From contig QFXG01000009.1 of NCBI GenBank assembly GCA_003402285.1, positions 62,001-126,000 of the forward strand: DNA of 64,000 bases, given 5' to 3'. Of this stretch, positions 1-64,000 are shown in pieces. The position numbers and the translations under genes were made by a program. Position 1 is the first letter of the stretch. The number at the start of each line of letters is the position of its first letter. The notes beneath the pieces are model-generated. The model saw only the letters and a list, made by a program, of their open reading frames with translations. It was not told where the DNA came from and made no database searches. This DNA comes from Candidatus Nitrotoga sp. SPKER (GTDB lineage Bacteria > Pseudomonadota > Gammaproteobacteria > Burkholderiales > Gallionellaceae).

Positions 1-173
1 AGACAGACATTATTAAGTGCCTGCTCGACAGCCCACTCCACAAAATTAGCCATCGAACGTCGTTGCTTGCGCGCGGCGATTTCTGCCAGATATTTCAACT
101 TAGGATCAAACCGCATGGCAAATACTTCTGTTCGCGGTGCGCCTGCCGTGGTTTTACGTTTTTTCTCGGTCAT
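1..173 (-). CDS. Ribbon-helix-helix-type DNA-binding protein (partial, C-terminus off the window)
   Basis: Reading the minus strand from the ATG at 171-173 gives an open frame of 57 codons that runs off the left edge. A basic lysine/arginine-rich N-terminus is followed by a segment (MRFDPKLKYLAEIAARKQ, then RRSMANFVEWAVEQAL) with the strand-helix-helix pattern of small ribbon-helix-helix regulators. A good ribosome-binding site (GAGAGGA) lies about 7 bases upstream of the ATG. It is divergent from the AlpA-like gene at 301. This suggests a regulator of the same integrated element, but the target is unknown. Confidence 0.6.
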   Translation of the reverse strand, partial: MTEKKRKTTAGAPRTEVFAMRFDPKLKYLAEIAARKQRRSMANFVEWAVEQALNNVC

Positions 174-300
174 GGTGATGTCCTCTCGTTCAAAGGTTCT
201 AAATAATTCTGTTACATTCTGGCATATAAGTTATTACTTGTACATTAAAAAAACATATATATAATTCGTTATCGATCGTTAACTTACCTGGAGAACCCTT

Positions 301-549
301 ATGAATGCTGCGAATTCCACCAAAACTAAAGAAGTGACAATGTACCCAGACGGCAGGGTCGATACACGGAATGCCTCAGCCTACGTGGGGTTATCTGCAA
401 AAACGTTGGCCATGATGCGTTGCAATGGCACCGGGCCAAAGTTTGTAAAACGTGGACGTATATTCTATTTTAAGGAAGATTTAGATAGCTGGCTGAACGC
501 AGGCGGCAGGTTCACCAGCACAGCACAAGCACAACTAAGCGCAGTATAA
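301..549 (+). CDS. AlpA/excisionase-like helix-turn-helix protein
   Basis: A small 82-residue protein with a winged HTH core of the HTH_17 type at residues 21-66: the DTRNASAYVGLSAKTLAMM helix pair, then GTGPKFVKRGRIFYFKEDL, where the FYFKEDLDSWL wing and helix is diagnostic. Such proteins regulate integrase or excision genes, or act as excisionases, in P4-like satellites and integrative elements. The start is preceded by a GGAGA motif. The primase gene begins 15 bases downstream, so the two are probably co-transcribed. The N-terminal 14 residues before the second methionine (residue 14) may be dispensable; that methionine is an alternative start. Confidence 0.75.
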   Translation: MNAANSTKTKEVTMYPDGRVDTRNASAYVGLSAKTLAMMRCNGTGPKFVKRGRIFYFKEDLDSWLNAGGRFTSTAQAQLSAV

Positions 550-563
550 GAACACCGACGCGC

Positions 564-2771
564 ATGACGCTGGCAACAGACATGAATCAGGCACAACGCT
601 TCCTCACGCTACTGGCTGGAGACGAGCCACTCACTTTTCAAACCTTCGACGATGGCGCGACAAAAAATCCCAAGCTCGCGCGCATCCTGCATGGCAATCT
701 TGAAGAACATGCCGCTGCATTGAGCGTACTTAACGCCCAAGGTGCAGGCATTTTTGTGATGGTCAATTGCGGCGATGGGCTGGGGCGCAAGGCGGCAAAC
801 GTCACCGACATTCGCGCGTTATTCGTTGATCTGGACGGCGCACCGCTGGAGCCTATACTGGCTGCTGGTGTTGAACCACACATCACCATCGAATCCAGCG
901 CAGACCGCTACCACGCCTATTGGCTGGTTTCCGACTGCGCCCTTGAACAGTTCACCCCATTGCAAGCGGCACTGGCCGCCAAATTCAATAGCGATCCAAA
1001 GGTCAAGGATTTGCCCCGCGTCATGCGCCTGCCGGGCTTTTGGCACCAAAAGGCCGAACCGATCCAGACCCGCATCATCGAAGAAAAATCTCACGCGCCC
1101 TACGCCGTCGCCGAACTCATGGAGCGGCTTGAACTGAATACCAAGCCAACAGCGAAATCCATTGACGATACCCCGGTGCAGACATTGAACTTCGACCGCA
1201 AAAACGCCATTGCCGGATTCGCTCAAGGCAACCGGGACGATGGCCTGTTCCGCTATGCGTGCAGTCTGCGCGGGCGCGGCCTGGATAAGAAAGAAGCTCA
1301 GCTTTTAGTGCTGGCTGCGGCGGCTAATTGCCAGCCACTAATGCCCGAACTTGATGCCAACAAATGTCTGGAAAGCGCATGGCACTATGACAGCGCGCGC
1401 ACCGAGCGCCTGACCGATGTAGGCAATGCCAAGCGTTTGGTAAGCCTGCATGGCCGTGACCTGCGCTACGTCCCGGAATTCAAAAAATGGCTGGTGTGGG
1501 ACGTCGGGCGCTGGCTGATCGACGAGGATGGTGAAATCATGCGCCGGGCAAAGATCACTGCCGCCGCCGTCTATGTCGAAGCCAAGAGTGCCTCGGAAGC
1601 AGGGGAACAACCAATGGCCGACAAGTTGGCATCCCATGCGGGCAAGAGCCAGTCCGTGCAAAGGCTCAAGGCCATGATCGAACTGGCGCAGACCGAGCCA
1701 GGCATTCCGGCGCGCACCACCGAACTGGATAACAACAATTACTTGTTGGGTGTGGCCAACGGCGTCATCAATCTGGAAACCGGCGCGCTGCGCGAGCCGC
1801 GTCGCGAAGACCTGATTACCAAGCGGGCGCTGGTGGCATATGAGCCAGATGCAAAGGCCCCGATGTTCCTCGCCTTTCTCGACCGCATCATGGGCGGCAA
1901 TCAAGCACTAGTCGGCTTCATCCAGCGTGCCGTTGGTTACAGCCTCACCGGCATCACAGATGAGCAATGCTTGTTCTTCCTTCATGGCAGCGGCCAGAAC
2001 GGCAAAAGCACCCTGCTTACCGTGATCAAAGAACTGCTGGGCGACTATGCCATGCAATGCCCCGCCGAAACCCTCATGGCCAAACAGGGCGGAGGCATCC
2101 CCAACGACATCGCCCGGTTACGCGGCGCGCGCATGGTCGCCACCTCCGAAACCGAAGATGGTCGCCGCTTTGCAGAAGCCATGCTCAAGCAACTCACCGG
2201 CCAGGACACCATCGCCGCGCGCTTCCTGTTTGCTGAATACTTCGAGTTCATCCCCAATTTCAAAATCTGGCTGGCGGCAAACCACAAGCCCGTCATCCGG
2301 GGCGATGATTTCGCTATCTGGCGGCGCATCCGCCTGATACCCTTTGCCGTCACTATCCCGCCGGAAGAGAAAGATGGAAAACTGCCGGAAAAACTGCGCG
2401 CCGAATATCCCGGCATCCTTGCATGGGCTTTGCAAGGCTGTCTGGAATGGCAGCGGCAAGGTCTCAATCCACCGCCGGAAGTGCTGGCAGCTACCGAGGA
2501 ATACAAAAGCGAAATGGATTTGATCGGCAAATGGATCGAGGAATGCTGCATCACCGCGTCACACGCCACCGCCAAAGCCAGCGCGCTGTATGGCAACTAC
2601 AAGCGCTGGGTGGAAGACAACGGAGGCTTTGCGCTTTCCAGCACCAAGTTCGGCATGAAGCTCGGCGACCGGGGATACCAGAAAGAAAAATCCGGCACCG
2701 TCGTCTATCACGGCATCGGCCTGGCGGACACTACGGACAGTTTGGATAGTTTTTCAGTAAGTACCTCATGA
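564..2771 (+). CDS. Phage/plasmid-type primase-helicase (RepB-like primase plus P4/D5-family SF3 helicase)
   Basis: A replication protein of 735 residues. The N-terminal part has archaeo-eukaryotic-primase features: an acidic FVDLDG motif near residue 90, an SADRYHAYW motif near residue 115 and the RVMRLPGFWHQK segment near 155. A central PriCT-like helical region follows. The C-terminal half is a superfamily 3 helicase with a D5_N-like segment, a Walker A motif GSGQNGKST near residue 475 and the sensor-type motif NHKPVIRGDDFAIWRRI near 575. The protein would initiate and unwind the element's own replication origin. ATG codons at 564 and 582 are both possible starts; neither has a strong ribosome-binding site. 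Gene order with AlpA and a zinc-ribbon protein is typical of satellite-like integrated elements. Confidence 0.88.
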   Translation: MTLATDMNQAQRFLTLLAGDEPLTFQTFDDGATKNPKLARILHGNLEEHAAALSVLNAQGAGIFVMVNCGDGLGRKAANVTDIRALFVDLDGAPLEPILAAGVEPHITIESSADRYHAYWLVSDCALEQFTPLQAALAAKFNSDPKVKDLPRVMRLPGFWHQKAEPIQTRIIEEKSHAPYAVAELMERLELNTKPTAKSIDDTPVQTLNFDRKNAIAGFAQGNRDDGLFRYACSLRGRGLDKKEAQLLVLAAAANCQPLMPELDANKCLESAWHYDSARTERLTDVGNAKRLVSLHGRDLRYVPEFKKWLVWDVGRWLIDEDGEIMRRAKITAAAVYVEAKSASEAGEQPMADKLASHAGKSQSVQRLKAMIELAQTEPGIPARTTELDNNNYLLGVANGVINLETGALREPRREDLITKRALVAYEPDAKAPMFLAFLDRIMGGNQALVGFIQRAVGYSLTGITDEQCLFFLHGSGQNGKSTLLTVIKELLGDYAMQCPAETLMAKQGGGIPNDIARLRGARMVATSETEDGRRFAEAMLKQLTGQDTIAARFLFAEYFEFIPNFKIWLAANHKPVIRGDDFAIWRRIRLIPFAVTIPPEEKDGKLPEKLRAEYPGILAWALQGCLEWQRQGLNPPPEVLAATEEYKSEMDLIGKWIEECCITASHATAKASALYGNYKRWVEDNGGFALSSTKFGMKLGDRGYQKEKSGTVVYHGIGLADTTDSLDSFSVSTS

Positions 2772-2991
2772 CACACACTACATAAGCAGAGATTCGGGGA
2801 AACCCTCCCAACCCTCCAAACTGTCCGGCGCTGACTATCTGGCTGCAAGCCGGGGGGAGTAACCACGAGAGCTATATGCTAACAGCCTGATACGCAAGCG
2901 GGATAATGGTTCGGTGGATTTTATGTGGCAATAACGACGAGCATAATGCTAAATTTTGCTAATGATTTAGGCAAAATATAGGAGAAGCTAA

Positions 2992-3576
2992 ATGGGCGGC
3001 ATGGGAAGTGGCAGGTGGAATCAAGGCGGCAAGGACACGACGAATGATTACCGGGCACTGGATATTCGGCGGATGCAACGAGACGGAGTGCTGGCAGCGG
3101 GGAGCTCATGCGGCTGGAACTGGTTTCGCAACGGGGAAACCGTGGCATCAATCCAAGTGCGGACAGAAGCCGACCGGGTGATCCTTGGTTACCGGCACCG
3201 GAGCGGTGGTGGCGACTGGGAAAACCAGAATTATCCAGTAAGGACTGAATGGACACCCTGCCATTTCGGTGGAGCACGGGTATGGTTTCTTTGTCCAATA
3301 CAAGGGTGCGGTAATCGTGTGGCGAAACTATATCTGGGCGCGGCAATCTTTGCCTGCCGGCATTGTTACCAATTGGCTTATGCCAGCCAGCGGGAAAATA
3401 GATGTCAATCTACAAAGCGGCGGATAGATAAAATCCGGGATCGGCTTAAATGGAAGCCTGGCTTCCTGAACGGTGTTGGCTTTAAGCCAAAGGGAATGCA
3501 TTGTCGTACCTTTCATCGGTTGAGCTTTGAGCATGGTATTGAGGTTTGCCGATTGTTGAAAAGTATGCAGGAGTGA
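2992..3576 (+). CDS. Zinc-ribbon protein typical of integrative elements, function unknown
   Basis: A 194-residue protein with a glycine-rich start (MGGMGSGRWNQGGKDTT) and two cysteine pairs, CPIQGCGNRV near residue 101 and CRHCYQLAY near residue 123. Together they look like a four-cysteine zinc ribbon. A strong ribosome-binding site (AGGAGA) lies 8 bases before the ATG. Proteins of this layout are common in proteobacterial prophages and islands, usually near replication or integrase genes, but I know of no assigned function. It lies 220 bases after the primase gene, and the bases between show no further gene. Confidence 0.75.
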   Translation: MGGMGSGRWNQGGKDTTNDYRALDIRRMQRDGVLAAGSSCGWNWFRNGETVASIQVRTEADRVILGYRHRSGGGDWENQNYPVRTEWTPCHFGGARVWFLCPIQGCGNRVAKLYLGAAIFACRHCYQLAYASQRENRCQSTKRRIDKIRDRLKWKPGFLNGVGFKPKGMHCRTFHRLSFEHGIEVCRLLKSMQE

Positions 3577-3870
3577 ATATAGTTGATTGAAGCGAAATTT
3601 GAAGCCTTGTGTAATTTGGGAGCCGCCAAGGCGGATAAAGGCATGGCAGGGGGTGGGGCGGTGGCCTTTACGCAGTAACATTGTGAGAGGCATGAGGTGC
3701 AGAAATCAGAGGCGTGATCGTTGTATAAGTCTAAAGATGGAATAAATTATAAAACCACCTGAACGAGCAGAAAATAATGCCAAAACATATCCGGATGAGT
3801 ACATTCAACTCCAAGCAGCTATCAGGTCATGTATGATGAGTTTAAGCCCATCTTTATAAAGCAATATCCA
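3577..3870. other. Non-coding gap before the Sel1 gene
   Basis: There is no convincing ORF, tRNA or terminator hairpin here. This is a likely right margin of the satellite-type module, because gene content changes to chromosomal-style secreted proteins, but no attachment repeat was recognised. Confidence 0.4.
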
Positions 3871-5742
3871 ATGAAACAACTATTATTTTCCTTGTTTACT
3901 GTAATTCTGTTGACTGTGAGTACGGTGTGGGCGGATTCATTAGAAGTTGATGATGCGGTTGTTGAAAAAAAAACTGTCTCAAATGAACTACAAGAAGCAG
4001 CAGTACAGGGGGATGCAAAAGCTCAATTTCAGCTTGGCTTAATGTATTACATTGGTCTAGGCGTTGCACATAACGCTGTAGAAGCAATGAAATGGTTTAG
4101 CTTGGCAGCAGCGCAGGGGGATGCAAGTGCTCAACATAGTCTTGGTTCCATGTACAAGGGACAGGACAACGTTGAAGCAGTGAAATGGTATCGCCTAGCA
4201 GCGGCACAGGGGGATGCGATCGCACAAATTGATCTTGGCTTAATGTATCACCAAGGCGACGGTGTTACGCAGGACTACAAAGAAGCAATGAAATGGTATC
4301 GCTTGGCAGCGGCACATGGGTTTTCAATAGCTCAACATAATCTTGGCACTATGTATTACAAGGGTGAAGGTGTCGCACAAGACTATGCAGAAGCAGCGAA
4401 ATGGTTTCGCTTGACAGCGGAACGGGGGGATGCAAGTGCAAGTGCTCAGTTTTATCTTGGCACCATGTATGACCTTGGTCAAGGTGTTGCACAGAATTAT
4501 ACAGAAGCTGTGAAATGGTTTCGCTTGGCAGCGGAACAGAAGGATGCAAGTGCTCAACTTAATCTTGGCTTAAAGTATTACAAGGGTGAAGGTGTCACAC
4601 AGGACTACGTTGAAGCGGTCAAGTGGTATCGTCTGGCAGCGGCACAGGGGGGTGCAGAAGCGCAATTTAATCTTGGCACCATGTATTACAAGGGTAAAGG
4701 CGTTGCACAGAACTCTGTAGAAGCAATGAAATGGTTTCGCTTGGCAGCAGCACAGGGGGGTGCGGGTGCTCAATATAGAATTGGTAGCATGTTTTTAAAT
4801 GGTGAAGGTGTCGCACAGGACTACGCAGAAGCAGCTAAATGGTATCGCCTGGCAGCAGCACAGGGGGATGCAGGTGCTCAATCTAATCTTGGTTTTATAT
4901 ATTACGTTGGTAATGGTGTCGAACAGGACTACGCAGAAGCAATCAAGTGGTGGCGCCTAGCAGCAGCGCAGGGCTATAGAAGTGCGCAACTTATTCTTGG
5001 CGACATGTATAGTGAAGGTAAAGATGTTGCTCAGGACTACGCAGAAGCAATGAAATGGTATCGCCTAACAGCGGCACAGGGGGATGCAAGAACGCAATTT
5101 AATCTTGGCTCTATGTATGACCATGGTCATGGTGTTGCGCGGGACTATGCAGAAGCAGCGAAATGGTATCGCTTGGCAGCGGCACAGGGGTATGCAGATG
5201 CTCAATATAATCTCGGCAATATGTGTCGCGAGGGTAAAGGTGTCGCACAGAACTACGCAGAAGCAGCTAAATGGTATCGCCTGGCAGCGGTACAGGGGGA
5301 TGCGGGTGCTCAATATAATCTCGGCAACATTTATTACAAGGGTGAAGGTGTCGCACAGAACTACGCAGAAGCAGCGAAATGGTATCGCTTGGCAGCGGCA
5401 CAGGGGTATGCAGATGCTCAATATAATCTCGGCAACATGTATCGCGAGGGTAAAGGTGTCGCACAGAACTACGCAGAAGCAGCTAAATGGTTTCGCCTGG
5501 CAGCAGTACAGGGGGATGCGGGTGCTCAATTTAATCTTGGCTTAATGTATGAAGATGGATACGGAGTTGTAAAGAATTTAGTTCGCGCCCATATGTGGTT
5601 AAATCTTAGTGCTTCATCAGGCGCTGCAAAAAGTGTGATAAACCGCGATCGGCTGGCGAAACAAATGACATTTCAACAACTCGAACTGGCGCAGAAGATG
5701 GCTGGTGACTGTCAGCAAAAAAAACTTCAGGGTTGTAACTGA
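3871..5742 (+). CDS. Secreted Sel1-repeat (SEL1-like TPR) protein with about 15 repeats
   Basis: The start at 3871 is chosen because it gives a clean signal peptide (MKQLLFSLFTVILLTVSTVWA, cleavage after the WA); the upstream in-frame ATG at 3829 would bury it. The rest is a regular array of about fifteen 36-residue Sel1 units of the pattern A-Q-x-N-L-G-x-M-Y-x-x-G-x-G-V-A-Q-D-Y-x-E-A-x-K-W-Y-R-L-A-A. One short unit (second) lacks about five residues, and the last unit is divergent. Sel1 arrays are alpha-solenoids that bind other proteins, often at the cell envelope. The partner is unknown. It stands alone between two non-coding gaps. Two shorter minus-strand Sel1 genes lie at 16.8-18.6 kb. 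Confidence 0.88.
   Translation: MKQLLFSLFTVILLTVSTVWADSLEVDDAVVEKKTVSNELQEAAVQGDAKAQFQLGLMYYIGLGVAHNAVEAMKWFSLAAAQGDASAQHSLGSMYKGQDNVEAVKWYRLAAAQGDAIAQIDLGLMYHQGDGVTQDYKEAMKWYRLAAAHGFSIAQHNLGTMYYKGEGVAQDYAEAAKWFRLTAERGDASASAQFYLGTMYDLGQGVAQNYTEAVKWFRLAAEQKDASAQLNLGLKYYKGEGVTQDYVEAVKWYRLAAAQGGAEAQFNLGTMYYKGKGVAQNSVEAMKWFRLAAAQGGAGAQYRIGSMFLNGEGVAQDYAEAAKWYRLAAAQGDAGAQSNLGFIYYVGNGVEQDYAEAIKWWRLAAAQGYRSAQLILGDMYSEGKDVAQDYAEAMKWYRLTAAQGDARTQFNLGSMYDHGHGVARDYAEAAKWYRLAAAQGYADAQYNLGNMCREGKGVAQNYAEAAKWYRLAAVQGDAGAQYNLGNIYYKGEGVAQNYAEAAKWYRLAAAQGYADAQYNLGNMYREGKGVAQNYAEAAKWFRLAAVQGDAGAQFNLGLMYEDGYGVVKNLVRAHMWLNLSASSGAAKSVINRDRLAKQMTFQQLELAQKMAGDCQQKKLQGCN
3990..5600 (+). repeat. Tandem ~108-bp repeats encoding the Sel1 array, with a recent 216-bp duplication
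   Basis: The array repeats at the DNA level with a 108-base period. The last units show a two-unit (216-base) duplication: the stretch from about 5178 and the stretch from about 5394 are almost identical, including the unusual CREGKGVAQN/YREGKGVAQN units. This points to recent expansion by slippage or unequal recombination. Confidence 0.75.
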
Positions 5743-6058
5743 ATTTCACAAGCATTAATGTCATTTGAGGTAGAAAATAATAAGTCTTGGTAGTGTTGAA
5801 GCTGACAATTATTGGAGCTATAAAAAGGTGTGGTGTGTATGAAAGGCGTGGAAACCCCCTCGCTTTGATAAATTAATGGTTTGTCTTGAAACAAGTGTTT
5901 ATGGCTATTTATCATAGCCAACTGCTAACAAAGTAATGAATAAGATTGGAATGTATTCCCGAGAGCCATTTGAGCAACACTCATAAAAATGTCCGTGTAC
6001 CGGATACAAGTGCTTGCTAACATGGCATCAAAAAAACCAAGAACAACTTGGAATACCC
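5743..6058. other. Intergenic gap upstream of the PEP-CTERM gene
   Basis: No gene is visible. It contains the possible sigma-54 promoter described at 5850. Otherwise I see no repeat or terminator with a clear T-tract. Confidence 0.4.
5850..5863 (+). promoter_or_regulatory. Possible sigma-54 (-24/-12) promoter for the PEP-CTERM gene
   Basis: The sequence GTGG-AAACCCCCTC-GCTTT has the GG-N10-GC spacing of sigma-54 promoters, with a TGG-type -24 side. It lies about 195 bases before the PEP-CTERM gene. PEP-CTERM genes are often controlled by PrsK/PrsR and RpoN, which makes the match plausible. The -24 element is a weak match (TGGAAAC instead of TGGCACG), so this is tentative. Confidence 0.25.
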
Positions 6059-6781
6059 ATGAAAAATAAAACCACAATGCTCCTTTTTACCGCTATTGCC
6101 CTCAGTGCCGGCCTGTTATTTGCTACTACCGCCAACGCCTCGCTGGTATTCGCGCTTGGCGGCCAGGTTGTGAACGACACCGACCATAACATTACCTGGC
6201 TGGCCAACGCCAATCTGGCTGACACCCAAAACTTTGGCGTAAGCGGCATCAATGCAAATGGAACGATGAATTGGAACACCGCGGGGCTTTGGATAGCTGC
6301 GATGAACATCGCCAACTACTTGGGTTATAACGATTGGCGTCTGCCAACCGTGACTGATACCGACACGCCCGGCTGTAGCGACTTTGCCTTCAGTGGGACC
6401 GACTGTGGCTTCAACGTCAACACTGCCACCGGCGAGTTAGCCCATCTATTCTACGACGAACTGGGCAACAAGTCGTTCTACAACGCCTCGGGCATTTGGC
6501 CCCAGTCGGGCTGGGGCCTGACCAACACCGGCCCCTTTAGCAATCTTCAGTCCACCAACTACTGGTCCGGTCCGGAGTACGCTCAGAATACCGACTTTGC
6601 GTGGTACTTCAGTATGACCAACGGTGTCCAGCACGTGACCAATAACTACCACAACCTGTTCGCCTTGGCTGTTCGCCCCGGACAAGTCGCCGCCGTCCCT
6701 GAGCCAGCAACAACGTGGTTATTGGGCTTGGGTCTACTGGGGATGGTGGGCGCGGCGCGGCGGCGGTTAGCACTTCGGTAA
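6059..6781 (+). CDS. PEP-CTERM-sorted DUF1566 (C-type-lectin-like) protein, probable DGR-type variable protein
   Basis: The start at 6059 gives a signal peptide (MKNKTTMLLFTAIALSAGLL, cut near ANA). The mature part (240 residues in all) is a DUF1566/Lcl-type domain with the family landmarks NDWRLPTV near residue 95, TNYWSGPEYA near 170 and ALAVRPG near 205. The tail is a PEP-CTERM signal: VPEPATTW, a hydrophobic helix, then ARRR. It would be exported, processed by an exosortase and displayed or released in the envelope. Domains of this fold are frequent targets of diversity-generating retroelements, and the segment before ALAVRPG has the matching codon pattern. A broken avd-like gene follows 76 bases downstream. 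No reverse transcriptase lies nearby. Confidence 0.82.
   Translation: MKNKTTMLLFTAIALSAGLLFATTANASLVFALGGQVVNDTDHNITWLANANLADTQNFGVSGINANGTMNWNTAGLWIAAMNIANYLGYNDWRLPTVTDTDTPGCSDFAFSGTDCGFNVNTATGELAHLFYDELGNKSFYNASGIWPQSGWGLTNTGPFSNLQSTNYWSGPEYAQNTDFAWYFSMTNGVQHVTNNYHNLFALAVRPGQVAAVPEPATTWLLGLGLLGMVGAARRRLALR
6565..6685 (+). other. Candidate DGR variable-region-like segment
   Basis: Between the invariant NYWSG and ALAVRPG motifs, most codons end in C or T and have variable first and second positions: GAC, TTT, TAC, TTC, AGT, ACC, AAC, GTC, CAC, ACC, AAT, AAC, TAC, CAC, AAC, TTC. This is what adenine mutagenesis of AAY codons in a template repeat would give. CAG, GTG and CTG codons would correspond to AAG. 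No template repeat is found in the window, so the reading rests on codon pattern and on the avd remnant downstream. Confidence 0.45.
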
Positions 6782-6857
6782 TCGGGGGGGGGACCCCCAC
6801 GGTGTTTGGGTTCACGCCTGTAGGACGTGTAGAAATATTTTACAGTGGGTTTTGTGA

Positions 6858-7064
6858 ATGGTGCGCTACGATCACCTGCCAAGATACAAGCCGGTTATGG
6901 TCATGGCGGTATATTTCTAGAATGTTGTGGCGGGCTTCACGCGCTACAACAAGAACACGCTGGACACGGAGCTGCGCAACTGCCTGGATGAAAGGGTGAT
7001 GCTGACAGCCAAACTTGGCTTAAGTCTACCAGCTCAGATAATCAGGCAAGATAAATCGGCGTAG
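6858..7064 (+). pseudogene. Degraded avd-like (DGR accessory four-helix-bundle) gene
   Basis: The frame from ATG 6858 reads MVRYDHLPRYKPVMVMAVYF, then a TAG stop at 6918-6920. In the same frame it continues NVVAGFTRYNKNTLDTELRN before drifting, with a stop at 7062. The HLP-Y-K start, the aromatic plus NVVAGF-RY segment and the K-x-TL-x-TELRN motif are those I know from small Avd/23S-intervening-sequence-type helical bundle proteins that partner DGR reverse transcriptases. The stop probably replaces a glutamate codon (GAG to TAG). The C-terminal helices are missing. It is therefore a relic, on the same strand as and just behind the DUF1566 target-like gene. Confidence 0.55.
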
Positions 7065-7780
7065 CCGACCACGCAGCAAAAGGCGAAGGGGCGACGCAAC
7101 ATCAGCCCCGTTTTGCTGCCCCTCACCGAAGGTGATGGAATTTGACGTTGACTTGTGTGGCGGAATTTACCCGAAGGGCGCGAGACATAACGGTCTCTTA
7201 TGCGAACCTGAAGGGCGGGCGTTTTTCCGGCGCTTGCGCTTTGCATAAGACGCCGTTATGTTTAATTCCGCCACACACAATAACCGGCGCAGCCGACAAC
7301 GCCCTAACGGCACTGCGCGGGGGCGCGGCACGTGCAGGCTACCGCTGCCCCAGCAGCCTGCGAACGGCGAGCACTTGATGGCGTAGCAGTTTTTTGCGAA
7401 GCCATGAAGCGCGACGGCGTGAAGCGGTTGCGGCAAAAGAGAGAAACCAACGTGTAACAGCGCGTAAGCCGATGGCGGCTTTATGCCTTCGGCGCTCTAC
7501 CAGATTACCCACGTAATAGCCGACAGCGAACCGCAAGCCCTTGGCGAGGTTTTTCGCGAAGGGCGCAGTGGTGCGGTGGCGGCGGTAACGGAGCGGACAC
7601 ACTAGGCTACAGAGCTAAAGCAGAGGGCAGGTTCATCGCCTTCTGCGCTCTATCCGAAACCGCTGCACTAGCGAAGGCGCGGGGCTTGCGGGGTTTATTG
7701 CAAGCACCGTGACTGAGCGGTTCAATCAATATCAACCAGTGCCACAGAAGAACATCCAAGAATCGGCCAGATAATTCAGC
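7065..7780. other. GC-rich non-coding block with many hairpins
   Basis: About 700 bases without a convincing protein frame on either strand; the frames present have no family resemblance. It contains the nested inverted repeat at 7154-7277, a small TCACC-GAA-GGTGA hairpin near 7128, and related words near 7055 and 7284 (CGGCGTAGCCGAC and CGGCGCAGCCGAC). This may be a structured RNA region, a non-autonomous element, or debris of the lost DGR template/RT portion. I cannot assign it. Confidence 0.4.
7154..7277. repeat. Nested inverted repeat (cruciform-capable, ~124 bp)
   Basis: The outer arms are TGTGTGGCGGAATT (7154-7167) and AATTCCGCCACACA (7264-7277), a perfect 14-base pair. The inner arms are CATAACGG...CTTATGC (7186-7203) and GCATAAG...CCGTTATG (7243-7260), which pair except for a central 3-base mismatch. 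The architecture resembles a small mobile-element or recombination-site structure, but it does not fit the integron attC consensus I know. Confidence 0.6.
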
Positions 7781-7810
7781 TTGACCTCACCTTTCAATGC
7801 CGCATATACT
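7781..7810 (+). promoter_or_regulatory. Sigma-70-type promoter for the RNA upstream of the Abi gene
   Basis: TTGACC at 7781-7786 and TATACT at 7805-7810 are separated by 18 bases, a strong vegetative promoter. Predicted initiation is near 7817. The promoter points at the short RNA and then the Abi gene. Confidence 0.55.
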
Positions 7811-7816
7811 TCATTC

Positions 7817-7867
7817 AACAACACCCGCCACGCCTCTGATTCAAGCGCACCCCGGCGGGTTTTTTTA
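7817..7867 (+). ncRNA. Putative short structured RNA ending in an intrinsic terminator (abiF-like RNA antitoxin candidate)
   Basis: A transcript starting near 7817 would be about 50 nt. ACCCGCC (7823-7829) pairs perfectly with GGCGGGT (7854-7860), and seven T residues follow, so the RNA closes with a Rho-independent terminator only 16 bases before the Abi ATG. Structured RNAs directly upstream of Abi_2/AbiF genes are known, and in AbiF systems the RNA acts as an antitoxin. That this RNA has that role is inferred from position and shape. I could not check the covariance model. Confidence 0.5.
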
Positions 7868-7882
7868 TGCACATATCGCCTT

Positions 7883-8785
7883 ATGTCATTCACTAAACCA
7901 GCCATAGACATTGACGCGCAAATCGTTTTACTGCGCGCACGCGGATTGACCATCACGGATGAAGACCGCGCCCATCATTACTTGCGCTTCATTGGCTATT
8001 ACCGGCTTTCTGGCTATGCGCTGGTTTTTCAGGTGAATTACAACACCGATGGTTCGCATCGCTTTCATCCCGGCACGAACTTTGATGACATCCTCGATCT
8101 TTACATTTTCGACCGCAAGCTACGCTTGGCCGTGCTGGATGCACTGGAACGCATAGAGGTTGCCATCCGCGCTTCGCTGTCGCACGAAATGAGCATAATC
8201 CACGGAACGCACTGGTTTATGAATGCCGCGCTATTCGTGCCCAATTATGACCACGCCAGTTTTTTGGAGCACGCGAAAAAGGAAATCGGACACGATCCGG
8301 CAAGGGCGCACGCCCGACAGGTCTTTATCCAGCACTATTACGACAAATACGGTGATCCCGAACTGCCGCCCTCATGGATGGTGTTCGAGGTGCTTTCATT
8401 TGGCACGGTATCGCAAGTATTCAAGAAGCTGAAACGCGAAAACCAGAAACCCATTGCCAAAGTATTTGGATTGGATGGAGGCGTATTGGCTTCATGGCTG
8501 CATGCCATTTCATATTTGCGCAACCTGGTCGCGCACCATCAGCGCCTTTGGAACCGGTCTTTCACCATCAAGCCGATTCCTGCCAAACGCTACGCCGACG
8601 ATTTGAAAGACCCGATGCGCTTTTATGCTCAAGCAGTGATCATTCAGGCATTATTAAAAATCATCGCGATAGATTCCCAATGGTCACAGCGCTTGGCTCA
8701 ACTCATGGCTGAACACCCCAAAGTGCCAATTCATCGCATGAAATTCCCCGCTGATTGGCAGACGCGCGAAATATGGCTACCGTAA
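7883..8785 (+). CDS. Abi_2/AbiF-like abortive-infection protein (HEPN RNase toxin candidate)
   Basis: A 300-residue protein from the ATG at 7883 (MSFTKPAIDIDAQIVLLRAR). A longer frame opens at TTG 7781, but that codon is the -35 box of a good promoter and the extra codons cross a terminator, so it is rejected. Family landmarks are the AHHYLRFIGYYRLSGY motif near residue 25, the FDRKLRLAVLDALERIEVAIR helix near residue 75, PPSWMVFEVLSFGTVS near 160 and the C-terminal RNLVAHH near 210. The last is an R-x4-H motif of HEPN ribonucleases. Abi_2 proteins abort phage infection, probably by RNA cleavage. The upstream terminator should keep expression low relative to the small RNA. It sits among tRNA fragments and an IS, consistent with transfer. 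Confidence 0.85.
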   Translation: MSFTKPAIDIDAQIVLLRARGLTITDEDRAHHYLRFIGYYRLSGYALVFQVNYNTDGSHRFHPGTNFDDILDLYIFDRKLRLAVLDALERIEVAIRASLSHEMSIIHGTHWFMNAALFVPNYDHASFLEHAKKEIGHDPARAHARQVFIQHYYDKYGDPELPPSWMVFEVLSFGTVSQVFKKLKRENQKPIAKVFGLDGGVLASWLHAISYLRNLVAHHQRLWNRSFTIKPIPAKRYADDLKDPMRFYAQAVIIQALLKIIAIDSQWSQRLAQLMAEHPKVPIHRMKFPADWQTREIWLP

Positions 8786-8889
8786 AATTTAAACTTGTAC
8801 TGTGCAAAACAAAACCGCGAAATGACCGACGAGTCAGTTCGGCTTTATATTCGAGGATCATAGTATTAGCGGAATTTTCTGTGTAATTC

Positions 8890-8919
8890 TTGTGTAATCG
8901 CGCCCGGAAAATTACACAA
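8890..8919. repeat. 9-bp inverted repeat downstream of the Abi gene
   Basis: TTGTGTAAT (8890-8898) and ATTACACAA (8911-8919) are perfect inverted copies around a 12-base spacer. A partial third copy (GTGTAATTC) lies just before. There is no T-tract, so it looks more like a protein-binding site than a terminator. It stands in an otherwise empty stretch from 8786 to 9023. Confidence 0.4.
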
Positions 8920-9023
8920 AACACCAGAATTCAGCAGAACTAAGGCTGGTGCTAGCAACCTGATTTATACATACAAATCAAACTATTGGGAACAATCTAG
9001 AAGCCATGATACAAACCAGCCCG

Positions 9024-9072
9024 AATACTCTTAATCCGTTGGTCGAGCGTTCGAGTCGCTCACAACCCACCA
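9024..9072 (+). other. tRNA 3'-half fragment (Lys-CTT-like), probable attachment-site remnant
   Basis: The stretch from ACTCTTAATCC through the T-arm (GAGCG-TTCGAGT-CGCTC, perfectly paired) to the CCACCA end has the form of the anticodon-loop-to-3'-end part of a tRNA. The anticodon-loop sequence CTCTTAA would read CTT. There is no D-arm or 5' acceptor strand upstream, so this is not an intact tRNA gene. tRNA 3' ends are the usual crossover sites of tyrosine-recombinase islands. Confidence 0.6.
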
Positions 9073-9187
9073 AAAAAATCAAGCGCTTATTATATACAAT
9101 AGTCTTTGCAATTTACCATAGTAGACCTATAGTAGACTTACCGAATAAAACAATAAACGCTATTTCGTTTGTGAAATTTTCGAATAG

Positions 9188-9236
9188 CTGACTCATAATC
9201 CTTTGGTCCGGGGTTCAAGTCCCTGACGACCCACCA
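9188..9236 (+). other. Second tRNA 3'-half fragment (Met-CAT-like), probable attachment-site remnant
   Basis: GACTCATAATCC, TTTGGTCC, the T-loop GTTCAAGT and the 3' end GACGACCCACCA form another tRNA 3' half. Its T-stem has one mismatch and no 5' half is present. It lies about 165 bases after the first fragment and shares its ACTC-x-TAATCC-x-TTGGTC core, so the two look like att sites left by successive integrations. Confidence 0.6.
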
Positions 9237-9244
9237 ATATATCA

Positions 9245-9279
9245 ATAGGTTAGCGCATTAACGGCTAACCTATTTTTAT
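9245..9279 (+). terminator. Strong intrinsic terminator after the tRNA fragment
   Basis: ATAGGTTAGC (9245-9254) pairs perfectly with GCTAACCTAT (9264-9273) around a 9-base loop, and a T-rich tract (TTTTTATTT) follows. It has the form of a tRNA-gene terminator carried with the 3' fragment. Confidence 0.7.
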
Positions 9280-9399
9280 TTAGTAGCCGTATAGTAGGCT
9301 ACTGAATGCGCTTGAGGTGATACCGACCTCTCCTTATTAAGCATTGAGCGGAGTCCGGTTTAGTGGACGGGCAAGTCGTATGAATTATGCCGCAGATTG

Positions 9400-10269
9400 T
9401 TATCTGCCGGCGTAAAACTGGTTAGCAAAATCGTCAGGTACTTGATTGCCGATTTTTGCATGACGTCGGATACGATTGTAGAACACCTCAATATATTCAA
9501 AGACCACCTGCCTAGCATGCTCACGAGTAGCAAAGCGGTAGTGATGCAGACTTGCTGTTTTGAGCGTGCCAAAAAAGCTCTCCATTGGGGCATTATCCCA
9601 ACAATTTCCTTTCCGGCTCATCGACGTTTGCATGCCAAAACTGACTTGCAGTGCACGGTATGCGCTGCTGCAATACTGGCTGCCACGGTCAGAGTGGTGC
9701 ATCAATCCAGGCTTTGGCTTTTTGCGCCAATACGCCGCACGCAATGCGTCCATCGCCAGTGTTTTGGTCATACGACTATCCATCGCCCAGCCGACGATTT
9801 CACAGGTGTGCAAATCTTTGATCGCTGCCAGAAAGAGCCAACCCTCGTCGGTTGGGATGTAGGTGATATCAGCCACCCAAACTTGATTGGGTGCGGTGCG
9901 AATAAACTGCCGATTCAGTAAATTCTCAGCGACTGGCAGATTATGCTTGGAGTCGGTGGTGACTCTGAACTTCTTTTTATGCATACAGCGGATGCCGTGC
10001 AACGTGCGCAGCCGCTTGATCCGGTTCAGCCCAGCAACCATGCCTTGGTCTATCAGCTCGTCCCGAATCTTCTTTGGGCCATATGTGCCGCGGCCGCATT
10101 GATGTGCCACCTTAATTGCAACCAACAGGCGCATATCTTCAAGTTTGCGCGGTGGCACGACTTTGCCGGTGCTCCATGCCTGATAGCCGCTCTTGGCAAC
10201 ATTGAGCAAATCGCATAGCTTGGCGACCGGATGCTGGTGACGGAGTTGATCAATCATGGCGTATTTCAC
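9400..10269 (-). CDS. IS3-family transposase OrfB (DDE integrase domain)
   Basis: A 289-residue transposase catalytic subunit. It has an HTH_21-type N-terminal region, then an rve/RNase-H-fold core. The catalytic acids are visible in WVADITYIP near residue 130, HHSDRGSQY near 190 and PMESFFGTLK near 228. It opens with a GTG whose last bases overlap the orfA stop (GTGA). That, together with the A-rich tract (TTAAAAAAAGC) near the end of orfA, suggests the usual IS3 -1 frameshift producing OrfAB. Confidence 0.92.
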   Translation of the reverse strand: MKYAMIDQLRHQHPVAKLCDLLNVAKSGYQAWSTGKVVPPRKLEDMRLLVAIKVAHQCGRGTYGPKKIRDELIDQGMVAGLNRIKRLRTLHGIRCMHKKKFRVTTDSKHNLPVAENLLNRQFIRTAPNQVWVADITYIPTDEGWLFLAAIKDLHTCEIVGWAMDSRMTKTLAMDALRAAYWRKKPKPGLMHHSDRGSQYCSSAYRALQVSFGMQTSMSRKGNCWDNAPMESFFGTLKTASLHHYRFATREHARQVVFEYIEVFYNRIRRHAKIGNQVPDDFANQFYAGR

Positions 10270-10565
10270 TTCGACTCCTTTGCAAAGAACGCCGTTGCTT
10301 TTTTTAAAATGTCGCGCTCAGTCTTCGCTATTGCCAACTCTCGTTCCAGCTCACGGATGCGTTGTTGATCTGGCGAGAGCTTTGATGCGCCAAGGCTGGA
10401 CTTGAGCTCACCACGCTCAAGCTGCGCAATCCAGGTGCGTAATGATTTGGTGGCAACGTCCAACTTTCTGCTGGCTTCCGCCAACGTCAGACCTTGCTCT
10501 GTAACTAACTTGATTGCTTCACGTTTAAATTCTGCCGTAAAAATACGACGTGGAATGCGTTCCAT
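10266..10565 (-). CDS. IS3-family transposase OrfA
   Basis: A 99-residue DNA-binding subunit with an HTH_Tnp_1 domain (RRIFTAEFKREAIKLV and LTLAEASRKLDVATKSLRTW) and a C-terminal leucine-zipper-like helix (IRELERELAIAKTERDILKK). The ATG at 10565 is chosen over an upstream TTG because an AGGAGA ribosome-binding site precedes it. It overlaps orfB by four bases. Confidence 0.9.
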   Translation of the reverse strand: MERIPRRIFTAEFKREAIKLVTEQGLTLAEASRKLDVATKSLRTWIAQLERGELKSSLGASKLSPDQQRIRELERELAIAKTERDILKKATAFFAKESK

Positions 10566-10673
10566 GGATTCTCCTGACAAGTTGATAAAGTAACATCAAC
10601 TTGCCCGTCCACAAAAGCGGGCCTCGCTCAGTTTGATAATCTTTGCTGTTATCAAGATACATGGAGCGATCGC

Positions 10674-10982
10674 TTATGCGGCAACTTCTCTCAATACCTC
10701 AGGGCGACGCTCAGCAATGGCAATGAGAGTTTTTGCCGCTCCACTTGGTTGTCTACGGCCTTGCTCCCATTCTTGAAGGGTGCGTAATGACACACCGAGT
10801 AATTTTGCGAACTCTGATTGGGACAGCCCTGATTTTTTTCTGGCGGAAATTACTGGCGACAATACTACTCGGCCTTTGCCCCCCATCATCTGGCGCACTG
10901 ACTTTAGCAACTCTGTGCCTAAATCTCGCGAAGCTTCGAATTTCTCCAGCTCTTTATCAGTCAATGGTTTTTTCGATTTCAT
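10674..10982 (-). CDS. HTH antitoxin of a HigBA/RelE-like toxin-antitoxin pair
   Basis: A 102-residue protein whose C-terminal half is an HTH_3/Xre domain (ISARKKSGLSQSEFAKLLG, then SLRTLQEWEQGRRQPSG), the HigA-type antitoxin arrangement. The N-terminal 45 residues would bind the toxin. It overlaps the end of the toxin gene by 26 bases, so the pair is translated from one mRNA in toxin-first order. The IS ends 44 bases from its stop codon; the gene itself is intact. Confidence 0.8.
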   Translation of the reverse strand: MKSKKPLTDKELEKFEASRDLGTELLKSVRQMMGGKGRVVLSPVISARKKSGLSQSEFAKLLGVSLRTLQEWEQGRRQPSGAAKTLIAIAERRPEVLREVAA

Positions 10983-11277
10983 GTTTTACCTTTCGTAATT
11001 GATCGCCGCTAATCGAGTCCAGCTTACTCTTTGCATAAATTAAAATAAGCCAGATTTCACCGTTAGCCATTCGATTGAAATAAATCACGCGAACTCCGCC
11101 AGATTTTCCCGATCCCTGCCGAGACCATCGTACTTTCCTTACTCCGCCGGAATCGCGAACTACATCACCGGCATTAGGATTTTCAGCAATGAATACTTGG
11201 AATGCCTCATATTCCTTTTCAGTCCAATACAGCGGCCAGAGATATTCAAATTCTTCAGTCTCAACTATCGTGCGCAT
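10957..11277 (-). CDS. RelE/HigB-like toxin
   Basis: A RelE-fold toxin of about 106 residues, probably an mRNA interferase acting at the ribosome. The family features are the central GVRKVRWSRQGSGKSGGVRV stretch followed by IYFNRMANGEIWLILIYAKS and a C-terminal helix. The start is uncertain. The frame opens at TTG 11295, but an in-frame ATG lies at 11277, and a TTGACA box at 11306-11311 suggests the promoter sits just upstream of it, leaving almost no leader. Confidence 0.75.
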   Translation of the reverse strand: MRTIVETEEFEYLWPLYWTEKEYEAFQVFIAENPNAGDVVRDSGGVRKVRWSRQGSGKSGGVRVIYFNRMANGEIWLILIYAKSKLDSISGDQLRKVKHEIEKTID

Positions 11278-11312
11278 AGGTGTATTGTCCGTCAATGACG
11301 TATATTGTCAAG

Positions 11313-11741
11313 TTATTTTACTGCTCCTTTTTTGGGTAGAGTGATTATTTCAGCAGAGGGTTCAAGTCCAACGCACTTGAGCAAATAGTTGGTAATTGTA
11401 TGCATAGGTTCTCTCAATCGTTCTACGTCATTGATGATGTAACCGGCAGTGACGTCATTATTCATTTTATGATTTAAAAGATGCTTCAATGAATAGGCTG
11501 AAATATCTTGGCTTTCAGCGATAGTAATGAAGGTGTGGCGAAAGTCATGGATCGTAAAGGAAACGCCAGATTCTTGAATTACTTTTGCCATTTGTTTGCG
11601 CTGTTCTGTGATGTGTCGGATCCCTCCTGATCCTGGAAAAACATACTCGTTTAACTCAATGCCTTTTCTTTGCTGAAAAAGATTAAAAAGAAAGTCGGAT
11701 AACGGTAAAGAATGATCCATGTGGTTTTTTGTGTCAGTCAC
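11313..11741 (-). pseudogene. Tyrosine-recombinase (phage integrase) C-terminal remnant
   Basis: The frame contains the catalytic C-terminal boxes of a tyrosine integrase, HDFRHTFITIAESQ and LKHLLNHKMNNDVTAGYI: the box II H-x-x-R, a later H and the terminal Y. The preceding TDTKNHMDHSLPLS strand is the usual one. The core-binding domain and the first catalytic arginine are missing. The frame stays open a little further upstream, then meets the end of the ABC permease gene, so the 5' part was lost by rearrangement. It is presumably the integrase that used one of the nearby tRNA sites. Confidence 0.75.
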
Positions 11742-11802
11742 TTTTAATGTCTTGAGCCGCGAACCCTCGTTGTTACAATTCAGACAATCGCGCGGTTTAC
11801 CA

Positions 11803-12936
11803 TTAATCCAACGTCTTGCGGTACGTGATCACCGCGAAAGTCATTACCACGACCATAAACATCAACATCGGCCATATGCTCGGCCACAGCTCGACCCAGC
11901 TGTTGCCCTTCAACAAGATGCCACGCACCGCACGCATAAAATAAGTGGCCGGAATCATCGAGCCGATGGCTTGGGCCCACTGGGGCATACCTTGAAAGGG
12001 AAACATAAATCCTGATATAAGTATTGATGGCATAAAATAAAAAATTGTCAGCTGCACGGCTTGAAGCTGATTCTTTGCAATCGACGAAAGCGTGATGCCA
12101 ACCATGAGATTGGCGGCGATAAAGAAGAGCGCCACCACATACAGCACAGCAACGCTGCCAACGAATGGTACTTCGAACAAATAGCGTGCTGCCAAAAGAA
12201 TGATCGTTATCTGAATCAAGCCGATGAAAACGTAGGGAACAATCTTGCCAGTTATGACTTCTATCGGCTTCCCCGGCATGGACAGTAGATTTTCCATCGT
12301 GCCGCGCTCGCGCTCACGCGTTATCGCCAAGCCAGTCATCATCACCATGGTCATCGTCAGAATGACTCCCATTAGTCCCGGCACAATGTTGTGCTGGGTA
12401 AGTCCCTCAGGGTTGTAGAGCTTATGCACACGCACGTCGAACGGTGGCGCGCCGCTCCCGAGCGAGGCGAGCACTCCTTTGAAGTCCTTTTTGGCGACGG
12501 ATGCGGTAAGTTCGCGTACCGAGGCGATCGCTGCGCTGGCAGCCATCGGATCGGTTGCATCCACCTCAATCAGAAGCGCCGGGCGCTCACCGCGCAATAG
12601 CTTGCGGGTGAAATCAGTGGGGAAATTAACCACGAACTGTACTTTACCCTGAGCAAGTGCGGCTCGCGCGGCTTGCTCGTTCGGCAGCTCCGCAACGAAT
12701 TCAAAGTAACCACTCATCTTCATTGCCGCGAGATAGCTACGTGTGAATTCACTTTGTTCGGAAATCACAACTGCCGTAGGAAGATGTTTGGGATCGGAAT
12801 TGATGGCATACCCAAAGAGCAGCAGCTGGATGATGGGTAGGCCGACGATCATGGCGAAGGTGACGCGATCACGCTTGAGTTGCAGGAATTCTTTGAGAAC
12901 GATTGCCCACCAGCGCGAAAACGAAAAGTGATCCAT
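11803..12936 (-). CDS. ABC-2-type transporter permease
   Basis: A 377-residue membrane protein of the YhhJ/YbhR type. It has one N-terminal membrane helix (AMIVGLPIIQLLLFGYAI), a long periplasmic domain from about residue 55 to 175, then five C-terminal helices. These include the conserved TRERERGTMENLLSMP loop near residue 215, which contacts the ATPase. It exports small molecules with the ATPase and the HlyD protein encoded just upstream. Its start codon overlaps the stop of the ATPase gene by one base. Only one permease gene is present, so it probably works as a homodimer. Its stop is next to the integrase remnant, which marks the edge of rearrangement. Confidence 0.88.
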   Translation of the reverse strand: MDHFSFSRWWAIVLKEFLQLKRDRVTFAMIVGLPIIQLLLFGYAINSDPKHLPTAVVISEQSEFTRSYLAAMKMSGYFEFVAELPNEQAARAALAQGKVQFVVNFPTDFTRKLLRGERPALLIEVDATDPMAASAAIASVRELTASVAKKDFKGVLASLGSGAPPFDVRVHKLYNPEGLTQHNIVPGLMGVILTMTMVMMTGLAITRERERGTMENLLSMPGKPIEVITGKIVPYVFIGLIQITIILLAARYLFEVPFVGSVAVLYVVALFFIAANLMVGITLSSIAKNQLQAVQLTIFYFMPSILISGFMFPFQGMPQWAQAIGSMIPATYFMRAVRGILLKGNSWVELWPSIWPMLMFMVVVMTFAVITYRKTLD

Positions 12937-13880
12937 TACCTTGCCCCGTAATTGTCAGACGAGGTATTCATCAGGTGAATGAAGACATCTTCCAATCCCG
13001 TCTGAGCAGGCTCGATGTGCCAAGAGGTGCCTATCATCGCATGGCGCAATGCTGCATCAAGCGCTGTAGCGTCCCGACTGGTGACGTGCAAAGCCGAGCC
13101 GAAGGCAGCAATCTGCTCAACACCCGGTTCGCCACGCAGCTTGGCGGCAATGGCGGGAAGATCCCGTCCGGTCACCGCCCAAGTAGTCAGGCCTTGGCTG
13201 TCGATGATCTCCTGCGCCGTGCCCCGCGCCATAAGTTTGCCATAAGCGATGTAGGCAAGCTTGTGACAGCGTTCGGCTTCATCCATGTAATGCGTACTCA
13301 CCAGGATCGAAATACCACGCGCTGCCAGGGCGTACAATTCCTCCCAGAATTCACGGCGCGCCTTAGGATCAACACCTGCGGTGGGTTCGTCAAGGAGTAG
13401 CAATTCAGGCTTGTGCAGCATGCAGGCAGCGAGAGCGAGGCGTTGTTTCCAGCCACCCGATAACGATCCGGCAAGCTGCGTTGAGCGTGCAGTCAAATTC
13501 AGCCCCTCAAGCACCTGATCAACCGCCTCGCGGCGCGATGCCATCTTGTACATACGCGCGACAAAATCCAGATTTTCGCGAATAGTCAAATCCTCCCAAA
13601 AGGAAAAACGTTGCGTCATATAACCGACGCGGCGCTTGATCTGCTCACTCTCGCGACGTATATCATAGCCAAGACAAATACCTGAGCCGGAATCAGGCGT
13701 AAGCAGGCCACACATCATACGAATTGACGTAGTCTTGCCGCTACCATTGGGCCCGAGAAAACCAAGAATTTCTCCACGGTTTGCCCGAAGCGACAAGTCG
13801 TTTACAACGTGCTTATCTCCAAAGTGTTTGTTCAGCCCACGCACGTCAATCGCGGGATCATCTTCTGACTGGGAGTTCAT
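12936..13880 (-). CDS. ABC transporter ATP-binding protein
   Basis: A single-domain ATPase of 314 residues. The Walker A motif GPNGSGKTTSIRMM is near residue 43, the signature LSGGWKQRL near 140, Walker B LLLLDEPTAGVDP near 160 and the H-loop STHYMDEAERC near 194. The extra C-terminal ~90 residues resemble the accessory domain of drug-export ATPases. It energises the permease encoded next to it. It overlaps the HlyD gene by four bases (ATGA), so the three genes form a translationally coupled operon. Confidence 0.92.
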   Translation of the reverse strand: MNSQSEDDPAIDVRGLNKHFGDKHVVNDLSLRANRGEILGFLGPNGSGKTTSIRMMCGLLTPDSGSGICLGYDIRRESEQIKRRVGYMTQRFSFWEDLTIRENLDFVARMYKMASRREAVDQVLEGLNLTARSTQLAGSLSGGWKQRLALAACMLHKPELLLLDEPTAGVDPKARREFWEELYALAARGISILVSTHYMDEAERCHKLAYIAYGKLMARGTAQEIIDSQGLTTWAVTGRDLPAIAAKLRGEPGVEQIAAFGSALHVTSRDATALDAALRHAMIGTSWHIEPAQTGLEDVFIHLMNTSSDNYGAR

Positions 13881-14827
13881 TTCAACGTCACTGCAACCGG
13901 CTGACCTGGGCGTAACCGAACCGCATTCTCAACCGCGGGATGCGCCTCCACCATGAACACCATTTTCGCGCGGTTCTCGTTACTGTAGATAACCGGAGGG
14001 GTGTATTCCGGATCGTTTGAAATATAGGTCACTGTCGCCGGCACATCGGCAGCGCAGCCATCGCAGTGCAAAGCGACTGTACGACCGGGCTTGATTCCAC
14101 CAGCAATAACTTCAGGAACAAAGAAGCGCACTTTTATATTTTTCGGCGGCAGCAGGCGCACCACAGGGCTACCCGCCGACACCCATTCGCCTTCGCGATA
14201 CATGGTATCAGCTACCAACCCTGCTTCACTTGCAGCCAGATGCTTTTGATCAAGCCGCCAGTCCAACTGGCTCGTCGCAGCCTGCGCTGCAGCAACCTGA
14301 GCGTTTTGCGCACGGATCTGATCATCGCGTGCCGGCAGTCGGGACACCTCCAACAACTCCGTGAACTCGCGCACTCGCGCCATCTTAATCGCATAATTCG
14401 CGCGGGAATCCTCGAGCTGCGCGCGGGCGATGCCGCCAACCTTGAATTGCGCCTCGTCGCGCTTGAGTTGCTGCGCAGCTTGCTCTTTAGCTGCACGGGC
14501 TTGGATAAGCTGCGCAGTGACGACACCAATCTCGGCCTTACGCTTGCCCAGCTTTAGATCGGCAAGCTGGGCTTCAATGACTTTCAGCTGCTCCTCAGCT
14601 TGTACCTTGGCTGCATTTTCTTCCACCGCCTCCAACCTGAAAAGAGGTGCTCCGACTGCGATCGTCTGCCCGCGCTGCACGAGGAGACTTTCGAGCCGAC
14701 CACCGACTGGCGAAGCAACGTATACATACTCACCCTCAACATAGCCTTGATAAGTGGATGACTGTTCTTGGCTGCAACCTGCAAGGAGTCCCAAACTGAT
14801 CGAAAATGCGATAATTATGTAACGCAT
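13877..14827 (-). CDS. HlyD/RND-type membrane-fusion lipoprotein of an ABC exporter
   Basis: A 316-residue periplasmic adaptor. The signal sequence ends in a lipobox (LLAGC, Cys at residue 18). A biotinyl-lipoyl-like half (VASPVGGRLESLLVQRGQ) follows, then a long coiled-coil hairpin rich in Ala, Gln and Glu (residues 75-200), then the second lipoyl half and beta-barrel (RFFVPEVIAGGIKPG). It would bridge the ABC permease to an outer-membrane channel such as a TolC homologue; none is encoded here. It is the first gene of the operon. The substrate is unknown. Confidence 0.88.
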   Translation of the reverse strand: MRYIIIAFSISLGLLAGCSQEQSSTYQGYVEGEYVYVASPVGGRLESLLVQRGQTIAVGAPLFRLEAVEENAAKVQAEEQLKVIEAQLADLKLGKRKAEIGVVTAQLIQARAAKEQAAQQLKRDEAQFKVGGIARAQLEDSRANYAIKMARVREFTELLEVSRLPARDDQIRAQNAQVAAAQAATSQLDWRLDQKHLAASEAGLVADTMYREGEWVSAGSPVVRLLPPKNIKVRFFVPEVIAGGIKPGRTVALHCDGCAADVPATVTYISNDPEYTPPVIYSNENRAKMVFMVEAHPAVENAVRLRPGQPVAVTLK

Positions 14828-15175
14828 GCGGACGTCTCATTTAAAAATGCTGTTCATTACTTTACTCTCACTCAAGAGAATAACAGCTTAATATGCTCAA
14901 TGCCTCGAAGAATAAAAGAGCCTAAGATGCTGCGTATCCTGCCTTGTAGACAACTTCAAACCGGGGCATACTGCAAAAATTAATCTATCTCAGATAGAAA
15001 ATTCTGATCAAACATCATATAAAGATACCAACATGACCGTTGGTATCTTGGTGTAAAAGCTCTATGATCAGCGATGCACACCCATCAAATCAGGCCCTGG
15101 AAACCCAAGAGATCGTTACTATAAATATACAGATGGTGAAAAATATAGAGCACTGGATAAAAAAAGGACAAAATC
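14828..15175. other. Intergenic region between the exporter operon and a small lipoprotein gene
   Basis: About 350 bases separate divergent transcription units. It is AT-rich and probably holds both promoters. I saw no convincing ORF, tRNA or terminator. Confidence 0.4.
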
Positions 15176-15424
15176 ATGAAACTCATAACATTAATCGCCT
15201 TGATGAGCCTCACCAGCTGTGCTGCTAAACCTGACCATACCCCGCTTCAACTAAGCGAACAAGAAAAAAAGAATCGATCTACCTGTATGGACAAAGTAGC
15301 AAAAGACATGTCTAGCAACCCAACCAGATATGGAATGGAAAGCAGCACTATCAACGAATCCAATATTTCTCTGCGCGAGGGTGAGCTAATAAATCTTTGC
15401 ATGAAAGCAAAGGGAGTTTATTAA
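15176..15424 (+). CDS. Small lipoprotein, function unknown
   Basis: An 82-residue protein with a lipoprotein signal (MKLITLIALMSLTSC, Cys at residue 15) and a short polar mature part with two further cysteines (TCMDKVAKD and LCMKAKG) that could form a disulfide. A good ribosome-binding site (AAAGGAC) precedes the ATG. The family is not recognised. It would be anchored to the outer or inner membrane on the periplasmic side. Confidence 0.65.
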   Translation: MKLITLIALMSLTSCAAKPDHTPLQLSEQEKKNRSTCMDKVAKDMSSNPTRYGMESSTINESNISLREGELINLCMKAKGVY

Positions 15425-15516
15425 GCCCGCATGAAATCTAAAAAAATATGCCGGAGAACGGTTAACTCTCCTGCTCATGAATACAAGGCGTTTTTATAAA
15501 AATCGACTAAAATTTT

Positions 15517-15954
15517 ATGAATTTATTTGACTCTGACGAAGTAAAAAAACGCGTAGATAAAGTTTGGGAGCGGGTCTTTTTAAACTGTAATTCCGTATTA
15601 AGACAATCAAAAATTTACGGTTTTTATTGCTGCCAAGAAGTACCGCATCCCAATATGCATGCACTCATCGTTCATTTGAACATTTTTTCTGCAGTAATGA
15701 ATATTTTGGTCACACAAGGAATGGAGACCGGCGTAGATTACGACCAAACAAGATTAATTTTAAACGCTAAAGAGCAATTAACAAAAATGGAACGTGTGGC
15801 CGCCGCAATAACTGCAAATAATAAACAAGACTACCAGAGGGCAATTCAAGATATAGAAAAGAAAACCTCATTGAAGCTTGCACCGTTATTAATTACAGAC
15901 AAATTGCTACTGCTTGAATCAAAAAAACGGTCCGCTATTGATAAGCCAGTTTAA
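15517..15954 (+). CDS. Hypothetical protein
   Basis: A 145-residue soluble, mostly helical protein that I do not recognise. It has no signal peptide. Three cysteines lie in the first 40 residues (NCNSVL and YCCQEV), and the C-terminal half is charged and helical. The codon use is AT-rich like its neighbours. No clear ribosome-binding site is visible. It lies 92 bases after the small lipoprotein gene and before the riboswitch-controlled exporter. Confidence 0.5.
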   Translation: MNLFDSDEVKKRVDKVWERVFLNCNSVLRQSKIYGFYCCQEVPHPNMHALIVHLNIFSAVMNILVTQGMETGVDYDQTRLILNAKEQLTKMERVAAAITANNKQDYQRAIQDIEKKTSLKLAPLLITDKLLLLESKKRSAIDKPV

Positions 15955-15994
15955 ATATTAAGCTGCGTAGATACGTACTGTACTCATTGAATAA

Positions 15995-16038
15995 CAGGGA
16001 CGACCCTGCCTTTAAATCATAAATTGGGGACGACCTTA
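15995..16038 (+). promoter_or_regulatory. Guanidine-II (mini-ykkC) riboswitch
   Basis: Two small hairpins with identical ACGA tetraloops are visible. The first is CAGGG-ACGA-CCCTG at 15995-16008. The second is TGGGG-ACGA-CCTTA at 16025-16038, with two G-U pairs. The spacer is 16 bases and the second hairpin ends just before a strong ribosome-binding site (TAGGAGG, 16044-16050). Paired ACGR-loop hairpins ahead of a small multidrug-resistance-type exporter are the definition of the guanidine-II class. Binding of guanidinium should expose the ribosome-binding site. Confidence 0.88.
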
Positions 16039-16054
16039 TTTTTTAGGAGGAATT

Positions 16055-16375
16055 ATGGCTTGGGTTATTCTCACCATTGCTGGGCTTTTTGAAGTGGGAT
16101 GGGCTATCGGTCTCAAATACACAAACGGCTTTACCAGGCTATGGCCGACCGTAGGAACGGTAGCAGCCATGCTCATCAGCTTGACACTTCTTGGCATCGC
16201 CATGAAGGATTTGCCAGTTGGAACAGCCTACGCGGTCTGGACTGGCGTTGGAGCTGTCGGTACCGTTCTCTTGGGGATTTTTTTGTTCGGCGACTCTGCC
16301 GCAATAGGCAGGTTAATTTGCGTTGGACTCATTCTCGCTGGCATCATCGGTTTAAAAATTCTTTCCCCTTCCTAA
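16055..16375 (+). CDS. sugE: Guanidinium exporter (SugE/Gdx, SMR family)
   Basis: A 106-residue protein with four transmembrane helices. The Gdx-type landmarks are the essential glutamate in [15 protein letters not shown] (residue 13) and the [13 protein letters not shown] motif near residue 60. SugE/Gdx proteins work as antiparallel dimers, exchanging guanidinium for protons across the inner membrane. The guanidine-II riboswitch immediately upstream supports this substrate over quaternary ammonium drugs. It is a single gene after the riboswitch and not in an obvious operon. Confidence 0.93.
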
Positions 16376-16828
16376 ATTCAAATGTGGATAAACAAAACGC
16401 CAAGAGCGACATCCTCAAAATTAAACCACGGATTGGAATGAATTCACGGTTATTGGGGAAATATGGAACTAAAAAAACCGCTCTAGTCCTGAAGGGAGAG
16501 AGCGGCGAAGGGAGGTTGAATTAATTTTTAGATTAACTTTAACCTCTTTACATTACATAAATATGACAAGCAATATTATTTAGAGACTTAGATCCAATTC
16601 AAATTGAGCTTGAAGTCATTCTAATTGTTAAATTCACGTGGGTATGCAAGGCAGCTGACATATAGAGGATTGTTTACCTTATTAGCTGCCTGAACAAGAG
16701 TACGCTGCTAGGCGCATTGCCTAAAGGATGCCTATAGCCGAAGGCTTCAACAAATTACACAATTCGTAAAGCAGATTTGATTACCGATGAGCGCAGTCGT
16801 TTTCAGCGCTCACAACTGAGACAGACGA
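16376..16828. other. Intergenic stretch with one minus-strand terminator
   Basis: No protein gene is convincing. An overlapping frame of 141 codons that starts inside sugE is a shadow. The terminator at 16471-16505 serves minus-strand transcription. Confidence 0.4.
16471..16505 (-). terminator. Intrinsic terminator for the minus-strand Sel1 gene(s)
   Basis: On the minus strand, CCGCTCT pairs with AGAGCGG (7 bp) around a 14-base loop, followed by seven T residues. It lies about 320 bases beyond the stop of the 16829-17758 gene. Confidence 0.6.
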
Positions 16829-17758
16829 CTAACGATAAACCTTTCCTATCTGCCAATTCGAAAACATTTTCTCCGCTACTGCACGTTGCTCTGGCGTCAA
16901 GACGATTGAATCGCGTAAATTTTTTGCGTTCACATTGCCCCCATATTCCACAGCCAGATTGGACCACACATAGGACAGCAGTTCGTCCTTCTGCACCCCA
17001 CTACCTAGGTAGTATGCCAAAGCAAGGTTGTACTGTGCATCGTTATTTCCGTAAGCAGCCGCTTTCTGCCATAACTGAGTAGCCTTGACGACGTCCTTTG
17101 GCACACCTTCGCCAAAATAGTACATTGACCCAAGATTTAACTGTGCCTCTGGATACCCCTGCATCACGGCCTGTTGCCACAGTTCAAGTGCTTTGGCGAC
17201 ATTCCTCGGCACCACTTCGCCTTTGTTATACATCACCCCCAGAACGAACTGGGCATGTGCAAATCCACGCTCTGCCGCATTCTGCCACCATTCAAAGGCT
17301 TTGGCAGGATCCTTCGGTATGCCCTTGCTGTCGCGGTACAGCCAACCAAGATTTAACTGCGCGTCAGCGTTCCCCTGCGCCGATGCCTTCTGTAGCCAAT
17401 CTACAGCTTTGACATAATCCTTAGGTACACCATCGCCGTTAACATACAGCAGCCCAAGGCCAGCTTGTGCCTGGACATGACCCTGGACTGCAGCTTTCTC
17501 ATACCACTCTGCGGCTTTGCGTGTATCCTTGGCCAAGATTTTATTATCTCCGCCGGTATCGTACATCCACGCTAGATCATACTGTGCATTTGCATCACCC
17601 GATTCCGCAGACACTCTTAATTGCGCAAGATCCTCTTCTGCCTGCTGATTTACTGATGATTGTGACATTGACTGACCGTATGCACTCACCGCAACAGTAA
17701 ACAACAATGTAAAGAGCATTTTTCCGGTAATGCGCATATAAATATGTACCAATGACAT
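16829..17758 (-). CDS. Secreted Sel1-repeat protein
   Basis: A 309-residue protein with a probable signal peptide (MLFTLLFTVAVSAYG, cleaved near residue 28) and about six 36-residue Sel1 units, for example AQLNLGWLYRDSKGIPKDP and AQLNLGSMYYFGEGVPKDV. The first unit carries a longer loop. A GAGG ribosome-binding site precedes the first ATG; the in-frame ATG seven codons later is an alternative. It shares layout and C-terminal pattern (a final SNLA/NLAA unit, then a PEQRAVAE segment) with the neighbouring Sel1 gene, so the two are probably duplicates. Confidence 0.85.
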   Translation of the reverse strand: MSLVHIYMRITGKMLFTLLFTVAVSAYGQSMSQSSVNQQAEEDLAQLRVSAESGDANAQYDLAWMYDTGGDNKILAKDTRKAAEWYEKAAVQGHVQAQAGLGLLYVNGDGVPKDYVKAVDWLQKASAQGNADAQLNLGWLYRDSKGIPKDPAKAFEWWQNAAERGFAHAQFVLGVMYNKGEVVPRNVAKALELWQQAVMQGYPEAQLNLGSMYYFGEGVPKDVVKATQLWQKAAAYGNNDAQYNLALAYYLGSGVQKDELLSYVWSNLAVEYGGNVNAKNLRDSIVLTPEQRAVAEKMFSNWQIGKVYR

Positions 17759-17881
17759 TTTTAGACCTCATTCTAATTCATCATGTCCGCCGATCGGCGA
17801 AGCGACTTTTATGTAATGCGGATGGAATATGAAGTTTAGATAATTAATTCAGCATTACCATCATTTTACTAAGCAATTCTC

Positions 17882-18553
17882 TTAGCGGCTCAATATCTGT
17901 CCCGGCTTCCAGTTTGCAGACAACCGTTCTGCTTCGGCACGCTGGACAGAATTCAAATTAGTTAAACCGCGTAATTTTTTCGCATTGTCATTACCATGTG
18001 CAGCAGCCAAATTGTGCCATGCATACGCCAACACCCCATCCTTTGCCACGCCCCTGCCATTTTGATACATCCATCCAAGACTGGTCTGTGCTTGGGCAAG
18101 ACCCTGCGCTGCCGCTTTTTGATACCATTCCACAGCTTTGGTGGCATCTTTCTTTACACCTTCACCTGTGAGGTAAATCGACCCTAGTTCAAACTGAGCC
18201 TTGGAGTACCCTTGATCTGCTGCTTTTTGATACCACTCTGCGGCCTTGATAGGATCTTTAGCTACGCTAGTCACCGTTTCCCCACTGCCATACATTGCCC
18301 CAAGTTCAAACTGTGCCTTAGGGTACCCTTGATCTGCTGCTTTTTGATACCATTCCACGGCCTTGTCGGCATCTACAGTTACACCGATGCCATTGGCATA
18401 TACCCATCCTAAACGGGTTTGAGCGCTGACGTCGCCGGCCTCTGCTTGCTTTTGTACTTGCTCCAAACTATTTGTTGCGGTCGACACTTCTCCTGCTAAA
18501 ACATAGCCATTTAATGTTAAAAGCAAGGTCACAAACTGCACAATTATTCTCAT
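17882..18553 (-). CDS. Secreted Sel1-repeat protein (shorter paralogue)
   Basis: A 223-residue protein with a signal peptide (MRIIVQFVTLLLTLNGYVLAG) and about four Sel1 units of the type AQTRLGWVYANGIGVTVDA and AQFELGAMYGSGETV. The C-terminal cap (YAWHNLAAAHGNDNAKKLR then AEAERLSANW) matches the cap of the 16829-17758 protein. It lies 123 bases upstream of that gene and may be co-transcribed with it. It is predicted to be a periplasmic protein-binding solenoid. The partner is unknown. Confidence 0.85.
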   Translation of the reverse strand: MRIIVQFVTLLLTLNGYVLAGEVSTATNSLEQVQKQAEAGDVSAQTRLGWVYANGIGVTVDADKAVEWYQKAADQGYPKAQFELGAMYGSGETVTSVAKDPIKAAEWYQKAADQGYSKAQFELGSIYLTGEGVKKDATKAVEWYQKAAAQGLAQAQTSLGWMYQNGRGVAKDGVLAYAWHNLAAAHGNDNAKKLRGLTNLNSVQRAEAERLSANWKPGQILSR

Positions 18554-18813
18554 ATTGACCCCATCATTATTACGTTATAGAAAATGCTGCTGCATGCACT
18601 ACCTTCCCAACTTGGTTTGAGTAAGTTACTTCAATATAGTTCGCAGGCAATAATTGTCAAGATCTAATTTACATACCTGTAGCCAGCAAAAAATATTCAA
18701 GTGTGAAATAAAAAGCAAGTTTTATTTTAAGATAAATGATCTAAATCCACGCTGACAATTACTACGCAATTCATGTAAATGACGTAGCACAGCACACTAG
18801 AAAACTTGATATT

Positions 18814-19857
18814 TTACCAATTGAATAGTGCACGCAGTTTCCCGGCATCAGGTTGGTAAATCACCCCCTTTTCGGTAATAAGCGCTGTAATCAATTCCGC
18901 AGGTGTAACATCAAACGCAGGATTTCGTATTTGCACGCCCTGAGCAGCCCAATGAAAATCCCGGAAGCCTTTTACTTCATCTACATGACGTTCCTCGATG
19001 GGAATATCCATGCCGCTTTCGATAGACATGTCTATCGTGGAAAGCGGACAGGCCACATAGAAAGGTATATGGTGCCGCTGTGCCAGCACGGCGACCATAT
19101 AGGTACCAATCTTGTTAGCGACATCGCCATTCGAGGCTACACGATCCGTGCCGACCACTACGGCATCCACTTCGCCGCGGCTCATCATAAAACCAGCCAT
19201 ATTATCAGTGATGAGAGTCACCGGAATTTTTTCCTGCACCATCTCCCATGCGGTCAAGCGTGCACCTTGCAGAAAGGGACGCGTTTCGTCAGCAATAACG
19301 GAAATTTTTTTACCTGCTTCCACGGCAGACCGAATTACACCCAACGCAGTGCCATGACCAGCTGTAGCCAGCGCTCCGGCATTGCAATGGGTCAATACGC
19401 GGGCGCCATCCCGCAACAACTCGGCACCGTACGACCCCATCGCGCGATTGATGCGAATGTCTTCGGCAAAAATCTCATGCGCCTCGGCCAACAGTCGCAT
19501 CGCTACTTGCATGTTGGATTCACCCGATACGTTTTGCCAAACCTGCTTCATACGGGCTAACGCCCAAAACAAGTTGACTGCAGTCGGCCTGCTTTGAGCA
19601 AGAGTATCAAAGCCTTCATTCATGCCGCGCTGGAAGGATTCGTCAGTAACAGCGAGTAATCGCAGTGCCTCCAGCGCCACGCCGTAGGCTGCCGCCACGC
19701 CGATAGCTGGAGCGCCACGCACGACCATGCTGCGGATGCCTTCGGCCACAGCAGCGGCAGAATCATATTTCAAGTACATAAACGTTGCAGGCAAAATGCG
19801 CTGATCTATCATTTCCAGCACACCATCCGACCAACGCAGAGTTTCAACTTTCATCAT
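18814..19857 (-). CDS. mtnA: S-methyl-5-thioribose-1-phosphate isomerase
   Basis: A 347-residue protein of the aIF2B/MtnA family, converting methylthioribose-1-phosphate to methylthioribulose-1-phosphate. The landmarks are RGAPAIGVAAAYG near residue 47, the catalytic cysteine in THCNAGALATAGHGTALG near 157 and the catalytic aspartate in VVVGTDRVASNGDVANKIGTY near 237. It is the last gene of a four-gene minus-strand operon with mtnP, an aldolase gene and apt. The set points to recycling of methylthioadenosine made in polyamine or N-acyl-homoserine-lactone synthesis. Two adjacent ATGs are possible starts. Confidence 0.93.
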   Translation of the reverse strand: MMKVETLRWSDGVLEMIDQRILPATFMYLKYDSAAAVAEGIRSMVVRGAPAIGVAAAYGVALEALRLLAVTDESFQRGMNEGFDTLAQSRPTAVNLFWALARMKQVWQNVSGESNMQVAMRLLAEAHEIFAEDIRINRAMGSYGAELLRDGARVLTHCNAGALATAGHGTALGVIRSAVEAGKKISVIADETRPFLQGARLTAWEMVQEKIPVTLITDNMAGFMMSRGEVDAVVVGTDRVASNGDVANKIGTYMVAVLAQRHHIPFYVACPLSTIDMSIESGMDIPIEERHVDEVKGFRDFHWAAQGVQIRNPAFDVTPAELITALITEKGVIYQPDAGKLRALFNW

Positions 19858-19885
19858 GACGCCTCATAAACGATTAATCAGGCGT

Positions 19886-20413
19886 TCAGTCACCCTCAAA
19901 TTCACACAGCGCAAAAACACTGTAGCCGTGTTTTTCCAGGCGCTTACGTCCGCCGATATCCGGTAGATCGATGACAAAACAACATTCAACAATTTTGCCG
20001 CCCATCTTCTCGATCAGCTTGGTTGCAGCCTCCGCCGTACCGCCGGTAGCAATTAGATCATCCACAAGCAATACCCTTTCGCCCGGAGAAATCGCATCAG
20101 CATGAATTTCAATACGGTCAGTACCATATTCCAGTTCGTAGTCGTACCCGATAGTTTTTGCCGGCAACTTGCCTTTTTTACGAATCGGTATAAAACCTTT
20201 ACCCAAGGCATAAGCCAGGGGCGCCCCTACTATAAAACCACGCGCTTCAATACCTATCACCTTGTCGATTTCCATATCGGCATAGCGGCGTACCAACTCA
20301 TCTATGGTGATCCTTAAGCCTATGGGATCCTTAAGGAGGGAAGTAATATCGCGAAACATGATATTCGGCTTGGGGTAGTGCGGGATGGTGCGAATAAGAG
20401 ATTTGATAGTCAT
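19886..20413 (-). CDS. apt: Adenine phosphoribosyltransferase
   Basis: A 175-residue enzyme forming AMP from adenine and PRPP. The PRPP-binding motif [18 protein letters not shown] is near residue 118 and the family start [18 protein letters not shown] is intact. Its place between the aldolase gene and mtnA makes sense, because MtnP releases adenine from methylthioadenosine. It lies 15 bases after the aldolase gene. Confidence 0.95.
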
Positions 20414-20428
20414 ATATCTTCAGGGTTG

Positions 20429-21076
20429 TTAGGTGCGTTTTTTGTAATCAACAAATTTTTCTTGTACGTCATGCATTTGTTGCGGCGTAAGAATGTGCGG
20501 CTCACCTGCCTGCAAAGTGCGCCAGTACAATTCACACAAAAATTCAACCTCAATGGCTACTATCAACGCATCAGATAAATCCAAACCCAGCGCAATCATG
20601 CCGTGGTTAGCCAGCAGGCAGGCTTTTCGATCTTCCAGCGCGGACAATACATAGTCTGAAAGCGTCTGTTCACCAAACAAGGCATAGGGCGTGCAACGAA
20701 TCGTATTACCGCCCGCTGCGGCAATCATGTAGTGCACGGCTGGAACATCCTTGCACAAACAGGCCAACGTTGTAGCAAACGCTGAATGAGTGTGAATGAC
20801 AGCGTTCACGTCGGGACGGTTGGCTAGAATGTCACGATGGAAGCGCCACTCGCTGGTGGGCTTACCACCGCACAGAACATTACCATTCAAATCCATACGT
20901 ACCATATCGGCGGGGGTCATTTTCGCCACCGACATCGCAGACGGCGTAATCAATATATCATCACCACAACGCACGGCAGCATTGCCGGAAGTACCGCGAT
21001 TCAAACCTTGATCAAGCAAACGCTGGGACACATCCAGTAATTCCAGACGCAGGTCATCTTCACCGGGTGGCATCAT
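20429..21076 (-). CDS. Class II aldolase, probable 5-(methylthio)ribulose-1-phosphate (5-deoxyribulose-1-P) aldolase
   Basis: A 215-residue member of the class II aldolase/adducin family. The phosphate-binding GTSGNAAVR is near residue 34, the catalytic glutamate in PTSEWRFH near 78, the zinc ligands in HTHSAFATT near 98 and a third histidine in LLANHGMIALG near 160. These features fit the fuculose-phosphate-aldolase subgroup. Between mtnP and mtnA it most likely splits methylthioribulose-1-phosphate into DHAP and 2-(methylthio)acetaldehyde, the DHAP shunt. The alternative is MtnB dehydratase, but the SEW-type glutamate motif and the absence of mtnC/mtnD nearby favour the aldolase. It overlaps the mtnP stop by four bases. 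Confidence 0.78.
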   Translation of the reverse strand: MMPPGEDDLRLELLDVSQRLLDQGLNRGTSGNAAVRCGDDILITPSAMSVAKMTPADMVRMDLNGNVLCGGKPTSEWRFHRDILANRPDVNAVIHTHSAFATTLACLCKDVPAVHYMIAAAGGNTIRCTPYALFGEQTLSDYVLSALEDRKACLLANHGMIALGLDLSDALIVAIEVEFLCELYWRTLQAGEPHILTPQQMHDVQEKFVDYKKRT

Positions 21077-21960
21077 GACTTACCTTTCAACACCCGGCCC
21101 GCAATAGCATCCAACTTTTCAATCATGGCTGGATCACGCATTTCCGGTGCAGTAATGAGCGCAAATTCCAATGCCGAGCGACAACCACAAACATCGGCCA
21201 AAGCATCAGTGCGCACTTTCGGAACGAGGTGCGTTACCAGCGTTTTCGCCTTATCAGCATTTTCGGTGAGCATCTTGATGATCTGTCCTACCGTGACATG
21301 CTCATGGTCAGGGTGCCAACAATCATAGTCCGTCACCATTGCCACAGTGGCGTAGCACAACTCTGCCTCACGGGCGAGCTTGGCCTCTGGCATATTGGTC
21401 ATGCCAATGACATCACACCCCCAGGTACGATAGAGATTCGACTCAGCCAGACTGGAAAACTGAGGCCCTTCCATCACCAGATAAGTCCCGCCACGAACGA
21501 CAGGGATATTTGCCTCTCTCGCGGCCATCTCAATGTGATCGCCCAGCCTTTTGCAAACAGGGTGAGCCATGGAAACATGCGCCACCAATCCGGTGCCAAA
21601 AAAAGACTTGTTGCGCGCAAAAGTACGGTCAATAAACTGATCAACAATCACGAACGTGCCCGGCGGCAAATCCTCGCGCAAGGAACCAACGGCACTAACT
21701 GAAATGACATCAGTCACCCCTACCCGCTTCAACACGTCGATATTGGCGTGAAAATTGATTTCGGTCGGAGGAATTTTGTGTCCGCGACCATGACGAGGCA
21801 AAAACACAATATTGTGGCCGTCCAGTTCACCGAACAATAACTCGCTGGATGACTCTCCAAACGGCGAAGTGACCTTTTCCCAGCGCTTGTTGGTCAACCC
21901 GGCAATGTCATAAATCCCGCTCCCGCCAATTATGCCGATTCTTTCTGGTACATGGATCAT
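21073..21960 (-). CDS. mtnP: S-methyl-5'-thioadenosine phosphorylase
   Basis: A 295-residue trimeric-type nucleoside phosphorylase. It has the N-terminal IGIIGGSGIYDIAGL motif, the phosphate-site residues in FLPRHGRGHKIPP near residue 53, and the substrate-site motifs GGTYLVMEGPQFSSLAES near 157 and DVIGMTNMPEAKLAREAELC near 180. It produces adenine and methylthioribose-1-phosphate from methylthioadenosine, feeding apt and mtnA/aldolase downstream. First gene of the operon. Its upstream region holds the first copy of the ~100-bp repeat also found before nadE. Confidence 0.93.
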   Translation of the reverse strand: MIHVPERIGIIGGSGIYDIAGLTNKRWEKVTSPFGESSSELLFGELDGHNIVFLPRHGRGHKIPPTEINFHANIDVLKRVGVTDVISVSAVGSLREDLPPGTFVIVDQFIDRTFARNKSFFGTGLVAHVSMAHPVCKRLGDHIEMAAREANIPVVRGGTYLVMEGPQFSSLAESNLYRTWGCDVIGMTNMPEAKLAREAELCYATVAMVTDYDCWHPDHEHVTVGQIIKMLTENADKAKTLVTHLVPKVRTDALADVCGCRSALEFALITAPEMRDPAMIEKLDAIAGRVLKGKS

Positions 21961-21994
21961 GATTGTCCGTAATCATTTTAAATTTACAGACAGA

Positions 21995-22095
21995 TTGAAA
22001 CAGGAAGTACAGTTTTATTCAAGACAATGAATACTTGCACATCCTATTGCCTTTAACAACGTTGATATGATCCCACCCATTCCTATACAAACTCC
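21995..22095 (+). repeat. Direct repeat copy A (matches the nadE leader)
   Basis: The stretch from TGAAACAGGAAGTACAGTTT to ACTCCGAAAG matches 24102-24206 at most positions, with scattered substitutions and small indels. It ends in the same TATGATxCCCA-type block that precedes nadE, but here no gene follows. See copy B. Confidence 0.75.
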
Positions 22096-22613
22096 GAAAG
22101 CGTAACCTGGGCTAACGTAGGTTTGTACTGAGATGTGAAACCCAACATCACAAAGTAATAGATACAAAATTAGCGAAATCAAATATGCAAGTCTTGAAAC
22201 AACGTTAGGCCAGATGCTTGAGATCAGAACCACTTGATGCAAATGTTGACGTCGAAATTCTTAACACAATTATAATTAAGAAAAGGTCCTAATTTATAAA
22301 TGATTGATACCATGAATATATTTTCATGGGTATGATTTTTGCTTATTAAATTCCATGAAACTTAATCGTTTCACAATCTCATTCTTACTCAATGTTTCAA
22401 ATAAGTTAGGGCTCTTTGACGCTACGTTATCAATTTTGTTATTTGCAAAGTGGTGGATATTGAAGTTTCGTTTTAACTTGGGAATCATATTTAATTAATG
22501 ATCCGGCAGTATATTGTTGAACCATGATTGCCCTCTGAAGTGTTGTTTGCGGCATACGGATAAGTTCAAATTTCTATTGCCAGATCAATAACATAACCCT
22601 ATATGAGTTTCAA
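22096..22613. other. Intergenic region inside the repeat-flanked insert
   Basis: An AT-rich stretch of about 500 bases without a credible ORF, RNA gene or terminator. The 75-codon minus-strand frame at 22015-22242 lies partly in the repeat, shares a C-terminus with another shadow frame at 24121, and is rejected. Confidence 0.4.
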
Positions 22614-23714
22614 ATGAAAATTGAAATAAAATATGCAGCGATATTAGCTGCGCTTACTTTTTCTGGATGCGCAAATCTTAACAGTATTCATCGTGAGCTA
22701 AAAACTTCGGAAGGCAATGGAGCCCTTATTGATATTAAACAGCGAGCGATCATTGCATCCAAGAGTAAAACCGATCCATTCAATACCATTGTATGTGCAG
22801 AACCAAGTCCTGATTCTATGTCAGCCTTTGCTGCTGAATTAGCTGGGAAAGCTAATTTACCCAATGGTGTTGCGGCTCAATTAGCAAGTTCAGTTCAGGA
22901 AAGCGCGGCATTCACCGGCTTGAGAACACAAAGCATTCAATTACTTCGAGATTCAATGTTTAGAACATGCGAGGCATTCATGAATAATGCAATAACCGCA
23001 GGCCAATATGACTTATTAGCAAGACGTTACCAAAAACATACAGTTGCACTTCTTGCCATCGAACAATTAACTGGAGCAATTAAGTCCCCTCCTATAACCA
23101 TCAATACCAGCGGGTCAGCAGAAGCGGCCCGCTCTATTTCAGAAATGCGATCGGAAATGGATTCTATTGATACACAAATTTCCGATCTTGAGGTAAAGAA
23201 GTTGGATAAAGCAACTTCAGATGATAATAAGAAAGCTTTAGATCAGAAAATAATAAGCCTCAAAGCGGATAAAATTACTATTACAAAAGGTATTGAAAAC
23301 GCCAGAGGGACACTTGTTACCGGAAGTGCTACGGCAATCATTAGTGATATTGGCTCTTCTACCCAACGTAGTGACGAGCATATCCAAGCAGTGAGCGCTG
23401 TTGTCGAGAAAATCGTAATGGAAATTATCAAAACTGACGATACTGGGCAACTATGTTTATTGCAAATGCAAAACGAAACTATCGATAAAAAGTTAAGCAA
23501 TGCAAATACTTCAGACTACTGCACAAACATGATGCAATTAGGTTTGGAAGCAAAAAAACTCGAAATTACCGCCCTTAAGTCCTCTTTGGAAAGCTTAAAG
23601 TCCACAAACATTGCACCTGATATTAAGGCGGAACAATTTAAAAATTTAGTTAAAGAGATTAAAGAAAGTGGAGCACAATTAAACAGTATAAATAAACACT
23701 TAGAAAAATTTTGA
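22614..23714 (+). CDS. Coiled-coil lipoprotein, function unknown
   Basis: A 366-residue protein with a lipoprotein signal ending in TFSGC (Cys at residue 19). The N-terminal third is helical with two more cysteines (IVCAEPSPDS and RTCEAF). A long coiled-coil of charged repeats runs from about residue 175 to 230 (SEMRSEMDSIDTQISDLEVK), and the C-terminus is again helical. I do not recognise the family. The ATG has no strong ribosome-binding site. The gene is AT-richer than the flanking mtn and nadE genes and lies between two copies of a ~100-bp repeat, consistent with later insertion. Confidence 0.7.
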   Translation: MKIEIKYAAILAALTFSGCANLNSIHRELKTSEGNGALIDIKQRAIIASKSKTDPFNTIVCAEPSPDSMSAFAAELAGKANLPNGVAAQLASSVQESAAFTGLRTQSIQLLRDSMFRTCEAFMNNAITAGQYDLLARRYQKHTVALLAIEQLTGAIKSPPITINTSGSAEAARSISEMRSEMDSIDTQISDLEVKKLDKATSDDNKKALDQKIISLKADKITITKGIENARGTLVTGSATAIISDIGSSTQRSDEHIQAVSAVVEKIVMEIIKTDDTGQLCLLQMQNETIDKKLSNANTSDYCTNMMQLGLEAKKLEITALKSSLESLKSTNIAPDIKAEQFKNLVKEIKESGAQLNSINKHLEKF

Positions 23715-24101
23715 TAAGAAAATTTTTCTTCCTAAACATTACCTAAACTGAACGTTCGCATGTAGTATTAAATATATTTGTTAACTTATTGTGGGCACTA
23801 AAATATCATAGGTATACCCCCTTCGGGGGTTTGCCCAACTTAGTAACCGAGCACATTTTTTAAAGCAAATTCAAGGATTTTGACGCCTCGTAAGGCCGGA
23901 TGCGTGATGTCAAGCTTTGCCCCAGTACTGCTCACCCAATAAAAAAAATTAAGTTAAATCTATGTGCTGAGCATAAAGACTCTCCTTGGAACGCACTTCC
24001 TAACCGTATTTACGCTTGAGCTAAAATTACTGCGATTGTGCCGATCTTTTATAGGAACATCGATCATGGTAGTCCACAATTGTTTTATGCTTACAAGGAG
24101 G
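23715..24101. other. Intergenic region after the lipoprotein gene
   Basis: It contains the hairpin at 23816-23830 and otherwise no recognised gene. It ends at repeat copy B. Confidence 0.4.
23816..23830 (+). terminator. GC-rich hairpin, possible terminator
   Basis: ACCCCC-TTC-GGGGGT is a very stable hairpin of UUCG type followed by TTTG. The T-tract is short, so termination is plausible rather than certain. It lies about 100 bases after the lipoprotein gene. Confidence 0.5.
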
Positions 24102-24206
24102 TGAAACAGGAAGTACAGTTTTAATCAAAACAATGAATGCTTGCCCACGCCATTGCCTTTAACAAACATTGGTATGATACCCATCCATTACCTACCTGAA
24201 CTCTGA
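24102..24206 (+). repeat. Direct repeat copy B, the nadE leader/promoter region
   Basis: This is the second copy of the ~100-bp repeat, ending 8 bases before the nadE ATG. It contains TATGAT at 24173-24178, a good -10 box, although no well-spaced -35 is obvious. Copy A lies next to mtnP. A simple reading is that this sequence belonged to an ancestral mtnP-nadE divergent spacer and was duplicated when ~2.1 kb was inserted. Confidence 0.75.
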
Positions 24207-24213
24207 ACCCAAT

Positions 24214-25818
24214 ATGAAACTTGCGATTGCACAAATCAATTGCTTGCTGGGTGACTTGGCTGGCAATTCTGCCAAGATCCTGGCTTATGCAGAAAAGGCC
24301 AAACAACAGGGAGCCACTTTGCTCCTTACGCCTGAGTTAAGCTTATGCGGCTATCCACCAGATGACCTACTGTTACGCAGCGGGTTTTACCGTACCTGCG
24401 ATCAGGCATTGCATGAGCTTGCGCAACAAATTTGCGGACTCACCGTGATAGTGGGCCATCCGCATGAGGTAGACGGCAAGCGCTACAACGCTGCCTCGGT
24501 GTTGCGCGACGGCCAGATTATCGCCACCTATCACAAGCATGAGTTGCCAAACTACAGTGTGTTCGACGAAAGACGCTATTTCACGCCCGGTAATTCGCCC
24601 TGCATATTTGAAATTCAGGGCGTCAAATTTGCACTTAATATTTGTGCTGACATCTGGGAGGATCACACAGCGCAACGTGCATACGAAGCAGGCACACAGA
24701 TATTATTGGTATCGAACGCCTCACCGTATCACATCGACAAACAACCTTTGCGCTATAAAATCATTCGTGATCGTATCAGTGAAACCGGCTTGGCGGTGGT
24801 ATATGCCAACATGGTGGGCGGACAGGATGAATTAGTGTTCGATGGCGCTTCGTTCGCGATGGATGCACACGGCGCGTTAACGCATCAGTTCGTTTCTTTT
24901 GAAGAAACGCTAGCACTGATTGAAATCCGCGATGGCAAGCTGATAACTGGCGATAAAATTCCTGCTCTCAAGCTTGAGGACAGCATTTATCGCGCGCTGT
25001 GCCTGGGAGTGCAGGACTATATCGGCAAGAACCGCTTCCCAGGCGTGTTATTGGGTTTATCCGGTGGTATCGATTCGGCGCTGACCTTGGCGATAGCGGT
25101 AGATGCGCTGGGTGCAGACAAAGTGCACGCGGTAATGATGCCATCGCCTTATACGGCGCAAATTAGCCTGGATGATGCGCGCGAAATGGCCGTCATGCTC
25201 GGCGTGCGCTACGATGAATTAGACATCAAACCGACGTTTGACGCTTATCTCACTACATTAGATGATATGTTCAAGGGGCTAACACCTAACACCACCGAAG
25301 AAAATTTACAGGCTCGCATACGCGGCAATTTGTTGATGGCCTTATCCAACAAATTCGGCTATTTGGTGCTGACGACTGGCAACAAATCGGAAATGACCGT
25401 TGGCTATTGCACCCTATACGGCGATATGGCGGGCGGTTTTGCGGTGCTTAAAGACGTCAGCAAAACCTGGGTATATCGTCTGGCTAACTACCGTAACAGT
25501 TTGAGCCGAGTGATCCCTGAGCGTATCATCACGCGTCCGCCCAGCGCGGAATTGAAGCCCGACCAGACCGACCAAGATAGCTTGCCACCTTACGATGTGC
25601 TTGATGGCATAATGTTTCAATATGTGGAGCAGAATTTACCCATCGCTGAGATTGTGGCACATGGCTATACCGAGGCGGATGTATATCGGGTGGTGAATAT
25701 GATCCGCGTCAACGAATACAAACGCCGCCAAGCCCCCGTTGGGGTACGTATTACCGACCGCGGCTTTGGCAAGGACTGGCGCTATCCGATCACAGTACGT
25801 TATCAGGACGGCTTTTAG
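24214..25818 (+). CDS. nadE: Glutamine-dependent NAD+ synthetase
   Basis: A 534-residue two-domain enzyme. The N-terminal nitrilase-fold glutaminase has the Glu-Lys-Cys triad in LLTPELSLCGYPP near residue 42, YHKHELPNY near 110 and LNICADIWED near 146. The C-terminal NAD synthetase has the P-loop-like GLSGGIDSALTLAI near residue 287. It amidates deamido-NAD+ using glutamine-derived ammonia, the last step of NAD synthesis. glnB follows 45 bases downstream, an association common in betaproteobacteria that couples it to nitrogen status. Confidence 0.95.
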   Translation: MKLAIAQINCLLGDLAGNSAKILAYAEKAKQQGATLLLTPELSLCGYPPDDLLLRSGFYRTCDQALHELAQQICGLTVIVGHPHEVDGKRYNAASVLRDGQIIATYHKHELPNYSVFDERRYFTPGNSPCIFEIQGVKFALNICADIWEDHTAQRAYEAGTQILLVSNASPYHIDKQPLRYKIIRDRISETGLAVVYANMVGGQDELVFDGASFAMDAHGALTHQFVSFEETLALIEIRDGKLITGDKIPALKLEDSIYRALCLGVQDYIGKNRFPGVLLGLSGGIDSALTLAIAVDALGADKVHAVMMPSPYTAQISLDDAREMAVMLGVRYDELDIKPTFDAYLTTLDDMFKGLTPNTTEENLQARIRGNLLMALSNKFGYLVLTTGNKSEMTVGYCTLYGDMAGGFAVLKDVSKTWVYRLANYRNSLSRVIPERIITRPPSAELKPDQTDQDSLPPYDVLDGIMFQYVEQNLPIAEIVAHGYTEADVYRVVNMIRVNEYKRRQAPVGVRITDRGFGKDWRYPITVRYQDGF

Positions 25819-25836
25819 ATACGTTATATTTAATAA

Positions 25837-26202
<366 letters not shown>

Positions 26203-26452
26203 AATTTCTGTTCATTAATCTTTATAAACATATTCAAAAATACCAAATCGATAGCTACTTTCGATCATGTAGAGCACCTGAATGATCACCTGATAATTCT
26301 GTCGTATCCGTTTCCATGGAAGTGCGATAACGTGTTAAACAGTTTCAGATCTTTTGAAATTTACAAGTAAATAGAGGTCATGCACTCTTCCGAATAGTCA
26401 AGAAATCCAGTAAAGTACTTTCCCGCCATAACCCAATAAGAGCAAAACTAAA

Positions 26453-26683
26453 ATGAGTACAAAAGGGCAACAATTACAAGACCCGTTCCTGAACGCACTG
26501 CGCAAGGAGCATGTGCAAGTCGCCATTTATCTGGTAAATGGTATCAAGTTGCAAGGTCAGGTCGAATCATTTGACCAATATGTAGTACTGCTGAAAAACA
26601 CAGTCACGCAAATGGTTTACAAACATGCCATTTCCACCATTGTTCCTGCACGCGCCATCACTATTCCATTTGACGCTGACTGA
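26453..26683 (+). CDS. hfq: RNA chaperone Hfq
   Basis: A 76-residue Sm-fold protein with Sm1 ([20 protein letters not shown]) and Sm2 ([11 protein letters not shown]) motifs intact. It forms hexamers that pair small RNAs with mRNAs. The stop overlaps the hflX start by one base (TGATG), so the two are coupled. The 250-base upstream gap presumably holds the promoter of the hfq-hflX-hflKC run. Confidence 0.96.
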
Positions 26684-27804
26684 TGCACAAAAGCACTGCG
26701 GTAATTAACACGGCAGTATTAGTCAGCCTGGATTTTGGCACACCGGATTATGCAGAAAGCTTGGAAGAATTGCGCCTGTTGGCAGAAAGTGCAGGCGTGC
26801 ATTGCATCGCATTAATCGAAGGACGGCGGCAGCGTCCTGATGCGTCTTTATTTGCGGGTAGCGGTAAAGTGGATGAAATCTCCGCCATTGTCGAACAGAA
26901 CGAGGTTCCGCTGGTTATTTTTAACCACGACCTTTCCCCAGCGCAAATGCGCAATCTGACCGCTAGAATTAAAGCCCGTGTGATTGATCGCACCATGCTG
27001 ATCCTGGATATCTTTGCCTTGCGCGCTCAAAGCCATGAAGGTAAGGTACAAGTGGAACTAGCCCAGCTTAAATATCTTTCCACTCGTTTGGTCGGCATGA
27101 ATACCGACATGGGCCAACAGAAATACGCAGTCGGTGCTCGTGGACCAGGCGAAACACAGTTGGAACTAGATAGACGCAAACTGGACAAACGTGTGGTTTT
27201 GTTAAAAGAACGCCTGGAAAAACTTCATCGCCATCGCCAAGTACTACGTCGATCACGCACACGCTCAGATGTGTTATCGGTATCTATCGTTGGCTACACT
27301 AACGCGGGTAAGTCTACTTTATTCAATAAATTGACCCACTCGAACGCATATGTTGCAGATCAGTTGTTTGCCACGCTCGACACAACTGCTCGGCGCGTAT
27401 ATATCGAAGGATCAGGTCAAGTGGTATTGTCGGACACGGTAGGCTTCATTCGTCATCTACCGCATAGTTTAATTGCAGCCTTTCGCAGCACATTAGACGA
27501 AACGGCGCAGGCCGATTTGTTGCTGCATGTAGTGGATGCCAATAGTTCGGAACGGTTTGATCAAATAGCTGAAGTTAATAAAGTATTGCTGGAAATTGGT
27601 GCGCAGCATATCCCACAAATTTTGATCTTCAATAAGATTGATCTACAGGATTTACCGGCGGGTGTGCAACGTGACGATTATGCTAGAATTACGCGCATTT
27701 ATTTGAGCGCCAAAACTGGCGCAGGTATAGATGAATTGCGTGCGGCGTTAGCGGAAGTAAGTAATGCCGAACACAATGGGATGTCCCTGAAACTAAATGA
27801 TTGA
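26683..27804 (+). CDS. hflX: GTPase HflX
   Basis: A 373-residue ribosome-associated GTPase. The N-terminal HflX domain carries the ARGPGETQLELDRR motif near residue 155, a coiled linker follows, and the G domain has the P-loop GYTNAGKSTLFNKL near 208, G3 DTVGFI near 251 and G4 NKID near 320. It rescues stalled ribosomes under stress. It lies within the hfq-to-purA operon. Confidence 0.95.
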   Translation: MHKSTAVINTAVLVSLDFGTPDYAESLEELRLLAESAGVHCIALIEGRRQRPDASLFAGSGKVDEISAIVEQNEVPLVIFNHDLSPAQMRNLTARIKARVIDRTMLILDIFALRAQSHEGKVQVELAQLKYLSTRLVGMNTDMGQQKYAVGARGPGETQLELDRRKLDKRVVLLKERLEKLHRHRQVLRRSRTRSDVLSVSIVGYTNAGKSTLFNKLTHSNAYVADQLFATLDTTARRVYIEGSGQVVLSDTVGFIRHLPHSLIAAFRSTLDETAQADLLLHVVDANSSERFDQIAEVNKVLLEIGAQHIPQILIFNKIDLQDLPAGVQRDDYARITRIYLSAKTGAGIDELRAALAEVSNAEHNGMSLKLND

Positions 27805-27820
27805 TTAAATAGGATGAGTT

Positions 27821-29026
27821 ATGGGATTGAATGACCCTCAATGGGGCAACAAAAACAGTGGCGGTCCACCAGACATAGAAGCAGTGTTGCGCGACATCAA
27901 TAAAAAAATTTCCGCACTATTCGGCAACAAGGGCGGCGGCACCGGAAACACGGGCGGTGGAAATAACTCTAATAAATTCAATGCCAGCATCGGACTGATT
28001 GCAACGGTAGTTGCACTAATCTGGATCGCTAGCGGATTCTACATCGTGGACGCTAGTCAGCGCGGCGTGGTATTACGTTTTGGTAGCTTCGTCGAGACCA
28101 CTCAGCCCGGCCCGCGCTGGCATCTACCATTCCCTATTGAGTCTGTCGAAGTCGTAAATATCAGCCAGGTCAGGACAGTGGAAATCGGTTACCGTGACAA
28201 TGTCAAAAACAAGATTTTAAAAGAGTCACTGATGTTGACGGATGATGAAAATATTATCGATATTCAATTCGCCGTTCAGTACTTCTTGAAAGACCCAGGC
28301 GAATATTTGTTCAATAACCGTGCACCGGATGAGAATGTCCGTCAAGCGGCAGAAACTGCAATACGTGAAATTGTAGGCAAAAACAAGATGGATTTCGTCC
28401 TGTACGAAGGACGCGAACAGGTCGCTGCAGCTACAACAAAACTCGCTCAAGAAATTTTGGACCGCTATAAATCCGGGATTTTATTGAGCAAAGTTACCAT
28501 GCAAAATGCGCAACCGCCTGAACAAGTGCAGGCCGCATTCGACGATGCGGTTAAAGCGGGGCAGGACAGGGAACGTCAAAAGAACGAAGGTCAAGCTTAC
28601 GCTAATGATGTAATACCCAGAGCAAAAGGGGCAGCAGCACGTCTGATGCAGGAAGCCGAAGGTTATCGCCAGCGCGTAATCGCCAGCGCCGAGGGTGATG
28701 CCAGCCGCTTCCAACAAGTGCTGCTGGAATATGAAAAAGCGCCTGTTGTTACTCGTGAACGTATGTATATCGATATGATGCAACAGATTTTAACCAGCAC
28801 GAGTAAGGTAATGGTGGATCAGAAGAGTGGTAACAACTTGCTATACCTGCCATTGGACAAGTTGATTCAAAGCACAGCGCAGGGTGGCCTAACTTTACCC
28901 GAAGCACAAGCAAGCGGTCATGCCGATCAACAAGCGGTTCCGTCCGCACCAATCAATGAGAGTGCGGCAGTCATGCCGCGCGCGCGCGAGGAATTACGCG
29001 GTCGCAACAGGGAGGCACGTCAATGA
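27821..29026 (+). CDS. hflK: FtsH protease modulator HflK
   Basis: A 401-residue SPFH/band-7 protein. It has a glycine-rich N-terminal segment (GNKGGGTGNTGGGNN), one membrane helix (IGLIATVVALIWIASGFYIV, near residue 56), then the band-7 domain and a C-terminal coiled coil. With HflC it forms a cage in the inner membrane around FtsH and controls membrane-protein degradation. It overlaps hflC by four bases. Confidence 0.95.
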   Translation: MGLNDPQWGNKNSGGPPDIEAVLRDINKKISALFGNKGGGTGNTGGGNNSNKFNASIGLIATVVALIWIASGFYIVDASQRGVVLRFGSFVETTQPGPRWHLPFPIESVEVVNISQVRTVEIGYRDNVKNKILKESLMLTDDENIIDIQFAVQYFLKDPGEYLFNNRAPDENVRQAAETAIREIVGKNKMDFVLYEGREQVAAATTKLAQEILDRYKSGILLSKVTMQNAQPPEQVQAAFDDAVKAGQDRERQKNEGQAYANDVIPRAKGAAARLMQEAEGYRQRVIASAEGDASRFQQVLLEYEKAPVVTRERMYIDMMQQILTSTSKVMVDQKSGNNLLYLPLDKLIQSTAQGGLTLPEAQASGHADQQAVPSAPINESAAVMPRAREELRGRNREARQ

Positions 29027-29901
29027 AACCTAATTTTGTCAATATTCTGATGGGCGCAGCCGCAGTATTAATCTTGCTCAGCCTCAGTATGTTCGTGGTA
29101 GATCAGCGCCAGACCGTCATCGTATTACAACTTGGCGAAATGGTAGGCGTGAAGACCGCACCCGGCCTCTATTTCAAAATCCCGCTAATACAAAATGTAC
29201 GTTATTTCGATTCACGCATTTTGACTTTTGATAGCGTAGAACCAGAACGCTTTATCACAGCTGAAAAGAAAAACGTGATGGTGGATTCCTTCGTCAAGTG
29301 GCGCATCGCCGATGTCAAGCAGTATTACGTCAGTGTGGGCGGGGACGAGATCCGTGCAAAAACCCGTTTAATGCAGACAGTAAACTCAAGTATGCGTGAA
29401 GAGTTCGGTAAACGGACTATTAACGAAGTGGTGTCCGGCGAACGTGACAAAATTATGAACACTCTGCGTCAAAAAGCCGATTTAGACGCACGAAAAATTG
29501 GCGTACAAGTACTGGATGTGCGCCTGAAACGGGTGGATTTTCCAACTGAAATTAGTGAATCAGTATATCGCCGGATGGATGCCGAACGTAAACGCGTTGC
29601 CAATGAGCTACGTGCCACCGGTAATGCAGAAAGTGAGAAGATCCGCGCCGATGCTGACCGACAAAGAGAAGTGACGCTCGCCGATGCATACCGTGATGCG
29701 CAAAAAATAAAGGGGGATGGTGATGCAAAATCCTCTGCTATTTATGCTGCCGCGTTTGGGCGTAATTCAGAGTTCTATGCATTTTATCGCAGCATGGATG
29801 CCTATAAGCAGAGCTTCAAAAACAAGAGCGATGTCATGGTAATGGATCCCAGCTCCGCATTCTTTAAATATCTCAAGGGTTCCACTAAACCGGGCAAATA
29901 A
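29023..29901 (+). CDS. hflC: FtsH protease modulator HflC
   Basis: A 292-residue partner of HflK with an N-terminal membrane helix (ILMGAAAVLILLSLSMFVV), the band-7 fold and the GNAESEKIRADADRQREV coiled segment near residue 200. It acts at the periplasmic face of the inner membrane in the HflKC-FtsH complex. It is translationally coupled to hflK and followed 15 bases later by the DUF2065 gene. Confidence 0.95.
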   Translation: MKPNFVNILMGAAAVLILLSLSMFVVDQRQTVIVLQLGEMVGVKTAPGLYFKIPLIQNVRYFDSRILTFDSVEPERFITAEKKNVMVDSFVKWRIADVKQYYVSVGGDEIRAKTRLMQTVNSSMREEFGKRTINEVVSGERDKIMNTLRQKADLDARKIGVQVLDVRLKRVDFPTEISESVYRRMDAERKRVANELRATGNAESEKIRADADRQREVTLADAYRDAQKIKGDGDAKSSAIYAAAFGRNSEFYAFYRSMDAYKQSFKNKSDVMVMDPSSAFFKYLKGSTKPGK

Positions 29902-29916
29902 GTTGGAGTTTTCAAT

Positions 29917-30102
29917 ATGCTGACTTATTTGTTTATCGGGTTGGCATTGATGCTGGTGATTGAAGGTATCATGCCGTTTTTATTTCCTGCCTTGTGGCGC
30001 GAGACGCTGCGCAAACTGGTAATGTTTTCTGATGGGCAAATCCGTTTTTTAGGCCTTACTGCCATGCTATCAGGGCTGCTGTTACTGTATTGGGTAAAAT
30101 AA
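29917..30102 (+). CDS. DUF2065 small membrane protein (YjeT-like)
   Basis: A 61-residue protein with two predicted membrane helices (LFIGLALMLVIEGIMPFLF and FLGLTAMLSGLLLLYWV) around a short basic loop. Small DUF2065 proteins sit after hflC in many proteobacteria, but their role is not established. Its stop shares bases with the hisZ start (TAATG). Confidence 0.88.
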   Translation: MLTYLFIGLALMLVIEGIMPFLFPALWRETLRKLVMFSDGQIRFLGLTAMLSGLLLLYWVK

Positions 30103-31268
30103 TGCCGAATTCAAATTGGCTATTGCCAGAATACATTCAAGATATATTGCCGGACGAGGCATGGCGCATTGAGAGTATGCGCGCCAATGTGCTTGAATTG
30201 CTGCGCCGATCCGGTTATCAATTAGTAGCACCACCGCTGTTGGAATATGCCGAGTCCCTACAGATCATTGGCAACCATGATATGGACTTACGCACGTTTA
30301 AGCTGGTTGACCAATTGAGTGGGCGTACCTTGGCGCTGCGCGCCGACATTACGCCACAGGTAGCGCGCATTGACGCACATTTGCTCAATCGTCAAGGCGT
30401 AACCCGACTGTGCTATGCCGGAAGCGTGCTCCACACCCAGCCTGCGGGATTAACGCGCACACGCGAATTATTACAGATTGGTGCAGAACTATATGGTCAT
30501 AGCGGTCTGGAAAGTGATCTGGAGATACAACGCTTAATGCTCCAGTCTTTAAGTTTACTCGGTATTGAAGGGGTTCATCTTGACCTTGGTCATGTTGCAC
30601 TTTTTCGCGCACTAATCAGTCGCGCAGGGATTTCAAAAAAACTGGAAATGGAATTATCCAACGCATTGCAAGGCAAAAATGTGCCTGCATTGCGCCCATT
30701 AGTAGCTGATTTGATGCCGGAAGTGAAAAATGCGCTGCTGGCATTACCTAAATTGTACGGTGGGACAGAGGTGATAGAAGACGCCCGTGCGACGTTGCCG
30801 AACTATCCTGAAGTGACAGCAGCGCTAAATGAGCTGGAACAGGCTGCGGGTCACCTGCAACCTCTGGCACACACCATTGGCATCGATCTTGCCGAGCTGC
30901 GAGGCTATCACTACCACAGTGGTATGGTATTTGCCGCTTATCATGCTGGCAGCCATGATGCCATTGCTGTGGGCGGACGCTATGACGATGTAGGCAAAAG
31001 TTTCGGCCGCGCCCGCCCGGCCACCGGTTTTAGCATGGATTTACGCCAGTTGCATGGCTTGCTGGCCCAACACTCGCAACCTATGGGTATATTGGCACCC
31101 CATCGTGATGACCCAGCACTCCATGAAAAAATCGCGCAGTTGCGCGCACAGGGGCATGCAGTGGTTATTGATTTTTTAGACACTTTGGAACTGCGTACTG
31201 AACTTTATTGTGACAGCGAACTCATCCTGCGCGATGGCGCGTGGCACGTAGTCAAAATGAAATTTTAA
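30102..31268 (+). CDS. hisZ: ATP phosphoribosyltransferase regulatory subunit
   Basis: A 388-residue histidyl-tRNA-synthetase-like protein that lacks the anticodon-binding domain and activates the short form of HisG in histidine synthesis. The class II core motifs are present (RADITPQVARIDAHLL near residue 85 and the VGGRYDDVGKSFGRARPATGFSMDL stretch near 286, written here as its ends). The ATG at 30102 is chosen over 30090, because it starts at the DUF2065 stop and yields the usual MPNSNWLLPEYIQDILP start. The presence of hisZ implies a short-form hisG elsewhere. Confidence 0.93.
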   Translation: MPNSNWLLPEYIQDILPDEAWRIESMRANVLELLRRSGYQLVAPPLLEYAESLQIIGNHDMDLRTFKLVDQLSGRTLALRADITPQVARIDAHLLNRQGVTRLCYAGSVLHTQPAGLTRTRELLQIGAELYGHSGLESDLEIQRLMLQSLSLLGIEGVHLDLGHVALFRALISRAGISKKLEMELSNALQGKNVPALRPLVADLMPEVKNALLALPKLYGGTEVIEDARATLPNYPEVTAALNELEQAAGHLQPLAHTIGIDLAELRGYHYHSGMVFAAYHAGSHDAIAVGGRYDDVGKSFGRARPATGFSMDLRQLHGLLAQHSQPMGILAPHRDDPALHEKIAQLRAQGHAVVIDFLDTLELRTELYCDSELILRDGAWHVVKMKF

Positions 31269-31312
31269 ATTTATCGCCAGCTTACCCAAAAGGTGACGGC
31301 AATTTTGAATAA

Positions 31313-32638
<1,326 letters not shown>

Positions 32639-32735
32639 ATAATTTTTTGGATCACTTACCTTTTCTTAACCCCACCCGATCAATCATCATACAAAGCAAT
32701 AAATTTAATAACACAACAGAACTATGCCACAGCTT

Positions 32736-33569
32736 TTAGCGTTTCATGATTGCGTGAATGTAATTACTGGGGATGGCATATGAAATACCGCTCGGGTGGG
32801 CTAACACGTTTTCTTTAGTCCCTTTCACAAATACCATATTGAGAATGCCAAAAACCTTACCTGTTTTAGGATCAAACAGCGGGCTTCCGCTATTTCCCGG
32901 ATAAGCAGTTCCATCCAGTTGAAATACTAAATAGGGTGCTCGAAGCCGCTTGACTACATTGATATCAAGCTGTTTCGTGGATAATGCTGGAATAACAATA
33001 GGGGTAATTGCCGAAATAATGGCCTGATGTGTCACTGGGTATAGCCCCAACACCATGCCAATGGGAAAGCCGGTAAATGCGACTGTCTCTCCTTCTTTTA
33101 CCGTATCTGAATCTCCGATCACCAAGGCTGGCAAGGGTTCGCCACTGATTTTCAACAGCGCCAAGTCATGCTCAACGTCCATCTCGACCAGGGTCGCAAA
33201 CCGAGCCTTAGCCGCTGCCCCGCGACCCACAAAAATGGCCAGCGACTCCTTTTTTTCCGTATTTAGATTTTGCGGAACGACATGGGCATTGGTAATAATA
33301 TGAAGACCATCACCTACAGCAAATCCCGTTCCAAGAAAATTGGCTGGTGGCGCACGAGTTTGCATTACGGTTCCGATAGCGACAATGGAAGGCCTGACTA
33401 TTTCTATGGTCTGGGGAAACTCATTCGCAGATACGCTGCCAAAATGGCAACACAGCGCCAGAAAATAGATACCAATGAATTCAACAGTGCATCGTTTTAT
33501 TCGACTATCAAGCAAAAGCCTAACCACGTTGATAACAGAACGGTCACATATACAGCCATCATCAGTCAC
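32736..33569 (-). CDS. Secreted trypsin-like serine protease (DegP-type catalytic domain, no PDZ)
   Basis: A 277-residue protein. After a membrane-targeting segment (FIGIYFLALCCHFGSVSA) comes a chymotrypsin-fold domain with the triad in ITNAHVV near residue 96, VEHDLALLK near 135 and YPGNSGSPLF near 222. There is no PDZ domain, unlike DegP/DegS. The first ~30 residues before the hydrophobic segment are unusual, and the true start may be further downstream. It is a single gene, convergent with purA. The target is unknown. Confidence 0.82.
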   Translation of the reverse strand: MTDDGCICDRSVINVVRLLLDSRIKRCTVEFIGIYFLALCCHFGSVSANEFPQTIEIVRPSIVAIGTVMQTRAPPANFLGTGFAVGDGLHIITNAHVVPQNLNTEKKESLAIFVGRGAAAKARFATLVEMDVEHDLALLKISGEPLPALVIGDSDTVKEGETVAFTGFPIGMVLGLYPVTHQAIISAITPIVIPALSTKQLDINVVKRLRAPYLVFQLDGTAYPGNSGSPLFDPKTGKVFGILNMVFVKGTKENVLAHPSGISYAIPSNYIHAIMKR

Positions 33570-33766
33570 AATAAAACTCCTTTGATATTTAATTTTTCTT
33601 TTTAATTATGCGCTTAGGTTAATATCGAGACAAGCCTAACCAAAATAATAGTGACGCGAAAAACCTCGGAATAGCATATTCAGTTTGTAATTTAATCAAT
33701 AATTTTATGTTCTTTGGCTGCTTGAGTAACCAACTGGGGATTACCAACCAGTGCCATTGGACACCA

Positions 33767-36700
33767 TTACGATTTTGTCATCTCCCATAACGTTCCATCC
33801 GAATACAGCAACGCGCAGCGAACTGTTTTTCCAGCATAAACGGTCTGCATCGCGACACGATATTCCTGCATCTGCACACTATGAGATACAGAATCAGACG
33901 CTGCGCCGGTCTTGTAATCAAGCACCCATACTTCATCTTCAAACTCCACCAGTCGATCGATGCGACGCAATTCACCGCGTGCGTTTACATAAGACATCTC
34001 ATTACAAGCCACTCGGTATTGCTGCGGATCGAAGAAACGTTGTAATGTCGGCAATGCCAACAGGTGTTGTGCCTGTTGCCAAAGTGATTCCATGTCACTG
34101 GACGAGATATCGAACTGCAGTTGCAGCGCCGCCTTGTCAGCCATCTCTCTCTTCTTGATTCCATCTGCCGTAAGTAGGACAGAGGTGCTTGGCGAAGATA
34201 CGCTTAAATGTTGCAACAACGCGTGTAACAAAATTCCTTGCCGCTGAGCAGCAGTGGAGCGCATAGCGCGCTGACCTGTGGGTAATGGACGCAATAATGC
34301 CGCATCGATTTCAGTAGCGACACCAGGTAAAACAGAAACAAGATTATCGGCCGCAATCAGCAAGGGATTATCGCCCTCCTCCACCGCCGCCGAAATGCGG
34401 CCATACCAGGAGGTTCCTTTCAGTTCACCATTTCCGCTCACCAGCAGCGCTTGTTTTGCACGCGTCATGGCGACATATAGCAAATTCATTTCTTCACGCC
34501 GAACATAATTTTCCTCGGCATCAAAATAAGCCGCTCGTTTGGCTCCGCGTCTACGCTTATCCGTAAATAACGAGAAATGCACTGGTTGCAGTGCATCGGG
34601 GGGCCAATCGAGCAGCACATCATAGTTATCTGCTTTACGTTGCGTATCGTTGGCATCAAGTAACCACACGATGGGTGCTTCCAGCCCCTTGGCCTCATGC
34701 ACGGTGTAGATACGCACGGCATTACCAACCTCACCTACCTTGCCCTCGTCTGGTGATTCATTGTTGTCAGCTGTGCGAAGCTCGCTCAGCTCAGTAAGGA
34801 AGCGCGGCAAACTGGGATAGCGTCCGGCATCCACATTCAGCGCAATCTCCATAAAGGCATGCAGGTTGGCGCGTATCGTATCAACCATTTCGACAGGGAG
34901 CGCAGCTTCATACCGATACAACACATCACCCTCAAAATAGATGCGATCAAGCAGATCATGAACCGGCAACTTGTCAGCGCGATCCAGCCAATTATTTAGC
35001 AAGCGATGCGCACGCGACAATTCGGCAGAAGCAACGCCGCTCTGCACACAGCATTGCAGCCGTGACCACCAGCTACCACCAATTTCGTCTTGAGCCAATT
35101 GCATTAAATCGCCATCGGAGCAGGCAAAAATGGGGGAACGCAGAACTTGCGCTAATTCCAAATTGGCGAATGGAGTGATCAAAAAGGTCAGTAATGCCTG
35201 TATATCTTCCGCTTCCAACGTGTCCAACAGCCCGCCGCGTCGCGAAGTTAAAAATGGAATGCGGTGCGTACGCAAAGCCCTCTCATACACGCGTAAATGG
35301 GTGCGCTTACGTACCAATACCATAATGTCACGGTATTCTGCACGCCGCACTGCGCCGTCAGCATCGTGCACACTCCAGTGCGCCATGATGTCGGCGATGC
35401 CAGCGGCAAACTGCTGCGCCTCAGCTTCACGCTCGCCAGTCGCTTGTTCGATACGTGCTTCCTGCAAAGGGTTACGCAACCAGCCCGGTCTACTCAGCAC
35501 ATCAATCTCGGCCGAATTTTCAATTACCGCTAGCGGTAAGACAGTGACGAAACCAGGTAAATTTGTGTAATGCGCGATGTGTGTTTCAAAATCCACGAAG
35601 CCATCCGGCTGCGAATCAAACACACGATTTACCGCTTGCAGGACCATCGGAGCATTGCGCCGCGTGACATTCTGGCTAAGATAATGCGCGCCAAACTCTT
35701 GTTGCAGCCATGCACTTACTTCTCCGAACAGGCGCGCGTCGGCACGACGAAAGCGGTAAATGGATTGCTTGGGATCGCCCACCACAAAAACGGTTGGCCG
35801 CGACTCCACCGCAGCAGATGCGGCAAACCAGGCCTGCAGAATCTGCCATTGCACCGGGTTGGTATCCTGAAATTCATCCAGCAAAACGTGTTTGTAGCGG
35901 CTATCGAGTTTGTACTGCATATACTCGGCACAATCACTCTGATTGAGTAGACGGCATACCTGCCATTCCACATCAGTAAAATCCATTACCTGCTGACGCA
36001 ACTTCAAATCCTGATAGTGTTGCAGCAATGCTGCCCCGCAATGCAACGCGGCCTGGTTCATACGCAGCGCTTCGCGCTCTGTCAACGCATCACGCACAGA
36101 CTGCAGGGATTCGAATAAGGCACAACAAAGGCTGCTATAGCGCGCTTCATCCTGCCCTTTATTCGCCTTGAGTTTGCGCGGTTCGCCCTGTTTGGTATAA
36201 AACTTTGCGCTGAGTGCTTCAAAGCGTGCAGCTAAATCTTGTAGACTCAAGGCTTCCAACAGCTTACCCGCTTCTTTCTGCTGCGCTGCCGAGCCGCTTT
36301 GCAACAAGCTTGCAAATGCCTGTACATTGGATTCAAAATTTTGATCCATCAGTGCCGCCAGCGGATCATCCTCCGGATCAACGTCAAGTTTGATACGGAG
36401 TTGCTCCATCGCATAGCCCACCGCATCTTCCTGACCGCTGGTATAAGCCCACCATTCGGCTCGCTTCTGTACAAAATTCTTTAGCAGTGTGCGCGTACTG
36501 TGCAAACCATATTCCGCAAACAACCATTGCATCTCTTGCGCAGTTTCATTGTTGGGTGCAGCACGCAAACTATCGGCGAACATTTGCCATGCTTCCTCAT
36601 GCAGCACCGAAGTACGCTCCAGCAATTGCATCCCTATAAGCAGACCAGAATTCAACGGGGCGCGCTGGATGATCTGCATGAACCAGCCGTGAAAAGTATT

Positions 36701-37036
36701 GATGGTAATAGCAGATTGCGTCATTAGACAGTCGCAATACAGACTTCGCGCGCGCATCAGCAGACTGTCGTTTACATCGTGCAGTTCGCGCTCCACAAGA
36801 AAAATACGCACAGCAACATCATCCTGCGTGGCAAGAAAATGTAACCATTCGTGCAAGCGCGCCTGCATTTCCTGCGCAGCTTTTCGAGTGAACGTGATGG
36901 CTAAAATTTCTCCGGGTTTAACACCGGCTAACAGCAAACGTAGAATTCGTGACACCAACAGCCAGGTTTTACCGCTGCCGGCACAGGCTTCCACGACAAC
37001 GCTGTGCTGAGGGTTGAGAGCAATGGAATTGTTCAT
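33767..37036 (-). CDS. AddA-like UvrD-family helicase/nuclease
   Basis: A protein of about 1,090 residues. It has the superfamily 1 motifs: Walker A EACAGSGKTWLLVSRIL near residue 12, AITFTRKAAQEMQARL near 45, the DEFQDTNPVQWQIL Walker B near 385, QSIYRFRRADARLF near 425 and VAMTRAKQALLVSG near 820. The C-terminal RecB-type nuclease region carries VEFEDEVWVLDYKTG. With AddB it would process double-strand breaks for RecA. I chose the ATG at 37036, preceded by an AATAGGGAG ribosome-binding site; an upstream in-frame ATG at 37078 overlaps the end of addB. Confidence 0.85.
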   Translation of the reverse strand: MNNSIALNPQHSVVVEACAGSGKTWLLVSRILRLLLAGVKPGEILAITFTRKAAQEMQARLHEWLHFLATQDDVAVRIFLVERELHDVNDSLLMRARSLYCDCLMTQSAITINTFHGWFMQIIQRAPLNSGLLIGMQLLERTSVLHEEAWQMFADSLRAAPNNETAQEMQWLFAEYGLHSTRTLLKNFVQKRAEWWAYTSGQEDAVGYAMEQLRIKLDVDPEDDPLAALMDQNFESNVQAFASLLQSGSAAQQKEAGKLLEALSLQDLAARFEALSAKFYTKQGEPRKLKANKGQDEARYSSLCCALFESLQSVRDALTEREALRMNQAALHCGAALLQHYQDLKLRQQVMDFTDVEWQVCRLLNQSDCAEYMQYKLDSRYKHVLLDEFQDTNPVQWQILQAWFAASAAVESRPTVFVVGDPKQSIYRFRRADARLFGEVSAWLQQEFGAHYLSQNVTRRNAPMVLQAVNRVFDSQPDGFVDFETHIAHYTNLPGFVTVLPLAVIENSAEIDVLSRPGWLRNPLQEARIEQATGEREAEAQQFAAGIADIMAHWSVHDADGAVRRAEYRDIMVLVRKRTHLRVYERALRTHRIPFLTSRRGGLLDTLEAEDIQALLTFLITPFANLELAQVLRSPIFACSDGDLMQLAQDEIGGSWWSRLQCCVQSGVASAELSRAHRLLNNWLDRADKLPVHDLLDRIYFEGDVLYRYEAALPVEMVDTIRANLHAFMEIALNVDAGRYPSLPRFLTELSELRTADNNESPDEGKVGEVGNAVRIYTVHEAKGLEAPIVWLLDANDTQRKADNYDVLLDWPPDALQPVHFSLFTDKRRRGAKRAAYFDAEENYVRREEMNLLYVAMTRAKQALLVSGNGELKGTSWYGRISAAVEEGDNPLLIAADNLVSVLPGVATEIDAALLRPLPTGQRAMRSTAAQRQGILLHALLQHLSVSSPSTSVLLTADGIKKREMADKAALQLQFDISSSDMESLWQQAQHLLALPTLQRFFDPQQYRVACNEMSYVNARGELRRIDRLVEFEDEVWVLDYKTGAASDSVSHSVQMQEYRVAMQTVYAGKTVRCALLYSDGTLWEMTKS

Positions 37037-37067
37037 TGCATGCTCCCTATTCCTTGCACTTCTTTCA

Positions 37068-39875
37068 TTAGCGTTCATCCCATTCCGATCTTCGACATAG
37101 CCCGCGCATCTCGCAATACTGGCATGCTTCTGCCACCCCATGCGCGGGCAATGCTGCGCCACTGCGTATCTGTGCGAACACTTCCAACAGGCGCGCAATA
37201 TTTGCCTGCGCCAGTTGAGCCATGTCCTGTGGTGGCGCAACTGCAATCACCTTGTCTTTCTCGATACTGATAAATGCGGCTTCTTCAGCCTCATACACGT
37301 AGGCATAACAAGCCAGCTGCACGTCCTCACCTGCTTCTTTGAGCTTATTGCGTAGCCGGGCCGCATCCATCATCTTATAATCCAGCACGCGCACTGAACG
37401 ACTTCTTTCGACCTTCACATCTACACGGTCTATCCGTCCATGCATAAGCAAATCATTAGTCAATGGCAATTCAAACGGTACTTCTCCACTTTGATATCGC
37501 CAGCCTTCCGCTTCATTTTTTAACTGTTCGTCCAGATACAAGGGAATTGCTTGCTGCCAACGCAATAGCCAGCCACGCGCTAAATAATCGCGTTGCACAG
37601 CAGGCGCAAAAATCTCGACACTGATGCGCAGCAGGGCCGCATCCAGATCGGCGCGCAGATGATTACCCAGCACCGGATATTGCTCATGGAAGCGCCTTAG
37701 AATGTCATGTACCCATTCACCATAATCGCGTTTCTCCACGTCTTCTCGCACTTCATCCATTTCATTGAGGTGCAGAATATGGCGGGCATAAAATTGGTAG
37801 GGACACGCTACCAGGCTGTTATAGCCGCTGGCTGAAATACGCTTCGGAATAAGGCCTGGCCGCGCAACTGGCGTAGGCCTTGCAGCCGCAGGAGGCAGTG
37901 GAAATTCTGCACTACGCATTTGCGACCTTTCAAGCAACCTATCCCATTCCCCCTTTTTGATCGTTAGATCGTCCGCATAAGCCAACTCATGCAGGGCACC
38001 CAGCATTTCGAACCAAGGGCTTAACAAATTTGCTTCACCGCTTTTGCTGGTTTGCCAGGTAACCAATACAGTGTCATTCATAACGAGTAATGCCAATAAA
38101 TCATCACGCTGCTGTGCCAAATTCACTTCGCGCGTCGGCAAGCCAAGCGTAGTGCGCACCGCATCATTGAACCACCGTCCGCTGTTGTCAGCGCCCGGCA
38201 GATGTGCAGCATCACAACCGAGCATTAGCACTGCATCAAAGCTACGCCAGCGCGTTGCGGCAAGATGGGTGAGTAAAACCGGGCTGTCGATAGATACATC
38301 ACGGAAGGTGTCCTCATCGAGTTGTTGCGCCAGCCAATGCCGCCATTCGGTCAGGCTGACGCGCGTGGTATCGGCATGCAGTTCACGCTGCCAGTTTTGC
38401 AGCACCTGCAGCAACTGTAACCCGGCATCATCCGTCTTCAGCCCCTGCGCTACACCAATTATCTCCAGGCTAGCGTAAAGCGCTTGTAACCAGCCAGACA
38501 GCGTATCGTTTTTTTTATGCAAGACCTCTGCAGCCCGACGCAACCGTATCAATGCCATCTGCATCTCAACATGACCCTGCGTCAAATCTAAAAATGCATC
38601 AAGATGCGCCACCACTCCATGCTTGCGCACCAGTTGTTCCAGCTGATACACCGTCTGCTTACGCTCGTACACGGCTTGATCGGCAAAGATGAATGGCGAT
38701 TTAAGCAGGTCAAGTAAATCCTGATAATAGAAGTCACTTTGCAATGCATCCAGCCAGCGCATTAACACCGTACTCACCGATAGTGTGGAGAATTTCCAGC
38801 CTGTTTCGTCGCATACCATTACACCAGCGCGCTCCAGCAAAGCACGCATACGCCTTGCTACTAGGCGATCTTGTGCGACGATAGCAATGTTTTTTTTACC
38901 TGCCAACAACCAGCGCCGTATCTGTACCTCAGCGGCACGCGCTTCTTGTTCCAAACCATGAGCACCAAAAAAACGCAGGCGGTGTCCCCATGCAGCGTGA
39001 GGAAAATGTTTTTGTAGGTGTACGGCTTGCTCACGCAATGACAGGGCATCCATTTCCTGAGAGAAGGAATTCTCTACCTCCTCCTTCAAGTTATCGTGCA
39101 TTCCTCCATTGTTTTCCGTTGGAGCACAGTCAGAAAAATGAGGTCGACTAGAAGCAATGATGCGCATCACCGCATATTCTGGCTGTCGTGATGACATCTC
39201 GCGCAAATCAAAAATCATCACTGGCGCGCGTTTATGATATGCCTCCAGGAAGCGTGCTTCAGTCGCAGCCAGATCGGAAGTCAATAACACATACAGTGGC
39301 AACTCCGCTTGCTGCGCAAGTTGTGCCAAACTTTGCTGATAAGCGCGTGCGGTATCAAATTCACCGCTACTGTTCATCGCATACCATAACTCATAAACTA
39401 CACGTGCCTCAAACTGCATGGCGATGCCGCGCTTGGACTGATAAGCTTGTTCCAATTGCGATAGAAAATCTTCGGCATTTTGTGGCAGCGTGACATGATT
39501 TTGTGTCAGCTCATCCAGCAAAATCAACAGTTCGCGTGCGATGCTCCATAGATCAGCATCGGCAAACCAACGCCGCGCGCGCAGTGCCTGATACAAAGTA
39601 GTGATACGGCAAGTGTCAGGAATAACAGGTAGTGTGAGGGGAACAGACTGAACCCAATCAGCGAGCGTGACCATCTGTGGCAATAAAAGTGCAGGCAGAT
39701 TAGCTGCACATGCCAAACTTTGTGCCAATGGTTGTAACACATGGTAATTGGGTAACAAAACCCTGGCACGGCGCAGATCAGGTATTTCGTGAGAGTGCTG
39801 CGTCAAAATAACACGTGCAACAGAATCAAAAAAAACAGTGGCGTTTGATGCATTACTTTGCGGTATCGGGTTCAA
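37068..39875 (-). CDS. AddB-like PD-(D/E)XK exonuclease subunit
   Basis: A 935-residue protein. The N-terminal two thirds form an inactivated helicase-like fold. The C-terminal nuclease has the ASGYNSLVACPYQFYARHI motif near residue 665 and RIDRVDVKVERS then VRVLDYKMM near 830. The cysteine of ACPYQ plus CQYCEMRGLC at the end are the ligands of the AddB-type iron-sulfur cluster. It pairs with the AddA-like helicase encoded directly downstream. The frame is intact. Confidence 0.85.
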   Translation of the reverse strand: MNPIPQSNASNATVFFDSVARVILTQHSHEIPDLRRARVLLPNYHVLQPLAQSLACAANLPALLLPQMVTLADWVQSVPLTLPVIPDTCRITTLYQALRARRWFADADLWSIARELLILLDELTQNHVTLPQNAEDFLSQLEQAYQSKRGIAMQFEARVVYELWYAMNSSGEFDTARAYQQSLAQLAQQAELPLYVLLTSDLAATEARFLEAYHKRAPVMIFDLREMSSRQPEYAVMRIIASSRPHFSDCAPTENNGGMHDNLKEEVENSFSQEMDALSLREQAVHLQKHFPHAAWGHRLRFFGAHGLEQEARAAEVQIRRWLLAGKKNIAIVAQDRLVARRMRALLERAGVMVCDETGWKFSTLSVSTVLMRWLDALQSDFYYQDLLDLLKSPFIFADQAVYERKQTVYQLEQLVRKHGVVAHLDAFLDLTQGHVEMQMALIRLRRAAEVLHKKNDTLSGWLQALYASLEIIGVAQGLKTDDAGLQLLQVLQNWQRELHADTTRVSLTEWRHWLAQQLDEDTFRDVSIDSPVLLTHLAATRWRSFDAVLMLGCDAAHLPGADNSGRWFNDAVRTTLGLPTREVNLAQQRDDLLALLVMNDTVLVTWQTSKSGEANLLSPWFEMLGALHELAYADDLTIKKGEWDRLLERSQMRSAEFPLPPAAARPTPVARPGLIPKRISASGYNSLVACPYQFYARHILHLNEMDEVREDVEKRDYGEWVHDILRRFHEQYPVLGNHLRADLDAALLRISVEIFAPAVQRDYLARGWLLRWQQAIPLYLDEQLKNEAEGWRYQSGEVPFELPLTNDLLMHGRIDRVDVKVERSRSVRVLDYKMMDAARLRNKLKEAGEDVQLACYAYVYEAEEAAFISIEKDKVIAVAPPQDMAQLAQANIARLLEVFAQIRSGAALPAHGVAEACQYCEMRGLCRRSEWDER

Positions 39876-40134
39876 CGCTTATTACCTCTATCGCCATTCC
39901 CGCGCAGACGAGCGTCATCAATATTTATCGATTGAAAGATACATAACACATACCACTGATGTACGGTGTATACCCATGTTCTTCACGACTGCTTGCGCAG
40001 AAATGAAGAACTATGAGCGTTTAACGATACCACTGGAGCAATAAATAACGAGGAGAGGCACTAACACTTTCAGTTTCTCTATCAACAGATAGAGCACTTT
40101 AAAACATATTCACGCAATGCAAGAATGAAGCATT

Positions 40135-40557
40135 TCAGCGCATCAGCAGCTTATCCATTCCTGTCAAGCCATCTTCATCTTTTCCATCCTTTGACCCACC
40201 AGGATAGTTCCGTTCCTCTTCGCCAGGAGCATATTCCCTCTCCAAGAGATGTAGCTTGTCCTTCACTTCTTTCCATTCATCTGCGTCGGCAGGTGGATCC
40301 TTTTTCTCGACAATACACTTCCATACCTTACAGAGCTCTGCATTCAGCGCACTGAATTGCCGCTGATCTTCTGGCAAATCATCCTCGGCATAAATTGCAT
40401 TGACTGGACATTCGGCAACGCACAGCGTGCAATCTATGCATTCATCCGGGTCGATCACCAAACTGTTCGGCCCTTCGTAAAAACAGTCCACCGGACAAAC
40501 CTCAACACAATCAGTATATTTGCATTTAATACAAGCTTCGGTAACTACGTAAGTCAT
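40135..40557 (-). CDS. fdxA: 7Fe-8S ferredoxin FdxA with extended C-terminus
   Basis: A 140-residue ferredoxin. The ligands of the two clusters are [17 protein letters not shown] (residues 9-25) and [12 protein letters not shown] (residues 40-51), the 3Fe-4S plus 4Fe-4S pattern of FdxA. The family is usually about 107 residues. Here an extra charged tail of about 30 residues (from [16 protein letters not shown] on) ends the protein. It serves as a soluble electron carrier; the partner is not indicated by its neighbours. Confidence 0.92.
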
Positions 40558-40684
40558 GGATTCAAACTCCTATTGAAATATGTTTGCTATTTTAAACAAA
40601 ATACAGGTTAGTGTCAGCTATAGCGACCTAATTATTCAATAAATTGGTATAGTTCTGAGCCTGTCTTACATTAACGGTGATTTA

Positions 40685-41926
40685 ATGCTTACAGACAAAA
40701 TAAAAATTGAATCTTCGATCAAGCTAGAGCAATGTGAGAAATTCATTGAACAAATAGGGTCAGGAGATTATCCATTACTCGAACTTCCCCCCCGCTTAAC
40801 TGGATTTGGCGCTCTCGGTTTAGAAGCTAGCCTTGTTCATCTTATTATTGCGTGGGCACGTACTTCGAAAAACTCGACACTTGTTCTACCAGTATCCCCT
40901 GAAAAGGTTTCCACTTTCCTTTCTGACCTTTGCACAACTGTATACGGATTTGTTGCACTGGCTTGTGCAAAAAGTGTAAATGACAAGAGTGGATCGCTCA
41001 TACCTCCCCAAGATATAAAAAAATTGGTAACCGCTCGCTTAAAGGAGTTTGACAATACCGACACCCCTCGAATGTTCGCGCAGGATGAGGGCATTTCATT
41101 CATATCTGTTTATGGTGGGCAATACGAGCATGGACGTTGGATGTTTACCGCACCGTCAATCACTAAACCTCCTAAACTCCAATCGCCACAACAACTAGTA
41201 AGGCTAATAGGAAGGTGTATTGAACAAATCATCCCAAATAAATTTTTGGACAGGTTTGATAAAGAACGTTTGAATAATTTAGGTTTGGTTGCTTTTGAAT
41301 TGCTGGAGAATGCTTATCAGCATGGTCGCTTGGACGAGTTTGCGGATCCCATAAAAATCGGCGTTCGAGGTATCTCGATCAGAGTTATCGAAATCGACAT
41401 TGATTCATCAGACATAGTGGCAGGTGGGAATAAGGGGGTTAGCCTTTATTTAATACGTCGTGCGCTAAAAGACAAGGGGAAAGAAAATTTATTTTTCGAA
41501 ATGACAGTGTTTGATAGCGGAATTGGATATAGACGCTGGATTAATGCTCGCTGCAATGAAAATCATGACACGCGGGAATATCGTGATAAATCAGAATTGG
41601 AAACCATTCAAGATTGCCTGCTACACCATGCAACATCAAAAACTATTGCCGGTTCAGGCATAGGCCTTGTTAGAGTAATTCGATTACTTAAATCTATGTT
41701 TGGTTTTGTTCGTATTCGAACTGGACAAAGTTGCTATTACGCGCGCCTAGATATGACACTTGATGGTCGCCCAATATTACTACGTGGGAATTACGATGAA
41801 ATAAATAACCCAGATATCAAATTAGAGGAATGGTTTCCCAATAGGCCCCTAGGCGAATCCAGCGGCACATCAGTAACTTTTTGCATCCCGCTTACGAATT
41901 GGATGAAAGCTGACAACAATGACTAG
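40685..41926 (+). CDS. GHKL-fold ATPase (Hsp90/histidine-kinase-like), first gene of an unrecognised cassette
   Basis: A 413-residue soluble protein that is not a sensor kinase: it has no membrane segments, dimerisation histidine or receiver. The nucleotide-binding GHKL motifs are clear: N-box VAFELLENAYQHG near residue 202, G1 VFDSGIGY near 275 and the G2 glycine-rich lid GSGIGLVRVIRLLKSMFG near 321. The N-terminal 180 residues match nothing I know. The gene overlaps the next by 8 bases (ATGACTAG), so its product is made in step with it. Codon use is AT-richer than that of neighbouring addB, fdxA and folE2. I infer an ATP-driven switch or sensor for the cassette. Confidence 0.75.
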   Translation: MLTDKIKIESSIKLEQCEKFIEQIGSGDYPLLELPPRLTGFGALGLEASLVHLIIAWARTSKNSTLVLPVSPEKVSTFLSDLCTTVYGFVALACAKSVNDKSGSLIPPQDIKKLVTARLKEFDNTDTPRMFAQDEGISFISVYGGQYEHGRWMFTAPSITKPPKLQSPQQLVRLIGRCIEQIIPNKFLDRFDKERLNNLGLVAFELLENAYQHGRLDEFADPIKIGVRGISIRVIEIDIDSSDIVAGGNKGVSLYLIRRALKDKGKENLFFEMTVFDSGIGYRRWINARCNENHDTREYRDKSELETIQDCLLHHATSKTIAGSGIGLVRVIRLLKSMFGFVRIRTGQSCYYARLDMTLDGRPILLRGNYDEINNPDIKLEEWFPNRPLGESSGTSVTFCIPLTNWMKADNND

Positions 41927-44126
41927 ACTTTTTTCATTTCGTGGCGAAGTAACGTGGAGCGTACAACGTGCCGATGTTATATTCATATACATCCCTATAT
42001 GCGAAATAGCCCCTAGTGACATAGAACGAAGGTTGGTTGATCAACTAGGTGACGGAGGTATTAGCCCAGATTTCATCGTGTTTATTACACCGTTCTCCCA
42101 AATTGAAGATGTTGTTATCACTTTAGGCAATGAACTACTTTCTGAGCGATTTGATAACTTAAAAAGATGTAAAGGAATTGTCTTAGCCCCGTTCAATAAA
42201 TGGGGAAGCTTCGTTAATCTTAATTGGATTAAATACGATAATACAGGCGTTCCCCATCCAGATTCCAATCAACTTCTTGTTTCGGCTCGGAACGCTGGTT
42301 TCGCTTGTCTTACAGGCAGCAATGGGGTTATTACGAAAGCACCGCCGGGAACCTATTTTCGCAACCCCTCGCAGAATCCGAGATCATATTTCATTCGCGC
42401 TGCGCTACTTTGCAGGAACAGCGTAGAAGCATCGTTCGTCTCCTTTGCCTTACTGCCATTGGTTGCCAAAGCTGAAGTAATTTATAGAAAAGCTCCAAAC
42501 ATAATTTGGGTAGATACGGTTAGTATTGCTTACATTGCTTATGCGTTGTCTGAACTGTGCATTCATCTTGGGGCCCTTTCCGCAAAGCCAGAAATTAGAT
42601 CATATAGCTCTTATGGCGGGCTATCGGACACCGCCCCAGAGACTGGCGACTACCCAATATTTCTTATTTCAGCGTCAACGTCCGGAGGAATGGCTAGGGA
42701 TTTAGTTGCTCGTACCGGCGGTAGAGTCCAGCAAGAAATAATCGGCACTATTCTTGGGTCTTTTGAAGAGAAGTTTCCTCAACTGCTGTACTCAATCCCT
42801 GAGCGTCAGCAGGGCCCGAATATCGAATCAGTTAATACCTTACGTGAAATTTTGGTGAGCGGCGAGGATTTTCTTTTTAGTCCAGGTGAACCCATTCCGG
42901 TTGTGCTTAAACGCATCCATCTTCCTAAGCTTTTTTCAGAGAACTTTAAAAGTATTCAAGGTAAGGGGCTAATTCATCATTTCAAACGATTGAGTGCAGA
43001 CAAAAAGCCTAAAGCCTTTTTTATTGATGGAGCTCTTTTGGCGGCAGATAATGACTTTAGGCATTGGGTAGTAAGTAAGGCAAAAGGCATGTTACCTGGT
43101 ACAGTTAACCGAATTGTTTATCAAAATGACGAAGGATCTAGGCGCATGGCCGAGATAGTTCGTGACGCCCTAAAGCCTTTCAGAAATGAGCTTCCAATAT
43201 CTTCCGTTGAGGAAATTGAAAAACTCCCGCCTCAAAATGACGAAACTGTAGCGATTGTAGCGGCCGTGGCTGGAAGCGGAATGGAGCTAATGCGGATTAC
43301 AAAAGCCCTTCGACAATATCAGCCGGAAGGATCTAGGTTTTTTCTCATCGGCACTGTGTTAGCGCGAAGCTATATGCAGTTAGAACAGTTTAAAGCGAAC
43401 TTGAAGCTCGCAGACAAAACGTTGTCTTATGCAGTGGAGACGTGGGGCGACTTCGCTACATCCACTGTAGCACTTCACGAATACCATGTTCGTGAAGTGA
43501 ACTTACTCAAAGAGATTGTGGGCACTTCAGATAATACTGACCTCAATCAATTTGCAGAAAACCGACTGGACTCTATTCAAGCTCAAGGCGTAGTACACGA
43601 AGGCTTGCCTAGAAGTGAGCCGTTCATTAGCATGTCTGGCGATGATGCGTCGTTTGACCTCAGCAAGGGCTTTGCGCTCTGGGGAAATTTCAATAATAGG
43701 AGGTGTCCAATTGACGTTCTGTTCACTGTTTCCTGCTGGTTACAAAATGCACGCGAAGGCAGATCGCTTGCGCATTCCGAACGCCTTGATGGTGGAGGGT
43801 TTCAACAGGCAATAATTGCCCCTGACTGCTTCTTACGCTTTACGGATCCAGTAATTCAGGTGTCGATTTTACGGTGCGCTCATGACAGTGAGTTGGACTA
43901 TCGTTCATCATTGACGGCGAGCCCACGAGCCGCAGAGATAATTTCGAAATTTCTAGGATTGGGGGAAGAATCAGTTACAGAACTCCTGATGGCTTTGGTG
44001 TTAAAACGAATACGCTTAAGAAGGGAAGATAAAGATCGAGTAAGCGCTGAAGCAATGAACGTTTTTAGCGATAAAAAAGCATTCCTTCATGAATTGGCCC
44101 GCAGATACTCTGAGCTCAAAGAATGA
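41919..44126 (+). CDS. Large protein with two phosphoribosyltransferase-like folds, function unknown
   Basis: A 735-residue soluble protein. Two regions follow the strand-loop-helix pattern of type I phosphoribosyltransferases. The first is IIWVDTVSIAYIAYALSEL near residue 195, with a PRPP-loop-like PIFLISASTSGG near 247. The second is KAFFIDGALLAADND near 365, with VAIVAAVAGSGMEL near 443. Both loops lack the acidic pair normally preceding TGG/SGG, so catalysis as a standard PRTase is doubtful; nucleotide or PRPP sensing is an alternative. The C-terminal ~170 residues are unassigned, apart from a basic helix (LVLKRIRLRREDKDR). It is coupled to the GHKL gene and 43 bases ahead of the pyrophosphohydrolase gene. 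Fold assignment is inference from pattern. Confidence 0.6.
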   Translation: MTRLFSFRGEVTWSVQRADVIFIYIPICEIAPSDIERRLVDQLGDGGISPDFIVFITPFSQIEDVVITLGNELLSERFDNLKRCKGIVLAPFNKWGSFVNLNWIKYDNTGVPHPDSNQLLVSARNAGFACLTGSNGVITKAPPGTYFRNPSQNPRSYFIRAALLCRNSVEASFVSFALLPLVAKAEVIYRKAPNIIWVDTVSIAYIAYALSELCIHLGALSAKPEIRSYSSYGGLSDTAPETGDYPIFLISASTSGGMARDLVARTGGRVQQEIIGTILGSFEEKFPQLLYSIPERQQGPNIESVNTLREILVSGEDFLFSPGEPIPVVLKRIHLPKLFSENFKSIQGKGLIHHFKRLSADKKPKAFFIDGALLAADNDFRHWVVSKAKGMLPGTVNRIVYQNDEGSRRMAEIVRDALKPFRNELPISSVEEIEKLPPQNDETVAIVAAVAGSGMELMRITKALRQYQPEGSRFFLIGTVLARSYMQLEQFKANLKLADKTLSYAVETWGDFATSTVALHEYHVREVNLLKEIVGTSDNTDLNQFAENRLDSIQAQGVVHEGLPRSEPFISMSGDDASFDLSKGFALWGNFNNRRCPIDVLFTVSCWLQNAREGRSLAHSERLDGGGFQQAIIAPDCFLRFTDPVIQVSILRCAHDSELDYRSSLTASPRAAEIISKFLGLGEESVTELLMALVLKRIRLRREDKDRVSAEAMNVFSDKKAFLHELARRYSELKE

Positions 44127-44169
44127 CCCCGCTTAAGAATCAAAATATTTAGAAAATTGAAAGGAAAAT

Positions 44170-44601
44170 ATGAATACGTTTGCAAGTCGTATCAAAGCAA
44201 TGAATAGTATGTATAAGCTGCCTATACATGAAACACCTTCTTTGCCATTACATCCAATTGTTCGGTTGAGTAAATTCAAAAAAACATTGATGGATGAGGT
44301 GCATGAAATTGACGACATTTCATCTATCCATGATCCTGTAGATCGAATGGTTGCTATAGCGGACTTACTCGGAGATGTCATTGTTTATTGCCGATCTGAA
44401 GCACTGAAATATGGTATACCTCTTGAAGAAGTTCTTGACATAATAATGGATAGTAATGAAAGTAAACTGGACTCTGATGGCAAGCCGATCTATAACTCAG
44501 AAGGTAAATTTCTGAAAGGGCCCAATTACTGGAAGCCAGAACCTAAAATTAAAGAATTGATCCTCGCAATGGGCGGCGTCAGTACTGGCAATTGGGAATA
44601 A
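44170..44601 (+). CDS. MazG/HisE-like all-alpha NTP pyrophosphohydrolase
   Basis: A 143-residue protein with the helical metal-binding pattern of the MazG/phosphoribosyl-ATP pyrophosphohydrolase superfamily: an E-x-x-E pair in LMDEVHEIDDI near residue 44, ADLLGDVIVYC near 66, then ALKYGIPLEEVLDIIMDSNESKL and the family C-terminal DGKPIYNSEGKFLKGPNYWKP. It would hydrolyse a nucleoside triphosphate to the monophosphate and pyrophosphate; the substrate is unknown. A ribosome-binding site AAAGGAA precedes the ATG. It is the third gene of the GHKL/PRTase-like cassette and its direction matches. Confidence 0.8.
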   Translation: MNTFASRIKAMNSMYKLPIHETPSLPLHPIVRLSKFKKTLMDEVHEIDDISSIHDPVDRMVAIADLLGDVIVYCRSEALKYGIPLEEVLDIIMDSNESKLDSDGKPIYNSEGKFLKGPNYWKPEPKIKELILAMGGVSTGNWE

Positions 44602-44756
44602 TGAAATTAATTGGCGCGGATCGACACGTTAAAGCCAGTCGTACCGATTAGTTTTGCTAGATTTTCATGCCCGCTTCACCCTTAGAGGTGGTACATCCAA
44701 GAAGCCAAACCGACAGCTATTCCAGCAAACCGCCGCAGTCCGCAACATGAACTCAT

Positions 44757-44802
44757 AATTGTGGTCAGACTTTAAGGGAAGACTTCAGAGTCTGACACAA
44801 TT
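44757..44802. terminator. Long hairpin between the convergent cassette and folE2
   Basis: AATTGTGGTCAGACT (44757-44771) pairs with AGTCTGACACAATT (44789-44802) over 14 base pairs with one bulged G. It ends 4 bases before the folE2 stop. There is no long T-tract, but its place between convergent genes fits a bidirectional terminator. It may also mark the edge of the inserted cassette. Confidence 0.5.
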
Positions 44803-44805
44803 CCT

Positions 44806-45612
44806 TCAGTTGTTCACATTTCTATCCCACTCTATCAATGCATAAGCCGAATGATTATGTATGGATTCAAAATTCTCCGATTCAACCACATACGCCTCAA
44901 TACGTTCATCACGATTTAGCGCTGCTGCGACATCGCGCACCATGTCTTCAACAAACTTGGGGTTATCATAAGCTCGCTCAGTGACAAATTTTTCATCGGG
45001 ACGCTTAAGTAAGCCATACAGTTCGCAAGATGCCTGCTCCTCGGCATAACGCACCACCTCTTCTATCCATACAGAGCGGCTGGTACGCACGGTAATAGTC
45101 ACGTGTGAACGTTGATTGTGCGCGCCTCGCTCAGATATTTTTTTGGAGCATGGGCACAAACTGGTTACCGGCACTACTACCTTCATGGTGAAACGGTATT
45201 GCCCGTTGTTAATTTCGCCAATAAAGGTAACGTCGTAGTCCAACAAGCTCTGCACGCTAGATACCGGGGCCGTCTTATTGATAAAATAAGGGAAGCTCAT
45301 TTCGATGTGGCCGGACTTTGCCTCTAATTTCTCCACCATCTCACGTAAAATGCTTTCAAATGACTCTACAGAAATCTCCCGCCCATGATGGTTGAGTATC
45401 TCAACAAAGCGCGACATGTGCGTGCCTTTGAAGTTATGCGGCAAGTGCACATACATATTAAAAGTGGCAACGGTATGCTGCACCCCCGCGTTTTTATCTT
45501 TAACTTGCACTGGATGACGAATACTCTTGATGCCGACTTTATTAATCGCCAGATGGCGCGTATCGGCCATATTTTGTACATCAGGAATAAGTGTAGCCTG
45601 GGGAGAGTTCAT
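44806..45612 (-). CDS. folE2: GTP cyclohydrolase FolE2 (type IB)
   Basis: A 268-residue enzyme of the T-fold converting GTP to dihydroneopterin triphosphate, the first step of folate synthesis. The conserved catalytic region [19 protein letters not shown] near residue 151 carries the FolE2-type cysteine and the E-R-G-A-H motif. The N-terminal [12 protein letters not shown] and the C-terminal [12 protein letters not shown] are also typical. It is a single gene, convergent with the GHKL cassette. Confidence 0.94.
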
Positions 45613-45899
45613 GTTTGCGCAATGTAATAGCTAGATAGATACAAGAATTCGGATAAATTTAATGACATTAATCATAGTCTGTAGCGTTATCAGACTACCT
45701 TACTAACGAGGTTACTGACTACCAAAAAGGTAGGTTAACTCAGCGTGGATACAGACAGAAAGTCGTTTAACCGCATTAAGCTAAACGCACGTCAGTCAAA
45801 GTATTTAAGATCATAAACAAATATTCAATACGACGGACATACAGGTCAAACTTTGCGGATTCCCCTGGAGGACCAGGGGAATCCCTCACAAATCACCTT
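45613..45899. other. Intergenic region between folE2 and the peroxiredoxin gene
   Basis: No gene is seen. A CCCCTGGAGGACCAGGGGAAT hairpin near 45864-45883, just past the peroxiredoxin stop, is GC-rich and may terminate that gene. No T-tract is obvious. Confidence 0.4.
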
Positions 45900-46559
45900 T
45901 TAACTTGGTTGCTTGACTACACGTAAATAAGGTTTAACTGTTTTCCAACCTTCTGGGAACATTGCTTTTGCATCATCATCAGATACCGACGGTACGATAA
46001 TTACGTCATCGCCATTTTTCCAATTGACAGGCGTCGCGACTTTAGATTTAGCGGTTAACTGCATGGAATCTAGAACACGTAAGATCTCATCAAAATTTCG
46101 ACCTGTGGACATTGGATAGGTCAGTGTCAATTTAATCTTCTTGTCCGGACCAATAATAAAAACTGAGCGAACAGTTGCATTGGTAGCCGCAGTGCGACCC
46201 TCGGATGTACCCGTTTCTTCAGCGGGTAACATGTTATAAAGCTTCGCTACAGCTAAATTTTCGTCTCCGATCATAGGGTAATTTACAGCATAACCTTGTG
46301 TTTCTTCAATATCTTTTGCCCATTTTTCATGGTTACCCACTGGATCGACACTTAATCCAATTATTTTGCAGTTTCGTTTTTTAAATTCCGGCTCTAGTTT
46401 TGCCATGTACCCTAATTCAGTTGTACATACTGGCGTAAAATCTTTTGGATGAGAAAATAATATTGCCCAGCCGTTGCCAATCCACTCATGAAAATTAATG
46501 GTACCTTGAGTTGTGGGGGCAGTAAAATTTGGTGCTTCATCATTAATCCGTAGTGACAT
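45900..46559 (-). CDS. 1-Cys peroxiredoxin (Prx6 type)
   Basis: A 219-residue thiol peroxidase. The peroxidatic cysteine is in the motif HPKDFTPVCTTELG near residue 45, and the long C-terminal extension (TPVNWKNGDDVIIVP to PYLRVV) is that of the Prx6 subgroup. It reduces hydrogen peroxide and organic peroxides. The ATG at 46559, preceded by GGAGG, gives the canonical MSLRINDEAPNF start, so the 13 upstream in-frame codons are left out. It is a single gene. Confidence 0.93.
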   Translation of the reverse strand: MSLRINDEAPNFTAPTTQGTINFHEWIGNGWAILFSHPKDFTPVCTTELGYMAKLEPEFKKRNCKIIGLSVDPVGNHEKWAKDIEETQGYAVNYPMIGDENLAVAKLYNMLPAEETGTSEGRTAATNATVRSVFIIGPDKKIKLTLTYPMSTGRNFDEILRVLDSMQLTAKSKVATPVNWKNGDDVIIVPSVSDDDAKAMFPEGWKTVKPYLRVVKQPS

Positions 46560-46694
46560 GGTCAATCCTCCGTTTATATTGAAATTATGTTGTAACACCT
46601 TTTACTACTACATATTGATTACACTGTTATTTTTTGTAATCAAATATATTTCTAAGAATCAATTATAAATTCTTTAACGATATAGTACGCTAAT

Positions 46695-48566
46695 TCATAA
46701 AGACATTTTTTGACGAATTGAGGCAACGATACCTGTTGCGTCCAAACCGCATGTAGCCAGCATTTTGCCTGTCTCTCCTTGCGCCAAAAAACGATCTGGC
46801 AATCCAAGTTGGAGCAACGCATTTGTCATACCGTGTTGTTGCAAACACTCCGCCACCGCGCTACCCGCACCGCCCTGGATGGTGTTTTCTTCTATAGTAA
46901 CAAGCAAAGCATGCTCGCGCCCCAAATGCAACACCAGTTCTGTATCGAGAGGCTTAACAAAGCGCATGTTGGCAACCGTGGCATTGAGTGAGTCCGCAGC
47001 ATCAAGCGCTAGGCCAAGCATAGAGCCAAAAGACAAAATTGCGACGCCTGAGCCAGTACGACGCACTTCACCTTTACCTAAAGGCAGCACTTGCATTTCC
47101 TTACGTGATGCAACACCCGGTCCATAGCCCCGCGGATAACGCACAGCGGTCGGGCTATCCAGCTGGAATGCGGTGTATAACAGCTGACGGCATTCGTTCT
47201 CATCAGCAGGAACCATGACTGTCATATTGGGAATGCAGCGTAAAAAACTCAGGTCAAAACTACCTGCATGCGTAGCGCCATCCGCACCGACCAGTCCGGC
47301 ACGATCTATCGCCAGCAGCACCGGCAGGTTTTGAATCGCGATATCGTGTATCAGTTGGTCGTAAGCTCGTTGCAAGAAAGTAGAATAAATCGCCACGACG
47401 GGCTTATAACCTTCGCATGCAAGCCCGGCGGCGAAGGTCAGTGCATGCTGTTCGGCAATACCTACGTCAAAATAACGTTGTGGAAATTTTTTTGAAAATT
47501 CAACCAGACCAGAACCCTCGCACATGGCAGGGGTAATGCCTACTAAACGCTTATCCTGCTCTGCCATATCGCACAACCATTCGCCAAAAACCTGGGTGTA
47601 GGTAGGCTTGCTGGCTTGTCCTTCAACATTTCTCTGGATCGGTTTGGTAACGATGCCTTGCTCTGGATCAAACTTGCCCACACCATGATAGAGCAGACAA
47701 TCTTCCTCTGCGTGCGTGTATCCTTTTCCTTTTTGCGTCACAACATGCAGAAATTGCGGTCCTTTGAGCTGACGTATGTTTCCAAGCGTTGTGACTAAGG
47801 TATCAAGATCATGCCCATCGATCGGACCGATGTAATTGAAACCAAATTCTTCAAACAACGTACCCGGTGTAACCATACCCTTGACATGCTCCTCAGCACG
47901 CTTAGCAAATTCAAGTACTGGCGGTATACCTTTCAGCATTTTTTCACTACCGCGTCGCATGGCAGAATAAAAGCGTCCTGACATCAACTTGGCAAAATAA
48001 TTATTGAGCGCACCGACTGGCCGCGAGATGGACATGTCATTGTCATTGAGGATCACCAGCAGGTTGGTATTCATCGCACCGGCATTGTTAAGCGCCTCAA
48101 ATGCCATGCCACCGCTCATCGCGCCATCACCAATGATAGCCACCGCACAGCGATCGCTTCCATCAATTTTCGCCGCCACTGACATTCCCAAAGCTGCGCT
48201 GATCGATGTGCTGGAATGCGCGGTACCGAAGGCATCGTAAACACTTTCAGCGCGATTAGGAAAACCTGAAATACCACCTGCCATGCGCAGGGTTTTCATT
48301 GCTTCGCGGCGTTCCGTAAGTATCTTGTGTGCGTAAGTTTGGTGACCCACATCCCACACCAGTCTGTCATACGGTGTATTAAAAACGTAGTGCAATGCAA
48401 TGGTTAATTCTATCGTACCAAGATTAGAAGACAGATGACCACCCGTCTTACTCACAGACTCCACCAAAAATTGACGCAACTCATTCGCCAGTTGGGGCAA
48501 TTGCTTGCGATCCAACTGACGCAAGACTTCTGGGGTATTGATGGTATTGAGCAACGACACCATCAA
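46695..48566 (-). CDS. dxs: 1-deoxy-D-xylulose-5-phosphate synthase
   Basis: A 623-residue thiamine-diphosphate enzyme, the first step of the MEP isoprenoid pathway. The ThDP motif [19 protein letters not shown] is near residue 145, the [18 protein letters not shown] start motif near 42 and the transketolase central motif [18 protein letters not shown] near 360. It overlaps the ispA stop by four bases, so xseB-ispA-dxs is a coupled operon. Confidence 0.96.
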
Positions 48567-49474
48567 AACTTTCTTAATAAAATAAAATTAGCCATCTCAC
48601 GTAAGCGACGCGCTGGCTCGCCGAACTCCGCCAGCGCTTCCAATGCTTCGCTATGCAATTCCGCCGCCATCTGTTTAGCTGCCTGCACGCCAAGCAGCGT
48701 GACATAAGTTGGCTTGTCTTGTTTAGCATCCTTACCTGCGGTTTTACCTAAAGTAACCGTATCCGCCTCACTATCGAGTACATCGTCCACCACCTGAAAA
48801 GCCAATCCGACACATTTCCCATAGCGATCAAGCCTGGCCAATTCCACTTCCTCTAGCGGAGACCCACACTGCGCACCAAGTAAAACAGCAGCACGAATCA
48901 ACGCACCTGTTTTATGAATGTGCATAAATTCAAGTTCCGGCACACTCAGTTGGTTGCCCACACTCGTTAAATCAATCGCTTGTCCGCCCGCCATACCACG
49001 CGACCCGGATGCTGTAGCCAATAGCTTGATCATAGCCAATTGTTGCGCAGCATCATTACTGAGTTGATGCTCGGTCAGCAACTGAAACGCCAAACTTTGT
49101 AAACTGTCACCGACCAGCAGCGCAGTGGCATCATCGTACTCAACATGACAGGTGGGTTTACCTCGTCGAAGCACATCGTTATCCATGCATGGCATGTCGT
49201 CGTGTACCAATGAATAAGCGTGTATCAGTTCAACGGCAGCAGCGACTATGTTGACGCGCATGCTGTCCGCCCCAACTAAATCACCCGCAGCAAAAGCCAG
49301 CAGCGGACGCACCCGCTTACCTCCTTCCAATACGCTGTAGCGCATGGCTGCATGCAGACGCTGCGGAGCAATGTCCGGTTGTGGCAACAACTGTTGTAAC
49401 TGATCCTCGAAACGACTCTGATGGGAACTCGCCCAAATTTGAAAATCAATACCAAGCATCTTGGCGTTAGTCAT
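48563..49474 (-). CDS. ispA: Farnesyl/geranyl diphosphate synthase
   Basis: A 303-residue polyprenyl synthase with the first aspartate-rich motif in [20 protein letters not shown] near residue 93 and the second in [14 protein letters not shown] near 231. The ATG at 49474 is chosen because it overlaps the xseB stop (ATGACTAA); the frame extends 31 codons further but has no reason to start there. It elongates isoprenoid diphosphates made from the Dxs product, whose gene lies downstream. Confidence 0.94.
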
Positions 49475-49730
49475 CTTCTGGCTTTGCAAAATCACTCGCG
49501 CTATTAGAATTAGTAGAAAAATTTTGTAGCGTACCTTCTTCCAGGATACGCACCTGCTGCTGCGCATCCTCCAAACGCCCTCGGCAAATCTGTAACAGCT
49601 CAGCGCCGCGTCGATAAGCTGACAGCGAGTCCTCCAACGACAACTTGCCTACCTCCATGTCAGCGACTACTTGTTCCAGTTCGGCCAGTGCTACCTCAAA
49701 GCTGGGTGTTTTTTGGGATTTTACTGCCAT
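49467..49730 (-). CDS. xseB: Exodeoxyribonuclease VII small subunit
   Basis: An 87-residue helical protein with the XseB core SFEVALAELEQVVADMEVGK and LSLEDSLSAYRRGAELLQIC. It forms exonuclease VII with XseA, which is encoded elsewhere. The C-terminal 20 residues are low-complexity (NFSTNSNSASDF). First gene of the xseB-ispA-dxs operon. Confidence 0.94.
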   Translation of the reverse strand: MAVKSQKTPSFEVALAELEQVVADMEVGKLSLEDSLSAYRRGAELLQICRGRLEDAQQQVRILEEGTLQNFSTNSNSASDFAKPEDD

Positions 49731-49780
49731 GTATGTACATTCCGTTTACTAATGTTGCGGCGTATTTTACCTTAATCAGC

Positions 49781-50185
49781 CTATTTTCGTTCTTTAAGTA
49801 AATCACGAATTTCCGTAAGGAGCACCTCTTCATTTGAAATTTTTGGCAGCTCTGCCGGTTTCTCTTCTGATTCCCTCTTTAATGAATTTATACCTTTTAT
49901 AGCCACAAATATTGCAAAAGCAATAATCGCAAAATCAATCATTGACTGGATGAATTTTCCGTAACTGATCACAACAGCGGGTGCTCCCCCTCTGGCCTCC
50001 TGTACGGTGAATGCCAAACTGGAAAAATCAACTCCGCCTAAGAGAACTCCAATTGGAGGCATAATTATATCGCCAACAAAAGACGAGACAATTTTACCAA
50101 ATGCAGCTCCAATAATAATACCTACGGCCATATCAATAACATTACCCTTGACAGCAAACTCCTTGAATTCTTTCATCATACCCAT
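49781..50185 (-). CDS. mscL: Large-conductance mechanosensitive channel
   Basis: A 134-residue protein with TM1 ([23 protein letters not shown]), the periplasmic loop and TM2 ([19 protein letters not shown]), and the C-terminal helical bundle. The start [12 protein letters not shown] is canonical; an alternative ATG three codons upstream is the annotated one and is preceded by AAGGAGAA. It opens in the inner membrane under hypo-osmotic shock. Confidence 0.95.
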
Positions 50186-50603
50186 GATATTTCTCCTTCA
50201 TATTAAGGTGATTGAATATATTACCAGTGTGACTTAAAACTCAATTCCCATCAGTATTGCCATGGATACCTCCGTTTCTTGGATTTAGCTGCCCTAAACA
50301 AGCATCCAAACTCATGTGGCTGATGAGTCTAGGGTTTAAGTTTAACATCCAACGAACACAATTGGGCACAACGAGAGGGGAGGCAAAACTACTTTCTAAA
50401 TCGCAGTAGTTAACCTAAACGTAGCGGACGCTACACGGCTTTGCGCGCGCGCCGTCCGCTTGACTACCGACAGTAGCTGTAACTATTAAACACGGGGATG
50501 TGGAGAAGATGAAGCGGTGGGATCGTAATACCACCGCGAAAGCGATTTAGTGAACGTATGTTTAGTCAATATTTAGTGCGAACCTAATTTTTTCTTAAGG
50601 TCA
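50186..50603. other. Intergenic region between mscL and efp
   Basis: About 420 bases with no convincing gene. The hairpin at 50423-50460 is the only structure seen. Confidence 0.4.
50423..50460. repeat. GC-rich inverted repeat, possible terminator stem
   Basis: AGCGGACG (50423-50430) and CGTCCGCT (50453-50460) are perfect inverted copies. The loop contains an alternating GC run. No T-tract follows on either strand. Confidence 0.4.
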
Positions 50604-51164
50604 TCAAGCATTAACACGGCGCTTAAATTCGCCAGTACGTGTATCAATTTCAATTTGATCACCAATTTCACAAAATGCAGCCACTTGTAACTCAATACCA
50701 GAACCAATTTTGGCAGGCTTCATTACTTTGCCAGAGGTATCACCACGCGCTGCTGGTTCGGTGTAGATAATTTCACGTACAACAGTATTGGGCAAATCAA
50801 CCGAAATAGCTTTATCGTTGTAAAAAACCATCTCGCAAGCCATGCCATCTTCGAGGTAGTTAAGTGATTCACCCAAATTTTCTTTTTCCACTTCATACTG
50901 ATTGTAATCAGCATCCATAAACACATACATAGGATCCGCAAAGTAAGAATACGTAGCATCCTTACGGTCAAGTAAAACTATTTCAAATTTGTCGTCTGCC
51001 CTATAGATTGCCTCGCTCGGCGAGTCTGTTAACAAATTCTTAAATTTCATTTTAACTACCGAACCATTCCGGCCAGAGCGGGTATATTCTGCCTTCAACA
51101 CCACCATGGGGTCACTACCGATCATGACAACGTTACCTGCGCGCAGTTCCTGTGCTATTTTCAT
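50604..51164 (-). CDS. efp: Elongation factor P
   Basis: A 186-residue translation factor that relieves ribosome stalling at polyproline. The KOW-like N domain carries the modifiable arginine in [14 protein letters not shown] (Arg32), the residue rhamnosylated by EarP, rather than the lysine of EpmA-type EF-P. The C-terminal signature is [16 protein letters not shown]. earP lies 10 bases upstream on the same strand, which completes the pair. Confidence 0.96.
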
Positions 51165-51174
51165 ATCTGCTTAC

Positions 51175-52443
51175 CTATAAATCTGATTTACATTCCAAGC
51201 TGCGCATTCTATCAATTTTTTGAACAAAATTCAGCAAATTCAAAACCAGACTATTGCCGGATAAATGTTGCGACCATTCGCGCGCATGTCTCTGTAATAG
51301 CACTTTGTGCTCCCAGTATTCATTCCAGACGGACTTTAAGTTTGTCGAAGCCATTTGACCTTCATTTTGTCCAATGTTCCATCTTTGCCACAAGCTATAT
51401 AGTGCTTTTGTTGCGTCTAGCTGCAAGCCAGAACAATACAACTCCATAAAAGCGCTCAATTTCTTTAAATGCACCTTATCCTGTTGAGGATAGATGTGCC
51501 AAACAAATGGCTTACCTGCCCATTGCGCGCGAACACAAGAATCTTCCCCTCGCACGAAGTTAATATCACAAGCCCACAACAATTCGTCGTAACGTTCCTG
51601 TTCAATAAACGGCAATACTCGAACTTCCAAATTACCATACTGCAATATATCACCCGCTACAACATGTTTCTTCCCAAAAAAAGCTGCCACCTGAGGCAAC
51701 ACACAATCTTCCGGCACTAAACACAGTATTGGAACATTGGCCTTCGCCCAAGTGGAGAGTAATTCTGGCAGCGCGATGTTTTCATAACAGAATAACGACA
51801 CACGCACTTCATCAGGTTTAGGCAATGGCACGCTCAGTGCTCGCCAAAATGCAGCCTGCGTGTGCAACTCACTCTGAAATGCATCACGCCGTGCAATAAG
51901 AACTCGCTCCAACAGCAAACCACCAGTTTGCTTAATGAACCCCGGGAAAAAGAAATATTTAATCAGTGGTAAAACCGGATGTGGCGAAGATAGGCCATGA
52001 CAACCAGCCACCCATTCTTCCGCGCTGAGGTATTCCAGGTTAATCCAAATCGGCTTGCACTCTTGCGCCACCATCGCTGCCACATAATACTCAGGCAGCT
52101 CACATGCGAATGCCTCAATCACCAGTTGCGCCGGCTCTACCTTTGGAAAAGGACGCTTCAAAAAAGCTGAACTCCAGTTCCAGATTTCCACGCCAAGGCA
52201 ATGTTGTATTAGCATATCTGGAAAGATTGCCGGGTGTAACCTGCGAAAGCTCAACAAATCATCCACCCATAGCCGCACTGTCATATCATGCTCGTGCACT
52301 AGTTGTTTAGCGAGCCGCCAGCACACACCAATGTCACCGAAATTGTCTATCACGGCGCAAAAGATATCGCAGGTAATGGGTTTATCATTCCATTCGTAAT
52401 TTGTATTTATTTTTATGTTCCAAATAAAAAAGCCCCATACCAA
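51175..52443 (-). CDS. earP: EF-P arginine 32 rhamnosyltransferase EarP
   Basis: A GT-B-type transferase of about 400 residues using dTDP-rhamnose to modify Arg32 of EF-P. The family start DIFCAVIDNFGDIGVCWRLA is clear, as are GLSSPHPVLPLIKYFFFPGF near residue 155 and the donor-site motif FVRGEDSCVRAQWAGKPFVW near 325. The start is a problem. The only standard in-frame start upstream of this motif is TTG 52443, inside the pnp terminator loop. An ATG at 52393 is out of frame by one base, and dropping one G there would give MNDKPITCDIFC. The true start may therefore be non-canonical, or there is a frameshift or sequence error. Confidence 0.88.
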   Translation of the reverse strand: MVWGFFIWNIKINTNYEWNDKPITCDIFCAVIDNFGDIGVCWRLAKQLVHEHDMTVRLWVDDLLSFRRLHPAIFPDMLIQHCLGVEIWNWSSAFLKRPFPKVEPAQLVIEAFACELPEYYVAAMVAQECKPIWINLEYLSAEEWVAGCHGLSSPHPVLPLIKYFFFPGFIKQTGGLLLERVLIARRDAFQSELHTQAAFWRALSVPLPKPDEVRVSLFCYENIALPELLSTWAKANVPILCLVPEDCVLPQVAAFFGKKHVVAGDILQYGNLEVRVLPFIEQERYDELLWACDINFVRGEDSCVRAQWAGKPFVWHIYPQQDKVHLKKLSAFMELYCSGLQLDATKALYSLWQRWNIGQNEGQMASTNLKSVWNEYWEHKVLLQRHAREWSQHLSGNSLVLNLLNFVQKIDRMRSLECKSDL

Positions 52444-52449
52444 GGGGCT
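52424..52449 (-). terminator. Intrinsic terminator of pnp
   Basis: On the minus strand, AGCCCC pairs with GGGGCT around a 7-base loop, followed by a T-rich tract (TTTTTAT). It lies 42 bases after the pnp stop and just before earP. Confidence 0.8.
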
Positions 52450-52490
52450 GTTTTATTGCACCATTTTTTAGTGCACTCTGTTTTCAACCT

Positions 52491-54602
52491 TTACTCTGGA
52501 ACAGAAATTCCAGGCTCTGGCACAATCAAAGCCTTCATACTTAAGCGCAAACGTCCTTTCTCATCGGCCTCCAGTACTTTGACTTTTACAACCTGACCTT
52601 CTTTCAGGACATCCGACACGACATTAATACGCTCATTTGAAATTTGTGAGATGTGAAGCAAACCATCTTTCCCCGGCATGATATTCACAATCGCACCAAA
52701 ATCCAGCAACTTAACCACTGGGCCTTCATAAATTTTGCCTACCTCAACTTCCGCTACAATATCTTCAATACGTTTTTTTGCTAACATCCCACCTTCACCG
52801 CTAGTACTGGCTATAGTTACGTTACCTTCATCATCTATATCGATAGTGGTACCCGTCTCTTCAGTTAACGCACGTATCACAGCACCACCCTTACCAATCA
52901 CATCACGAATTTTTTCCGGGTTGATCTTGATTTTGATCATGCGTGGCGCATGTGCCGACACTTCTTCGCGTACCGTAGGCATAGCCTGTTTCATGATACC
53001 AAGAATATGCAAACGTCCTTCGCGCGCTTGACTCAAAGCCACTTGCATAATTTCACTCGTTATGCCGTTGATTTTGATGTCCATTTGCAATGCCGTAATA
53101 CCCTGTTCCGACCCTGCCACCTTAAAATCCATGTCGCCCAGATGATCTTCATCTCCAAGAATATCGGTCAGTACAGCAAAACGATTACCTTCTTTAATCA
53201 ACCCCATCGCAATACCTGCAACATGAGTCTTGACTGGCACACCGGCATCCATCATCGCCAAACAACCACCACATACTGAGGCCATTGAACTGGATCCATT
53301 AGACTCGGTGATTTCAGAAACCACACGAATAGAATATCCGAACTCTTCCTCATTCGGCAACGCTGCAACTAAAGCACGCTTTGCCAAACGACCGTGGCCA
53401 ATTTCACGTCGCTTTGGTGTGCCGACGCGACCAGTTTCGCCAGTGGAATAGGGGGGGAAATTATAATGAAGCATGAAGCGATCCAAATATTCACCTTGCA
53501 AGGCATCGATTTTTTGCGCATCGCGAGCAGTACCGAGGGTGGTCACTACCAGTGCCTGCGTTTCACCACGGGTAAACAGCGCTGAACCATGCGTACGTGG
53601 CAAGACGCCAGTACGTATGGTAATCGGACGTACAGTACGTGTATCACGCCCGTCAATGCGAGGTTCGCCGCTTAATATCTGGCCTCGCACAATTTTAGAT
53701 TCCAATGCCTGGAACAGATCATTAAGATGATTTTTGGGAACCGAACCATTTTCTGATGCAAACACAGTCTCCAAAACACGCGTACGAATCGCATCCACCT
53801 GATTGCTACGCGCCTGTTTCTCGCGAACGGCATATGCTTGTTGTAAGTTAATTTCGGCTAGTTCGGCAATTTTTGAACTCAACAAAATGTCATGGGCAGG
53901 CGCATTCCAATCCCAATCCGGTGCACCCACTGCATCCGCCATTTCGATGATCGCCTGAATCACCGCTTGCATTTGCTGGTGACCAAACATGACCGCGCCC
54001 AGCATAATGTCTTCCGATAACTCTTGCGCTTCTGACTCCACCATCAAAACTGCCTGTTCCGTACCAGCAACAACTAGATCCATCTTGGATAGAGTAAGCT
54101 GCTCTGCAGTCGGGTTGAGTACATACTCATTGTTAAGATAGCCGACACGCGCCGCGCCTATGGGGCCATCAAACGGAATTCCGGACAGCGCCAAGGCAGC
54201 AGAGGCACCAATCATGGCAGGAATATCAGAATCGATCTGATTATCGGAAGATATCACCGTAGCAACAATTTGCACTTCATTGTAAAAACCTTCCGGGAAT
54301 AGCGGGCGCAACGGACGATCGATTAAACGAGACGTCAAGACTTCCTTTTCACTAGGACGTCCTTCACGTCGAAAGAAACCACCTGGAATTTTACCTGCAG
54401 CATAGGTGCGTTCCTGATAATCCACAGTCAATGGGAAGAAATCCTGCTCTGGTTTGGCATCTTTCCTGCCTACCACGGTGACCAGCACGACCGTATCATC
54501 CAGGCTGACAACGACTGCTCCGCTAGCCTGACGTGCGATTTCCCCAGTTTCCAAGGTGAGTTGATGATTGCCATACGCTAATGTTTTCTTATAGTGACTC
54601 AA
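52491..54602 (-). CDS. pnp: Polyribonucleotide nucleotidyltransferase
   Basis: A 703-residue trimeric 3'-5' phosphorolytic RNase. There are two RNase PH domains ([20 protein letters not shown] near residue 43; [19 protein letters not shown] near 335), a KH domain ([20 protein letters not shown] near 560) and an S1 domain ([18 protein letters not shown] near 625). It degrades mRNA and is part of the degradosome in many bacteria. It lies after rpsO, separated by the hairpin at 54682-54707. Confidence 0.97.
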
Positions 54603-54681
54603 AGTACGCCTCTCTGTGCATGACGTGGCGCTAATGCACCATGAAGTAAAGCCATCATTGGGATAAATTCCCCCAAAACTA

Positions 54682-54707
54682 AAGTGGGTCGCATCTGCGA
54701 CCCACTT
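54682..54707 (-). terminator. rpsO-pnp intergenic hairpin (terminator/RNase processing site)
   Basis: AAGTGGGTCGCA and TGCGACCCACTT form a perfect 12-base-pair stem with a 2-base gap between the arms, which must open into a small loop. On the minus strand it is followed by TAGTTTT. The equivalent place in other bacteria holds the rpsO terminator and the pnp leader cut by RNase III; the same role is inferred here. Confidence 0.7.
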
Positions 54708-54715
54708 AATAATTA

Positions 54716-54985
54716 TTACTTGCGCAATTCCAAACGCTGAATCAGCGCACGGTAGCTGCTCTCATTCTTACCCTTAAGGTAATCCAAGAGCTTGCGGCGA
54801 CGGCTCACCAATCGCAACAGACCACGACGAGAATGGTGATCCTTTATGTGCTCCTTAAAATGACCAGTCAAGTAGTTGATACGAGCAGTCATCAGTGCAA
54901 CCTGCACTTCTGGTGAGCCAGTATCACCTTTAATTCGTTGGTAATCAGTCACAATTTGCGCTTTTTGCGCTGCCGTAATAGACAT
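54716..54985 (-). CDS. rpsO: 30S ribosomal protein S15
   Basis: An 89-residue protein binding 16S rRNA. The ATG at 54985 ([10 protein letters not shown]) is chosen because it gives the family's usual length; three in-frame codons upstream are omitted. Landmarks are [17 protein letters not shown] and [20 protein letters not shown]. Followed by the hairpin before pnp. Confidence 0.97.
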
Positions 54986-55120
54986 AATATCCACACTCCC
55001 CTAAATAAAAAAGTGCCGCATTTTACTCTCGAATGCGGCGGTTACTCAAGTCTATTCGAACAAGAACGATTCACTCTCTCCAGCGCTTCTATCAGAAATA
55101 TTTTTCGATAACACTGAAAT

Positions 55121-56035
55121 CTATTCTCTACGAGCAGCATTTTTAGCCACGCTGGACAATAATCTTACTGGAGTCAGTCGCTGTTCGATAAGATCGGCTA
55201 CTCCAATGAAACACCCTGCTCCATATAATCGAATTTTGCCGTCCGGCAATGCTACTTCAATGACAAGCCGCTGCCCTTGAGCAATACGGGTCACTTGCAT
55301 CTCATCCAGATCAAGCACAGGTAAATCTTGCAGCAAACTATCTAGCGGCAGAATATATGCCTCTCGTTCTAGGATGGTTACCGACTCGATTTGCGCCAAA
55401 TTATGCGCATTTTCAAGGCCGAATCGGCCAATCGCTGTACGACGTAATCCTTTTAGGTGTGCACCACACCCCAAAGCCAATCCAATATCCTCGGCCAGCG
55501 TGCGCACGTATGTACCCTTACTGCAACGTACTGTAATCTCCATCTCGTCACCAGCGAAACGCTCTAATATCAACTCGTGAATGATTACGCTACGGCTCGC
55601 TCGTATTACCGTTTCGCCCTTACGAATGTATTCATACAGTGGTTTTCCCTGATGTTTGATGGCGCTGTGCATAGGCGGCATCTGCTGAATTTCACCGATA
55701 AAATTGCGTAACACCGCGCATACCTGTGCTTGATTCAACTCTACAGCACAGGTACTTGTAATTTCGCCCTCGGCATCACCTGTAGTAGTGGTTTGGCCAA
55801 GCCGAATCAATGCACAATAAGTTTTGTCTGCCTCCAGCAATGAGCTAGTGAACTTAGTAGCCTCGCCAAAACAAACAGGTAACAGACCAGTCGCCAGGGG
55901 ATCCAGCGTACCAGTGTGCCCTGCTTTCTCCGCCTGAAACAGGCGGCGTACCTTTTGCAAGGCAATATTGGAACTGAGTCCTAGAGGCTTGTCGAACAAC
56001 AAAACGCCGTCTAATGGACGCATTACGCGGGTCAT
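55121..56035 (-). CDS. truB: tRNA pseudouridine-55 synthase
   Basis: A 304-residue enzyme with the catalytic aspartate in GHTGTLDPLATGLLPV near residue 40 and the family start RPLDGVLLFDKPLGLSSN. It makes pseudouridine in the T-loop of tRNAs. One intergenic base separates it from the rbfA stop, so it is in the nusA-infB-rbfA-truB operon. A start at the second methionine (MRPLDG) is also possible. Confidence 0.95.
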   Translation of the reverse strand: MTRVMRPLDGVLLFDKPLGLSSNIALQKVRRLFQAEKAGHTGTLDPLATGLLPVCFGEATKFTSSLLEADKTYCALIRLGQTTTTGDAEGEITSTCAVELNQAQVCAVLRNFIGEIQQMPPMHSAIKHQGKPLYEYIRKGETVIRASRSVIIHELILERFAGDEMEITVRCSKGTYVRTLAEDIGLALGCGAHLKGLRRTAIGRFGLENAHNLAQIESVTILEREAYILPLDSLLQDLPVLDLDEMQVTRIAQGQRLVIEVALPDGKIRLYGAGCFIGVADLIEQRLTPVRLLSSVAKNAARRE

Positions 56036-56036
56036 A

Positions 56037-56489
56037 TTATCTTCTCGAGATGTCCTTCGCTACCGCCTTGCTAGGAGGATGGTCGATTTCGTCCTCTTCT
56101 GACAAGCGACCCAAAGAAGCTTCGGAAGAGCTGTTTAATGTTTTGTCGCTGGCAACCGCTTGATCAATCAGCTTCGATAAATGTGCGCCGCGTTCAATCG
56201 ACGGGTCATAAATAAAATGAAGTTGCGGCATGATGCGCAACTTCATTGAATGCGCGAGTTGGCTACGCAAATAACCACTTGCATGCTCCAAACCTTGTTG
56301 AACTGCATCGCTTACGCCGTCTAGGGTCGTGTAGAACACCTTGGCGTGCGAATAATCTTTAGTTACCTCAACTCCCGTGAGGGTAATCATGCGCACGCGC
56401 GGATCTTTCACATCAAGGCGCAACAGTTGAGCTACTTCGCGCTGAATCTGCTCAGCTATTCGGTCTGTCCTAGTATAGCCTTTAGGCAT
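56037..56489 (-). CDS. rbfA: Ribosome-binding factor A
   Basis: A 150-residue KH-fold protein for 16S rRNA 5'-end maturation and cold adaptation. It has the family start [20 protein letters not shown] and [26 protein letters not shown], given here by its ends. The C-terminal 30 residues are a charged tail beyond the usual domain. The infB stop overlaps its start by 8 bases. Confidence 0.93.
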
Positions 56490-59097
56490 TTAAGGAGCGT
56501 GCCACTTCGATTATTTCAAATGCTTCAAGCTGATCCCCTACTTCGAGATCATTAAAATTACGCAACGATAAGCCACACTCGAAATTCAATCGTACTTCTT
56601 TAACATCATCCTTAAAACGTTTCAACGAATCCAGTTCGCCTGTATGAATAACCACATTATTGCGCAGCACTCGAATCTGCGCATTACGCTTGATTATGCC
56701 ATTGGTTACGTAGCAACCGACCACAGTACCAATCTTGGAAATGACGAATACCTGACGTATTTCCACCATACCCAGAACAACTTCCTTTTTTTCCGGAGCC
56801 CGCATACCTGACAGTGCCGCTTTAATGTCATCTACCATTTCATAGATGACATTGTAATAACGCACATCTACACCCGCAGATTCGGCTAGCTTACGCGCAG
56901 CAGCATCGGCACGAGTATTAAACCCAATCGCGATTGCCTTTGAAGCTAGCGCCAAATTGATGTCGGACTCGCTGATCGCGCCCACGGCACTATGAATCAG
57001 GTTAACTTTAACTTCATCGTTAGATAGTTTTTGCAGGGCATGTGCAATAGCTTCACAAGAACCCTGCACATCGGTTTTAATAATCAATGGCAACATACGC
57101 ATTTCGCCTTCTGCCATCTGCTCAAACATATTTTCCAGTGTGGCGGCCTGCTGCTTGGCTAATTTGACAGCACGGAACTTGCCTTGACGGAACAAAGCAA
57201 TTTCACGTGCTTTCTTTTCATCCGAAAGAACTAGCACGCTTTCACCCGCCACAGGCACTTCGGATAGCCCCTGAATCTCCACTGGAATTGACGGCCCTGC
57301 CTCATTAATTGCTTTGCCATTCTCATCCAGCATGGCACGCACGCGTCCGGATACTACGCCGACTAGCACTGCATCACCTCGCTTCAAGGTGCCAGACTGC
57401 ACGAGTATGGTCGCCACTGGCCCCTTACCCTTATCCAACCTAGCTTCAATTACAATGCCTTTGGCCAAGCTTAGTTTAGGCGCGGTAAGTTGCAACAATT
57501 CAGCTTGCAATAACACACTTTCCAACAAGGAGTCGATACCGAGTCCGTTTTTTGCAGACACTTCAACGAACATGGTGTCACCACCCCAATCTTCCGGCAC
57601 CACATCCTCTGCAACCAATTCTTGTTTTACGCGCTCGGAATTAGCATCAGGCTTATCAATCTTAGTTACCGCTACTACAATCGGTACATTGGCTGCTTTG
57701 GCATGATGGATTGCCTCTTTGGTCTGCGGCATGACACCATCGTCAGCTGCTACCACTAAAATCACAATGTCTGTCACTTTCGAACCACGTGCCCTCATTG
57801 CCGTAAACGCTTCATGACCCGGTGTATCAAGAAAAGTAACCATACCGCGCGGGGTATTCACATGATAAGCACCGATGTGCTGCGTGATGCCACCTGCTTC
57901 GCCGCTGGCCACACGGGTTCGACGGATGTAATCAAGCAATGAGGTCTTACCATGATCAACGTGACCCATCACGGTGACTACCGGGGCGCGTGGCTCGAGA
58001 GGAGCATTCTTGTGCTCTTCGGATTCTGTCAGGTAAGCACTAGGATCATCCGCCTTGGCTGGCTTGGCAATATGGCCCAATTCTTCCACCACAATCATAG
58101 CGGTTTCTTGATCCAGCACCTGGTTAATAGTCACCATGGAACCCAGTTTCATTAGTGCCTTGATAATTTCGATGGCTTTGATTGACATTTTCTGTGCCAA
58201 TTCAGCGACACTAATTGTCTCTGGCACCATAACCTCATGCACAACTGGTTCCGTCGGCAAAGAGAAAGCATGCTGAACAGTTTCTTCTTGCTTGACATGT
58301 TTGGCATGATGGCGTGGGTTAACGCTTCCACGGCCAACCGTCCAACCGCCAGGTCGCGCATCAATGACTGCCGGAGTGCGTTTCTTATGACCAGCCTCGG
58401 TCCATGGACTGGCTTTATCTGGGGCCGCGGCTTTAACACCTTTTTTAGCCGCAGGCCGAACAACCTTATCACCAGGCTTGGGCATAGGTTTATGCAACGT
58501 ACCTTCAGCCAAGTCAGGTTTAGCAACCGGGATTACCGCTACGTCAACAATTGAAACTACAGTCGCTTCTGGCTCTTTAACGGGCGACACTACTGGTTCA
58601 ACAACGGGCGCCGTTTTGCGTTTAGCGTGTTCTTTTTTAGCTTGAACTTCGGCGGCCTGACGAGAAGCTAATTCTGCCTGATTACGCGCCTCTTCAGAAC
58701 GCAGGGCAATTTCCTGTTCGCCTAATATTTCCACTTTCGAGGTCTTTAACACATTCTGAGCAGTGGCTTTTGCTACAACAGCGACTGGTTGTTCTATCTG
58801 ACCAGGTATAATTGGTGCAACAACACGCTTTTTGCGCACTTCGACTTGAATGGTGCGAGCCCTGCCTGTGCTATCTGCTTTTTTGATTTCCGTAGTTTCA
58901 CGGCGCGTCAATGTAATTTTTTTATTTTTAGCACTGCCACTGCCATGCGTGCTATGCAGATGCTCCAGCAATTGTGCCTTGTCCTGTTCCGATATGCTGT
59001 CTGATTCCTGCTGTTTGGCAATCCCGGCCGCCTGTAGTTGTTCAAGCAGCAATCCGACTGGCAAGCTAAGCTCGCCAGCAAACTGCGCTACATTCAT
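56482..59097 (-). CDS. infB: Translation initiation factor IF-2
   Basis: An 871-residue initiator GTPase. It has an N-terminal IF2N domain ([20 protein letters not shown]), a long charged linker, a second IF2N domain ([20 protein letters not shown] near 310), then the G domain with [18 protein letters not shown] near 377, DTPGHE and TKID, and the C domains. ATG 59097 gives the canonical start; a few upstream in-frame codons are left out. Confidence 0.96.
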
Positions 59098-59259
59098 TTT
59101 TCCCATCACTACCCCTTAACTCCCAAAATTTGAGACTTATAGCTCCCAAGACTCTTAAGAAACAGCTAACCAGACCCGGCTTACATAACTTATACCCTCG
59201 CCAGTCCTTGTCAAGCAAGATTTTGTTCATCCGGCATGCATAAATGACCACACTGACCC

Positions 59260-60732
59260 TTAAGTAAACCAAGGAGCGCGCGCAGCCATAATTAATCGAT
59301 TTGCGCGTTCTTCATCTATACCCGCCTGCTCAACCAGTTCGTCCACGGCCAAATCAGCAAGCTGCTCCTGTGTGCCGATACCCTTGCTTGCCAGAACGCG
59401 TGCGGTTTGCTCGTCTATGCCATCAAGCTTAACTAAATCCTCAATGTTATGCTCCACCAGCTCTTCGTTGACAATTGCTGCAGTTAGCAGTGCATTACGC
59501 GCACGGCTACGCAACTCATTTATTGTTGCCTCGTCCAGTGATTCAATTTCCAACATTTCATTCAGTGGCACATAAGCCACTTCCTCTAATGTATTAAAAC
59601 CTTCCTGAACTAGAATATCCGCTACCTCTGCATCCACATCAAGCTTGCCCATAAATAAATCACGCACCTTGGAAAATTCCTGCTCATTCTTTTGGCTGGA
59701 CTCCTCCATAGTCATGATATTAAGTTCCCAACCAGTCAATTCACTGGCCAAGCGTACATTCTGCCCATTTCGACCAATAGCCTGCGCAAGATTTTCTTCT
59801 TCAACTACCACATCCATGCTGTGGTTGTCTTCATCTACCATAATACTGGTCACATCAGCCGGAGCCAGGGCATTGATTACACTGGTAGCAGGATCTTCCG
59901 ACCACAGCACAATATCAACACGCTCGCCCGCCAATTCATTGGTTACAGCCTGTACACGTGAGCCACGCATGCCCACACAAGTACCAATCGGATCTATCCG
60001 CTTATCATGGGAGCGTACCGATATTTTTGCGCGAACGCCCGGATCGCGCGCAGCACTGATTATCTCCAGTAATCCCTCCTCAACTTCCGGAACTTCAAGT
60101 TCAAACAATTTAATCAAGAATTCAGGCGTGATGCGCGACAAGGTAATTTGTGGCCCCCTTATTGAACGATCCACCCGCAATAAATAAGCACGCACACGGT
60201 CACCAACACGCATATTCTCCTTTGGAATCATCTGGTCACGTGGCAGTAACGCTTCAATTTTACCAAACTCGACGATGGCATTACCACGCTCGATACGCTT
60301 CACGGTGCCGGATACTAAATGCTCCTTTCGCTCCATGAAGTCATTTAAAATCTGTTCGCGCTCAGCATCACGAATCTTCTGAAAGATCACCTGTTTAGCC
60401 GCTTGTGCACCGATACGTCCAAAGTCAATCGACTCTAAAGGCTCTTCAATAAACTCTTCCAACTGGATATTCGGGTTACGTTTGCGAGCCTCACTAAGCT
60501 TGACGTGCAGATCAGGCGTTTCGAAAGTTTCATCATCCATTACCTGCCAGCAACGAAATGACACATACTCACCCGTGTTACGGTCAATACTGACACGCAC
60601 ATCAGATTCCTCGGCGAAACGCTTCTTGGTTGCGGATGCCAAAGCAGACTCCAGCGCACCAAACACGATTCCCTTGTCCACGTTTTTTTCACGCGCCAAA
60701 GCATCAACTAACAATAAAACTTCACGACTCAT
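59260..60732 (-). CDS. nusA: Transcription termination/antitermination protein NusA
   Basis: A 490-residue protein. It has the N-terminal RNA-polymerase-binding domain ([20 protein letters not shown]), S1 ([20 protein letters not shown] near residue 135), two KH domains (GACVGMRGS-type [20 protein letters not shown] near 250 and [17 protein letters not shown] near 315) and two C-terminal acidic repeats (from residue 360 on). The ATG at 60732 matches the family start. It precedes infB. Confidence 0.96.
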
Positions 60733-60887
60733 CACTGCCTCCAACCAACCCGAATATTTTTAAACTAATGCGTTCGCTCGCTTATTTCTAGACAAACACA
60801 ACTTTTGTATGTATATCGCGTAAAGCGAATTTTAAAGGTATTTGGTTTAAGCAAATCGTTCACCGCAAACAAACGGTCATAATAATA

Positions 60888-61313
60888 TTAAAATACAGGT
60901 ACTAAATGCGCCTTATCCAAATTCGATAGCTCAATCAACACCGGCTTATTATCCACATCTAACTGTAATACACCATTCTCAAGACTACCAAGAATGCCGG
61001 TGAAATTCTTACGACCTGCCAACGCGATGCGCAATTTTAACTGCGCCTTCTGGCCGCGAAAACGTATGAAATCTGCTTCTTTTTTGATTGGCCGATCCAA
61101 CCCCGGAGATGAGACTTCAAGGCGCCCGTAATTCACCCCCTCCACTGCAAACAAGCGTGTCAACTGGTGACTGACTAATTCACAATCGTGCACCGTAATT
61201 CCCGTTGCCTGATCGAGAAGTACTCGCATCAAACCTCTGCCAGACAATTCAAAGTCAACCAACTCATACCCCAAGCCAGTTACCGTCGTTTCCACCAATC
61301 TCGCCACATCCAT
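60888..61313 (-). CDS. rimP: Ribosome maturation factor RimP
   Basis: A protein of about 141 residues for 30S assembly. Landmarks are VETTVTGLGYELVDFELSG near the start, GITVHDCELVSHQLTRLF near residue 43 and LEVSSPGLDRPIKKEADFIR near 70. It is the first gene of the rimP-nusA-infB-rbfA-truB-rpsO-pnp run. The start is ambiguous among three closely spaced methionine codons (61325, 61319, 61313); 61313 (MDVARL) best fits the family. Confidence 0.93.
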   Translation of the reverse strand: MDVARLVETTVTGLGYELVDFELSGRGLMRVLLDQATGITVHDCELVSHQLTRLFAVEGVNYGRLEVSSPGLDRPIKKEADFIRFRGQKAQLKLRIALAGRKNFTGILGSLENGVLQLDVDNKPVLIELSNLDKAHLVPVF

Positions 61314-61328
61314 AATCATGCCCACAAA

Positions 61329-61350
61329 TAAAAAATGGGCCTAGGCCCAT
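61329..61350 (-). terminator. Intrinsic terminator ending the pheT-ihfA-merR unit
   Basis: ATGGGCCTAGGCCCAT is a perfect palindrome (stem with no spare loop bases, so the centre must open). On the minus strand it is followed by TTTTTTATTT. It lies just upstream of rimP. Confidence 0.75.
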
Positions 61351-61510
61351 CTGGAAATCTGCACGGATTATAGCAAAAATAATCTGTTAGTGGAAATTGA
61401 CCGCGCCGCATTATTATTCAATAGGATTTTGTGTGGTCAATTATTTAGCTCTGTCAACATTCAGCGCAAACTGTTATGCGTCGTTGAATTAACAATTCGA
61501 GGAATCCAAA

Positions 61511-61882
61511 CTACATTAGCAGAGCGAGTATTTCGCGGATTTCTCGGCGTAATTCAGAGCAGTTAGCGAATGGTTGAAGCAGTTTTGGCTGTGAATTTTC
61601 TACCTGTTGCTCGATAGAACTATTGAGGCGACCACGAGCTCCACTGATAGTGAAACCCTCCTCATACAGCAATTGTCTGATACGACGTATGAGTAAAACC
61701 TCATGATGCTGGTAGTAGCGTCGATTACCACCCCGTTTTACTGGCTTAAGCTGAGTAAATTCCTGCTCCCAATAACGCAATACATGCGCCTTCACCCCGC
61801 ACAAGTCACTTACTTCACCAATAGTGAAATACCGCTTCGCCGGAATCGATGGCAGGACGGAATTAAGCTTGTGGTTTTCCAT
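61511..61882 (-). CDS. MerR-family transcriptional regulator
   Basis: A 123-residue regulator with an N-terminal MerR winged helix ([21 protein letters not shown] near residue 18, then [20 protein letters not shown]). The C-terminal helix is short and lacks an obvious effector domain. MerR genes of this kind directly downstream of ihfA are a conserved arrangement in proteobacteria; the regulon is not established. It overlaps the ihfA gene by 20 bases. Confidence 0.9.
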
Positions 61883-62168
61883 GATAGTTCATCTCTACCA
61901 TACTCTTAAGTTTCTGGCTGGGATGAAAAGTGACTACACGGCGTGCCGTTATGGGGATATCTTCGCCTGTCTTTGGGTTGCGCCCGGGACGCTGAGGTTT
62001 ATCGCGTAGCTGAAAATTGCCAAAACCAGACAATTTGACACTTTCACCATGCTCAAGTTGAGCACGAATTTCCTCAAAATAAGATTCAACCATATCTTTC
62101 GCCTCACGCTTATTCAAGCCAACTTTTTCAAACAATAAATCCGCAAGCTCTGCTTTGGTCAATGTCAT
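61863..62168 (-). CDS. ihfA: Integration host factor alpha subunit
   Basis: A 101-residue DNA-bending protein: [49 protein letters not shown] (given by its ends) and the beta-arm with the proline that intercalates into DNA. It lies 10 bases after pheT and is coupled to the MerR gene. Confidence 0.95.
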
Positions 62169-62178
62169 AGATCACCCC

Positions 62179-64000
62179 TTATATACGCACCTGCGCACCA
62201 TGTTGTTGCAAAACTGCGGTCAAGCGCGCGACACTTAGTTCAATTTCACTATCAATTAATGTTTTTTGAGTATCTTGCAATAACACACGGAAAGCAAGGC
62301 TTTTTTTTCCATCCCCCACACCTTTACCACGATACAGATCAAACAGCGTGATTTCTGCCACATACGAGGTATTGCTATCTAACATGACATCCAATAAAGA
62401 TTGGGCTGTCACACTTTCATCCACAACTACGGCAAGATCGCGACGCACCCGCGGAAACTTAGAAATCTCACAGGCACGCGGTACCTTAGATGACACCAAG
62501 GCATCCAACTCAACTTCAAACCATACCACTACCTGCAAAATTCCATACTGTTGCAACCACTTTGGATGCAACTCTCCTATCCAACCTACCTTTTGCCCAT
62601 CTAGCAAAACTTGTGCCGAACGTCCTGGGTGGGAGGCAGGGTGCGGTGACGCCAAAAAATTTAATCGTACTGGAGCAAACAGCGCTTCTATGTCCGCCTT
62701 GACATCATAAAAATCTACGTTACGCGCCACCACACCCCACTGTTCCGGCAGTGCCGTGCCATAAGCCAAACCGGTCACGCATTCGTACTGTATATAACTG
62801 CCCGCCTCTGCGGAAAAACAAGCACCTATCTCGAACAGGCGAACACGTGACTCCTTGCGAGCAAGGTTAGATCGCAAAACGGCAAGCAGCCCACCCAACA
62901 AACTGCTGCGCATCACACTCATCTGGCTGGCGATTGGATTTTTCAATACGACTTGTGAGGTATTGCCGCACAGGTCACGCTCCCACTCCGCGTCCACGAA
63001 AGTGTAAGTAATTGCTTCCTGAAAGTCGCGCAGCGTCAGCACCTGGCGTAACTTCGCCAAGGGACGCTGCGCCTCGGCCAGTGACAACATGGTCATGCGC
63101 GCTTGCGGCGGCATAGCTTGTATTCGCTCGTAGCCATGTACGCGTGCGATTTCCTCGATTAGATCTTCCTCAATAGCGATATCAAAGCGGTAGCTGGGTG
63201 GTGTAACACTAAATTCGTCGCCCTTTTGCTGAACAACCATGCCCAGGCGCAGCAGCATTTGCGCGATCTCCTCGGCTCCCAGTGCCATGCCCAACACGCG
63301 CCCAATCCGTGGCAGTCGCAATTTCACCGGATTTCGCACGGGTAATTCACTTAGTACTTCACTCAACACACCAGCCTGTCCACCACAGATATTGAGGATC
63401 AATTGCGTGGCTCTGTCTAATGCTTCCTTAGTAGCTGCAAAATCCACACCGCGCTCGAAACGAAAAGAAGAGTCGGAACCGAAACCCAAGCGGCGTGATT
63501 TACCGATAATAACGCTAGGTACGAAGAACGCACTCTCCAGAAAAATATCCGTAGTCGCGCCATCCACCGCGCTGTCCGCTCCGCCCATCACGCCTGCCAA
63601 TGCAATCGGCTGCTTATCATCGGCAATCACCAGCATGTCTTCTTGCAGATTCACAACCTGTTCGTTCAGCAGCTTCAAGCTTTCACCCACACGAGCGAAA
63701 CGTACTTCAATGTCACCATTCAATTTATTGAGATCAAAAGCATGCAGCGGCTGACCCAACTCAAGCAATACGTAATTAGTCACATCCACCAGCGCACTGA
63801 TGCTGCGCAAACCACAGCGCTCTAGACGCTGTACCATCCATGCTGGCGTAGCTGATTTCACGTTTACTCCGGCAATCACACGCCCTGCATAGCGTGGACA
63901 AGCTGCTGATGCAGCCACCCGTACCTTGCAGCCACGGTCGCAGCTTTGTTTGAAAGCTACTGGAGGCAAGGCTTGTAACGGCAAGCCTGTCAAGGCAGAA
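62179..64000 (-). CDS. pheT: Phenylalanyl-tRNA synthetase beta subunit (partial, N-terminus off the window)
   Basis: About 607 C-terminal residues of the normally ~790-residue subunit. The B3/B4 editing region (LVDVTNYVLLELGQPLHAFD near the start), the B5 domain (VTPPSYRFDIAIEEDLIEEI), the catalytic-like core (LKNPIASQMSVMRSSLLGGL) and the C-terminal anticodon-binding FDX domain (ISKFPRVRRDLAVVVDESV) are all visible. The frame runs off the right edge. A TTG at 63993 is not the start. Its product charges tRNA-Phe with PheS. Confidence 0.95.
   Translation of the reverse strand, partial: SALTGLPLQALPPVAFKQSCDRGCKVRVAASAACPRYAGRVIAGVNVKSATPAWMVQRLERCGLRSISALVDVTNYVLLELGQPLHAFDLNKLNGDIEVRFARVGESLKLLNEQVVNLQEDMLVIADDKQPIALAGVMGGADSAVDGATTDIFLESAFFVPSVIIGKSRRLGFGSDSSFRFERGVDFAATKEALDRATQLILNICGGQAGVLSEVLSELPVRNPVKLRLPRIGRVLGMALGAEEIAQMLLRLGMVVQQKGDEFSVTPPSYRFDIAIEEDLIEEIARVHGYERIQAMPPQARMTMLSLAEAQRPLAKLRQVLTLRDFQEAITYTFVDAEWERDLCGNTSQVVLKNPIASQMSVMRSSLLGGLLAVLRSNLARKESRVRLFEIGACFSAEAGSYIQYECVTGLAYGTALPEQWGVVARNVDFYDVKADIEALFAPVRLNFLASPHPASHPGRSAQVLLDGQKVGWIGELHPKWLQQYGILQVVVWFEVELDALVSSKVPRACEISKFPRVRRDLAVVVDESVTAQSLLDVMLDSNTSYVAEITLFDLYRGKGVGDGKKSLAFRVLLQDTQKTLIDSEIELSVARLTAVLQQHGAQVRI

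Follow-up and report, generated by a model that had tools for sequence, protein, structure and literature searches.

The question raised by this locus is what three genes lying between fdxA and folE2 in Candidatus Nitrotoga sp. SPKER do, and whether they act together. The first-pass annotation of the window (the whole 64,000-nucleotide stretch of DNA that was analysed) had read them as an unrecognised three-gene cassette encoding a GHKL ATPase (gene A), a double PRTase-like protein (gene B) and a relative of NTP pyrophosphohydrolases (gene C), with a possible role in defence.

A three-gene block in a variable insertion site

The three open reading frames are real and placed as first described: all are on the plus strand, A and B overlap by 8 bases, and a 43-base spacer separates B from C (Table 1). 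They lie in an inserted block whose edges, defined as the points where flank similarity to congeners ends and then restarts, vary with the genome compared (left, 40621-40647; right, 44766-44840). Without the block, the fdxA–folE2 interval measures 70 bp in genome G018 (locus L189) and 54 bp in genome G016 (L194). Occupied sites in congeners include some with R-M, OLD-like or HNH genes, and two of the six carry non-defence cargo (glycosyltransferase/PfpI in one, beta-propeller/GATase in the other). The fdxA–folE2 interval is a small, variable insertion site, which A–B, a mobile pair, fills here.

The claim that the genes are AT-richer than their neighbours holds against the window as a whole (GC content of 0.415 for A, 0.447 for B and 0.384 for C, versus 0.477) and against the left side (about 0.5), but not to the right, where the stretch 45500-46999 is equally AT-rich (0.40-0.41). 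Similarly, the strong hairpin said to end the block exists, but it lies about 155 bases beyond the end of C and may belong to folE2, because part of it falls in sequence common to congeners devoid of the cassette (the matches of L198 and L199 start at window positions 44771 and 44766). Promoter and terminator scans gave numbers of sites not above those of shuffled sequences.

Table 1. Window coordinates of the block, its genes, domains and motifs, and its flanks
Feature	Position	Strand	Basis or remark
Ferredoxin gene fdxA	40135-40557	minus	Left neighbour
Approximate inserted block holding A, B and C	40640-44800		Flank comparison with congeners
Gene A, 413 aa, PDC-M65A	40685-41926	+	PADLOC, AF2, Foldseek
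GHKL N box (E205, L206, N209; motif residues 202-214)	41297-41311	+	N209 in 71/71, E205 in 70/71 homologues
GHKL G1 box DxGxG (D277, G279, G281; motif residues 277-282)	41513-41527	+	Each in 71/71
GHKL G2 box GxGL (G325, G327, L328; motif residues 323-328)	41657-41668	+	G325 and G327 in 71/71, L328 in 70/71
Gene B, 735 aa, PDC-M65B	41919-44126	+	PADLOC, AF2, Foldseek
PRTase-like domain 1, OPRTase-resembling (B residues 116-335)	42264-42923	+	Type I PRTase element order (our reading of the model)
Domain 1 PRPP-loop equivalent LISASTSGG, without acidic pair	42663-42689	+	S251 in 77/77; loop alignment is our reading
PRTase-like domain 2 (B residues 336-515)	42924-43463	+	Same element order (our reading of the model)
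Domain 2 PRPP-loop equivalent IVAAVAGSG, without acidic pair	43254-43280	+	Homologue alignment
Helical C-terminal domain (B residues 516-735)	43464-44123	+	Near-invariant R640, D643, Q647, R652, E688
Gene C, 143 aa, NTP-pyrophosphohydrolase-like	44170-44601	+	phrog_671, PDB 3nl9
Hairpin between C and folE2	44757-44802		-20.9 kcal/mol, z -3.23
folE2	44806-45612	minus	Right neighbour

Domain architecture of the A and B proteins

Protein A consists of an N-terminal alpha/beta domain (about residues 1-145) and a GHKL ATPase domain (about residues 193-413). The three GHKL boxes are present where the first-pass annotation had seen them and are nearly invariant among homologues: A is a GHKL-type protein with an intact ATP site. 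Its AF2 model (pLDDT 86.8, pTM 0.89) best matches GyrB, CckA and CheA in Foldseek (top E 8.4e-3, prob 0.95, the others weaker), and 15 of the 71 A homologues match HATPase_c (best E 4.8e-5). No sensor-kinase part was recognised in A by profile and structure searches, in keeping with the initial description, nor was an HTH, and a PHROGs search of A returned weak matches only, all of no stated function.

Protein B is made of an N-terminal alpha/beta module, two PRTase-like domains and a conserved helical C-terminal domain. The structure prediction that had been proposed as a check (AF2 model with pLDDT 90.5 and pTM 0.73) gave orotate PRTases as top Foldseek matches (E 7.2e-6, prob 1.00, most of the top rows having a target TM of about 0.5-0.6), so that part of B is predicted to adopt the type I PRTase fold. 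PRTases and UMP synthases were also among the best matches in a viral structure library; the remaining matches, long helicase/replicase alignments with large rmsd, were taken as spurious. The "double PRTase" reading of B stands as far as the fold and the common element order of the second region are concerned; similarity between the two domains is weak (hhalign: 117 columns, E 0.0014, prob 17%). An almost equal score comes from aligning the N-terminal module with domain 2 (E 0.0039, prob 8.7%, over 40 columns), and the likeness between domains 1 and 2 may therefore be that of alpha/beta proteins in general. B seems to carry a second PRTase-like domain.

At the sequence level, domain 1 weakly matched the OPRTase 4paw (positions 138-184, E 1.3). 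Profile comparisons of the B domains revealed no link to PyrE (prob <1%), and comparisons with PyrE, HPRT and STAS, using narrow and wider alignments, gave none above prob 2.4%. These negatives say little, since the positive control, PyrE versus HPRT, itself reached only prob 5.3% (E 0.0074), a score that both comparisons within B exceed. Because sequence profiles gave no link to PyrE, it is the predicted structure that supports assigning B to the PRTases. Pfam found nothing significant in 13 B homologues (PRTase_2 at E 0.29 in one of the 13), and PHROGs returned no function for B.

In type I PRTases, an acidic pair in the PRPP loop binds metal and the ribose of PRPP. Neither domain carries this pair in any of the 77 B homologues, a count that depends on our reading of the loops, and the suggestion that B uses PRPP finds no support at the sequence level. 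The TSG-type loop is mostly retained in domain 1 (S255 in 74/77, G256 in 65/77), and D199, S251 and several Arg/Glu residues are invariant. Conservation is concentrated in the C-terminal domain, with 22 columns conserved at 90% or more versus 14, 3 and 0 elsewhere; this is partly by construction, since the pattern used to fetch homologues spans B residues 642-651 or so, and a 13-row alignment collected without the pattern agrees.

The A–B pair, gene C and the restriction context

In 83 of 91 related loci, gene A precedes B and shares its strand, with a median gap of -4 bases and at most 100 bases in 81 of the 83 pairs, and the distance matrices of the two proteins agree (Mantel r 0.95 over 70 loci, versus at most 0.15 in 999 permutations). 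The PADLOC models of PDC-M65, a system defined by an A protein and a B protein adjacent in one operon, match all 71 A homologues and all 13 B homologues tested. In the window, both proteins match and are adjacent in one operon: A over residues 5-404 of 413 (E 1.7e-33, 114 bits), that is, nearly its full length, and B over two stretches, the best being 387-715 (E 1.9e-53, 180 bits). Judged by these profile matches, A–B is a divergent member of the candidate defence system PDC-M65, and the pair is therefore not unrecognised, contrary to what had been claimed. It departs from typical members by its divergence, by the lack in B of the CxxC-type motif found in 59 of 77 homologues, and by the presence of gene C downstream.

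PDC-M65 is already catalogued as a defence candidate but unexplained. PDC names reportedly stem from a preprint; our literature searches, which covered sources other than bioRxiv, found no paper using the name PDC-M65 and, among the papers listed, no mechanism for it and no experiment on anti-phage activity of the A–B family. The distribution of B is patchy (4 of 100 relatives), and copies of A–B occur on plasmids and in IMG/VR; a search of E. coli with a Pantoea homologue gave no match.

Protein C is an all-alpha NTP-PPase relative, as first proposed: it matches phrog_671 (E 8.8e-19) and PDB 3nl9 (E 4.2e-6) and has ExxE and DxxxD motifs at residues 43-46 and 65-69, the Pfam matches to PRA-PH and MazG-like families being under the cut-off. 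Its membership of the unit is another matter. C was detected at none of the 91 related A–B loci, including that of the closest relative, L018 (63% identity for B, 66% for A), although at least three (L026, L036 and L037) end within 0.8 kb past B and could not show it. Among 100 genomes, five have C and four have B, the source genome alone having both; seven plasmids carry C and nine carry B, with no record in common; and 81 phage records contain C, whereas none contains B. Since relatives of C elsewhere also occupy unrelated gene settings, C falls outside the conserved unit and is probably a passenger. The co-occurrence called for by the first-pass annotation therefore holds for A and B and fails for C. 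A MazG-type gene does lie 0.3-2.7 kb downstream of B in three Nitrosomonas loci; BLASTP shows no homology between it and C (E 0.31), and such genes keep a link to nucleotide hydrolysis conceivable.

The proposed association with defence is borne out by the PDC-M65 match and by the occurrence of A–B in type I restriction loci. hsdM was found in the neighbourhood of A–B in 6 of 37 genomes versus 0.28 expected (P 5.6e-7, with a biased choice of loci; P 4e-5 when the enrichment is charged to all 80 loci), and in seven loci A–B and hsd genes are lined up on a single strand. A–B is often located inside type I restriction operons, although neighbour-gene clusters show most loci, that of the window included, to be without adjoining restriction genes. 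On a Pseudomonas plasmid, annotated qatC and qatD lie 3-4 kb downstream of B, and thyX adjoins A–B in four loci. PADLOC identified at least four HsdR and at least four HsdS among 125 near genes, versus none from the type I R-M families in the 25 matches listed for 83 distant control genes. This contrast is only indicative: the listed control matches included single Gabija, AbiE and IetA hits, and the broad "mad" models match genes of both sets.

Possible modes of action

The explanation that we favor, and to which we give an even chance, is that A–B is a two-gene phage defence unit comprising an ATP-gated switch and a ligand-sensing pseudo-PRTase effector, with a mechanism that we infer as follows. 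A would bind ATP, dimerise or phosphorylate like GHKL proteins and thereby hold or release B, whose PRTase-like domains would have lost nucleotide synthesis and bind a nucleotide-like or phosphoribosyl nucleotide-like ligand. When a phage alters nucleotide pools or inhibits the restriction enzyme encoded alongside, B would be triggered and halt growth or replication, the output being carried by its helical C-terminal domain; C would be a passenger NTP-pyrophosphohydrolase gene. A more specific version, in which the GHKL ATPase/kinase clamps a tandem pseudo-PRTase turned receptor for a nucleotide-type ligand that infection disturbs, with the helical domain as output, and guards type I restriction enzymes, is tentative and on balance somewhat unlikely; we know of no precedent for a catalytically lapsed PRTase as an immune receptor. 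In the favored explanation, A–B would back up restriction much as PrrC backs up EcoprrI, its linked type I enzyme.

Known systems share single traits with this arrangement. Extracts of PMC2610378 describe PrrC as silenced by its linked type I enzyme, a second layer of defence that is encoded alongside a restriction enzyme; PrrC is an ABC-ATPase anticodon nuclease, whereas no nuclease domain was recognised in B. PRTase effectors occur, according to extracts of PMC12548924 and PMC9122126, in type III retrons and the DprA-PRTase system, but A–B has no reverse transcriptase or DprA and combines a GHKL ATPase with tandem PRTase-like domains. Figure legends of the DefensePredictor study (PMC13092281), on which this comparison is based, list PRTase among validated systems, HATPase among predicted ones and MazG as predicted, not validated. 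With orotate phosphoribosyltransferase, B shares the predicted fold in part of its length; it differs by the missing acidic pair, its 735 residues, apparently tandem domains and extra helical domain.

Other explanations make different use of the same features. A three-gene ATP-gated cassette, with C as an effector degrading a nucleotide that B makes or senses, would suit the position of C just after B in the same inserted block, its NTP-PPase relatives, the Nitrosomonas MazG-type genes and thyX, but the distribution of C across genomes, plasmids, phages and related A–B loci argues against this cassette and leaves it highly improbable. It is quite unlikely that A is a CapK/VapK-like STAS-GHKL kinase that DNA damage or ssDNA activates to phosphorylate B and release its activity. 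In extracts of PMC13373217, CapK is an ssDNA-activated HTH-STAS-GHKL kinase of immune operons and VapK a CapK-like protein without HTH, proposed to be activated likewise, so that CapK/CapS and VapK/VapS/VapC have in common with A–B a GHKL protein encoded beside immune genes. The N-terminal part of A does show, in our reading of the AF2 model, a STAS-compatible strand-helix-strand-helix-strand order, yet residues 1-128 scored prob 0.35% against a STAS alignment (a method that the PyrE/HPRT control shows to be insensitive), no recognisable STAS protein is among the best 50 Foldseek matches listed for A, and the partner is PRTase-like: no STAS domain was recognised in B, none of its segments exceeding prob 2.4% in the same insensitive comparison.

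That B is instead an active, non-canonical phosphoribosyl- or glycosyltransferase making a signal or modifying a target, with A as its ATP-driven regulator, would account for the retained fold, the TSG-type loop of domain 1 and the invariant residues; the absence of the acidic pair from both domains in all 77 homologues makes it quite unlikely. Finally, A–B could be a stress or metabolic regulator travelling in variable loci without any role in defence. Many A–B loci adjoin no recognised defence gene, and the non-defence cargo of the fdxA–folE2 site and the thyX neighbours fit this idea, but it is unlikely given the enrichment in type I restriction loci, the patchy distribution, the plasmid and IMG/VR copies and the PADLOC candidate status.

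For the favored two-gene defence unit, the domain reading, the restriction of the unit to the A–B pair and the type I restriction setting make the PDC-M65 entry testable as a nucleotide-sensing back-up to restriction. They also suggest that gene C need not be cloned with A–B, and that the fdxA–folE2 interval of Candidatus Nitrotoga may be an insertion site worth mining.

The A–B pair and its catalogue status

The first-pass annotation described the locus as an unrecognised cassette of three genes: A, encoding a GHKL-type ATPase, B, encoding a double PRTase-like protein, and C, encoding a MazG/HisE-like pyrophosphohydrolase. The three ORFs are flanked by a ferredoxin gene (fdxA) and folE2, each on the minus strand, in an assembly of 2.98 Mb and 32 contigs. 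The locus is real and was correctly spotted, but the unit consists of two genes, with C outside it. Nor is it unrecognised: A and B match PDC-M65A (E 1.7e-33) and PDC-M65B (E 1.9e-53), the two models of a PADLOC candidate phage-defence system, as do 71/71 members of the A alignment and 13/13 B proteins searched, respectively. C had no match in PADLOC, and Pfam, NCBIfam and PHROGs gave little information on A or B. PDC-M65 is a listed candidate whose name was absent from the literature searched for it, where no published mechanism was found. HATPase and PRTase domains are named in the figure legends of the DefensePredictor paper (PMC13092281), with whose systems PDC-M65 may overlap.

A and B form a conserved pair of this listed candidate. 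A lies upstream of B on the same strand in 83 of 91 loci, some of which are near-copies of one another, with a median gap of −4 bases and a gap of at most 100 bases in 81 of the 83 pairs; among the eight loci lacking an upstream A, B starts less than 1.2 kb from a contig edge in six and is a mere fragment in two. For the 70 loci with both genes paired, the pairwise distances of A and B are concordant: Mantel r is 0.95, the permutations reaching 0.15 at most, and 0.87 among pairs below 50% identity. B was found on nine plasmids and two IMG/VR contigs, and was absent from the annotated phages searched. The collection scan relied on one peptide pattern (97 stretches, the best 80 of 97 being used) and B counts are lower bounds. 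Record titles place B in Alpha-, Beta- and Gammaproteobacteria, Bacteroidota, Actinomycetes, Acidobacteria, Planctomyces and Syntrophobacterales.

Coordinates of the genes and regions discussed (by eye, named by visual inspection)
Feature	Record	Position	Strand	Remark
A	window	40685–41926	+	413-residue ORF
B	window	41919–44126	+	735-residue ORF
C	window	44170–44601	+	143-residue ORF
fdxA–folE2 interval	window	40557–44806		see also loci L186–L194
ORF pair resembling AddAB	window	33767–39875	−	by eye
IS200/Y1-type transposase-like gene	L196	2786–3481		Pfam match
IS200/Y1-type transposase-like gene	L201	1555–2274		similarity by eye
B with its N-terminal module as a separate short ORF	L010 (Spirosoma)	7564–8007 and 8004–9917
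MazG-type gene	L019 (Nitrosomonas)	12456–12836		by eye
MazG-type gene	L020 (Nitrosomonas)	13592–13921		by eye
MazG-type gene	L083 (Nitrosomonas)	14809–15138		by eye

Gene C

Whether C belongs to the A–B unit was judged from its distribution. In favour of a link, it lies in the same inserted block, and a MazG-type gene is found downstream of B, at 0.3, 1.4 and 2.7 kb, in three Nitrosomonas loci. However, this gene has no detectable relation to C and is followed by the same gene in all three loci, so we read it as putative flanking chromosome. When C was used as a phmmer query (E up to 1), the window's own copy was its only match among all ORFs of 50 or more codons in the A–B loci, at least three of which (L026, L036 and L037) end less than 0.8 kb past B. 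C is absent from the closest relative, L018 (63% identity for B, 66% for A). Among 100 genomes, C is present in five and B in four, the source genome counted, and both occur together in the source genome only. Relatives of C at 63–71% identity occupy unrelated settings (names by eye), for example next to selenide-synthase-like and protease-like genes, next to a gyrA-like gene, or near an integrase-like gene, and also occur on Cupriavidus plasmids; one of these relatives (genome G012) carries an in-frame stop. In phages, C relatives are frequent (81 records). C is not part of the conserved A–B unit: the expected co-occurrence of homologues held for A and B but not for C.

Architecture of the two proteins

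The assignment of A as a GHKL ATPase was borne out: its ATP-site residues N209, D277, G279, G281, G325 and G327, plus G394, are present in 71/71 homologues, and GHKL proteins lead the Foldseek matches of its AF2 model (71 sequences, pLDDT 86.8, pTM 0.89), with GyrB (E 8.4e-3) followed by topoisomerase VI, CckA and CheA, no match falling below E 0.001. The N-terminal 145 residues form an alpha/beta unit of their own, in which we read an order of elements like that of STAS domains; profile comparison with STAS gave no support. The resemblance is of interest since PMC13373217 describes CapK and VapK as STAS–GHKL kinases of immune operons.

For B, the PRTase reading held for the fold, while the second domain is suggested only. 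With the AF2 model (77 sequences, pLDDT 90.5, pTM 0.73), Foldseek gave orotate PRTases as its top matches (4rv4 with E 7.2e-6 and prob 1.00) and adenine PRTases next, with a target TM of about 0.5–0.6 in most top rows. The output gives no matched region; the limits of the putative domains 1 (~116–335) and 2 (~336–515) were assigned from the order of elements. Profile comparison found no direct link between B and PyrE. Domains 1 and 2 align over 117 columns in hhalign (E 0.0014, prob 17%), the reference pair PyrE and HPRT scoring more poorly (E 0.0074, prob 5.3%) when compared in the same way. This suggests, rather than shows, a duplication, because the N-terminal module also scores against domain 2 (40 columns, E 0.0039, prob 8.7%). 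That module is a short ORF of its own in Spirosoma, which suggests that the B N-terminus is detachable.

Type I PRTases have a PRPP loop with two acidic residues before a TTG(G) turn. The equivalents in B are LISASTSGG and IVAAVAGSG, and the acidic pair occurs at either loop in 0/77 homologues. A CxxC-type motif in region 286–319 is found in 59/77 homologues and is absent from the window protein. The helical C-terminal part holds 22 columns conserved at 90% or above, vs 14, 3 and 0 elsewhere, conservation at ~642–651 being partly by construction as the search pattern covers it; R640, D643, Q647, R652 and E688 are also invariant in a 13-row set collected without the pattern.

Genomic surroundings and possible role

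The genus has a variable insertion site between fdxA and folE2, with cargo that differs by species. This interval is occupied in six of the ten genomes (window included) in which the two genes are close together and read, with defence-type or nuclease cargo in four of the six. Besides A–B–C, it holds an HNH protein (G006), an AAA_15/OLD-like ATPase (G007), a C5 DNA methylase and an HNH protein (G013), a glycosyltransferase and a PfpI protein (G015), or a beta-propeller and a GATase (G010). The interval is nearly empty in G018 (70 bp) and G016 (54 bp) and has no gene called within it in G005 or G012. In G004, 69 bp separate fdxA from a folE2 fragment, the two genes are on separate contigs in G001, G003, G008, G014 and G017, and folE2 was not found in G009. 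An IS200/Y1-type transposase-like gene adjoins fdxA in two loci of congeners and is possibly linked to cargo entry. Just past fdxA in the window are two big overlapping ORFs resembling an AddAB-type helicase–nuclease pair.

Genes within about 9 kb were clustered in 92 loci with gene calls, window included. HsdR/helicase-type proteins occur in 12 loci, a cluster including HsdS in 10 and HsdM in 9; in seven loci, A–B and hsd genes are collinear on one strand (M-S-x-R-A-B, R-M-S-x-A-B, R-x-M-S-A-B, R-M-S-A-B, A-B-M-S and two looser orders, x being another ORF). In 37 genomes, six had a Pfam HsdM_N match inside the locus region vs 0.28 expected (P 5.6e-7), for loci picked after the neighbour clusters had been seen; with the six matches spread over all 80 loci, P is still 4e-5. 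Among the PADLOC matches listed, 125 nearest neighbours gave four HsdR and four HsdS, whereas 83 distant control genes gave no type I restriction-modification protein and single Gabija, AbiE and IetA matches. Elsewhere, a Pseudomonas aeruginosa plasmid carries qatC and qatD 3–4 kb downstream of B, TIR genes are near a Rhizobium copy, and thyX is adjacent in four alphaproteobacterial loci, upstream of A (L011, L014, L084) or downstream of B (L081). In L014, a dgt gene follows B on the opposite strand. Many A–B loci have no hsd, qat, TIR or thyX neighbours.

In GHKL proteins, an open state alternates with an ATP-closed one, and some members also transfer phosphate; the most likely role of A would therefore be to gate B, a proposal that we hold tentatively, as somewhat short of an even chance. 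B would most likely bind, rather than make, a phosphoribosyl or nucleotide-type ligand, and the target or partner would be acted on by its C-terminal domain; for B as a pseudo-PRTase receptor we put the odds well below even. Its place beside restriction genes suggests that A–B would form a second defence layer, like PrrC, which acts behind a type I enzyme (PMC2610378). We consider that A–B probably acts in defence, and the domain reading of the pair makes the locus testable.
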